35,281 nt of DNA from Limisphaerales bacterium (GTDB taxonomy: Bacteria > Verrucomicrobiota > Verrucomicrobiia > Limisphaerales > UBA11358), in contig PMOA01000015.1 in the NCBI GenBank assembly GCA_003161635.1, forward strand, positions 1-35,281, in the 5' to 3' direction. Position 1 is the stretch's first letter. Each line of letters starts with the position of its first letter. Below the pieces are notes generated by a model. It was not told the DNA's origin. It did not search any database and saw only the letters and a list, made by a program, of their open reading frames with translations. Shown here one piece after another: positions 1 to 35,281 of this stretch. A program made the position numbers and the translations under genes.

Positions 1-89
1 AGCCGGAACGGATGCTGCCAGGGACGCCAGATGATGCCGACAAACTCGGTCTGCGCCGGGTCGTTGAAACATTTTCTGGCGTGTTTCAT
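1..89 (-). CDS. Partial CDS running off the left edge, function unknown
   Basis: The first 29 codons of a minus-strand gene are visible; the rest lies outside the window. It begins MKHARKCFNDPAQ and is rich in aromatic and basic residues. The start is well supported: AAGGAGG sits four bases upstream of the ATG, one of the best ribosome binding sites in the window. The ATG overlaps the stop of a 14-codon upstream reading frame, so translation is probably coupled. Its leader resembles that of the element's primase gene, suggesting common control. I do not recognise the family. Confidence 0.6.
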   Translation of the reverse strand, partial: MKHARKCFNDPAQTEFVGIIWRPWQHPFR

Positions 90-130
90 AAAACCTCCTT
101 CAAGTGGCTTGGGGGGATACGAGCATTCAT
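86..130 (-). CDS. 14-residue leader peptide coupled to the left-edge gene
   Basis: The short frame encodes MNARIPPSHLKEVL and stops at a TGA that overlaps the ATG of the next gene. Its own ATG follows AAAGGA with a 7-base gap. A start with a ribosome binding site, a tiny product and stop/start overlap fit a translational-coupling leader. No run of one regulatory amino acid suggests classical attenuation. It could also be chance. Confidence 0.4.
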   Translation of the reverse strand: MNARIPPSHLKEVL

Positions 131-137
131 GGGATTA

Positions 138-152
138 TCCTTTCAATGTGCT
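138..152 (-). repeat. 15-bp leader block, copy 1 (second copy at 11366-11380)
   Basis: AGCACATTGAAAGGA (minus strand) is identical upstream of this leader peptide and upstream of the primase gene. It includes the ribosome binding site AAAGGA. A GTTC-CCCC-like stretch upstream also matches in both places. This suggests a shared 5' untranslated control region rather than chance. Confidence 0.6.
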
Positions 153-204
153 TGGGGGTGAACTAATGACGGACTCAAAGAAGATGAGCCGCCTCCAATA
201 AAGC

Positions 205-234
205 ATCCTAGCACGGAGTACATAGTTTTGTGAA
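205..234 (-). promoter_or_regulatory. Probable promoter of the left-edge unit
   Basis: On the minus strand, TTCACA (229-234) is followed by an 18-base spacer and an extended -10, TGCTAGGAT (hexamer 205-210). The block CGTGCTAGGATGC matches CGTGCTAGGGTGC upstream of the primase gene, and CGTGCTA recurs before the winged-helix initiator gene. Recurrence at three sites supports it more than the match to consensus does. Confidence 0.45.
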
Positions 235-447
235 GTAGTGGTGGCAATGGCGGGATGCGGTGCAGTTTCCCACCTCATTCCAAGGCGGTGCATCATGCCT
301 ACTCGAAACACGCCGAAGTCACCGTGCCGTCGCTGGATGATTGGGAAAAGGATTGGCAGGAGAATTCGCAACGCTGCGAGCAACCGAAGCTGTTGTCGGT
401 GAGTAAACTCGACTCCGCGAAATCGGAAACATGAACCTTCCCCCAAG

Positions 448-579
448 CTATCCCTTTCGCAGCTTAAAATCTTGAGCCAGTTTTTTTGCCTTGGTAATTT
501 CCTCCAGCGAAAGTTCGCTGTCCAAAAGGGAAATAACTTTCATCGCCCTTTCATTACGCTGTTCGCAGGCGAGAGAAAA
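448..579 (-). pseudogene. Remnant of a Sel1-repeat protein (C-terminal end)
   Basis: Minus-strand codons read NERAMKVISLLDSELSLEEI and continue into a KAKKLAQDFK-type end before the stop. This is the form in which many Sel1/TPR-like proteins end (a helix with MTPEQIxEAQRLxxxFxPRK). About 40 codons lie between an upstream in-frame stop and the end, with no plausible full-length start, so only the tail survives. The assignment rests on pattern memory and is moderate. Confidence 0.4.
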
Positions 580-624
580 CTAACTCAACACGAAGCTCAT
601 TTAGTCTTTCAGTTTCTTACCGGA

Positions 625-894
625 GTGTCAGGAGGCCTTTATGGTGGAGGTGATGGCTCTTCCAAGGAAAAGGCCGTTATCATCAACACCACGACTAGTC
701 TTGTTGGTATTCACGCAGAATATTCGTGGATCGAAAACAAATTCGGCACGAAACATAAGGACTGGAAAATCATGGGCCGCCTTCACGGGACTGAGGACAA
801 TGGCAAATCATACGAGACCTTTCACATTGAGCTGAAAGATGGAAGTCAGGTAAGTATTGTTTTTGGTATTAGTTCGTTTTACTGCAAATTTTAG
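625..894 (+). CDS. Small conserved hypothetical protein (GGxYGGGDGSS type)
   Basis: About 89 residues. It starts with a glycine-rich GGLYGGGDGSS, followed by KAVIINTTTS, an AEY motif, and a tail of the form DGSQVSIVFGISSFYCKF. I recognise this layout (EKAV.I..S..G..AEY...W...G..Y....L.DG....FDIS.F.GK) from small bacterial proteins of unknown function that often travel on mobile elements. The frame is open further upstream, but that part is antisense to a decayed gene, so I place the start near the GTG at 625; this is uncertain. The stop overlaps the stop of the convergent ClpN-like gene by three bases. No function can be assigned. Confidence 0.5.
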   Translation: MSGGLYGGGDGSSKEKAVIINTTTSLVGIHAEYSWIENKFGTKHKDWKIMGRLHGTEDNGKSYETFHIELKDGSQVSIVFGISSFYCKF

Positions 895-1448
895 TTCCAC
901 CGTGTTCTTGCCTTCTTCGACGCGGATGCAGAGCCAAGCTGCGGCATCAAAACTTCCCGCTTGGCAACGTTCGTCAGGCGCTTCTTGTCAATGTCGAGTT
1001 CAGTCAGCGTTGCGTCGCGATGTTTGTCCTCCGCAAGCAGAGCCGCGTAAAGCAGGTGGACGGGATAAACCGCGCTGCTGCCAAGTTGGGCGAAATGCTC
1101 CGCATCGGCGAATACGCGCTTCGCAGCAGAACTCCGGTGTAATCGTTCCGAATCATCTAACGCGAATCGTCGTTCAGGGGAAACACGTCGCAAGCGACGG
1201 CGGAACGTCTTGGCATCTAAACCGGCGGCGCGGAAAACGGTTCGCAGTTTTCTGACTTCTCGTAGCAGCTCCTCAAGCACTTCATCTCTATCCGGCGAGT
1301 CCTTTGACACAAACTCCGGGAGATCGAGGTCAACCACTTTGCACAAACCGAGCAGGAGGTGAATCGGCTCAATCGTCGAAGCTTTTGAGTGGCGCGCCTC
1401 GAACTCGGCCACGCGCCAAACCAAAATCAAGCTGGGGGAATGTTTCAT
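891..1448 (-). CDS. Clp N-domain-like protein, last gene of the chaperone operon
   Basis: 185 residues. Two related helical repeats are visible: one around residues 8-40 with IEPIHLLLGL, and one around 106-145 with VYPVHLLYAAL. They match the double repeat of ClpA/ClpB/ClpC N-terminal domains, which bind substrates or adaptors. There is no AAA+ domain, so it is a stand-alone ClpN-type protein. The linker is highly charged and the tail basic. The ATG at 1448 overlaps the stop of the TPR-membrane gene (ATGA), implying coupling; a longer upstream reading would be antisense junk. By context it may present clients of the Hsp70 set to a protease or unfoldase. That role is inference. Confidence 0.65.
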   Translation of the reverse strand: MKHSPSLILVWRVAEFEARHSKASTIEPIHLLLGLCKVVDLDLPEFVSKDSPDRDEVLEELLREVRKLRTVFRAAGLDAKTFRRRLRRVSPERRFALDDSERLHRSSAAKRVFADAEHFAQLGSSAVYPVHLLYAALLAEDKHRDATLTELDIDKKRLTNVAKREVLMPQLGSASASKKARTRWN

Positions 1449-1849
1449 TTCGATGGTTTGAACGCATAGACGATGGCCGCGATGCTGAAAAGCACGACCA
1501 CCCAAACCACATAGTTCAAGACTCTGTCGGTCAACTCGGACGTGTGCTCCATTTTTCGGACTCGTTCGAGACATTGAGCATATTCCTCGTCCGCTGGCGA
1601 TTTTTCGAGTGCGGCTTCCCACAAGCGGCGGGCTTTCGAGAATTGTTCTTGTTGCGCGGCCATGCGCGCCAGCAAGTCCAACTCGCGTGGGTTGTCGGGA
1701 AGTTCGCCATTAGACACCAGCACGGCTTCTGCTTCGAGAAACCGTTTCGACTGCGCAAGTTCCGTGGCGCGTGCGAGCCGGATTTGAGCAAAGCAATTTT
1801 GAAGCGCGGTTCGCGCTTCATTCGGCAACTGTTGTTCGTTTTCGTTCAC
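1445..1849 (-). CDS. TPR protein with C-terminal membrane anchor
   Basis: 134 residues. Residues 20-100 form helix pairs of TPR type (LAQSKRFLEAEAVL, then ARMAAQQEQFSKARRLWEAAL). A hydrophobic segment near 111-130 (NYVVWVVVLFSIAAIVYAF) is followed by a short basic tail, so it should be a tail-anchored inner-membrane protein with its TPR part in the cytoplasm. It starts 9 bases after the Hsp70 stop and overlaps the ClpN-like gene by 4 bases. TPR domains commonly bind Hsp70 tails; here that is inference. It may tether the chaperone set to the membrane together with the J-like protein. Confidence 0.7.
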   Translation of the reverse strand: MNENEQQLPNEARTALQNCFAQIRLARATELAQSKRFLEAEAVLVSNGELPDNPRELDLLARMAAQQEQFSKARRLWEAALEKSPADEEYAQCLERVRKMEHTSELTDRVLNYVVWVVVLFSIAAIVYAFKPSK

Positions 1850-1858
1850 GCCGAAAAA

Positions 1859-4372
1859 CTACCTGCGCATGATGGTCGCGCCGTAACCGCGTGGCCCGGC
1901 ATCATCCTCATCGGGAGGTAGCAATTCCCAAAGCTGCCTGACGACATTCTGTAAACCTATAATGTTGTTCTTATCAATACAGTCTCGCCCTTGGGCGATC
2001 AGTCGGGCAGCCCGGCTTTGATCTGTCATCTTGAGTTGTAACTTTTCCAATCGTTGAAACTCACGAACCCACCAACCGGGTTGTGCCATCTCGATCTGCC
2101 AACAGAGTCGAACCATCTCTTCAATTTTCCTTCGTAATCGGTCAGATTTGTGATCTCGAAGGAATTCCTCCACTTGAACTGCGAGGTCTTCCGCCTTTTG
2201 TTTTTGTTCTTTGCTGCCATGTTGGTCGGCAAGTTCTCGCAGCCACCCGAGGCAATCGCGCGCGTTTTTTTGGAGCGCTGGCCACTCCAGGGCGTCAGCG
2301 GCTTCGTCGAGCTTGAGTTTCAATTCCAGCAATCGCCTTTCACATTGAAGGGCTGCGGTCGGGTCTGCTTTGGCGGCGGCAAGAGTTTCCTTTACGTCTT
2401 GTGCAAGCGGTGAAGCCTCAACTTCCTCAACGAGTCTTTCCGCCGTCTCTCCTCCCGTTGCTGCGGCTTTGGATTTCACTTCGCGAAATCGCTTCATTTC
2501 CGCCTCATAGTCTCTTGCCAGTTGGTCAGGATTTGGCTGGTGACGTTTCATTTCGATTTTTGCGGCAAACTCCTCGTCGAGCCGTGGAACGTAGGCTGTA
2601 ACTGTGATGATGCGCGATTCATCTATTTTCAGTGTCACCTCGACATCGCTGCCTGCGGGCAAGTCACGGCGGATCATGTCGCCGCGAATTTCAAGTGCGC
2701 CGTTGAAGCGATTGCGATCAGCCTTGTCATTTTCACCTTCAACGACTGGGATTTTGCACACGTCGTCCCTCTGGCCCTGGCGAAGTGGGACGGTCGTGAC
2801 ACAATCCACCGTTACTGTTTGCGGCAGTCCGCGCCCCTTTTCCAGACGCTTCTTGTCATACTCGTTGTTCGCAAGAGCGATTCCTATGGAATTGATAAGC
2901 GGTTGTTCCGGTGGAGGAGTGCTGATTGTGTAGGTCAGCGTGTCGGGTGTGATTTTCTGTTTTCGACCGCTCACGTCATACAACTCAACGGTAAACGTGT
3001 TCCTCTCGCCTTTCTCCGCATGGAGGCTCGTCACGAACACCCCATCGGGCCGAATTGAAATTTTTCCACTGCGCCATTGGCCTTTGGTATTCACGAGTTC
3101 CAAGGCAAAGCCCGTAAAATCTTGCGCGGACGCGCCGGAAACTTTGCCGCCAACCATTGGTGCGCTCTCAAGTCCGACAGGGTTGAAGGATTTGGCAAGT
3201 TCAAGCTGGTATTCACCAACTGCCAACGGCGCGGCAGTGCGCACCTTCAATCGCTGTGCTCCGGCGAACACCGCTGCGCCACGCGCGACGACCGTGAGCG
3301 GGTCAGGGTCAGGATCAAGTGTGATTCCAAGTTTACTTGCGAGGATTTCGCGAAAATAGGGTGCGAGTGTCGGGCCGCCGACGAGTATGACTTTCTTGAT
3401 GGCTTCCTTGCCGAGTTTTTGATCCTTCAATACCCGTTTCGAGATTTCCACCGAGCGTAAGATGATGGGTTCGGCGACGTTCACGACCTCGTCGCGAGTC
3501 AGTTCACATTCGAAAGGAATCTTTTCACCGCCGTCATTAGTGAAATTGCCAAATTCGGCTATTGTCCGTTCGTTTCGAGACAGGTCAATTTTTGCAATTT
3601 CAACAGCGTATTTCAGCCTGGCAAATTCCCGTTTCCACCTTTCGTTGCCACGCACAAAATTAGAGAGGCCAAGCTCTTTGGCCAGCCGTGGCGCGACCAA
3701 CTTCTCGACAATCGCCCAATCAATGTTTGACCCACCGAGAAAATTGTCGCCGCCATGATGCACTACATGGATCGTCCCTTCCTCGGATTTGATGATAGCC
3801 GCGTCGAACGTGCCGCCGCCAAAATCATAGACGAGCCAGTAGGCTTTTTCCTGATCCACTTGGAAACCGTAGGCGAGCGCCGCTGCGACCGGTTCTTGAA
3901 GAAGCGGACTCTCTTTGAAGCCCGCAAGTTGTGCCGCCTTGCGCGTCGCATCGCATTGATGCAACTCAAATGCCGCCGGGACGGTAATCACCGAAGCTTC
4001 GACCACTTCACCTGTCCGCTGCTGCACGTCAGCCCGCAAAGACTTCAAGATTTCTGCGGAAAGTTCTTCCGGCTTGCGACTCTGGCCGCTGCTTTTGAAC
4101 TGATAAATATGATCTGTCCCCATCTGCCGCTTGAACTCGATGTGAACGTCCCCTCCCGTATCCTCGTCAATAATTCGGTTTTTTGCTCGCAATCCCACAC
4201 GCACATCTCCCTTCTTGTTGATATACACTGCCGATGGAGTGATGTCCGCGTCGTTTCCATCCGTCGTGTTCTTGATAATCTTCGTCGGCTCTCCGTGATT
4301 GCCGGTAAAGACAGCCACGGCGCTGTTGGTTGTGCCCAAATCAATTCCAAAATCTATAGTTGTTCTGTTCAT
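1859..4372 (-). CDS. Divergent Hsp70 (DnaK-family) ATPase
   Basis: 837 residues against about 640 for DnaK. The nucleotide-binding domain is intact: DFGIDLGTTNS (residues 7-17), VYDFGGGTFD (181-190) and an adenosine motif with VILVGGPT (328-335; GGP in place of GGS). The substrate-binding part (about 385-600) keeps the end of a DnaK beta-domain (IPVVEGEND, then LPAGSDVEVTLKID) but carries an Ig-like insertion near 395-460. The canonical hydrophobic linker is not evident. About 230 C-terminal residues are charged helices ending in an acidic stretch and a basic tail. It is preceded by the GrpE-like gene (33-base gap) and followed at once by the TPR gene. It is probably the core ATPase of the operon's chaperone machine; clients are unknown. 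It is not the housekeeping DnaK. Confidence 0.9.
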   Translation of the reverse strand: MNRTTIDFGIDLGTTNSAVAVFTGNHGEPTKIIKNTTDGNDADITPSAVYINKKGDVRVGLRAKNRIIDEDTGGDVHIEFKRQMGTDHIYQFKSSGQSRKPEELSAEILKSLRADVQQRTGEVVEASVITVPAAFELHQCDATRKAAQLAGFKESPLLQEPVAAALAYGFQVDQEKAYWLVYDFGGGTFDAAIIKSEEGTIHVVHHGGDNFLGGSNIDWAIVEKLVAPRLAKELGLSNFVRGNERWKREFARLKYAVEIAKIDLSRNERTIAEFGNFTNDGGEKIPFECELTRDEVVNVAEPIILRSVEISKRVLKDQKLGKEAIKKVILVGGPTLAPYFREILASKLGITLDPDPDPLTVVARGAAVFAGAQRLKVRTAAPLAVGEYQLELAKSFNPVGLESAPMVGGKVSGASAQDFTGFALELVNTKGQWRSGKISIRPDGVFVTSLHAEKGERNTFTVELYDVSGRKQKITPDTLTYTISTPPPEQPLINSIGIALANNEYDKKRLEKGRGLPQTVTVDCVTTVPLRQGQRDDVCKIPVVEGENDKADRNRFNGALEIRGDMIRRDLPAGSDVEVTLKIDESRIITVTAYVPRLDEEFAAKIEMKRHQPNPDQLARDYEAEMKRFREVKSKAAATGGETAERLVEEVEASPLAQDVKETLAAAKADPTAALQCERRLLELKLKLDEAADALEWPALQKNARDCLGWLRELADQHGSKEQKQKAEDLAVQVEEFLRDHKSDRLRRKIEEMVRLCWQIEMAQPGWWVREFQRLEKLQLKMTDQSRAARLIAQGRDCIDKNNIIGLQNVVRQLWELLPPDEDDAGPRGYGATIMRR

Positions 4373-4405
4373 AGTAAAAAATTATTGAGGTTAAACGGAA
4401 GCGGC

Positions 4406-5770
4406 CTAAATCATGCCCTTCATTGTAATTTCTGGCAGCGCAAGATATTCCACCATCCTCCTAACGCCTCCATCATTGCTCAAGATGCGACTGTTGAGCC
4501 AAAGCGCATTTTGAACCAAACGAGTATCCCCGAAGATGTTGCGCTTTGAGGCACCAAATTCTTCTCGAGTCTTCTTTCCCACTTCGTCTGACTCCAAAAG
4601 TAGCGCGGCATAGCAACTCGATGCAACAACAACAGCGTTCGCATAATTCTTGAAACAAGCAGGAGCTTTCGAACGGACGAATTGGATTAGGTTGGATTTC
4701 ATCGAATCCATCTTGTCTATTTGTAAGGCTGTAATATCCGATACTTTCAATACCTCAAATATCCTCCGCTGAAAGTCCAACATATTGGCCATGTGCATTC
4801 GTTCCCATTCAGGAGATTCCCGCCGCAGTTTTTCTTCATCGAAAGTTTTCCGAAAATGTTCATCGCGCCGGTGAATTTCCAAGATGGGCTTGCCGTTCAC
4901 GTTTCTCATCGCCAACGCGAATATGTTGTTCCTGGAAATGTCAATCCTCTTACTAAAAAGCAGTGCTCTCTGGTTTTCGCTTTCATCGGCAATAGTTATG
5001 CCAATTATGAAAGCTTTGTTTTCGTTACCTGGCTTTATGGGCTCACTTGTCAACACCCACGCAGCGTTGGTGTCAATTAGGTAACGCTCCATTTTCATTA
5101 ACACAGCGAGCAAATTTTCTTCATTAAAATCTTTAGCGAAGTGTTCTCCGTTTAATCCATATGAACTATATGCATGTTTTAATTGCTCGCGTCCTAACTC
5201 GCGTTCGGTTTCTGTCAAACCCTTTGACTCCATAAAGCTCTCAAAATTTAAGGCCACATTCGGAGCGGGCGGCGTGGTAATTTCGATTTCTCCATTTTGG
5301 ATCAACCGGTTGTTCCAAAAAATTGAAGGGAGCAAAGTTTCGCTGACACGTTTTTTGTCCAATCCTTGCGTTTGTTTGCTGGCAATGACTTTCATTGGTT
5401 GCCCTTCATCATACACATCGCCGGTGTGATCGCGAATCACAATGCCAACTTCCGCAAGATTGCGGTAAATCGCTTCGATGTGACGGCCAACGCGCTTCAT
5501 GTCTTCACGAATTTCGCCTGTTGCGGTGTCCAACATTTTTGTTTTGGCTCGCCAAGCGTTGGTCGCAATAGAAACAAGTGTCTTCACATAGGCTGATGGC
5601 GCTTCGGCATCATGGGCGATTTGTTTTTTGGAGGTCGCCGCGCCGACTTCAAAAATGGTTTGGGCAAGTTCTGTGATTGCTTTTTCAGGCGAGATGTCAA
5701 CGCTTCGAATCTCGAGCCAGTCTTTTCGACTTGGCCTCTTTAAGGACTTTGGACTGCGTTTGGTTTTCAT
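4406..5770 (-). CDS. GrpE-like nucleotide-exchange-factor candidate with large C-terminal domain
   Basis: 454 residues from the ATG at 5770, which lies 4 bases after the stop of the J-like gene; a longer reading overlaps that gene. Residues 94-108 are helical, followed by a beta-rich segment near 109-165: GIVIRDHTGDVYDEGQPMKV, then a LLPSIFWNNRLIQNGEIEI-like end. This has the layout of the GrpE beta-wing (V.D.TG..FDPG...V...PG....g.lir...V) and of GrpE-like proteins encoded beside atypical Hsp70s. The remaining 290 residues are not recognised. They include strand-rich and helical parts, with no membrane segment. Position between the J-like and Hsp70 genes supports a co-chaperone role. The GrpE link is moderate and rests on motif shape only. 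Confidence 0.55.
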   Translation of the reverse strand: MKTKRSPKSLKRPSRKDWLEIRSVDISPEKAITELAQTIFEVGAATSKKQIAHDAEAPSAYVKTLVSIATNAWRAKTKMLDTATGEIREDMKRVGRHIEAIYRNLAEVGIVIRDHTGDVYDEGQPMKVIASKQTQGLDKKRVSETLLPSIFWNNRLIQNGEIEITTPPAPNVALNFESFMESKGLTETERELGREQLKHAYSSYGLNGEHFAKDFNEENLLAVLMKMERYLIDTNAAWVLTSEPIKPGNENKAFIIGITIADESENQRALLFSKRIDISRNNIFALAMRNVNGKPILEIHRRDEHFRKTFDEEKLRRESPEWERMHMANMLDFQRRIFEVLKVSDITALQIDKMDSMKSNLIQFVRSKAPACFKNYANAVVVASSCYAALLLESDEVGKKTREEFGASKRNIFGDTRLVQNALWLNSRILSNDGGVRRMVEYLALPEITMKGMI

Positions 5771-5774
5771 AAAG

Positions 5775-7805
5775 TCACCGTCCGTATTGCCGCCACTTCG
5801 CGTTGTAGTTGTCAACCTTTTCGTTGAATGCGGCGTTCGCAGTCTTGGCTTTTTGGGCCAGCGCGTTGTATTGGCCAACCTTTACGTTGAATTCGTCCAC
5901 GGCGAACTGACTGGTGCGGTCAAGATAAAGACGATCATTCTCAATCTCACGCCCCAATTTTTCAACCTGAGCGTCAAGAGCTTCAAGTGGTGCTCGTTCT
6001 GATTCGAGTTCCGCCTTTTCATTGGCGAGTGTGCTGCTCACAGAACTTGGAATGCGATAGGTCTTGTTCGCGGGATTCCCGACTGTCGGCGGCGGTGTGT
6101 ATGTAGGTGCGCTTGGCGTAGGAGATGGCGTGTAAGAACTGTTACTCGAAGAAGTGTTTGTTGAATTGCACGAGCCGATAATGCCCCAAAGCACAACTAT
6201 CGCCCCGAAAACCAGAAAACCGATGCCCACTTTGTTGGAAGATTTCTCTTTGTTGGAAGATTTCTGCTTGCGTTGTTCATTTAATACAATCCAATCGGAG
6301 CCTTCATACTTGATATGTTCAATCCCTGAATGATGATTTTGTTCGGCGTTCTTTCTGAGTGTTGCACGGTCAAAAAGGAGACGTTCTTTTAGATCAGGAT
6401 CACACGCGTATTTGATTGCGAGGTCGTTTGCTGCGATTGCTGTTGCGCTGTCCTGAAATTTGTTCCAAGCGTCAAGTGAAATCCCCCGAAGAACGGCGGC
6501 GGCGTGGTTAAACAGACCGGTCTCAGAGTTTGAATTAGCATTCGTGGTAGTGTTGGTGGGAACTGGGATGGCTTCAAAAATGAACCGATTCAAGCGGGCG
6601 TCGGGGCGATCCTTGCTATTACTAATTGCGGATAACGTGAACCAGTAAACGTTAGTCTTGATCAATTGCCGCAATTCAACGGATGCTGCAAACGGAAGAA
6701 CCACCTTTAAGATGTAGAGGGATGTTTTGTAGTCATCGGTCGTTTTGTCGTAAGCAATCACAAGACGATTGCAAACGCTTGCCAATTCGTCGGACAGTTC
6801 ATTTCGCGAAATGCTCTCCTTCCCGAAAAAGAGATCAAACAGAGCCATCGTTTGCCGGGCTTGCTCAAGCAATTCGCGGGCGGCATTGGCAGCCTCGTGT
6901 GGGGTTTTGTCCGCGCGGTCTTTCGCTTGCTTAATTTGCTCCTTTAATCTGTTTCTGGCGGGCGTCAAAACCAACTCGGCAGTCTTCTCGACATTATCCA
7001 ACCCTTGGTTTGTCTCGCGCATGAACTGAATATGAAGCCGTGCAAGTTCAATTTTCCCGGATTCAGCAAAGGCAAGTGCAAGCTCGGCGTTGATTTTGTC
7101 CAGAGCTTCCGGCAGCGTGGCGCGCATCCGGCGCGCAAAACTTGTCGGCAGTCTGTCGGGTTCGTTAATCTGGCGGATGCATGCTGTGACTTTCTCCCAA
7201 AATTGCTCGCTTATCGCGAGGTGCTCCCATCGTTTGAACGCTCCTTTCCAGTAATCGGTAATCTTCTGTCGCCGCTCCTCCTCAACCTCATTCTTGACGG
7301 AGTAGTTTTCCCAGTCGAGCGCGGCGATGTGAAACACCAAAGCCAGGTTATGTTTTGCAACAACTCCGCCGGTTGGTTGTTCTTCCTTGGCACTCCAGAT
7401 TTGCGAGGCCGTTTCCAAATCACCTTTTGACAACGCCTGCATCGCTGGATCGGATTGGCTGTTTCCAAATTCTTCCGGCCAGAACCAAAAGAACTCGTCA
7501 ATCAGCCGTTTCTCCGGGTCTTTGAGGTTTCCAATTGCCTCACGAATCTCATCCAGCGTTGGCGGTGGCTTGATGGGGAAAGCGGCGCTTTGAGTGTGCG
7601 GATCTTTCCCACACTCCACGAGAATCAGGAGTTTGCCCGCGTGTTTCGCGACTTCGGGGTTGGTCGCATCAACTGGAAGTCCAGTAATGCGAAAAGCATT
7701 CTTGCGGAACAAATCCTTCGTCGCGGCGTCAATCAGGGGCTTGCACTCCGACGAGCCGCGCTGCCGCGAGGATCGTTCGCTGTCTTTTTCTCCCGGAGTG
7801 GACAT
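5775..7805 (-). CDS. Membrane protein with degenerate J-domain-like N-terminus and coiled-coil tail
   Basis: 676 residues. Residues 32-110 (KNAFRITGLPVDATNPEVAK, then LKDPEKRLIDEFFWFWP) match the start and end of J-like domains in Hsp70-partner proteins. The HPD tripeptide that triggers Hsp70 ATPase is absent. Residues 120-500 are alpha-helical and TPR-like. A single membrane helix lies at 526-544, after a Lys/Ser-rich stretch with a short repeat (KSSNKEKSSNK). A Pro/Ser/Thr linker and a coiled coil (590-675) then lie on the far side. By the positive-inside rule the J-like part is cytoplasmic. Likely role: membrane-bound partner or sensor for the Hsp70. It is 12 bases downstream of the kinase gene and may be its substrate (inference). 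Confidence 0.65.
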   Translation of the reverse strand: MSTPGEKDSERSSRQRGSSECKPLIDAATKDLFRKNAFRITGLPVDATNPEVAKHAGKLLILVECGKDPHTQSAAFPIKPPPTLDEIREAIGNLKDPEKRLIDEFFWFWPEEFGNSQSDPAMQALSKGDLETASQIWSAKEEQPTGGVVAKHNLALVFHIAALDWENYSVKNEVEEERRQKITDYWKGAFKRWEHLAISEQFWEKVTACIRQINEPDRLPTSFARRMRATLPEALDKINAELALAFAESGKIELARLHIQFMRETNQGLDNVEKTAELVLTPARNRLKEQIKQAKDRADKTPHEAANAARELLEQARQTMALFDLFFGKESISRNELSDELASVCNRLVIAYDKTTDDYKTSLYILKVVLPFAASVELRQLIKTNVYWFTLSAISNSKDRPDARLNRFIFEAIPVPTNTTTNANSNSETGLFNHAAAVLRGISLDAWNKFQDSATAIAANDLAIKYACDPDLKERLLFDRATLRKNAEQNHHSGIEHIKYEGSDWIVLNEQRKQKSSNKEKSSNKVGIGFLVFGAIVVLWGIIGSCNSTNTSSSNSSYTPSPTPSAPTYTPPPTVGNPANKTYRIPSSVSSTLANEKAELESERAPLEALDAQVEKLGREIENDRLYLDRTSQFAVDEFNVKVGQYNALAQKAKTANAAFNEKVDNYNAKWRQYGR

Positions 7806-7817
7806 GGCTAAATTCAG

Positions 7818-8918
7818 TTACATGCTTACCCCGCAACGCCACATTTTGACTTGGTGAGCATATTTCTGGCGCAATTCTGGTGATTTGTTGAAGGCTTCCT
7901 CCATCAAATCCGCCGCTTCAGCAAGTCGTCCCGTTTGCCTCGCCTTGAACGCTTTTTGCGCCAAGTCCTTTGCAATTCCTTCGTCTGCTGGTGACGGCAT
8001 ACCCAACACAGACTTTGATGGCTCGCTCGTCAGTGTTTTTGGCTTTGGTGCTGAATCGTGAATCGCTGGCTTCCAATTTTCCAATGCGCTCAAAAGTTCC
8101 TTGGCTGTCGGGTAGCGGCTGTCCGCTTGCTTTTCCATCGTCTTCATCACGATGGAATCCAGCGCGTGATTCACGTCGGGATTCGTTTCGGATGGCGGCG
8201 ACACTGGCTTGTCGAACAGATTCTTGCTCCCCCAACTGACATTCGCTGGCATCTCAAACGGCAGCCGGTCCGTCAGCAGGAGGTAAAGCGTAGCTCCAAT
8301 GGCCCAAACATCGGCAGCGCACGAATCGCCTTTGCGTTCAGCGAAAGCCTCCGGCGGTTTGAAGGCAAGAGTGCCAGCAGCGGTCGCCAGCAACGTGAGC
8401 GGGTTCACCTTTTTCGCCAGACCGAAATCGCTGACACGCGCCCGCAATCCGTCCGCCTCATAACCCACGAGAATGTTCTGCGGCTTGATGTCGCGGTGAA
8501 TGATGGGCGGTTTCTCTCGATGCGCCTGCGTGATTCCCCGGCAGACCTGCTTGACCAGATCAATTGCCGTCTCGATGGGAACAAACTGCCCGCCGTGAGA
8601 ACGCCAGAACTTATCGAGACTGCCACCGGGCACATGCTCCATAGTGAAATATCCACAAGTGCCGTGCGGTGTTTCAAAGATATTTGCGTCGGAAACGCTG
8701 ATGATGTTCGGATGTTTGAGGTGTGTAAGCAGGATTGCCTCGCCGAGCATGTCCTGAATCTCGTCGAGATTCATACCGACACGTTTGAAAACTTTCATGG
8801 CCTGCCGGCCAAGAAAGCGATGCTTGACGCGATAAACCTCCGCGAACGCTCCTTCGCCCAAGAAGCGTTCCACTTCGTACGTATCGCGAATCATCTGGCC
8901 GTCTTCGAGCAAGCGCAT
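7818..8918 (-). CDS. Hanks-type Ser/Thr protein kinase, first gene of the chaperone operon
   Basis: 366 residues from the ATG at 8918. An upstream GTG at 8966 would lie almost at the predicted transcription start, so I prefer the ATG. The catalytic elements are all present: GEGAFAEV loop (21-28), Lys42 in AMKVF, HRDIKPQN (141-148), DFG (164-166), and FKPPE in place of APE. The kinase domain fills residues 14-275. The tail has a proline/lysine linker and a TPR-like helix pair (KAFKARQTGRLAEAADLMEE) but no membrane helix, so it should be soluble. It heads an operon of Hsp70-type components, suggesting phosphorylation controls or is controlled by the chaperone set. Substrates are unknown. Confidence 0.9.
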   Translation of the reverse strand: MRLLEDGQMIRDTYEVERFLGEGAFAEVYRVKHRFLGRQAMKVFKRVGMNLDEIQDMLGEAILLTHLKHPNIISVSDANIFETPHGTCGYFTMEHVPGGSLDKFWRSHGGQFVPIETAIDLVKQVCRGITQAHREKPPIIHRDIKPQNILVGYEADGLRARVSDFGLAKKVNPLTLLATAAGTLAFKPPEAFAERKGDSCAADVWAIGATLYLLLTDRLPFEMPANVSWGSKNLFDKPVSPPSETNPDVNHALDSIVMKTMEKQADSRYPTAKELLSALENWKPAIHDSAPKPKTLTSEPSKSVLGMPSPADEGIAKDLAQKAFKARQTGRLAEAADLMEEAFNKSPELRQKYAHQVKMWRCGVSM

Positions 8919-8967
8919 AAAGAGGAAAATATTTAATGAAACAATACGCTTACAACAAATGTTCACA

Positions 8968-8997
8968 ATTCTAAATGATATTATGAAAATAAATCAA
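8968..8997 (-). promoter_or_regulatory. Promoter of the kinase-chaperone operon
   Basis: On the minus strand, TTGATT (8992-8997), an 18-base spacer and TAGAAT (8968-8973) form a good sigma-70-type promoter. The predicted start of transcription is near 8961, giving a leader of about 43 bases to the ATG at 8918. The -35 overlaps the T-tract of the upstream terminator, so this operon appears to be an independent unit. No Shine-Dalgarno sequence precedes the ATG. Confidence 0.6.
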
Positions 8998-9029
8998 AAA
9001 AAACAGCCTCCTTCATAAGAAAGAGGCCG
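8996..9029 (-). terminator. Rho-independent terminator after the primase-region operon
   Basis: The minus-strand RNA forms an approximately 11-bp stem (CGGCCTCTTTC / GAAGGAGGCTG with G-U pairs) around a TTAT loop, followed by eight T residues. It lies six bases past the stop of the 95-residue protein gene and insulates the kinase operon from the replication genes. Confidence 0.9.
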
Positions 9030-9034
9030 TGTGA

Positions 9035-9322
9035 TCAATAATCTTTCGGCAGCAAAACCGTTGTTGCTGAACGATCCGCTTCCGTGATGATCCAGAATTT
9101 CGTGCCGTTGGCGGCAAGATATGCGGAGAGCAATCGCGTGCCGTGAACCAGAGCCTGGTCGTTGGCCTGACGGTCTTCCGCGCAAACATCGCCCCAATCG
9201 CCGGCCTGATGCCGCTGAATCCCAAGAAGAATGTCCTCTTGGGTCAGATGCGCCAGCGCGTTGGGTGTAGACACGATGTGGCCGATTCGGAATCGGGCGA
9301 TAGGGAAGGATTGCGTGCTCAT
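9035..9322 (-). CDS. Small conserved protein of mobile elements (ITEADRSATTVLLPxDY type)
   Basis: 95 residues with the conserved blocks HQAGDWGDVCAEDRQAND and ITEADRSATTVLLPKDY. This is a widespread small family in plasmids and integrative elements of many phyla, usually in gene strings with primases and DUF6166 proteins. No enzymatic motif is visible and the function is unknown. Its start overlaps the end of the preceding gene by 4 bases (ATGA), and a strong terminator follows. Confidence 0.85.
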   Translation of the reverse strand: MSTQSFPIARFRIGHIVSTPNALAHLTQEDILLGIQRHQAGDWGDVCAEDRQANDQALVHGTRLLSAYLAANGTKFWIITEADRSATTVLLPKDY

Positions 9323-9648
9323 AAGCCGTAGTCCTCCATTGTGGCCGCAATTCCGTCTTCATCGTCGCCTAGAATTTCGACGATGCCGGCCTTTAATGCC
9401 GCCTTGTCAGGGTCTGGCTTGGCGTCTTTCGGACAGGCCGGACAACGCACCACGTTGATGACGCTGGCGCCGAATTCATATCCGGCCGCCTTGAACTTCT
9501 CGCGATACCGCTGCGAGAGTCGTAACTGCGGAGACAATTCCCGCCATGCCTCGGCTTCGGCCTGGTCGAGGTCAGTCTCGAATATGGCGTCGTGCCGCAG
9601 ATGATAGACATCCCACGGCTCGCCGCACGATGAACAGTGAACGTCCAT
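9319..9648 (-). CDS. Small zinc-ribbon-like protein
   Basis: 109 residues. A CSSCG pair near the N-terminus and a CPAC pair near residue 70 form a possible four-cysteine zinc site. Between them is a helical region (WRELSPQLRLSQRYREKF). The end is acidic (DDEDGIAATMEDYGL). It lies in the same operon as its neighbours: it starts 5 bases after the 106-residue protein gene and overlaps the next gene. I recall similar proteins in element gene strings, function unknown. Metal binding is inference from the cysteines. Confidence 0.75.
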   Translation of the reverse strand: MDVHCSSCGEPWDVYHLRHDAIFETDLDQAEAEAWRELSPQLRLSQRYREKFKAAGYEFGASVINVVRCPACPKDAKPDPDKAALKAGIVEILGDDEDGIAATMEDYGL

Positions 9649-9653
9649 AATGT

Positions 9654-9974
9654 TTACTCCGGTTGAATGGTTTCTGCCTTGGCGAGAACGGACTCGCAGA
9701 ATTCAAACTGCGACCGGGAAAGCTCCGATCTCGCGCGCTTCTGGTCTTCCAAAAGCAACTTGAGAGCGTTGACTGCCTCCGGCAGCAGGTTGGCTGCGTG
9801 ACAGGCATAACGCGCGTCTCGTGCTGAGTCGATGCGCCCGAAACAGACCTCCTTTGAGGGGTCATGCTTCCGCCGGCCAAGAATTCTGACCGTCGGAATG
9901 ACCTTGTCGTTGTCTGCCTCCATAGAACGCCATGGCAACGGAGTGATTTGTAACAAAAGGTCACTCAGTTTCAT
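9654..9974 (-). CDS. Hypothetical protein, 106 residues
   Basis: The protein begins with LLLQITPLPWRS. It has a middle section with ARDARYACHAANLLPEAVNA and a helical, charged end. The block PLPW... followed by DARYACHAAN resembles small phage/plasmid proteins of unknown function with the pattern NDAAYIVHACNAYPELV. No catalytic motif is seen. It overlaps the DUF6166 gene by 14 bases, consistent with one operon. Confidence 0.65.
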   Translation of the reverse strand: MKLSDLLLQITPLPWRSMEADNDKVIPTVRILGRRKHDPSKEVCFGRIDSARDARYACHAANLLPEAVNALKLLLEDQKRARSELSRSQFEFCESVLAKAETIQPE

Positions 9975-10329
9975 TGGTACCTTTCACACAGCGGGTGTGT
10001 CCGCACGGAGTTGACGTTGAAGGATTGGAGGAAGACTTCAGAGTCGCGACGGCTTGCCGAATCTCCTGATCCGTAAGTGTCCAACCGCGCTTTGGCAGCT
10101 TCGCCACCACCTCCCATTTGAAGTCATGATGAAGCTCAACGGCCCGTTGGTCGTCACCGAAGTGATCGGCCAACAGTGCCAGTGCCAATTGCGCCGGGCC
10201 GCTGCCGCCATAGCCCCATTCAAATCCGGTCGGACTGTGATTCCACAAGTCGAGCCGGGGATTGAGCGGACGGCCATTGACGGAAACGTCTGCGGCATAA
10301 CCTTCACGGCTGCCTTCGTAACGCTTCAC
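9961..10329 (-). CDS. DUF6166-type protein
   Basis: 122 residues. The block PRLDLWNHSPTGFEWGYGGS followed by GPAQLALALLADHFGDD and YHDFKWEVVA-like residues matches the DUF6166 family: small proteins common on plasmids, integrative elements and phages, and of unknown function. The last 20 residues are low complexity and rich in Ser, Thr and Cys. It overlaps the primase gene stop by 4 bases, so the two are probably translationally coupled. Confidence 0.85.
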   Translation of the reverse strand: MKRYEGSREGYAADVSVNGRPLNPRLDLWNHSPTGFEWGYGGSGPAQLALALLADHFGDDQRAVELHHDFKWEVVAKLPKRGWTLTDQEIRQAVATLKSSSNPSTSTPCGHTRCVKGTNETE

Positions 10330-11357
10330 GGCGCACCTCCAATCAGGTCTTGCACCTCCTCGAAGGAAAGGTGTTCCGGCTGCGTGCCGGGTTCCTCGAA
10401 TAGATGGATTTTGACGAAGCAGAATTTGGCAAGTCGGCCTGCGATTTCATCACGCGCTGCCTGTCCCGCCTCGTCTTCGTCGAGCATGACGATGACGTGA
10501 CTGTTGCTGTCGGTGTGTTTCCGAATCAACCCCTCCTGCGCGGGCGACAGGGAACTGCCCATGAGGGCAATCACTTTGCGCCAGCCGTGCTGGTGGAGCA
10601 TCATGCAATCGAAGAAGCCTTCGACGATGACCAACGGTTTGCCCGCCGGTTCCTTGATGGCACGATCCAAGTTGAATAATTCCTGCCCCTTCCGAAAGCC
10701 GGTGGGGAGTTTGTATTTCGGCGTGCCCTCGGGCGGGTCACCCGGCCAGCGACCGGCGTAGGCCACGACTTCACCTTTGACGTTGTGAATCGGGATGACG
10801 ACGTGGCCAACCATCAATCCCTTGTCGCCGGTGAAATAGCCAAGACCGAAATCAATGACGGTTTCCTGGCTGATGCCGCGTTCCGCAAAATACGGATGCG
10901 CGCGATCTAATTTCTCCAGCTTGAATTTCAAGGGTGGATTGGGCGTGTTGTCCTCCGACTTGGGTGCCGGTGCCGATTTGGGCTTGGCGGCGGGTGTCGG
11001 GGAAGTATGTTCTTCCGATTCCGGCGCTGAATGCCCGTTGGTTTTAACGTCCTCCAGCGGGATATTGAACCATTCACAGGCTTTAATGGCCGCGTCGTGA
11101 ATGGACACATCCTCTTTTTTGGCGATGAAGTCCAGGACGTTGCCGCCATGCTTGCATTCGCTGAAGCAATTCCAGATGTTTTTTTCGGTATCAACCCGGA
11201 ATTGCGTGGGGTTGCTGCCGCCGTGAATCGGGCAAGGCCCGCTCAAGCGGGTGCCGATGCGTTTGAAGGTGTCGAGAACACCGTAGTGTTGCAGGACGTT
11301 TTCCATGGTGATTCGGGAACGAATTTCCCGAAAATCTACGAACGGTTTTTTAGGCAT
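10326..11357 (-). CDS. DNA primase, CHC2 zinc finger plus Toprim
   Basis: 343 residues from the ATG at 11357, which is preceded by AAAGGAG; a longer reading to 11423 lacks support. The CHC2-type zinc finger has Cys42, His45, Cys64 and Cys68. A Pro/Lys-rich linker (110-142) leads to the RNA-polymerase-like part, and the Toprim core has VEGFFD (245-250) and DEDEAG (293-298). The DnaB-binding or helicase C-terminus of full-length DnaG is missing, as is usual for primases of plasmids and integrative elements. It would prime replication of the element after excision. It heads the operon that runs to the terminator near 9000. Confidence 0.93.
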   Translation of the reverse strand: MPKKPFVDFREIRSRITMENVLQHYGVLDTFKRIGTRLSGPCPIHGGSNPTQFRVDTEKNIWNCFSECKHGGNVLDFIAKKEDVSIHDAAIKACEWFNIPLEDVKTNGHSAPESEEHTSPTPAAKPKSAPAPKSEDNTPNPPLKFKLEKLDRAHPYFAERGISQETVIDFGLGYFTGDKGLMVGHVVIPIHNVKGEVVAYAGRWPGDPPEGTPKYKLPTGFRKGQELFNLDRAIKEPAGKPLVIVEGFFDCMMLHQHGWRKVIALMGSSLSPAQEGLIRKHTDSNSHVIVMLDEDEAGQAARDEIAGRLAKFCFVKIHLFEEPGTQPEHLSFEEVQDLIGGAP

Positions 11358-11365
11358 AGGATGAC

Positions 11366-11380
11366 TCCTTTCAATGTGCT
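11366..11380 (-). repeat. 15-bp leader block, copy 2, containing the primase ribosome binding site
   Basis: This is identical to 138-152 (AGCACATTGAAAGGA on the minus strand). Here it is followed by GTCATCCT and the primase ATG. The shared segment points to common regulation of the primase and the left-edge gene, or to a duplicated leader. Confidence 0.6.
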
Positions 11381-11421
11381 GTTTCAGGGGAACAAAACCG
11401 GGGAATCCGGCTTCTGGTCGC

Positions 11422-11430
11422 ACCCTAGCA
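11422..11430 (-). promoter_or_regulatory. Extended -10 of the primase operon
   Basis: The minus strand reads CGTGCTAGGGTGC, with TAGGGT at 11422-11427 and an upstream TG. The same block precedes the left-edge gene (TAGGAT) and the initiator gene (TATAAT). The -35 region is only a T-rich stretch. The predicted leader is about 58 bases. Confidence 0.4.
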
Positions 11431-11481
11431 CGAAATGAAAAAACAAACCAGGGGTGCCGGTAGCAGGCAACAAAACGACGA

Positions 11482-12366
11482 TTATGTCAAAGTTGCGGTC
11501 TTTTCAGGTCGGCAGGTCTGCCACGGGATCGTGAGGATGTTCCCGTGCTTCGCAAGTGACGCTGCGTCTAAAAACAGAAACAGGCCATGTCCGTGCGCCA
11601 AGCCCTGACACACTTCTATTATTCCTTGAACCCGTTGTTTGTTGGTGGTGACGGTCAGCACGCGAAACCGCTGCCAGCCGAACCGGGTGCGGTGAAGGTT
11701 TTGCGACCAAGTCGCTTCGTAGGCGAGCAGTTTTCGCTGGAAACTGGTCTGGTCAAGATTGCCGCGTGTCATGGGCATGGTGTCACGGTCGGCTTCAAGG
11801 AAATACCAACATTGTTTGCCGTTGAATTCCAAACCAAATACCCGGTCGGGAATGACCCCGCATTTCTGCCGCTGGCCGATGTCCACCTTCCATTGAAACG
11901 GTTCGCGCCTGTTCGGGATTTGCAAATCGTCCGCCGACAGCAACCGGATGTCTTTCCGGTCCCGGCACGCCAGTTCAAGAGCAACCATAATATCGGAAAC
12001 CAACAAGGCGTGCTCAAGGAACAATCTGCCGACGTAGCTTTTCTGCTGCCAATCAAGCTGATGGAATTGCAGAGACAACTCGCGTTTCAACCAGGCTGCG
12101 CCTTTGTTGCCCAAACCGTAGGCGATCCGTCGTGAACCGCTTTGGTAATAATCAATCTGGCACCATGGTCGTTCCAAGAAACCATGATGAAAAAGCCGCT
12201 GCAACCGCCGCAACACCTGCTGCCGGCTGCCGTCGCTTAACGCGACAATGTGGTCGGAACGAAGAAATCGGTGGCGCTGGAGGCATTTCAAAATCTCACC
12301 GTCACGGCTGGTCAACCTTAGCGGTGGAATGTCTGGCGAGCGTTTGAAACGGGGAAGTCGAGGCAC
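11482..12366 (-). CDS. Replication-relaxation family protein (Replic_Relax)
   Basis: 294 residues. The N-terminal winged helix is visible: LTSRDGEILKCLQRHRFLRS followed by DHIVALSDGSRQQVLRRLQR and a LFHHGFLERP wing. The middle has the family signature HALLVSDIMVALELA. The end contains PDRVFGLEFNGKQCWYFLEAD, which resembles the catalytic-looking core of Replic_Relax proteins. Members are found on plasmids and integrative elements beside T4CP-type ATPases and are thought to act in DNA processing or conjugation. Here it lies between the primase and an XRE regulator on the same strand. It could stand in for a relaxase accessory, but no histidine-triad relaxase is seen. Confidence 0.8.
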   Translation of the reverse strand: MPRLPRFKRSPDIPPLRLTSRDGEILKCLQRHRFLRSDHIVALSDGSRQQVLRRLQRLFHHGFLERPWCQIDYYQSGSRRIAYGLGNKGAAWLKRELSLQFHQLDWQQKSYVGRLFLEHALLVSDIMVALELACRDRKDIRLLSADDLQIPNRREPFQWKVDIGQRQKCGVIPDRVFGLEFNGKQCWYFLEADRDTMPMTRGNLDQTSFQRKLLAYEATWSQNLHRTRFGWQRFRVLTVTTNKQRVQGIIEVCQGLAHGHGLFLFLDAASLAKHGNILTIPWQTCRPEKTATLT

Positions 12367-12388
12367 CGTTTCATTTTAACATGAAAAG

Positions 12389-12649
12389 TTATTTTTTTGG
12401 TGCTTTCGCAGCCGCTTTTCGCGCTTTGGCAATTAAATCTTCAACCCGAATTTCCAAAGCCTCACAGATACGCAGCAGCGTATCGAGTGTTGGTTTTCGC
12501 AATTCTTGCTCGACATAGCTGACCATTTGACGCGAAAGGCCAGCACGGGCTGCCAACACATTTAGGGAAACATTTTGCTTCAGCCGCTCGTCCCGCAACG
12601 AACAGGCCACATGCGAACATATTTTGCCGGGCAGTGTGCTTTTTGCCAT
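12389..12649 (-). CDS. XRE/Cro-type transcriptional regulator
   Basis: 86 residues from the ATG at 12649 (a TTG two codons upstream is the alternative). A helix-turn-helix spans about residues 18-70: LRDERLKQNVSLNVLAARAG, then LSRQMVSYVEQELRKPTLDTL-type residues and RICEALEI. The tail is Lys/Ala-rich. There is no effector domain. It lies between the Replic_Relax gene and a divergent small gene; the AT-rich gap (12650-12708) probably holds its operator. It is a likely repressor of the element's core genes (inference). Confidence 0.88.
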   Translation of the reverse strand: MAKSTLPGKICSHVACSLRDERLKQNVSLNVLAARAGLSRQMVSYVEQELRKPTLDTLLRICEALEIRVEDLIAKARKAAAKAPKK

Positions 12650-12673
12650 GTGCAAGTTTTAACAGAAAACAAT

Positions 12674-12706
12674 TTGACAGTGGATGCCACCATAGTTACA
12701 TATTAT
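12674..12706 (+). promoter_or_regulatory. Divergent promoter region between the XRE gene and a small plus-strand gene
   Basis: TTGACA lies at 12674-12679. TACATA follows after 17 bases and TATTAT after 21. With the 17-base spacer, transcription would start on or next to the ATG at 12709, so the mRNA would be leaderless. On the other strand TATAAT overlaps (12702-12707) and can serve the XRE gene. The ACAT...ATGT half-sites around it may be an operator. Confidence 0.5.
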
Positions 12707-12708
12707 AC

Positions 12709-12951
12709 ATGTTCGCAAAACGCATTGGCCCTGATCCGCACGCCAACGGCGCGAAAAGCGTCGGTGGCGATGGGTGTCCCGACATTTGGGAACTCGACAA
12801 TGGTGACTTTGCCATCATCGGCATCGACATCACCGATGCGGCGATCCCGAAATTGCCGCCGACGGCCGGCTGCGGGCGGGATGAACGAATTGTACGCCTG
12901 CCGCGCAATCTCCTGGTGAACGCCAAGCGAGACATTCCCGACTGCCTGTGA
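12709..12951 (+). CDS. Small conserved hypothetical protein (CPDIWEL-GDF-IIGxDIT type)
   Basis: 80 residues. The blocks GCPDIWELDNGDFAIIGIDIT and AGCGRDERIVRLPRNLLVNAK are those of a small family found in many actinobacteria and in mobile elements of other phyla. No enzyme motif is seen and the function is unknown. No ribosome binding site is present, which fits a leaderless message from the promoter just upstream. It is divergent from the XRE gene and may be under its control. The next gene starts 20 bases later on the same strand. Confidence 0.8.
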   Translation: MFAKRIGPDPHANGAKSVGGDGCPDIWELDNGDFAIIGIDITDAAIPKLPPTAGCGRDERIVRLPRNLLVNAKRDIPDCL

Positions 12952-12971
12952 TTTTGTGGTAAAATGGCGGC

Positions 12972-13424
12972 ATGGAACTTTGGGGCTGGTTTGCGAACAA
13001 TTCATTCAATCTTTTAAGCACCGCCGGTGTCATCGGCAGCTTGTGGTTCACGGCCATATCACTACGTTCGGAAACCAAGACCCGGCGGATTGCCAATCTG
13101 CTTGCCATCACTGCCAGCCACCGGGAAGTCTGGAAAGTTTTTCTCAACGACAAAGGATTGGCGCGGGTGCGTGACGCATCGGCGGACACGACCAAGCAGC
13201 CGGTTACCGCCGCCGAGCGGGTGTTCGTCATTTTCGTCATTTTTCATATGAGCAGCGTATTTTATGCAATGAGCAATCAACTGGTCGTCAAGGTGGAAGG
13301 CTTGCGCCGGGACATCGCGCAATTCTTTTCGCTGCCGATTCCTCGCGACGTATGGGAAAAAGTCAAAGTCCTCCAGAATGACGATTTCGTGGCGTTTGTG
13401 GAATCCTGTCGGAACTGGAAATAG
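12972..13424 (+). CDS. Small membrane-anchored protein of unknown function
   Basis: 150 residues. An N-terminal hydrophobic segment (NLLSTAGVIGSLWFTAISL) is followed by the conserved-looking block RSETKTRRIANLLAITASHR and EVWKVF. A second hydrophobic stretch is VFVIFVIFHMSSVFYAM. Such proteins (RIANLL.IT..HR.IW) recur as hypothetical membrane proteins in many genomes. The last 62 bases overlap, tail to tail, the coding end of the T4CP-like ATPase gene on the other strand, so the two mRNAs could pair. The role is unknown; membrane location next to a T4CP-like ATPase may be relevant. Confidence 0.8.
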   Translation: MELWGWFANNSFNLLSTAGVIGSLWFTAISLRSETKTRRIANLLAITASHREVWKVFLNDKGLARVRDASADTTKQPVTAAERVFVIFVIFHMSSVFYAMSNQLVVKVEGLRRDIAQFFSLPIPRDVWEKVKVLQNDDFVAFVESCRNWK

Positions 13425-14685
13425 CCAATTTGCTCAATTTGGATTCAACCCACTTTCGCGCCGTGGCAAATTTTTGGCGCGAGTTGGCGATGTGGGCAAC
13501 CGCCCGGCCAATGCTGTTGTCCAACGGTTGCAGCGTTGTCCCTTTGAACGGCTCTTTGTTCGTGCCATCTTCCAAAATCTTGCTGAGCACATTGAACCGT
13601 TCCAAATCCACGAACTGCTGTGCGATGAACGCATTGGCAAATTCCTTCTGCAACACCTCGGCGTCCGTGTTGCCGATACGGAATGAAAACAGCGTGCCGA
13701 CGTTGCCGAACACCGCCTGCCGGACGGGCAGCGGAATCTGGTCAACGTATTGATGCGAAAGCGTCAGGCACAATCGGTATTTGCGCGCCTCGGCCAGAAT
13801 CGCCGCAAAACTGTCCGTGGTGAAATTCTGGAATTCATCAATGAACAGGTAAAAATCCCGGCGTTCGTCCTCCGGCTGGTTGGCACGCCGCATGGCTGCC
13901 AGTTGAAATTGTGTCACCAATAGCGAGCCGAGCAGGTTCGCCTTGTCATGGCCGATTTTGCCTTTGGACAGATTGGCGATGAACAGCCGCTGGTTGTCCA
14001 TGATGAAAGGGAAGCTCACCTTGCATTTGACCTGGCCAAGAATGTTCCGAATGACGGGATTCAACAAAAACTGGCCGAGTTTGTTTTGAATGGGTGCGAT
14101 GGCCTCACGCCGGAACCGCTCGTCGTAGCTGGCGAATTCATGTTCCCAAAATTCCTTGATGAACGGGTCTCTGATTTGCCGGATCACCCGTGCCCGGTAT
14201 TTGTCGTCAGTCAACATCCGGTTCACGCCCAGCAGGGAAGTGTTCTGGCAATCGAGCAGGGCGGCGATGGCGTTGTATAAAATGTATTCCATTCTCGGCC
14301 CCCATGAATCCGGCCAGATGCTCTTGAACGCACCGACAATGCCGGACGCAACCAGATGTCTTTCATCCTTCGGCACGTTCGCCAGCAAATTCAGCGCAAC
14401 GGGGAATTCCAAATCGGACGGATTGAAATAAACCAGGTGGTCGGTGCGCCAGCGGGGGATGTGGCTCAACAATTCCTCGGCCAAGTCACCGTGCGGGTCA
14501 ATCAAACCGACGCCATGCCCCAGCGCGATGTGCTGCAAAATCATGTTCCGCAACAGCGTCGTTTTTCCCGAACCCGTCTTGCCGATGACATAAACGTGCT
14601 GGCGTAAATCCGGCAGGGAAATCCCGAAGGGAACTGTTTTTCCCCAAATTTCGTGTGTGCCGATCAAAATAGATTCGTCATTCAT
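13363..14685 (-). CDS. VirD4/HerA-like DNA-translocation ATPase, soluble form
   Basis: 440 residues from the ATG at 14685. Walker A is GKTGSGKT (35-42), followed by the family block LIDPHGDLAEELL (61-73). Walker B is FYLFIDEF (278-285), followed by an LAEARKYRLCLTLSHQYVDQ segment typical of TraD/TraG/VirD4 coupling proteins and HerA-type pumps. The N-terminal membrane domain of a classical coupling protein is absent; upstream in-frame codons lack homology and a ribosome binding site. It could pump DNA during conjugation, with a separate membrane partner, or package or segregate DNA. No relaxase, VirB4 or other T4SS gene is in view. Confidence 0.85.
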   Translation of the reverse strand: MNDESILIGTHEIWGKTVPFGISLPDLRQHVYVIGKTGSGKTTLLRNMILQHIALGHGVGLIDPHGDLAEELLSHIPRWRTDHLVYFNPSDLEFPVALNLLANVPKDERHLVASGIVGAFKSIWPDSWGPRMEYILYNAIAALLDCQNTSLLGVNRMLTDDKYRARVIRQIRDPFIKEFWEHEFASYDERFRREAIAPIQNKLGQFLLNPVIRNILGQVKCKVSFPFIMDNQRLFIANLSKGKIGHDKANLLGSLLVTQFQLAAMRRANQPEDERRDFYLFIDEFQNFTTDSFAAILAEARKYRLCLTLSHQYVDQIPLPVRQAVFGNVGTLFSFRIGNTDAEVLQKEFANAFIAQQFVDLERFNVLSKILEDGTNKEPFKGTTLQPLDNSIGRAVAHIANSRQKFATARKWVESKLSKLAISSSDRIPQTPRNRHSGGL

Positions 14686-15054
14686 GATTGCAGATTCAGC
14701 CGCCACTCCCGGCCATTTAATAGTTCCCCGGTTGTGGTAGGAACCATTGACAGGTGAAACGCCGCACCAGCGCGAAGGCATTTCAATGGCTGTGATGAAA
14801 CCATTGGCAAACGCTGTTGGGTGCGAGCCAACGGGGTAATGGCGGCTGAGTCCGAAACCCGACGAATTCCATTGTAGCACGATGCCAGCGATGCTGGCCA
14901 TAAGGTCGCGCTGCGCGCGTCGTAGTGAATGCCGCAATAGGCGGCGGCGCTTTTTCCGACAATCGGAGGTTTCGTCCTGAAAACTCGTCCCTTCGCACGA
15001 TTTGCGAAGTCGTCCTGAAGTCGTGTGTCCAATCGGACATATTTTGAACCCGTC

Positions 15055-15199
15055 CCCCCAACGTGTCGTCGGCTAAGCTGATAAGCGACGCCGGGCGACT
15101 TCGCGCTGTTTGGTGAACGGCGCCGGTTAGGTGGAAGTGAATCCCGATAGCCGTAGGAAAAAGCGCGAAGTCGCGCGGTAGCCGACGACACGTTGGGGG
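15055..15199. repeat. Nested inverted-repeat unit, MITE-like
   Basis: The 21-bp ends are perfect inverted copies: CCCCCAACGTGTCGTCGGCTA at 15055-15075 and its complement at 15179-15199. Inside them is a second perfect 11-bp pair, CGACTTCGCGC at 15096-15106 and its complement at 15163-15173. The total is 145 bp with no coding capacity. The layout fits a miniature inverted-repeat element or a long structured RNA. I see no clear target-site duplication. Confidence 0.75.
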
Positions 15200-15204
15200 C
15201 ACTC

Positions 15205-15268
15205 GTGGCTCAGTGAAGCCACAAATTGTGGCCGGCGCGTTTCGCGCCTCTACATACCATGTATGTAG
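15205..15268. other. Cluster of hairpins and a palindrome
   Basis: GTGGC (15205), GCCAC (15218) and GTGGC (15228) allow two mutually exclusive hairpins; GCCACAAATTGTGGC (15218-15232) is a perfect 7-bp-arm palindrome. CTACATAC-CAT-GTATGTAG (15250-15268) is a second, with 8-bp arms. These are plausible operators or alternative RNA folds. No promoter or gene fixes the direction. Confidence 0.45.
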
Positions 15269-15432
15269 GGGTCGTTGTAGGGGCAAAATAAAGGACAATC
15301 CGCATGAACACTCGTGGCAGCTTTGACTTTGGATAGTGATCATGGGAAATGTCACACAATTAAACTTGTTGCCGGGGCAGAAAATGCCGTAGCTTCGTAT
15401 GCTTCCGACATCAAAACTGTTTTGCCAAAAAC

Positions 15433-15810
15433 ATGAGAGACCCTGCTGACGCGATAGCAATCGCCCACCGAGTTCCTGCGCACGAGGATTTCAACCGCAC
15501 GGCACAGATTCTCCTTGTGTTGTTAAACAAGGCGCAACGCCAGTATCCTGGAAGGAAGCGGTGTCTTTACCTCGAAATTGATGGGCATCGAAATTCAGAG
15601 GGGGGATTTGACGACGATATGTTTGAGTTACAGTCCAAATTCATGGGGGAATTTTTGATACAATTTCTGACCCGTGCTGAATCGCCACTCGGCGCATTTC
15701 AGAATCCGAATCCACAGAACAACGAAATTCCAGAAAGACTCGATCTCATCAAAGTTGACCGGCCGCCCACTGACGGGCCGGATGAGTTCAGGACGAAGCC
15801 GCGATTCTGA
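15433..15810 (+). CDS. Conserved hypothetical protein, 125 residues
   Basis: The central block YLEIDGHRNSEGGFDDDMFEL, followed by QSKFMGEFLIQFLTR and a proline/asparagine-rich end, is a pattern I associate with a small family of unknown function in Verrucomicrobiota and other environmental bacteria. No catalytic motif, membrane helix or signal peptide is seen. It stands alone on the plus strand, flanked by near-identical 22-bp sequences at 15349 and 15872. A 7-bp A/T hairpin (15865-15887) lies just downstream. Confidence 0.65.
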   Translation: MRDPADAIAIAHRVPAHEDFNRTAQILLVLLNKAQRQYPGRKRCLYLEIDGHRNSEGGFDDDMFELQSKFMGEFLIQFLTRAESPLGAFQNPNPQNNEIPERLDLIKVDRPPTDGPDEFRTKPRF

Positions 15811-16220
15811 TTCGATCCGAATCGTGCGAAACAAAGTTTTGCAGGGAACCGCTCAACAGGGCCATTTTATTATGTCGCACAATAAAACTTTTGTGACATG
15901 GTCTGAAAATCCGGCTCAACCAAGCCGCCATTTGTAAACGAATTTTCGATCTGAAATTTCGGCTCTCTGACATTTTTTCCGTGCAGCGATTTTTTTCACT
16001 GCTCGTCCGGTGGCCGTGTGTTGAATCCAAAACCATTAAATCGCGGCACTCTTGACATGATTTGATATTCGTGGCGCGGTGCGATTTTCCTTTTTTGAAG
16101 GCTTTTGATTCGATCACTGGCAATCGGATTTTTGCTTTTATGAGTTATCCCCTTTTTCAACAAACCGTCCTGAAACTGTGTATTCTTAATCTGTATATTC
16201 TTCTATAGAGAGAAGTCAGC
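15811..16220. other. AT-rich non-coding region beside the replication initiator
   Basis: There are 410 bases without a gene. It is clearly more AT-rich than its neighbours (runs of T, TTTTATTATG, TTTTTTGAAGG). It holds a TTTTATT/AATAAAA hairpin (15865-15887), a GATTCG-ATC-CGAATC palindrome (15809-15823) and an ATGTC.CACAAT.AAACTT repeat (copy at 15349). Placed next to iteron-like repeats and an initiator gene, it could be the unwinding part of an origin (inference). Confidence 0.4.
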
Positions 16221-16286
16221 CGGCTTACCTCCAGATGTCGGCGGGCTTACTTCTTGAAGTAAACCTGCTTACCTCTGGCGGTATTA
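16221..16286 (-). repeat. Three 22-bp iteron-like direct repeats
   Basis: The plus strand has three units of exactly 22 bp (16221, 16243, 16265). Each starts with CC/CG-(G/T)GCTTAC(C/T)TC; GCTTAC begins at 16223, 16245 and 16267. A period of two helical turns is typical of iterons bound by plasmid initiators. The repeats cover the end of the initiator gene, giving its tail the reading PPEVSRFTSRSKPADIWR, so the DNA repeat probably dictates the protein sequence. Confidence 0.6.
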
Positions 16287-16629
16287 TCCCCAGCCGCTTC
16301 ACCTGAAAATGGATGGTGTAAAGGTTCGTTTTTCCCTGTCCCCGGCGCTGGATGGTCACCAGACCGGCCTCCTCCAATCCGGCGATCAACTGGGTGACAC
16401 GCGGCCGGGTCATGCCCATGTCCTCCGCCAGCCGGTCCTGCCCCGGAAAACACGAATCGTTGTGCCAGGCGTAGCTCAAAAACATGGCGTAAGCGACTTT
16501 TGCGCCCACGGAAATGTTCGGGTCTTTCAGGATGAAATTCGGGACCTGGGTAAAGCCGCCTTGCAACACGGGATTAGTCGTGTCCAATTGCAGATTCTTC
16601 TCTTTGAGGACTTCCCCGATTGTTTTCAT
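16225..16629 (-). CDS. Winged-helix replication initiator-like protein
   Basis: 134 residues. After a short leader comes FTQVPNFILKDPNISVGAKV, then a typical initiator/phage-replication winged helix: LSYAWHNDSCFPGQDRLAED, MGMTRPRVTQLIAGLEEAGL and a wing with IQRRGQGKTNLYTIHF. It is shorter than full Rep proteins and lacks an ATPase or nicking domain, so it would act as a DNA-binding initiator. The last 20 codons consist of 22-bp iteron-like repeats. An extended -10 lies 10 bases before its ATG, giving an almost leaderless message. A DnaA box and the divergent MerR-like gene lie just beyond. Rep function is inferred from fold and context. Confidence 0.75.
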   Translation of the reverse strand: MKTIGEVLKEKNLQLDTTNPVLQGGFTQVPNFILKDPNISVGAKVAYAMFLSYAWHNDSCFPGQDRLAEDMGMTRPRVTQLIAGLEEAGLVTIQRRGQGKTNLYTIHFQVKRLGIIPPEVSRFTSRSKPADIWR

Positions 16630-16639
16630 GTGTGGTATG

Positions 16640-16648
16640 ATTATAGCA
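16640..16648 (-). promoter_or_regulatory. Extended -10 promoter of the initiator gene
   Basis: The minus strand reads CGTGCTATAATC: a consensus TATAAT (16640-16645) with an upstream TG. It is the best match of the three CGTGCTA promoters in this window. Transcription would begin only about 3-5 bases before the ATG at 16629. There is no clear -35; the DnaA box lies about 22 bp upstream, so DnaA could affect this promoter. Confidence 0.6.
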
Positions 16649-16667
16649 CGAGGCCGGAAAATCCATC

Positions 16668-16676
16668 TGTGGATAA
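16668..16676. other. DnaA box
   Basis: TTATCCACA (minus strand) is a perfect match to the high-affinity DnaA box. It sits in the 70-bp gap between the divergent initiator and MerR-like genes. One perfect 9-mer is expected by chance roughly once in 130 kb counting both strands, so its presence here is suggestive. Confidence 0.6.
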
Positions 16677-16699
16677 ATTAGACTCCCCTCGCAACTTTC

Positions 16700-17341
16700 A
16701 TGGAACAAAACCCGCAAAACAAGACCGGAAATATTCCGCAGCATTCCGTAAATTTCGGAAACGTGCAGAACGATTCCGAAGAATTCCGCACCGTTCGGAA
16801 TGATGCGGAAGGTTTCCGAACCATTCCGCATGTTTCGGAACGCAACCAAAACCACACTTTGACGGTGCGTGAAGTGGCACGGATGTTTGAAGCGGCGGGC
16901 GTTGCCCGGACTGAAAGGAGCATCGTGAACTGGTGCCAGCCAAATCGGACGGGCATCGCCCGGCTGGATTCCTATTTCGATCCAAACGAGCGGCGTTATT
17001 ACATTTCGCCGCAAAGTGTGGAACAGGCAATAGCGGAAGAAAAAGCCAAAGCCACTAAAAACAAAGATTCTTCGGAACCATTCGGAAATGTTCCGCCAAC
17101 TGCGGAAACAGCTAAAAAAACCAAACCGGTTTTGGAAGACGATAAAGTACACTTCCGGGAATTGGAGCGGGAAAATTTAGATTTGAAAATTGCGAATCGG
17201 GGAAAGGATTATCTAATTGAGCAAATGCAAAACGAGCGGAACGGCTTTTTTGACCAACTCCTGTCTGCCAACCGAAAGATGGGTGAGTTGGAAGCCAAGT
17301 TGCTTCAAATCGAATCCCCAGCGCGTTCACGAATTGATTGA
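16700..17341 (+). CDS. MerR-like helix-turn-helix protein with repeat-encoded N-terminus and coiled coil
   Basis: 213 residues. Residues 8-47 are four degenerate 10-residue repeats (NIPQHSVNFG, NVQNDSEEFR, TVRNDAEGFR, TIPHVSERNQ) produced by a 10-bp DNA array. Residues 50-105 form a MerR/excisionase-type domain: LTVREVARMFEAAGVARTER, SIVNWCQPNRTG, and a FDPNERRYYISPQSVEQAI wing. A second small array (17073-17107) codes for SEPFGNVPPTAET. Residues 145-208 are a coiled coil (LERENLDLKIAN, then LIEQMQNERNGFF). DNA binding plus a coiled coil, divergent from an initiator, suggests an adaptor for partition or copy control that binds its own coding DNA. The function is inference; the family recurs in environmental genomes. 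Confidence 0.75.
   Translation: MEQNPQNKTGNIPQHSVNFGNVQNDSEEFRTVRNDAEGFRTIPHVSERNQNHTLTVREVARMFEAAGVARTERSIVNWCQPNRTGIARLDSYFDPNERRYYISPQSVEQAIAEEKAKATKNKDSSEPFGNVPPTAETAKKTKPVLEDDKVHFRELERENLDLKIANRGKDYLIEQMQNERNGFFDQLLSANRKMGELEAKLLQIESPARSRID
16721..16840. repeat. Twelve-unit phase-locked 10-bp array of TTCCG/CGGAA
   Basis: Each 10-bp block from 16721 to 16840 holds one pentamer: CGGAA ends at x0, or TTCCG spans x4-x8. The order is R F F R R F F R R F F R (F=TTCCG, R=CGGAA; one R is CAGAA at 16766). Spacings are therefore fixed: F-F 10, R-R 10, R-F 8, F-R 12. All sites face the same side of the helix. A period of 10, not a multiple of 3, inside a gene shows selection on DNA, consistent with a cooperative protein-binding array. 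Confidence 0.85.
17073..17107. repeat. Second short TTCCG/CGGAA cluster
   Basis: CGGAA at 17073, CGGAA at 17083, TTCCG at 17091 and CGGAA at 17103 follow the same spacing rule as the main array (R-R 10, R-F 8, F-R 12). It lies 230 bp downstream in the same gene, so a protein could bridge the two clusters. Confidence 0.7.
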
Positions 17342-17673
17342 GGAATAGGCTTGGCTACCTGAATCGCCACTGCTCCATCTGCTGAAATTGCGGGACCAAA
17401 TACCAACGCTTCGCCTTGACGAATCATTGAAATCCAATGCCTGACAAAAGCCATCGCAAACTTGGCCAATACCGCTGCACTCCGCCCAGGTTGCCGCTCC
17501 ATTCCGGCAGCCAAGTTTCGTCACTCCGCAGAATTGAATGGTGCGACCAAAGCGCCATTGGATTCTCCGCTATGGGGCTACGAACCCAACGCCGCTCTCG
17601 TCGCAAAAGGGCTGGCACACGCACTGGCACCACTGGCTTTGACACATCGCACTAGATTTTCTAATCTCCACGC
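17342..17673. other. Gene-poor boundary region with the first copy of a 40-bp repeat
   Basis: Frames on both strands cross this stretch, but none has convincing homology or start signals. It carries the 40-bp repeat (17493-17532) whose other copy sits before the methyltransferase gene. It probably represents a scar from cargo exchange. Confidence 0.45.
17493..17532 (+). repeat. 40-bp direct repeat, copy 1
   Basis: The sequence starts GCCGCTCCATTCCGGCAGCC and ends GCAGA. It matches 19706-19745 with one mismatch in 40. The two copies bracket 2.2 kb holding a methyltransferase remnant and a HEPN-like gene. Confidence 0.85.
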
Positions 17674-17970
17674 ATGGCGAAAAAGGCTGCTGCGAAAGAA
17701 ACCATTGCCGCTCCACGACCGAAACCCTCCGCGCTTGTGGACACGCGCGTGATTTATTGCGGCGACAATCTGGAACAACTCAAGAAACTGCCCGACGCCT
17801 GCGTTGACCTCATTTACATAGACCCGCCCTTCAATTCCAATCGCAACTACGAAGTCTTCTGGGGCGAGACCAAGGAGAAGCGCGCGTTTGATGACCGCCC
17901 CGAATCCACCCGCGCCTTGACGGTGAAGGATATTCTGGACGAAGCGAAGTTGGGAATGAAGCTGGCGTGA
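17674..17970 (+). pseudogene. Remnant of an adenine-specific DNA methyltransferase
   Basis: 98 residues. After a Lys/Ala-rich start comes VIYCGDNLEQLKKLPDACVD followed by LIYIDPPFNSNRNYEVFWGE, the DPPF catalytic motif region of type III-like and related beta-class methyltransferases. These normally have 400-600 residues. The homology stops after KRAFDDR. The last 18 residues (LTVKDILDEAKLGMKLA) look like the far end of a restriction or methylation gene, suggesting an internal deletion. No SAM-binding motif (FxGxG) remains, so it is almost certainly inactive. Confidence 0.8.
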
Positions 17971-17973
17971 AAT

Positions 17974-19080
17974 ATGGAAAGCGAATCAAAAGAACCTCGG
18001 TCGTTTTCAATAAATCAGGATTTCTACAATCGAGAACTGAAGACCATAATTGAGGGCAAATTTACTCCGGCGTATTGCATTATATTTTCAACGGTTCTTC
18101 CATTTCAAATGCCGCTAAAAAACGGCACAACTTTTCAACTCATCTTCAATGACAAAGCATCAATTTATTATTTTAATAAATTTGGAGATATGCGCGTTCA
18201 TCCTGTTTTCGAGGAAGATGAGGGGATTAGGAAAGCTGTTATGAGAACGCGTGTTGAAATGGCTTGTTTTACAAACGAGGATTTGAGCCTAGCGGATACG
18301 CAAAGAATATTCGAGCATTTGATCCATTTAACAAATCGCCTCAACTGCTATGTGTATTCCTACCGAATGCAAGTTGAAGATATTTATACCTATTGTTTGG
18401 GACAAGGCAGTTTGGCAAGCGCCACTTTATTTGAAATACTAAAACTTCCTGAATGGAAACGAATCAAATCTCAGCCGTTGCAGGTGAACAAAAATCGTAA
18501 TCCAATTTTGACGAATCTTCCAGATAATATTGTTTTGGATATAGAACGTCTTGGTGCATACATCGTAACCTCCAACAACCCGTTTTTACCGTCGAGGAAA
18601 TTTTTTGCCGAAGCGAGACGTTATTTGTGGTTGAGTAACCATCGCGAAGCAATCATTTATCTCCAAATGACGGTCGAGTCACTTTTGAACAACATTCTTC
18701 GGCTTTGCTGGGTGAAGAATGGAAAATCTGAATCAGAAGTTGATTCGTGGATGCTAAAGACACCTTTCACAACAAGATTCAAAAAATGGATTCCGCATTT
18801 TATTGGAGGTGATTGGGATTACATAAAAATTAATGGCGTTGTGTCGAACTGGTTCAATAACGTCTATCAAGCAAGAAATCGTATTCTGCATGGAGGTTTT
18901 GAACCCAATATTGTTGATGGGAAAAACGCTTTTGAAAGTGTTTTTGCGCTTTCAAAATATATTGACGATTTGCTAAAGAAAAAAAGCAAACAGTTGCCAT
19001 CCATTTGGGAATTGCGCAGCAGAGTGCCAGACCTTTTTTTATATGGTAATGAGTTGCCACCAACAGCTGACATTGATTGA
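17974..19080 (+). CDS. HEPN-like protein of unknown function, AT-rich
   Basis: 368 residues. The C-terminal part (210-345) is helical and HEPN-like: FAEARRYLWLSNHREAIIYL begins one long helix, and a second carries ARNRILHGG with Arg301-Asn302-x3-His306, close to the RN-x(4)-H RNase motif of HEPN and Apea-type domains. The N-terminal 200 residues mix strands and helices and are not recognised. The gene is far more AT-rich than its neighbours and lies inside the 40-bp repeat brackets, so it was probably acquired separately. An antiviral or toxin RNase role is possible but unproven. It starts 3 bases after the methyltransferase remnant. Confidence 0.6.
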   Translation: MESESKEPRSFSINQDFYNRELKTIIEGKFTPAYCIIFSTVLPFQMPLKNGTTFQLIFNDKASIYYFNKFGDMRVHPVFEEDEGIRKAVMRTRVEMACFTNEDLSLADTQRIFEHLIHLTNRLNCYVYSYRMQVEDIYTYCLGQGSLASATLFEILKLPEWKRIKSQPLQVNKNRNPILTNLPDNIVLDIERLGAYIVTSNNPFLPSRKFFAEARRYLWLSNHREAIIYLQMTVESLLNNILRLCWVKNGKSESEVDSWMLKTPFTTRFKKWIPHFIGGDWDYIKINGVVSNWFNNVYQARNRILHGGFEPNIVDGKNAFESVFALSKYIDDLLKKKSKQLPSIWELRSRVPDLFLYGNELPPTADID

Positions 19081-19156
19081 AATAGTTAACATAATACCGC
19101 TAATCAAATTACGGCATGGTGCGCGGCGTGACAATGTGAATTCCAAACGGCTTTCC

Positions 19157-19294
19157 TCAAATCGCATAGTCAGGCTCCGCTGTGGCCGCTGGCGAAACGA
19201 TGGCGGTCACGGGTGATGCTTCCAGGGGCACAGACAAGTCCAGCAGTTGCGGCAATCGCTCCAGCCAAAAGTCGGCATGGCACATGCAACTCAT
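19157..19294 (-). CDS. Possible small protein, 45 residues
   Basis: A minus-strand frame from ATG 19294 reads MSCMCHADFWLERLPQLLDL and ends in an Ala/Pro/Glu-rich tail. GC use is like that of the element core, unlike the AT-rich gene next to it. No ribosome binding site is seen and no family is recognised, so it is tentative. Confidence 0.25.
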   Translation of the reverse strand: MSCMCHADFWLERLPQLLDLSVPLEASPVTAIVSPAATAEPDYAI

Positions 19295-19312
19295 TGACCA
19301 ACGGTTGAAACG

Positions 19313-19555
19313 ATGCTGGAACCAAAAGAAGGGTCAATATTAACAATAACACAAGCCTATCAGATTTTTTGCCAAATGAGCCAGCAACGAAACCTGAATA
19401 CATTGAAGCGCTCCATCTTCAGGGAATTAATGCGCGATTTGATCAGGGACAGGTATGGGATGGCTTTGCGAAATGACGTGCCGGATGAATTGAACAAACA
19501 TCAGCAGGCTTGGAAAGGATTGAGGGTCGTGGAGGCTGAGTCTGTGGCTGCATGA
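19313..19555 (+). CDS. Small DNA-binding-like protein resembling a primase/helicase C-terminal domain
   Basis: 80 residues: LTITQAYQIFCQMSQQRNLN, then LKRSIFRELMRDLIRDRYGM and ALRNDVPDELN, with a GLRV end. This pattern (helix, charged helix, I..R.G.GLRNDL.....GW.G.R) resembles the winged-helix tail after viral or plasmid D5/P4-type primase-helicases. Here it is alone. It could be a free-standing DNA-binding protein or a remnant. It lies in the cargo bracketed by the 40-bp repeats, without a clear ribosome binding site. Confidence 0.45.
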   Translation: MLEPKEGSILTITQAYQIFCQMSQQRNLNTLKRSIFRELMRDLIRDRYGMALRNDVPDELNKHQQAWKGLRVVEAESVAA

Positions 19556-19705
19556 GGTTCCGGTTAAGAATTGGGTCCGATCGTATGAAATCTGCAACTT
19601 TGTGATTTTGACACCAAATTGGTGTCATTTTGGTTCACTGGCCTATGGGAATTGCAACACCGCAGGCTCCATTTCGTTGCACGTCCGGTGTCGTGACCAA
19701 ACTCG

Positions 19706-19745
19706 GCCGCTCCATTCCGGCAGCCAAGTTTCGTCACTCGGCAGA
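19706..19745 (+). repeat. 40-bp direct repeat, copy 2
   Basis: This copy matches 17493-17532 with one mismatch. It ends two bases before the ATG of the methyltransferase gene, so any signals in it may act in that gene's expression. Confidence 0.85.
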
Positions 19746-19747
19746 CA

Positions 19748-20743
19748 ATGCTTGAAACATTTCCGCTTTTGATGTTTCATAAATTCATGTCAGTGAAATG
19801 CGAACCAACTGTTCCACAATTGGAGTTGGCAGTCCGACACCAAAACGGCACGATTTATCCAGTTGATTCTGCCGGCGGCGTTCAACTTCAATACGAAAAT
19901 CGGTTGGGTAAGCTTTTTTTCGGAGATTCGCTTGCTTGGTTGAAGGGCTTAAAATCAGAAACGGTTGACCTCGTTTTTGCCGACCCGCCTTACAACATAA
20001 AAAAAGCAGATTGGGACAATTTCGAGAGCCATGAACATTATGTTGCGTGGTCGCGCGACTGGCTGGAGCAAGCCGCCCGGGTTTTGAAAAAAAACGGAAC
20101 ATTGTATGTATGCGGGTTTTCGGAAATTTTGGCGGATGTGAAGGTTGCCGCGATGCCTTTATTCAAAAGCTGCCGTTGGATCATCTGGCACTATAAGAAC
20201 AAGGCCAACCTTGGTGGCGACTGGGGGCGTTCGCATGAAAGCATCGTTCATTTTCGCAAAAGCAATGATTTCACGTTTAACATTGATGAGATACGCATTC
20301 CTTACGGCGCGCACACGCTGAAATACCCCAGCCATCCACAGGCTGAAACCAGCAACTTTGGCAAGAACGGGAACGGTAAGCACCGGGACAATTGGATTCC
20401 GAATCCGAAGGGCGCAAAGCCCAAGGACGTGATAGACATTCCGACCACCTGCAATGGCATGCGCGAAAAAACTCCGCATCCCACGCAAAAGCCGGAAGAA
20501 CTGCTGCGCAAGCTGGTGCTGGCCTCGTCAAACCCGGGAGATTTGGTGGCGGATCCGTTCTCCGGGTCAGGCACAACCTCGGTTGTAGCTGAGCAGCTTG
20601 GTCGCCGCTGGCTTGCCTGTGATTGCTACCAACAGTATAACGAATGGGCCATCGAACGTCTGGATTTTGTGGTTCGACGTTCCAAGGCGGATTGGATCAG
20701 GTTCGACGCTGAAACCGCGCAGCGAAGGGAGAGCATACGATGA
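19748..20743 (+). CDS. Type II DNA methyltransferase, beta class (N6A or N4C)
   Basis: 331 residues (a later ATG at 19787 is also possible). The catalytic motif VFADPPYN (DPPY at 79-82) comes before the SAM-binding motif DPFSGSGTT (269-277). This is beta-class order, with a target-recognition region between them (about 150-245). The HPTQKPEELL block typical of M.MboII-like N6-adenine enzymes is present just before motif I. It would protect element and host DNA against the partner endonuclease. Its stop overlaps the endonuclease start (ATGA), so the pair is coupled. The recognition site cannot be read from sequence. Confidence 0.92.
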   Translation: MLETFPLLMFHKFMSVKCEPTVPQLELAVRHQNGTIYPVDSAGGVQLQYENRLGKLFFGDSLAWLKGLKSETVDLVFADPPYNIKKADWDNFESHEHYVAWSRDWLEQAARVLKKNGTLYVCGFSEILADVKVAAMPLFKSCRWIIWHYKNKANLGGDWGRSHESIVHFRKSNDFTFNIDEIRIPYGAHTLKYPSHPQAETSNFGKNGNGKHRDNWIPNPKGAKPKDVIDIPTTCNGMREKTPHPTQKPEELLRKLVLASSNPGDLVADPFSGSGTTSVVAEQLGRRWLACDCYQQYNEWAIERLDFVVRRSKADWIRFDAETAQRRESIR

Positions 20744-21681
20744 AATTGGACGACTTGGTCAAGACAGCATCAAACAAGGAAAATTTCACCGAATTGAAAC
20801 ATTATGTGGATTTCTGCTTGGAGTTTTTAGATTTCATCGGGACCCCCGGTGCGATACAGGCCGTGATCGTTTCACGGAACGAGACACACTACCGCTTCAT
20901 CCAGTTTAAGAACGCGAATTTTAGCATTTCAAGACCCCTAAACTCAAACCTGCTTTACTCCAGCAAGGTTGCGAAGGCCAATTTGCAGCAATTCTTGAAA
21001 GTATTGGATGCTGTTAAGACGAGTGACACATCAGCCAATCGCGAGATGGTCAATCGGTCAGTTTACACGATGCAGCAGTCAATCGGCGCAGCTCTGGATG
21101 CCTTGCCAGCGGGACAATCCAACACGGCGCGCAAAATCAATGGAGATTTATTTGAAAGGTTCATCCGACTGCTGTTGGTTCGTGTCGGTATCGAATGCAC
21201 GTCAGGCGTAGTGAAAGTTCCTGTAAAGGTGGACGACGAACAGGAATTTACGATGAGCTACCAGCACGATCTGATCATAAATTCCGGCGAGCTTGTAAAA
21301 ATAATTGGGTCTGTAAAAACAAGTAGCAAAGACAGGCTGGATAAAATTTTCGTTGATAAATTTCTGCTGGCAAAACTTACGGGCAAGGATATTCCCCATG
21401 TCGCAATTTTTCTCAACGACGTGCAACGGAAAGGAAAAACCCCGGACAAGTATGGCATTAGTGCAACGTTCCTACCGGGCCATTTCAAGGGCTACACGGT
21501 CAAATTGAACCCACTGGACGGCGTCTATTATTTCGACATTCGGCCAAACATGCTCACCGAAAAGATTTTGAAAGACCACATCAGGACGTTCGACCATTTC
21601 CTGTTTAAAGAACTGTGGGGACTTATTAAGCGCGAGGCCGTGGTAGCGAAGGTTGAACCCAATGAGGAAGGAGCGAGTTAA
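20740..21681 (+). CDS. Probable type II restriction endonuclease partner
   Basis: 313 residues. Support comes from coupling to the methyltransferase by a 4-base overlap and from a PD-(D/E)xK-like core: helix GDLFERFIRLLL (135-146, Glu139), then SYQHDLII (Asp177) and IIGSVKTSSKDR (Ser191-Val-Lys193, Ser replacing the usual Glu), followed by a helix KIFVDKFLLAKL. The N-terminal 130 residues may be a DNA-recognition domain. I cannot place it in a known specificity family. It is intact with no frameshift. It should cut unmodified foreign DNA. Confidence 0.75.
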   Translation: MKLDDLVKTASNKENFTELKHYVDFCLEFLDFIGTPGAIQAVIVSRNETHYRFIQFKNANFSISRPLNSNLLYSSKVAKANLQQFLKVLDAVKTSDTSANREMVNRSVYTMQQSIGAALDALPAGQSNTARKINGDLFERFIRLLLVRVGIECTSGVVKVPVKVDDEQEFTMSYQHDLIINSGELVKIIGSVKTSSKDRLDKIFVDKFLLAKLTGKDIPHVAIFLNDVQRKGKTPDKYGISATFLPGHFKGYTVKLNPLDGVYYFDIRPNMLTEKILKDHIRTFDHFLFKELWGLIKREAVVAKVEPNEEGAS

Positions 21682-21790
21682 ATATATCATGAGAAGGGAT
21701 GCTATACAAGCGACCAAGATGGAACGGGTCGAAGCCGATACATTTTTCAAGCGTTTCGATGAATTAAAACAACGGCATTTTTCTGAATAA
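21662..21790 (+). CDS. Possible 42-residue protein coupled to the endonuclease gene
   Basis: The ATG at 21662 lies inside the last codons of the endonuclease gene, in another frame. The product is very basic then helical (MRKERVKYIMRRDAIQATKM, then a short acidic helix ending KQRHFSE). A second start at 21690 is possible. It is too short for a typical C-protein helix-turn-helix. Tight packing before the next gene favours a real gene, but there is no homology evidence. Confidence 0.35.
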   Translation: MRKERVKYIMRRDAIQATKMERVEADTFFKRFDELKQRHFSE

Positions 21791-21800
21791 TTCCCATTCT

Positions 21801-22625
21801 ATGCGGTTGTTGAATTCAATCGTGGAAAAGGCGCGCCGGGCCGATTTAAGGTTGGTAGAACTCAATGGAGAGCGAATGGACGTTATTGTCTTTCCACACC
21901 GTAGGTGGCTGAGAATGGGTTTGGTTTTGGATAAGGAAGCATTGATTTTGGACTACAAAACAAAGATGTCCTTTCGGGTTCGGTCGGGCAATTTGGGATT
22001 CTCTCCGGACGTTTTCGTTGCAAAATGCAAAAAACCTCTTAACAAGGATTTTCTTGAGAAATATTTTCTAGAAAATCAAGACAACCCATATGGAATCCAA
22101 AACATACTCAGTCTGATTCATCACGGGGAAGAGGTTACGACGGCGACACAATTTCCTCCGCTATTTCTACCAAAATTAACGGGCGGAAACAGAAAGGTGG
22201 CAATCGAAAGAATGGTGAAGCTCGCCCGAAAGGGAGATTCGATTTTCTCGTCACATCGGCACGATGGCGTCTCCGCCACTATTCGGAAGTATGATCGATC
22301 TCAGTTTTCACATGTGGCAAGTTATTTGGGTGATGGTGAAGTTGCGGATATTGGACCTCGCGGAGGGGAAATTAACTCACTATACGATTCAGACGATAAC
22401 ACCCATTTCGCGCTTTATACCTTCAAGGTCGATGTTTCGGATGAGTCCCGCCAAGCCATAGCCAAATCTGCGCGTGAAGGAATATCAAAAGGAATCCGTT
22501 TCGATTATTGGGGCATATTTCTCATGTTCCTCAGGAAACGATTTAAGTTTCCAGTGATGCGGAATGAGCCCAGCGTAGCAGATTTGTTGTTCTCAAATTC
22601 CTTCGAGCTGGTCTCATATTTTTAA
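21801..22625 (+). CDS. Permuted papain-fold (YiiX/NlpC-P60-like) protein with likely Cys-to-Ser change
   Basis: 274 residues. The second half shows the YiiX-type permuted NlpC/P60 layout: KGDSIFSS (144-151), FSHVASYLGDGEVADIGPRG (starting 169, catalytic His171), GGEI, and a C-terminal SNSFELVSYF. In the family this last block is normally CSELV, and the aligned residue here is Ser267, so the usual nucleophile seems absent. The N-terminal 130 residues are not recognised. No signal peptide is seen, so it is cytoplasmic. It lies between a restriction pair and a DUF5677-like gene. It may be an inactive binding domain or a serine variant. Confidence 0.6.
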   Translation: MRLLNSIVEKARRADLRLVELNGERMDVIVFPHRRWLRMGLVLDKEALILDYKTKMSFRVRSGNLGFSPDVFVAKCKKPLNKDFLEKYFLENQDNPYGIQNILSLIHHGEEVTTATQFPPLFLPKLTGGNRKVAIERMVKLARKGDSIFSSHRHDGVSATIRKYDRSQFSHVASYLGDGEVADIGPRGGEINSLYDSDDNTHFALYTFKVDVSDESRQAIAKSAREGISKGIRFDYWGIFLMFLRKRFKFPVMRNEPSVADLLFSNSFELVSYF

Positions 22626-22697
22626 TCGCCGGAACCCGTCAAAATGGACCGACCCTCTAATGCCACTATCCGAATCTGCCACGGCTAAGGCTAAAAG

Positions 22698-23618
22698 ATG
22701 AATCCCTTACGAAAAGTTTTCAAGGAACTGGCTAAAGCACTTAAGAAAAAACGTGGACGAAGATTAACAAGGAAAGCATCGCTCAAGGCAAATCGGTACT
22801 ATTGGTTGGGTATTTTGCGTCTTCAGGAAGATGCTATCAATCTTACCTCGCGCTTGACTGAGGGATTGCCCAACATTCGCAGATTATGCCTGAATTTTCT
22901 TGCGGAAAGAGTACTACAGGGTGCGCTGCATGCTAACTTTTTACACCGAGAATATCCATATTCGTCGCACGCTGATTTAGCTGGGATCAATCGTGGTATA
23001 ATAGAAGCCTCAGTCAACTATCTGTTTTTGTTAGATGATCCTTCGTGCGAGCGTACCGCCGCGTTCTGGGCAAAAAGCGGATTCGAAGAATCCTTGCGTA
23101 ATGACGGCCTTAAGAAATGGATTGACCACAATGATCAATTTATCAAGTACTTGGCTCGGTGTGACTACAGCCCAACGTTGATGTCATTCGAACAGATGCT
23201 TCAAGGGGTCGCCACATATACAGGAGTCACAAGTCCAAATCGAAAGGCGTGGCCGAAGTTTAAGCAGAGATGTAGTGCAGTAGGTGCAATTTGGGAGCTT
23301 GTTTATGATATGGAATACAAGGCGCTTTCGACGTGGCAGCATGGCGATTTATCGAGAGTAATAATCTCACCGTCATTCGCACGCATCGATCCAGAACAAG
23401 AAGATCGAAACGTTTTTGAAAGTCTTATAATGGTACAATGGGCATTTACTCTGAACTACATCTTTGTTCGAGAACTTGCAATTCGCTGCAAAGATACTGC
23501 TAGAGCCGACACAATAGATCAAATGTTTTGGGGCGTTCTCGGCAGTGCAAGTATGATTGTAAAGGAGCACGCCCAACGTTTTCAGCCTGATAAACATATA
23601 CGAAATCGGACATGCTAA
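22698..23618 (+). CDS. DUF5677-like helical protein
   Basis: 306 residues, predicted all helical after a very basic start (KKKRGRRLTRK). The helix IIEASVNYLFLLDD and the later YKALSTWQHGDLS block resemble DUF5677 proteins (R..lEa.....yL..., Y...S...H), a HEPN-related family of unknown function often found near defence genes. No membrane helix. It is the last plus-strand cargo gene before the recombinase and is convergent with it (36-base gap). The assignment rests on two short motifs and is moderate. Confidence 0.5.
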   Translation: MNPLRKVFKELAKALKKKRGRRLTRKASLKANRYYWLGILRLQEDAINLTSRLTEGLPNIRRLCLNFLAERVLQGALHANFLHREYPYSSHADLAGINRGIIEASVNYLFLLDDPSCERTAAFWAKSGFEESLRNDGLKKWIDHNDQFIKYLARCDYSPTLMSFEQMLQGVATYTGVTSPNRKAWPKFKQRCSAVGAIWELVYDMEYKALSTWQHGDLSRVIISPSFARIDPEQEDRNVFESLIMVQWAFTLNYIFVRELAIRCKDTARADTIDQMFWGVLGSASMIVKEHAQRFQPDKHIRNRTC

Positions 23619-23654
23619 AGCTTCCGCGTTCGATTCCGACCCTCGCCTCCAAAC

Positions 23655-24686
23655 CTATGCGGGAAACTGCACCGCATCGCGCCATTGCACCACGTCCTCG
23701 ACTTTCTCCCGCTGGTAAATTTGATGAATCAAATCAGACGAATGATTCACCAGCCGCATCGCCGCTTCACGCGGCACACCGGCGCGGCGCAGACGGTTGA
23801 CGTAGGTAACGCGCAGGCAGTGAAAACACAAATGCGGCTTTTTGACCTTGATAAAGAATTGTTGCCACCGGCGCGACGGTTGAAACGGAAACTCGACCGT
23901 GAATTTCTGTTTGGCTTTGCGGATGCGTTGAAACAACGGGCGCAACGCGGACGGCATCGGAACGGAGAACGCCCGATCTTCGCCGCCTTTGGGCGAAGGA
24001 AACGTGATTTTATTTTCCACAAAATCAATGCAGTTGAGCGGCAGCCGCGTTTCCCGCAACCGGCAGCCAGTGTGCAGGGAAATGTCAAACGCGGTTTGCA
24101 TCCATTCCGGTTCGGTTTTCAACGCTTCCCGGATTTCGCTGATTTCAGCGTCAGCCAGTTCCGGCTTTTTCGCCGTCTTGTCCTTCCGCAGCTTGAGGCT
24201 CACCAGCGGGTTTGCATCAGCATGGCCGAGTCGAACCGCTTCGCCCATGATCATGGCAAAAGTCTTCAGTTCAAAAATGGCCGTGTTACGCCCGACGCTT
24301 TTCCCGCTTTTCTTTTTATAGGATGTGCGCCATTCAATGTATTCGAGCGCATTGCGATAGGTAATAGCGCGTGGCGAGTGCAACCGCTGGATTTGCAGCC
24401 AAAGTGCCAGCCATTTCCAAGCGTCAGTATAACGCTCCAATGTGCGCGGGCTTTCACAATGCCGTTCCAGAAATTTCGGAATCCAAGTGTCCCAACCTTC
24501 GCTATTGACCACCGGCACGCGATGATGTTCCTTTGCTTCCAGTTCGGCGCGCAGGGCTTTAGCTTTGGCGGTGTCATTCGGGCTGTCGGCACGGAGGCCG
24601 GTGGATCGGTGAAGCTCTTTCCGGTTGCCGTCAAAAAAGACGACATACCAGAACGGCGAACGAGCTTTGCGGTATAAATAAGCCAT
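23655..24686 (-). CDS. Tyrosine recombinase (integrase) of the element
   Basis: 343 residues. The N-terminus (MAYLYRKARSPFWYVVFFDG) is a typical arm-binding start. The SAM-like core domain spans about 65-165. Catalytic residues are visible: TGCRLRE with Arg209, HCLRVTYVNRL with His289 and Arg292, NHSS with His315, and Tyr324 in HQIYQR. It would cut and join DNA at the attachment site. Its start lies 95 bp from a tRNA-Gly 3' end, and tandem 9-bp repeats touch its start region. Orientation (away from the tRNA fragment, into the element) is standard. It appears intact. Confidence 0.95.
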   Translation of the reverse strand: MAYLYRKARSPFWYVVFFDGNRKELHRSTGLRADSPNDTAKAKALRAELEAKEHHRVPVVNSEGWDTWIPKFLERHCESPRTLERYTDAWKWLALWLQIQRLHSPRAITYRNALEYIEWRTSYKKKSGKSVGRNTAIFELKTFAMIMGEAVRLGHADANPLVSLKLRKDKTAKKPELADAEISEIREALKTEPEWMQTAFDISLHTGCRLRETRLPLNCIDFVENKITFPSPKGGEDRAFSVPMPSALRPLFQRIRKAKQKFTVEFPFQPSRRWQQFFIKVKKPHLCFHCLRVTYVNRLRRAGVPREAAMRLVNHSSDLIHQIYQREKVEDVVQWRDAVQFPA

Positions 24687-24690
24687 ACCT

Positions 24691-24708
24691 AGTGCAAGTA
24701 GTGCAAGT
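24691..24708. repeat. Tandem 9-bp repeat at the recombinase start
   Basis: AGTGCAAGT occurs twice head to tail, beginning 5 bases upstream of the recombinase ATG. Such short direct repeats beside integrase genes are commonly arm-type sites for the integrase or an excisionase, or autoregulatory operators. Here the position would block translation or transcription of the recombinase. Confidence 0.5.
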
Positions 24709-24780
24709 AACTATACGAAAACCAATTCAATTTGTCCAGCAAATTCAATATGTTACGCCACCATAAACCACTATGCCAGA

Positions 24781-24811
24781 GATGAGGGTTCGATTCCCTT
24801 CACCCGCTCCA
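24781..24811 (+). other. Attachment site: 3' end of a tRNA-Gly gene
   Basis: GAGGG-TTCGATT-CCCTT folds as a T-arm (24784-24800). CACCCGC is the 3' acceptor strand (24801-24807), followed by discriminator T and CCA. Acceptor type GCGGGTG with discriminator U plus CCA is that of tRNA-Gly. No D-arm or anticodon arm with correct spacing lies upstream, so this is a displaced 3' fragment, as left by an integrase that uses the tRNA 3' end. The intact tRNA and the other att copy should lie beyond the left edge of the window. Confidence 0.8.
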
Positions 24812-25040
24812 ACCTTGATTTCAACCAATGAAATCAAGCTTTTTAAAAAGTTTGCTCAATAAACTAATTGATAATAAAGGATATTATTACATCAAGTCGA
24901 AAATCACTAATATTATCAATGCTTTCATAAACAATTGACCACACAAAATACCTCATAGTGCTAGCGAAAGTGCTAGCGCATTCAATGTTATCACTTGCGT
25001 TTAAGCACGTTCAAACTTGTCAAAAACGAATCTATAAACA
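24812..25040. other. AT-rich spacer outside the element with a short direct repeat
   Basis: No gene is seen. AGTGCTAGCG occurs at 24957-24966 and 24969-24978; because GCTAGC is its own complement, the pair can also form a 6-bp hairpin. It is two copies only, so it is not an array. The rest is A/T-rich with no clear signal. Confidence 0.45.
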
Positions 25041-25199
25041 ATGAAATTTTCCCTGCTCTCTTGGCTCATCAGCCTCCTCGACTTTTTCACCAACCTCATC
25101 AGATCCAAGCCAAAATCAGAAACTGGCCGTGGTTTGATGGGCATGTATTTTGTCGAGAGTAACGCTAAGAGGAATAAAATGAATCGAGAGCGGCAGTGA
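25041..25199 (+). CDS. Possible 52-residue single-span membrane protein
   Basis: The ATG at 25041 reads MKFSLLSWLISLLDFFTNLI, a hydrophobic amphipathic segment, then a basic tail to a TGA at 25197. No ribosome binding site is seen and no family is recognised. It lies just outside the attachment site. It could be a small membrane peptide or chance. Confidence 0.35.
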   Translation: MKFSLLSWLISLLDFFTNLIRSKPKSETGRGLMGMYFVESNAKRNKMNRERQ

Positions 25200-25239
25200 G
25201 GTGGGGTTTACACCAAACTCTGAACTTTGGACTTCAAAA

Positions 25240-25593
25240 TCACCAAGACGCCAAGGACAACCAAATCCATCCGGCGATCAAACTGACACCACCAACCGGT
25301 GTGATGGCGCCCAGCCAATGCATATTCGTCACCGCCAGCAGGTACAACGAACCGGAAAAAATCACGATCCCCGAGAAAAAGCACCACCAAGGTCCGGCCT
25401 TCAGCGGCTGGCGTTGCGCCAATACGAACAACATCACAGTATGAATGGAATGGTAGAGAACCGCCTTGTCCCAGATCGCCGCCGTTCCATTTTGCGCCAG
25501 CAATTCCTTCAGTCCATGCGCGCCAAAGGCGCCGAGTGTCACCGCCAGCGCACCTAACGCCGCCGCTATCCGGGTTGCCGTCGTGTTGCTCAT
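25240..25593 (-). CDS. DUF423 family inner-membrane protein
   Basis: 117 residues from the ATG at 25593; an upstream frame has no homology and crosses the HU terminator. Four hydrophobic helices are visible. The family hallmark is ALGALAVTLGAFGAHGLKEL near the start, followed by WDKAVLYHSIHTVMLFVLA and a SGSLYLLAVT segment, as in YgdD/YwdK. Function is unknown across bacteria. It is a chromosomal gene, downstream of HU and separated from it by a terminator. Confidence 0.92.
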   Translation of the reverse strand: MSNTTATRIAAALGALAVTLGAFGAHGLKELLAQNGTAAIWDKAVLYHSIHTVMLFVLAQRQPLKAGPWWCFFSGIVIFSGSLYLLAVTNMHWLGAITPVGGVSLIAGWIWLSLASW

Positions 25594-25648
25594 GTGCCCC
25601 AAACTAGACGAAGGCCCCGTGTCTTTCGAGAGGCAAAATGGCTGCGCT

Positions 25649-25682
25649 ATAAAAAAAGGCACCCTGACTAAACAGAGTGCCT
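25649..25682 (-). terminator. Rho-independent terminator of the HU gene
   Basis: The minus-strand RNA reads AGGCACTCTGTTTAGTCAGG and closes with GTGCCT. It forms AGGCAC/GTGCCT plus CTG/CAG pairs around a short loop and is followed by seven to eight T. It sits 18 bases after the HU stop. Confidence 0.92.
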
Positions 25683-25700
25683 GGAAAATGAGAGCCAATT

Positions 25701-25988
25701 TTACTTCGTACCGAGAATGGCGTCCTTGGCAGCTTTGGCTACGCGGAACTTTACGACACGCTTGGCTTTAATCTGGATCGTTTCGCCAGTAGCCGGGTTG
25801 CGTCCGATGCGAGCCTTGCGATCAACCAGCACCAGCTTGCCGAGACCGGGCAGGGTGAAGGTGTTTTTGGCGTTCTTGTAAGCCAACTCCGCGATGAATT
25901 CGAGAATCTCCACCGCCGCCTTCTTGGTGATGTTGCTCTTGGTTGCGAGTTCAGTTGCTATTTCAGATTTGCTCAGGGCTTTGGCCAT
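25701..25988 (-). CDS. HU-family DNA-binding protein
   Basis: 95 residues. MAKALSKSEIATELATKSNI starts the helical dimer domain. The beta-arm region is clear: FTLPGLGKLVLVDRKARIGR, NPATGETIQIKAKRVVKFRV, and a final basic helix AKAAKDAI. Length and layout are normal for HU/IHF nucleoid proteins, which bend DNA and could also assist integrase reactions of the neighbouring element (inference). It is monocistronic, with its own terminator. Confidence 0.96.
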   Translation of the reverse strand: MAKALSKSEIATELATKSNITKKAAVEILEFIAELAYKNAKNTFTLPGLGKLVLVDRKARIGRNPATGETIQIKAKRVVKFRVAKAAKDAILGTK

Positions 25989-26034
25989 AATTCAGTCAGT
26001 TCGTTTTGTTTGTTAATTGTTGTTGAGCGGTGGA

Positions 26035-26199
26035 TTAAAGCTGTTCAGGAACCCCTTGCCAAGATAAAACCGCGTCTTTATTAAAGATTGTGCGATTTTC
26101 GGCCGGTGAGTTAACCGTGTATTTTGAGGCCAGTGCAGGGTCCTGAATCACCAATAAATTCTCGGCGTTTTTTTGTTCGGCCGCTTGACAGAACCGGAA
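26035..26199 (-). pseudogene. C-terminal remnant of a phospholipase-D-like nuclease
   Basis: The minus-strand frame reads CFRFCQAAEQKNAENLLVIQ followed by DPALASKY, matching the end of small secreted PLD-type nucleases (GSFNFTKAAEEKNAENLLVI.D..LA..Y). The GSxNF motif is degraded to SCFRF. The N-terminal end of what appears to be the same kind of gene lies at 28795-28884, on the same strand, beyond the helicase gene. It is a remnant, not a gene. Confidence 0.65.
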
Positions 26200-26224
26200 A
26201 CAGGACGACGCAGAAGGCCGGAAA

Positions 26225-28702
26225 TCATGACAACTGTTTCCAGAAGCCACCGACCGCTTCCCGCAACTCGCCCGAGTCCCGGACCAGCACGGATCGCCAC
26301 CAGGCAGGGAACAGACGGCGATAACGCAACTCATTGAACCGGGCGTCAATGAGCAGCACCACTCCGTGATCGGTTTCCGACCGGCTGACCCGCCCGATGG
26401 CTTGGAGAACGCGGTTCATGCCTGGAAAGGTGTAAGCGTAATCAAATCCCGCAGCGTTCTGTTGCTGGAAATAGTCGCGGATCAAATCACGTTCGACACA
26501 AAGTTGAGGCAGGCCCACCCCGACGATGACAGCACCGATCAAACGCTCGCCTACCAGGTCAATCCCTTCTCCGAAAATTCCGCCCAGCACTGCGAACCCG
26601 GCCAGCGTTTCGCCAGGCACAACAGAAAAGGCGGTCAGGAAGGCATCGCGTTCCGGTTCGGTCATGCCTGGTCGTTGGACGAGAACCGAGACCGACGGGT
26701 AGCGGGCCTGAAATTCCTGTAGCACGGCGTTGAGGTATTGATACGAAGGAAAATAGATGAGGTAGTTGCCGCGTCGTCCTTGCACCAAAGTTCCGATCGC
26801 CTCCACCACGTCCCCTAGCGATTCCGCCCTGCCCTTAAAATGGGTTTGAATCCTATCTTGAATGAACACCGCAAGGTTCTCGGTCGGGAAAGGCGACGGC
26901 AGCTGCAACACGGGATCTTCAGGCGTGCCGCCCAGCAGGGTGAGATAATAGTCCATCGGTGTGAGGGTGGCGGAGAAGAAGACAGCCGCATGGCCACGGG
27001 CCAGCGCCTGCCGGAGCAGGAAGGAAGGATCCAGACAAAACAGTCGCACCTTCACTGATGGGGCATTTTCGATGATGGTCACATAGCGCTCATCGTAAAG
27101 TTCGGCGGTGCGCCGGAACGAATGGAGCCGGTAATATAGCGCGAGCAAATCCTCTCGAAACTCGGCCGACTGGTTCTGGGCCAGCCAGGTCTCCGCCTCG
27201 GCGAGCGCGGCTTCCAGCAACGCGATCAAAGTCTCGGGAAACTCGCGGCTCGTGCTGACGCCAATTTTTCCACCTCTGGCCGCCAGCGACTTTAGGCCGC
27301 TCGAATTGGGGGCGGGCTCGCTGGCCGCCGCTGCTTGAGCTGGAAACAAGTTGAGTTCGACGGACGGATCGGAAACTTCAACCGGTTCTTCGGGATACGC
27401 GGTGGGGCCGCCAAGTTTCCGCATCCCCGAATTCAATTTGGCCAGTGCTTTGGCGCAACGCGGCGCTGCCTGCTTGATCGCCCGTCTGACCTCAAGAATC
27501 TCCCCGCCATCAAGATCGGCTGAGAACATTCCCCGCGCACGGTCCACCAGGTTATGGGCTTCATCCACGAGGAAGCCGTATTGGCCGCCGCCCTCGGCGA
27601 AGTGCCGGCGCAAATAAACCTTGGGATCAAAAACGTAATTGTAATCACAGATGACGGCGTCGCTCCAGGTGGACACGTCCAGTGAAAGTTCGAAGGGACA
27701 AACCTGATGTTTCTGGGCCACGGCTTCGAGGGTGGATCGGTTGATTTCCTCCCGTCCCAAGGCATCGCGTATCGCTGGTTTGACGCGGTCGTAATAACCA
27801 AGGGCCAACGGACACATTTGTGGATCACAGGGCTGGCCAGCGCGAACGCAGGCCTTTTCCTTGGCGGTGAGCGTCACGGTGCGAAGCTTCAATCCACCCT
27901 GGCGCAAGTTAGCAAACGCTTTCTCGGCAATGGCTCGCCCGACCGTGCGGGCAGTCAGGTAAAAGATGCGTTCGAGTTTTCCTTCACCCAGCGCTTTGAC
28001 CGCCGGGAACAGCACGGAGATGGTCTTGCCAATGCCGGTGGGAGCGGCGAGGAACAGTCGCCCGCCATTGGCCAGTACCCGATAGGCGGCGACGGCCAGA
28101 TCGCGCTGCCCCGGACGATAAGCCGGGAATGGAAAGGCCAGTGCGCGTATGGACTGGTCCCGTTCCTGACACCACCGGTGACGTTCGCGGAGCCAATCCA
28201 GATAAATGGCGGTGGTCGCGGCAAAGAAATCGGACAGTTCGGCGAACGAGAATGAATGGCGCAATTCCGTCACCTTGCCGGTTGCCAACTCCAGATACGC
28301 CAGTTGAATGACGAGATTATCCAAGGCGTGGCTGCGGGCGTAGATGAAGCCGTAAAACTTGGCCTGCGCCCAATGCAGCGGATCGGCCAGGTGATCCCAG
28401 GTTCCCTGCACGGTTTTTATTTCCTCCAGCAACACCTCCTGGGGCGTGGACAGCAAACCGTCAATGCGTCCCCGGATTTGCAGGGTGAATTCGTCAGCTT
28501 CCACTACCTGCTCAACGGGAATTTCTGTCTGATATCCCGCCGGGCGTGAGCGTTGGATTTTTTGATGGCCCCGAATTCCCGCCAGGGCGCGGTACGGCCC
28601 TACGAACTGACTCTGGGTGCCGAGATCGCCCCGCCGCAGTGCAAACTCAACCAGCTCGCGCACCTGAACCGTGTGGACTGGCTTTGAGGCTGAGGCATTC
28701 AT
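26225..28702 (-). CDS. Nuclease-helicase fusion: PD-(D/E)xK plus Rad3/DinG-type helicase
   Basis: 825 residues. The N-terminal module is Cas4/RecB-like: GRIDGLL (Asp81) and LLEEIKTVQ (Glu94, Lys96), then HWAQAKFYGFIY, forming a PD-(D/E)xK site. The helicase follows: Walker A APTGIGKT (220-227), the cysteine-rich KEKACVRAGQPCDPQMCP and a later HQVCPFEL that can bind a 4Fe-4S cluster, VDEAHNL, and motif VI with QAIGRVSRSETDHG. This is the superfamily-2 XPD/DinG 5'-3' helicase family, likely in DNA repair or replication-fork processing. It appears intact. It overlaps an upstream 61-codon frame by 4 bases. It lies between the two ends of a broken PLD-like gene. Confidence 0.92.
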   Translation of the reverse strand: MNASASKPVHTVQVRELVEFALRRGDLGTQSQFVGPYRALAGIRGHQKIQRSRPAGYQTEIPVEQVVEADEFTLQIRGRIDGLLSTPQEVLLEEIKTVQGTWDHLADPLHWAQAKFYGFIYARSHALDNLVIQLAYLELATGKVTELRHSFSFAELSDFFAATTAIYLDWLRERHRWCQERDQSIRALAFPFPAYRPGQRDLAVAAYRVLANGGRLFLAAPTGIGKTISVLFPAVKALGEGKLERIFYLTARTVGRAIAEKAFANLRQGGLKLRTVTLTAKEKACVRAGQPCDPQMCPLALGYYDRVKPAIRDALGREEINRSTLEAVAQKHQVCPFELSLDVSTWSDAVICDYNYVFDPKVYLRRHFAEGGGQYGFLVDEAHNLVDRARGMFSADLDGGEILEVRRAIKQAAPRCAKALAKLNSGMRKLGGPTAYPEEPVEVSDPSVELNLFPAQAAAASEPAPNSSGLKSLAARGGKIGVSTSREFPETLIALLEAALAEAETWLAQNQSAEFREDLLALYYRLHSFRRTAELYDERYVTIIENAPSVKVRLFCLDPSFLLRQALARGHAAVFFSATLTPMDYYLTLLGGTPEDPVLQLPSPFPTENLAVFIQDRIQTHFKGRAESLGDVVEAIGTLVQGRRGNYLIYFPSYQYLNAVLQEFQARYPSVSVLVQRPGMTEPERDAFLTAFSVVPGETLAGFAVLGGIFGEGIDLVGERLIGAVIVGVGLPQLCVERDLIRDYFQQQNAAGFDYAYTFPGMNRVLQAIGRVSRSETDHGVVLLIDARFNELRYRRLFPAWWRSVLVRDSGELREAVGGFWKQLS

Positions 28703-28884
28703 GAGTGTTTCCAGTCCTCATCCGTGAAGGGCAGCACTGAATCCAAACCCACCAATTGGTCATCAGCAGTTGGGATTGGCGCGGTGAACGGCAAGGTGCA
28801 TCCGCCTTTAGGGGAAAAATAAACCTGAATGTCAGCAGCGGTGGCACTGACAGCTAAAAAAAGAGCCAACAGAATTGATTTCAT
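28699..28884 (-). pseudogene. N-terminal remnant of a phospholipase-D-like nuclease, coupled to the helicase gene
   Basis: 61 codons. The first 30 residues (MKSILLALFLAVSATAADIQ, then VYFSPKGGCT) are a signal peptide and the usual start of small secreted PLD-family nucleases. The next 31 residues do not match that family and no HKD motif exists. The stop overlaps the helicase ATG (ATGA), so this relic may now serve as a leader for helicase translation. The matching C-terminus is at 26110-26199. Confidence 0.65.
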
Positions 28885-28930
28885 GCAGCCAGCTTAACCA
28901 AGAACAGCCGGTGCAATAAGAAGTTTTCGG

Positions 28931-29131
28931 TCAGGATATCCGATAAGGCTGCACACACAAAGGATCATCAACCTTGGCATTATTAATCATTGGACTGACT
29001 GGATAAATTTTCAACGGGTCTTCGGACGGGGGTTCAAGCGCCCATGTGAAGATTTCCGAACGCGGGTCATTGTCGTAAAGCCAGCGTTCGCAGTGCGGTG
29101 AAGCCGCTTGGGATAAAGTGGGTGGGGCCAA
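28931..29131 (-). pseudogene. C-terminal remnant of a SRAP (HMCES/YedK) protein
   Basis: The frame reads CERWLYDNDPRSEIFTWALE, then PLKIYPVSPMINNAKVDDPL, which matches the end of SOS-response-associated peptidases (RWL......L...L.P.....L..YPVS..VNN...D.P..I.P). The N-terminal catalytic MCGR region is absent. The remaining upstream frame has no homology. A good GGAGG-ATG at 29163 starts another frame that ends after 32 codons. It is therefore a truncated relic. Confidence 0.6.
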
Positions 29132-29208
29132 GTGCGTTTGGAAAAGATGTATTTTCGTCAGGCATAAAATTCCTCCGATGGTTTTAGATTGCCAATGGCG
29201 TCACGTTT

Positions 29209-29625
29209 CTATGCCCAGGGTCTTGACCCGGCCCAGTCTCCTTGCCTGGTTTTTCCAACAACAAAAATGTCCACCTGGATTGTGCCCGCCCGGAAAACTT
29301 GAATGTTTGACAGATGTTCAGTAACGGTTGCCTTGAGTTTCCGATACCTTTGTATATACGCCTTCTCCTCTTGCCCGTGCCATTTCTCTTTCTTGATCAG
29401 GTCTTTGAAAAAATCATCCAGGGACACCGCCTCGATGGGAGCCGTGGTTCCAGCCTTTGTGCGTCCCAGCAAATCCCGTGGATCAGAGCAGTCTGCAGTG
29501 CCCCTCCAAAAAACGACCTCAAACGGTTCATCCGACTCGCTCATATACAGCAAGTCTTTGACCGCTTCGCGGAGGACAGTTTCAACCTCTTGAGGCATGG
29601 GATTGAATTTATTCTCCACTGCCAT
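29209..29625 (-). CDS. Nuclease A inhibitor-like protein (NuiA family)
   Basis: 138 residues. It shows the NuiA layout: LREAVKDLLYMSESDEPFEV, a VSLDDFFKDL motif, helix YIQRYRKLKATVTEHL, then LSNIQVFRAGTIQVDIFVVG. Family members bind and inhibit sugar-non-specific nucleases of the NucA/EndoG type. The end (GDWAGSRPWA) differs from the usual DWAG(V)KTKVVET, so the last residues may be lost by a frameshift. No partner nuclease is in the window. The flanking relics suggest the gene has been left behind, though the frame itself is intact. Confidence 0.8.
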   Translation of the reverse strand: MAVENKFNPMPQEVETVLREAVKDLLYMSESDEPFEVVFWRGTADCSDPRDLLGRTKAGTTAPIEAVSLDDFFKDLIKKEKWHGQEEKAYIQRYRKLKATVTEHLSNIQVFRAGTIQVDIFVVGKTRQGDWAGSRPWA

Positions 29626-29632
29626 GGTGAAC

Positions 29633-30240
29633 GGGCGTTGCGTGCGCGACGGTTACCTCGCTCCGGCGGAAATTGAGACTTGGGAATCGTTCCACGACCA
29701 GCACGCGCAACCGGAACATGTGCGCGGGGTGCTCCGTTCCGATCTTGCCGGCAAGAAACTCACCAACGCCCTGACCGGCCAGCCGGTCACAGTTGACGCC
29801 GTGGCCGAACGTAATGAGGGCGCGGCGTTGGAACAAAAGCTCATCCTGCCGAAGCGTGTCGGGGCCATGTGCCAGCACCGGTTTGAACGGTTGCTTTTGC
29901 ACGGAGAAAACGCCCCGCACCAAAAGACCATCGTCTTTTGCGCCAGCGACCATCACGCCGATCTGGTCACCAACCAGCTTAACAAGCTTTACGCCGCGCG
30001 TGGTGCAAAACGAACGGCCAGCGTCGCCTGCCGAGCTTCTCATTCAAGTGCATGGCCTCGAATGACGGCCAATCCTTGATCGCGGATTTCCGCGACCGCC
30101 AACGCGCCTGCTTCATCGCCACAACGATGGACTTGCCACGACCGGCGTGAATATTCCTTGTGCCCGCAACATCGTTTTCTTCCGTTACATCCGTTCGCCG
30201 ATTCTGTTTCGCCAGATTGTCGGACGTGGCACAGGAAAGA
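29633..30240 (+). pseudogene. Remnant of type I restriction enzyme subunit HsdR
   Basis: Plus-strand frames together spell the second helicase domain of an EcoEI-type HsdR: DGYLAPAEIE, SDLAGKKLTNALTGQPVTVD, LPKRVGAMCQHRFERLL, QKTIVFCASDHHADLV, then in another frame FKCMASNDGQSLIADFRDRQ, and in a third TTGVNIPCARNIVFFRYIRS with ILFRQIVGRGT. At least two frameshifts (near 30010 and 30125) break it, and both ends are missing. It stops at a junction with an MntR-like fragment on the other strand near 30236-30243. No hsdM or hsdS is nearby. Confidence 0.85.
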
Positions 30241-30480
30241 AACCACCGTCTCATGCCGTTGCTTGCACTCTGCCGCCAGCTTGTGTCCGACCTCCGTCAG
30301 AAAAATTGCGCGGTTAGGCTTCGTGTTCACGAACCCGATTTTTTACAGCCGCGCCAGGTCCACGACCCTCGCCTCGCCCAGCGAAAGCGTCAGGTCGGTA
30401 ATCGCCTCGACGTAATCCTGCGCCGTCTCCAGCGCGCGGTCGCGGCGCGAATACAAGTTCAACGCATTCGCTTTTGTCAA
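30236..30480 (-). pseudogene. Remnant of an MntR/DtxR-type metal-dependent regulator
   Basis: The frame from 30480 reads RRDRALETAQDYVEAITDLT, then GEARVVDLARL and a stop (30343). It continues in the same frame as KIGFVNTKPNRAIFLTEVGH, KLAAECKQRHETVVSFL. This is the MntR pattern, a winged helix then the dimer helix, but with the recognition helix (GVSHVTVTRTLARL) deleted and a stop at the junction. It is cut off by the HsdR fragment near 30236. Its codons are read in another frame by the end of the glycosidase gene. Confidence 0.7.
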
Positions 30481-33094
30481 CTGGGGCAGGGGATAGCTTC
30501 AGTTCAAAGACATCGCCGTCGGGTGCGCCAGCCGTGTCTCCAAACGGCATCGCGGTTTCGCTGCGAGTCAGACGATGGATTGGTGCGTTGATTTTTTTAC
30601 CGTTCACCGTGGCTTGCATGGTTGCAGATTGTTTTGGCCAGTTCGCCGGCGAATGAATTCGCAATGTCCACGACCTTTGTTTCAACGCGCCGGGAAAATT
30701 TCCATTTGCCGCGTTGATGATAACCTGGATTTTTTTGCCCGAGTCATCGGCTGAAACAAAAACGGATGTTTTGCAAAATTGTCCGCGCTGATACGCCGTG
30801 GTCGTTGTGTCATCCTCGTAAAGCGTTGCTGAATTGGTTTCGCCAGCGTGCGGATAAATGTCGAGCGTAATGGGATTCCACGGCAACTGCCCGGTGAATT
30901 GCATTTCGGGCGCCAGCGGCAACAGGGTTCCCGACCGGATGAAAAGCGGGATTTGATCCAGCGGTGTCTGGTTCGTGACGGTGATTGGTCCGGTCAAAGT
31001 TTCGCCATTCCAGGCATTGATCCAATCGCCCGGCGGAATCCACACCGCCCGTGCGGTTGAATTATTCACTGCGGCTGGACGCCATTTGAGGCGCAGGATG
31101 GCGTTGCCCTCCAATTGCAGATATTCGATGCGCAACTGGTGTGGTTTGCCGGCGGTCAGCACAGCGGAAGCCTCCGTTGTAGCGGAATCGTGCGGCCCCC
31201 ACGCTTCAATCACCGGCTTGCCGTCAATCCAGACGCGCGCGCCATCATCCTCAGTTGTCGCCAAAATCACGTTGCCAACTTCCATCGGCACTTGAATCGT
31301 TCCAGTCCAACGCGCGGAAAAATGATCGTTGGGCAGGCGCGGATCGGGACTGCCCGAACCCCAATCAAAATTGATGGCGCCATCCGTGCGCGTCACGGTT
31401 GAAGAACCGCTCAAGGTTTCGTTGGTGAAAAATTCCGCCGACAAACCGGATTCGCCTTGCGCCGTTTTCAACCAGTCGGCGGGCACGATTTGCATCAGGC
31501 CTTGCCGCACGGGCGCGACGAGAATTCCTTTGCCTAGGAGATATTCATCATCGCGGCTGGCTTCGATAAATTGCGGGTAATCCAAGTCGAGGCGGCGCAA
31601 CAGCGGTTCGCCGGTTTCATAATTTTCATGCGCCGCCGCGTAAAAGACCGGCAACAGCCGATAACGCATGTCCACAAAACGCCGTGCTACTTCTTCGGCT
31701 TCCGCTCCGAATGTCCACGGCATCCGGGTCAGATTATGCGTGCAATGCGGCCGGTAAACCGGCGAGAGCGCGCCGTACTCAATCCAGCGGATGTAAGCTT
31801 CTGGTGTGGGGTCGGAAATATGGCCGCCTAAATCCTCGCTCATGTAAGGGAACAGCGACTGGACGCCGGCGTGAACGGCATTTTCCACGCCGCGCTGCAA
31901 CGATTCGTAGCTGGGGCTGATGTCACCTGTCCATTGAAACGGAAAACGGTGCGCGGCCACATCCATCGGGCGTTTGCGGAAGCCGTTATCAATGCCGTCC
32001 ACGTTGGCCATGATGAGCGGGCGTTGTTCAGGCCGGACATTTTGCGTGATGTCGTGGTAAAGCCGCATGCCCCAGACTTCCTTGTTCAGGTTCGGCATGG
32101 GTGGCACCAAATGAACCATCCAATTGCGGTCATACCACCAGACGTCCAAACCGTCGTTCAACAAACCAGACAGGCCGTCGTAGCGGAATTTCATTTCCGC
32201 CGGGTCGAGCCCATTCACGCCGGTCGGCTGCGGGTGATCGTTGAAAAGCACGCGCACATTTTTCCCGTGAGCCTCGCGGATGAACCGCGCCATGTCGGGA
32301 AAAAGATTCGTATTCGGCTGATAACCCGTCGAGGCTCCGGCGCGCCAGCCGGTGTCAACCACCAGCACATCCAGCGGAATTTTTCGCGCCCGATAATCGT
32401 CAATCTGTTTCAGCGCCGTGGCTTCGGAATAATCAAACCAGCGGCTGTCGAATGCGCCGAAGAGAAACAGCGGCGGCATTTCGGTCGGGCCGGTGAGCTT
32501 GAGAAAATCTTTGCGGAGCCGGCGATAATCGCCGCCGGGCAAAAACACATAAACGTCCGGCGCATCGTTTTGCAAATCCCAGCCGCACGTCGCCGGCAAT
32601 TTTGCGTTCGGTGGCGCGGGCGTCAATCCCCACGGCGGCAGAATCATTCGGGGCGAGTCGGCAAACGACCAGGCTTGAGGATTTTCCGACGGAGCAGGGA
32701 GCCATTCGCTGTTTTCCAACTTGCCGGTATGGGTGTAAAGTATTTTTCCTTCGGGCGATTCGATGCGGGCGCCGGCCAGCGACATCGCGTTTTGCGGAAC
32801 ATGGACAGAATAGTCCGGCGTTTTTATTACAATTTCCCCAGCTACTGCATTGGTGGAGAATTTGATTCCCGGCCAGTTCCGATCCAGCACGTGGAACGTA
32901 TTCCGATCTTCAAAACCCGCCGGGCCGCGCAATTCAAGGCGCACCAGCGAACCGGAGAGTAATTGCACGCGCACGTTGCCGACGACAATGCTGTCTGGCG
33001 CTGCGGTTGCCGCGAACGTTGCGATGAGAAAAAATCCGGCGAAAAATTCAATCCTCTTGCGGCGCGGTTCAATTTTGAAATTCATCAAGTTCAT
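30314..33094 (-). CDS. GH31-family glycosidase with PA14 insertion, secreted; abnormal C-terminus
   Basis: 926 residues from the ATG at 33094, which gives a signal peptide (RRKRIEFFAGFFLIATFAAT). Galactose-mutarotase-like N-domain, then the (beta/alpha)8 catalytic domain: LDVLVVDTGWR, nucleophile region LDVWWYDRNW, acid/base WTGDISPSY, and HCTHNLTRMPW. A PA14-type module follows (GLSAEFFTNETLSG to about PAAVN), then the GH31 beta-sandwich. It would cleave alpha-glycosidic bonds in exported oligosaccharides. About 53 C-terminal residues after LKLSPAPVDK are Gly/Arg-rich. They come from reading the decayed MntR gene in another frame, so the natural end is probably lost; the catalytic part looks intact. 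Confidence 0.9.
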   Translation of the reverse strand: MNLMNFKIEPRRKRIEFFAGFFLIATFAATAAPDSIVVGNVRVQLLSGSLVRLELRGPAGFEDRNTFHVLDRNWPGIKFSTNAVAGEIVIKTPDYSVHVPQNAMSLAGARIESPEGKILYTHTGKLENSEWLPAPSENPQAWSFADSPRMILPPWGLTPAPPNAKLPATCGWDLQNDAPDVYVFLPGGDYRRLRKDFLKLTGPTEMPPLFLFGAFDSRWFDYSEATALKQIDDYRARKIPLDVLVVDTGWRAGASTGYQPNTNLFPDMARFIREAHGKNVRVLFNDHPQPTGVNGLDPAEMKFRYDGLSGLLNDGLDVWWYDRNWMVHLVPPMPNLNKEVWGMRLYHDITQNVRPEQRPLIMANVDGIDNGFRKRPMDVAAHRFPFQWTGDISPSYESLQRGVENAVHAGVQSLFPYMSEDLGGHISDPTPEAYIRWIEYGALSPVYRPHCTHNLTRMPWTFGAEAEEVARRFVDMRYRLLPVFYAAAHENYETGEPLLRRLDLDYPQFIEASRDDEYLLGKGILVAPVRQGLMQIVPADWLKTAQGESGLSAEFFTNETLSGSSTVTRTDGAINFDWGSGSPDPRLPNDHFSARWTGTIQVPMEVGNVILATTEDDGARVWIDGKPVIEAWGPHDSATTEASAVLTAGKPHQLRIEYLQLEGNAILRLKWRPAAVNNSTARAVWIPPGDWINAWNGETLTGPITVTNQTPLDQIPLFIRSGTLLPLAPEMQFTGQLPWNPITLDIYPHAGETNSATLYEDDTTTTAYQRGQFCKTSVFVSADDSGKKIQVIINAANGNFPGALKQRSWTLRIHSPANWPKQSATMQATVNGKKINAPIHRLTRSETAMPFGDTAGAPDGDVFELKLSPAPVDKSECVELVFAPRPRAGDGAGLRRGDYRPDAFAGRGEGRGPGAAVKNRVREHEA

Positions 33095-33175
33095 TTGGTC
33101 CCATGAGTTAAGAAGTTTATATCCGCCGCCAAGCGCAGCCGCCACCGCATATCCATGCGACATTCAAAAAGAGTT

Positions 33176-33805
33176 TCAACCGCGGAGATATTTCACCACG
33201 GCCTCGGTGCGCGAATGGACGTGGAGTTTCTCATAAACCGTCCGCACGTAGCTCCGCACGGTGTCAATGCTGATTTTCATGCGGTTAGCGATTTCCTTGT
33301 AGGCGTAGCCGTGGGCGAGCTGGTCAAGAAATTCCTTTTCCCCCGGAGTCAGTCGCGCGAGCGAAGATTCGCCCGCCGCGGGTTTGGAAAAAAACTGGAC
33401 GACGCGGCGCGCGAGCTGCGGCGTCATCGGCGAACCGCCCGCATGCACGTCGCGGATGGCTTCGAGCAGCCGCGCGGAAGCGGTGCGCTTGAGCAGATAA
33501 CCGCTCGCGCCAGCCTTGAGGGAATTGAAAAGCGAGTCGCTGTCTTCATAAACCGTTAGCATGAGGAATTGCACGGCGGGCAGTTGCGTCTTCAACTGGT
33601 GGACACATTCCGGGCCTTTGATTCCCGGCAGGTTGATGTCCATCAGCACCACGTCGGGCGGATTACGGGGGATTTCTATTAGCGCGGTCTCTGCGTCAGG
33701 ATAGTCGCCGGTCAATTTGACCGCGGCGGCCCGGCGGATCAGGGTCGCGAGGCTGGTGCGGATTCCCTCGTCATCATCCACGATGGCAACTTTAATTTGC
33801 ATCAC
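33176..33805 (-). CDS. NarL/FixJ-type response regulator
   Basis: 209 residues. The receiver domain has the acidic pair in AIVDDDEG, the phospho-acceptor Asp in VVLMDINLPG, and the conserved Lys in GYLLKR. A LuxR-type helix-turn-helix ends the protein: LTPGEKEFLDQLAHGYAYKE, IANRMKISIDTVRSYVRTVY, EKLHVHSRTEAV. It starts 12 bases after the kinase stop, so it is the cognate regulator. Target genes are unknown; the adjacent glycosidase is a candidate. Confidence 0.95.
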   Translation of the reverse strand: MMQIKVAIVDDDEGIRTSLATLIRRAAAVKLTGDYPDAETALIEIPRNPPDVVLMDINLPGIKGPECVHQLKTQLPAVQFLMLTVYEDSDSLFNSLKAGASGYLLKRTASARLLEAIRDVHAGGSPMTPQLARRVVQFFSKPAAGESSLARLTPGEKEFLDQLAHGYAYKEIANRMKISIDTVRSYVRTVYEKLHVHSRTEAVVKYLRG

Positions 33806-33817
33806 TCAATCTCAAAT

Positions 33818-35269
33818 TTAATCGGGCACGGGCGTGTTGGGAAGCCGAACCGCCAGCTGGATGGTGGTCCCTTTTCCGGGAGAACATTGCCACGTCAATT
33901 TTCCGCCCATGTCTTCGGCGCGTCGTTGCATGTTTTTTAATCCGTGCTGCTTGCCTTCGGCCTTCGGCGTCGCCGGGACAAAACCCGTGCCGTCGTCTTG
34001 TATGCAGATTTCCAGCAGGTTTGCGGAAATCTTTGCCTGCACGTGAACTTCTTTTGCCGAGGCGTGCTTGAGCGTATTTGTCAGCGCTTCTTTTACGATC
34101 AAAAAAATGTTGTGCCGGAAATCCGGCGGCAACGGCAGCGCGGGCAAATCGTGGGGCAGGTCGAGCCGGCAGCGGGTGGGAGTGCTTTCAAACAATTCGC
34201 TGGCAAAATGCGTGATGTAGTCCACCAGACTTTGCAGCGAATCACTGCCGGGCCGCACCGCCCAGACTATTTCTTCGAGCGCGCGGACGGTCTGGTCAGC
34301 GGATTGAGAAAGCCTGATTGCGTGCGCTTCCACCTGATCGGGATTGTCCTTGTCTGCGCGGAGCAAGCCGCTCAACAACGAAATGCGCGTCAAGGATGAA
34401 CCAAGATCATCGTGCAAATCCTGGGCGATGCGCCCCCGTTCCCGTTCCAGCGCGTGTTTCTGTTCGGCCCGCTGCAGCTGCAGCCGGAATTTTTTCTTTT
34501 CAACAAAGCGCACGGTCATGCCCACCGAGAACAGCAGGCTCATTGCCATTAGCGTGATGAACCACCACGTCTGCCAAAAACGCACCACAATGAAGTCATT
34601 GAACGAGGTCGCAATCGCCATGTCGCTGAAGTTCCAGCCGTTGCCGCCGCCGTCGTGGCGCAGTCGGATTTGATCGAAGGTGGCCTTCGCCCTGAACTTC
34701 GTGGTGATGTTCTCGGGCTGGTTTTTGTCCGTTGCGCCGCGCCCGAGGTTCGGGTCCAGCCACACGGTCACGAGGTCGTCTCCGCCGGGAACGTATTGAA
34801 CCTTGAAGATGATGGTCCGCTCGACGCCGTGGCGCACCACCTCATAAGGCCAGAACAAGCCCAGATTGGCCGGTTCGGGATGCGCGGACTGAAAGTTGAA
34901 TTCGTCGGCGACCTTGTTTGACGGGCCGGTTTCCGATGTGTTGAATGCCGAGTAGCCCCAGGCTTCTTCCGCGTTGCCCACCCCCAGCCGTCCCTGGTTG
35001 CCCTCGAACAATTGCATTCCGGCCAGGTAGGGCTCCGAATCCACGTCCGAAATCGGGTCAACGTGAACCCTGAAATAAAGCTCGTCGCTGGCCTTGTTAT
35101 CCCGCTTCACCTTGCCGCCCAGATTATCCTCCCCGGCACCGGTGTTGCGGACAACGCGTGCCCCTTCGTCGCTCCATAAAATGGTGGCATGCGCCGAAAC
35201 TGCCGGCAGCAGGGCGGCAACCAGCATCAGCCCAAAAATCCGTTTTTTAGCGGTGGCAGACCGTGACAT
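33818..35269 (-). CDS. Sensor histidine kinase, HisKA_3 (NarX/DegS) type
   Basis: 483 residues. A signal peptide (GLMLVAALLPAVSAHA) is followed by an exported domain of about 190 residues with strand-rich segments (GNQGRLGVGNAEEAWGYSAF), a type frequent in Verrucomicrobiota. The membrane helix is WWFITLMAMSLLFSVGMTV. The cytoplasmic part has a coiled coil and the HisKA_3 H-box RIAQDLHDDLGSSLTRISLL, then an HATPase_c domain (EALTNTLKHASAKEVHV N-box, DDGTGF and GLKNMQRRAEDMGG G-boxes). It would autophosphorylate on that His and pass phosphate to the downstream regulator. The ligand is unknown. Confidence 0.95.
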   Translation of the reverse strand: MSRSATAKKRIFGLMLVAALLPAVSAHATILWSDEGARVVRNTGAGEDNLGGKVKRDNKASDELYFRVHVDPISDVDSEPYLAGMQLFEGNQGRLGVGNAEEAWGYSAFNTSETGPSNKVADEFNFQSAHPEPANLGLFWPYEVVRHGVERTIIFKVQYVPGGDDLVTVWLDPNLGRGATDKNQPENITTKFRAKATFDQIRLRHDGGGNGWNFSDMAIATSFNDFIVVRFWQTWWFITLMAMSLLFSVGMTVRFVEKKKFRLQLQRAEQKHALERERGRIAQDLHDDLGSSLTRISLLSGLLRADKDNPDQVEAHAIRLSQSADQTVRALEEIVWAVRPGSDSLQSLVDYITHFASELFESTPTRCRLDLPHDLPALPLPPDFRHNIFLIVKEALTNTLKHASAKEVHVQAKISANLLEICIQDDGTGFVPATPKAEGKQHGLKNMQRRAEDMGGKLTWQCSPGKGTTIQLAVRLPNTPVPD

Positions 35270-35281
35270 GACCCAAATATG

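Follow-up and report, generated by a model that had tools for sequence, protein, structure and literature searches.

An array of short, near-palindromic sites spaced at exactly 10 bp lies within a protein-coding gene of the window, by which we mean the whole stretch of DNA analysed, i.e. an entire contig of 35,281 bases from a 4.3-Mb genome (Table 1). This array is real and recurs outside the contig studied. As in initiator genes with internal origins, the predicted DNA-binding sites are contained in the coding sequence itself, and we lean towards the view that the encoded protein binds the array in its own gene, and does so cooperatively. Judged from the comparisons given below, we infer that protein and array would form a cognate pair.

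Table 1. The array, the gene that contains it, and the surrounding features of the window
Feature	Position	Strand	Basis
Array protein ORF, 213 aa	16700..17341	+	ORF list, AlphaFold2 model, relatives
Array protein, order of parts: low-confidence N-terminus, MerR-like winged helix-turn-helix (modelled), low-confidence linker, putative coiled coil	16700..17341	+	
Main array, 12 blocks in exact 10-bp steps, centres 16727 to 16837	16724..16840	no strand	
Second cluster in linker-coding DNA, centres 17074, 17084, 17094, 17104	17071..17107	no strand	
Winged helix-turn-helix (modelled), residues 50-123	16847..17068 (coding DNA)	+	model and fold search
Putative coiled coil, residues 144-205	17129..17314 (coding DNA)	+	model
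HTH_36 winged-helix protein like phage replication initiators (O-like / DnaD-like)	16225..16629	-	
Divergent intergenic region, initiator-like gene to array gene	16630..16699	no strand	
TraD/VirD4/HerA-like ATPase	13363..14937	-	profile searches
Replic_Relax (replication-relaxation) protein	11482..12366	-	Pfam PF13814, E 7.3e-18
DnaG-like primase	10326..11423	-	Pfam/NCBIfam
Tyrosine recombinase, probable integrase	23655..24686	-	Pfam PF00589, E 6e-9

The array is built from a near-palindrome of 7 bp, TKCSGMA (T[TG]C[CG]G[AC]A). The pattern T[TG]CNG[AC]A is matched by 10 of the 12 blocks of the main array, and half matches (ACCGGAA and TTCCGTA) occupy the other two. A sequence-only reading of this DNA had described the blocks in terms of the pentamers TTCCG (F) and CGGAA (R), with one in each of the 12 blocks and in the order R FF RR FF RR FF R. 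Eleven exact pentamers are indeed present (starting at 16726R, 16734F, 16744F, 16756R, 16774F, 16784F, 16796R, 16806R, 16814F, 16824F and 16836R), but block five (16764-16770, TGCAGAA) holds a one-base variant instead; the order holds here if this variant is counted as R, but it is not conserved in relatives. In the second cluster, whose 7-mers read TTCGGAA, TTCGGAA, TTCCGCC and TGCGGAA, the pentamer spacing of 10, 8 and 12 is borne out by the checked positions (17073R, 17083R, 17091F, 17103R). With the near-palindrome as the unit, the irregular steps of 8 and 12 disappear, since its centres lie exactly 10 bp apart, and in place of an ordered code of F and R there is a near-palindromic TKCSGMA in which one TTC half or both are intact.

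The 10-bp period had also been equated with one helical turn and taken to place all sites on one face of the DNA. The 10-bp step stands, but it measures exactly 10.0 bp, against the 10.5 bp per turn of relaxed B-DNA, so that on relaxed DNA successive sites would drift by about 17 degrees per step and by about half a turn over 11 steps. A shared helical face would thus be expected only locally, or else on overwound DNA or in a superhelical complex. The two-site pattern TKCSGMANNNTKCSGMA occurs seven times in the contig, every time within the array gene, and in 100 dinucleotide shuffles of the contig it appeared with a mean of 0.04 and at most once.

A search with the array protein gave matches in 13 of the 49 genomes of the family, and an alignment lacking the N-terminal array retrieved matches from 34 of the 320 genomes of the order, together with 32 loci in the genome_contigs collection. 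Within a phylum sample of 387 genomes the sole match was the source genome itself (1/387), and no homologue was confirmed in the viral contigs, phages or plasmids searched. The relatives are mostly MAGs labelled Verrucomicrobia, often as subdivision 3 or Limisphaerales; other labels include Methylococcales (L074), Acidobacteriia (L079), Acidobacteriota (L089), KSB1 (L090) and Defluviicoccus (L092), and those of L071 and L077 (Proteobacteria) and of L083 (Akkermansia) are probably wrong. The array is present in 31 of the 32 genome_contigs loci, in L082 as half-sites only; in L093 the N-terminal part of the protein is lost and the array is gone with it. A pattern search further revealed a dense second cluster of the motif on contig C9 of the same genome, which belongs to a paralogue of the array gene (L009:2413-3096, G000:C9) that is 59% identical to the contig protein over residues 7-212 and has its own array of 11 sites. 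The two are separated by a 10-residue (30-bp) insertion in the array, 30 bp being the smallest step that preserves both the reading frame and the 10-bp phase. The paralogue copy looks broken, since the match of its initiator neighbour is confined to residues 1-70. Elsewhere in the source genome (L010:1922-1956, G000:C58), four direct copies of the type TTCCGG(C/T)CTA are spaced at 10 bp.

The number of in-phase sites was compared with two null models, namely a synonymous recoding in which the protein was held fixed and codons were redrawn from the gene's own usage, and, as the strictest null, a shuffle of the array's own synonymous codons only. For the contig array, 9 in-phase sites were counted, and 1000 recoded draws gave 2.01 on average and never more than 6; the own-codon shuffle is less decisive (mean 6.82, with 9 reached in 6.1% of draws). 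Over 33 loci, 276 in-phase sites were counted versus 60.9 expected under synonymous recoding and 141.3 under own-codon shuffling. The observed number was reached in at most 0.5% of recoded draws for 32 of the 33 loci, the exception being L082, and 29 of the 33 remained below 2.5% under own-codon shuffling; the four that were not significant there are the contig array (0.061), L088 (0.063), L090 (0.060) and L082 (0.822). The check proposed with the sequence-only reading, whether homologues retain the peptide without the 10-bp phase, turned out in favour of that reading: even L082, which is devoid of the 7-mer, keeps 12 TTCSG/CSGAA half-site centres in phase, against a maximum of 8 in 5000 null draws.

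The conservation of individual bases points in the same direction. In 26 of the 33 tabulated loci the array keeps one register relative to the winged-helix domain, the last slot lying 19 bp before it. Across 25 non-redundant loci that share this register, the information content at codon position 3 is 1.65-2.00 bits for the four fixed bases of a site and 0.14-0.50 bits for spacer bases. Wobble bases are therefore conserved within sites and free in spacers, which shows that selection acts on the DNA. Among 300 pairs of loci, amino-acid identity in a stretch of 30 residues averages 0.50, and in 0.70 of the slots a perfect site is kept by both partners; frequent amino-acid exchanges at the slots (R/G, P/R, S/A, E/A) keep the DNA site. 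Neighbour distances in the N-terminal array (31 loci, n=247) are 10 bp in 210 cases, 20 bp in 23, 30 bp in 7 and of another length in 7. The linker cluster of the relatives is looser, with 33 of 50 distances being multiples of 10 and the rest including 11, 12, 21 and 33. Two or more in-phase sites occur in the linker of 20 of the 32 loci, versus 0 of 32 in a control stretch from the domain and 1 of 32 in one from the C-terminus, the controls (the first 170 bp of the domain and 190 bp, respectively) being shorter than the 260-bp linker stretch. By these counts the array resides mainly in DNA for low-confidence regions of the protein, which are probably disordered according to the model, and the folded parts are spared.

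The proposition that selection acts on the DNA is thus upheld by the synonymous-codon nulls, by wobble conservation, by the linker counts and by the frame-sorted sites described below. It competes with the idea that a mere protein repeat, of the 10-residue FRxVPxxSE type, has produced periodic DNA. The encoded peptide is in fact a 10-residue pseudo-repeat, and the insertion that separates contig protein and paralogue is exactly one such repeat in length; but the synonymous-codon nulls are exceeded, wobble conservation is limited to the sites, and the amino-acid exchanges listed above leave the DNA site intact. We reject the protein-repeat reading on the strength of the codon nulls and the wobble conservation, and regard it as practically untenable.

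Both outer halves are weakened (TGC...GCA) in only 6 of 268 sites from 30 loci, against 26.4 expected, or 17.7 when the expectation is computed frame by frame. Since doubly weakened sites are thus rarer than expected, a site seems to require at least one intact TTC half. The two orientations are both used, and the reading frame sorts them: a TGC half is found in 0 of 76 cases in frame 0, where it would encode Cys, and in 45 of 97 in frame 2. This sorting of the TGC halves implies that orientation follows the protein code and that the predicted DNA reader seems to accept both orientations, which in turn would argue for recognition of double-stranded DNA. An action at the RNA level, with sites for e.g. 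an RNA-binding protein in the messenger, would agree with the location of the array within a transcribed gene. A protein reading RNA, however, should depend on a single strand, and the array consists of near-palindromes in both orientations and keeps its 10-bp phase; the use of both orientations disfavours this reading, which we consider very improbable.

The AlphaFold2 model of the array protein, built with 31 sequences, has a mean pLDDT of 75.8 and a pTM of 0.39. It contains a helix-turn-helix, a wing and a long helix over residues 50-123 (block means 91-96 over residues 51-120), followed by a single long helix over residues 144-205 (block means 93-98 over residues 151-200), which presumably forms a coiled coil; pLDDT falls below 50 for residues 5-41 and 126-143. 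In a Foldseek search against the PDB, RacA ranked first, as a weak match (E 0.19, probability 0.87), BmrR second and GlnR 27th, with MarR/PadR proteins ranked between the latter two at lower probability; all of these matches are weak (E 0.19 and above). RacA combines a MerR-like domain with a coiled coil, and the protein modelled here is like it in that a coiled coil would be added to a winged helix. No fold match reached E <= 0.001 in the PDB or among viral models, where phage HTH and excisionase-like proteins were the best (E 0.016). Pfam, NCBIfam, PHROGs and PDB sequence searches placed the protein in no family: among Pfam families it matched none, including MerR and HTH_17, and HTH_17 was matched by one of 31 members at E 0.095. 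By PHROG, Pfam or NCBIfam profiles the array gene is not a replication initiator. A MerR-like domain and a coiled coil had been read from the sequence; the model has a winged helix that may be MerR-like, for which the fold match is weak, followed in RacA-like order by a helix predicted to form a coiled coil.

Judged by its predicted neighbours, the array gene is set in a mobile element with replication genes of its own. An ATPase like that of the window lies upstream of the array gene in L063, L065, L069, L077, L083, L084, L085, L087 and L092 and downstream in L090, i.e. in 10 of 32 loci, many of which are short. In L090 (3893-5824, from the KSB1-labelled MAG), the array protein continues in frame into the C-terminal part of a TraD/HerA-like ATPase; the match covers ATPase query residues 145-504 without the Walker A part, and the gene may be either a fusion or a deletion product. 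The ends of the element were not found: a comparison on one strand of 7801-10400 with 23401-26300 yielded no shared 14-mer that could serve as an attachment repeat, and the 35,281-base contig contains no tRNA. Neither ParA nor ParM nor TubZ was present among those contig proteins that were profiled. Downstream of the array gene, a short ORF (17674-17970) resembles by eye the start of a DNA methyltransferase, with a weak Pfam match only, and is followed at 19748-20743 by a full DNA methylase gene.

The gene divergent to the array gene encodes a protein with matches to Pfam HTH_36 (E 3.1e-9) and to phrog_270, 'replication initiation protein' (E 7.2e-16). An initiator-like neighbour, in some cases truncated, is found in 30 of 34 loci (the 32 genome_contigs loci, the contig and the paralogue); it is of the contig type (CL2), of a second type (CL1), of both (L079, L084), or, in L089, of a third kind with weak initiator matches. 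Of the four loci without a counted neighbour, L062 and L073 end too close, L086 has none, and L093 has lost the N-terminal part. The two main initiator types gave 27 matches when 313 genomes of the order were searched, and 25 of these adjoin an array; the two that do not (L209, L211) are truncated. This tight linkage to an initiator-like gene keeps alive a competing explanation, in which the array would provide the iterons of a lambda-O or RepA_N type origin for the divergent protein and the array protein would be an accessory. The neighbours match replication-initiation profiles in the contig-type, the CL1-type and, weakly, the L089-type members, as this explanation requires. It is at odds with it that the three kinds of neighbour go with one and the same motif, and that recognition segments, picked by hand at 14 loci with L089 left out, average 89% identity for the array protein and 30% for the neighbouring initiator (91 pairs). 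The motif is the same throughout these 14 loci despite the variation of the initiator, with only half of it in L082. On balance we judge the iteron explanation rather unlikely.

If the array is instead read by the protein that it helps to encode, the opening ~140 bp of the gene, together with the DNA encoding the linker, would make up an array of many binding sites embedded in coding sequence. The MerR-like domain would read the TTCSG half-site, adjacent protein copies would be separated by roughly one helical turn, and pairing or bridging of copies by the coiled coil would give rise to a filament or a superhelical complex on that gene. The array-encoded peptide would act as a tolerant linker, with the needs of the protein choosing the site variant in each slot. 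With less confidence, we suggest that such a complex may mark an origin-like region through which the extrachromosomal form of the element would be segregated, anchored or controlled in copy number, and that it may also repress its own gene by a block to transcription. Perhaps these functions of the excised element are the purpose of the array, a possibility that we regard as open to considerable doubt, and autorepression would likely be a side effect. Array and gene of the predicted DNA-binding protein overlap; in plasmid centromere systems of the StbA, ParR and TubR type the counterparts overlap or are adjacent.

Several known systems share part of this arrangement. BldC, a MerR-like winged-helix protein, forms a head-to-tail filament on 9-bp direct repeats (PMC5859096), and RdfS likewise forms filaments on DNA (PMC11963761). 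The present case is like BldC, RacA and RdfS in its winged helix, here modelled and possibly MerR-like, and in repeated sites about one turn apart; unlike them, it has no sequence-family match, and its sites are near-palindromic, of mixed orientation, at exactly 10 bp in the main array, and located in its own gene. Replication-start sites inside the coding sequence of their binder are known from the lambda O, pSK41 and pT181 Rep genes (PMC3985674, PMC5703833), and in the pT181 and pSK41 families the peptide encoded at those sites is dispensable for replication (PMC5703833, PMC3985674). The array described here likewise lies within the coding sequence of a predicted DNA-binding protein, and that the lambda ori is located in the O gene (PMC3985674) lends the iteron explanation a precedent. 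The lambda origin has four 19-bp iterons (PMC3985674), in contrast to about ten 7-bp sites at 10 bp here, and the product is no initiator by profile, the initiator-like gene being its neighbour. The small DNA-binding protein StbA of R388 acts with the stbDRs, two sets of five 9-bp repeats with 2-bp spacers, which are needed for the stability of a mobile element with conjugation genes (PMC3098194). It resembles our case as a small DNA-binding protein (here predicted) with a nearby array on a mobile element; unlike the array of the window, the stbDRs surround the operon promoter and lie outside the gene (PMC3098194). In the literature searched, as far as its texts were available, no description was found of a coiled-coil protein of MerR-like type whose own gene contains an array, nor did that literature yield a description of origin or partition regions of uncultured Verrucomicrobiota; none of the papers found in one search contained TTCCGAA, and none of those found in another contained 'Limisphaerales'. 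The array may be useful as a sequence signature for finding such regions in these organisms. It also illustrates how two overlaid codes, 10-bp binding and 3-bp protein coding, can be accommodated by the use of all three frames and a tolerant peptide.

A separate family of phage proteins, to which a motif scan of viral contigs led, shows a comparable layout with a membrane segment and an HTH_17-like domain, where two to five in-phase sites follow directly behind the protein's own HTH. The test covered 13 of its 29 loci, with the remainder either L136 or near-copies by eye; 44 in-phase sites were counted versus 14.8 expected. Nine of the 13 fall below 0.05 on their own; L149 (0.364), L176 (0.242), L151 (0.068) and L150 (0.056) are not significant alone. 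On either side of a replaced segment, two members from environmental phage contigs, L135 (4001-4537) and L136 (4001-4498), are nearly the same, with identity in 296 of 300 columns ahead of it and in 123 of 124 behind it; this segment comprises the HTH and the array together. The exchanged part of L136 holds four CCGCA/TGCGG sites in one 10-bp phase versus 1.44 expected (0.38% of draws), and two more in the shared tail keep the same phase; this motif was chosen with L136 already in view, and the shared tail accounts for two of the six sites. When 10-bp self-match was tested without any motif, the value was 1.3% for the exchanged part alone and 0.02% once the tail was included. A search for relatives of the HTH of L136 returned only itself. 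A profile comparison of the two HTH families was not significant (probability 7%), its alignment falling on the recognition helix.

The joint exchange of HTH and array is what self-reading predicts, with the qualification that it comes from one phage pair in a different protein family. It bears as well on a further alternative, in which the array is read by a protein of the host or by a third one of the element, with both neighbours as bystanders. The near-constancy of the motif in MAGs labelled Acidobacteriia, Acidobacteriota, KSB1, Methylococcales and Defluviicoccus could be accounted for in this way, but the array is linked to one gene family in these loci, and the exchange between L135 and L136 points to the gene's own HTH; we hold a third reader to be improbable. 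The membrane-HTH family also tells against iterons, in that none of 10 profiled neighbours matches an initiator; three match head, tail fibre and endolysin profiles and seven have no match.

Based on these sequence patterns, we tentatively propose that there are self-addressed genes, in which the stretch encoding a helix-turn-helix protein would double as the array of its reader, the whole being inherited, moved and exchanged as a unit, and in which the resulting filament would mark or tether the DNA of the element. At least two architectures may exist, namely the MerR-like coiled-coil protein in integrative elements and the membrane-anchored HTH protein in phages. Self-binding, if true, would make reader and address hard to separate by recombination, and this inseparability would help to explain their intact spread between element types and phages.

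A scan of viral contigs for four-site motifs yielded 37 contigs, among them 14 with F F R R blocks, two of the membrane-HTH family (L094, L125), two whose array lies in a gene that is, or looks like, an initiator (L108, L099) and many others with simple 10-bp tandem repeats. Since the scan is biased to the motif, a motif shared among its contigs is no evidence for a shared reader. The in-gene 10-bp array of L108 (11400-11436) lies in a phage gene that matches replication-initiation profiles, and that of L099 (6262-6308) in a gene that looks like an initiator by eye and has no profile match; these two cases, both found via the motif, are in keeping with the iteron explanation. The F F R R blocks (L109:3695-3731, L113:6678-6714, L119:1476-1512 and 11 similar ones) consist of four TTCCGAA-type sites at 10 bp, and the block in L113 immediately precedes a gene whose CII-like match is weak, in an operator-like position. 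In L105 (2153-2259), eleven copies of TGCGGCA at 10 bp lie between ORFs that resemble terminase and portal genes by eye.
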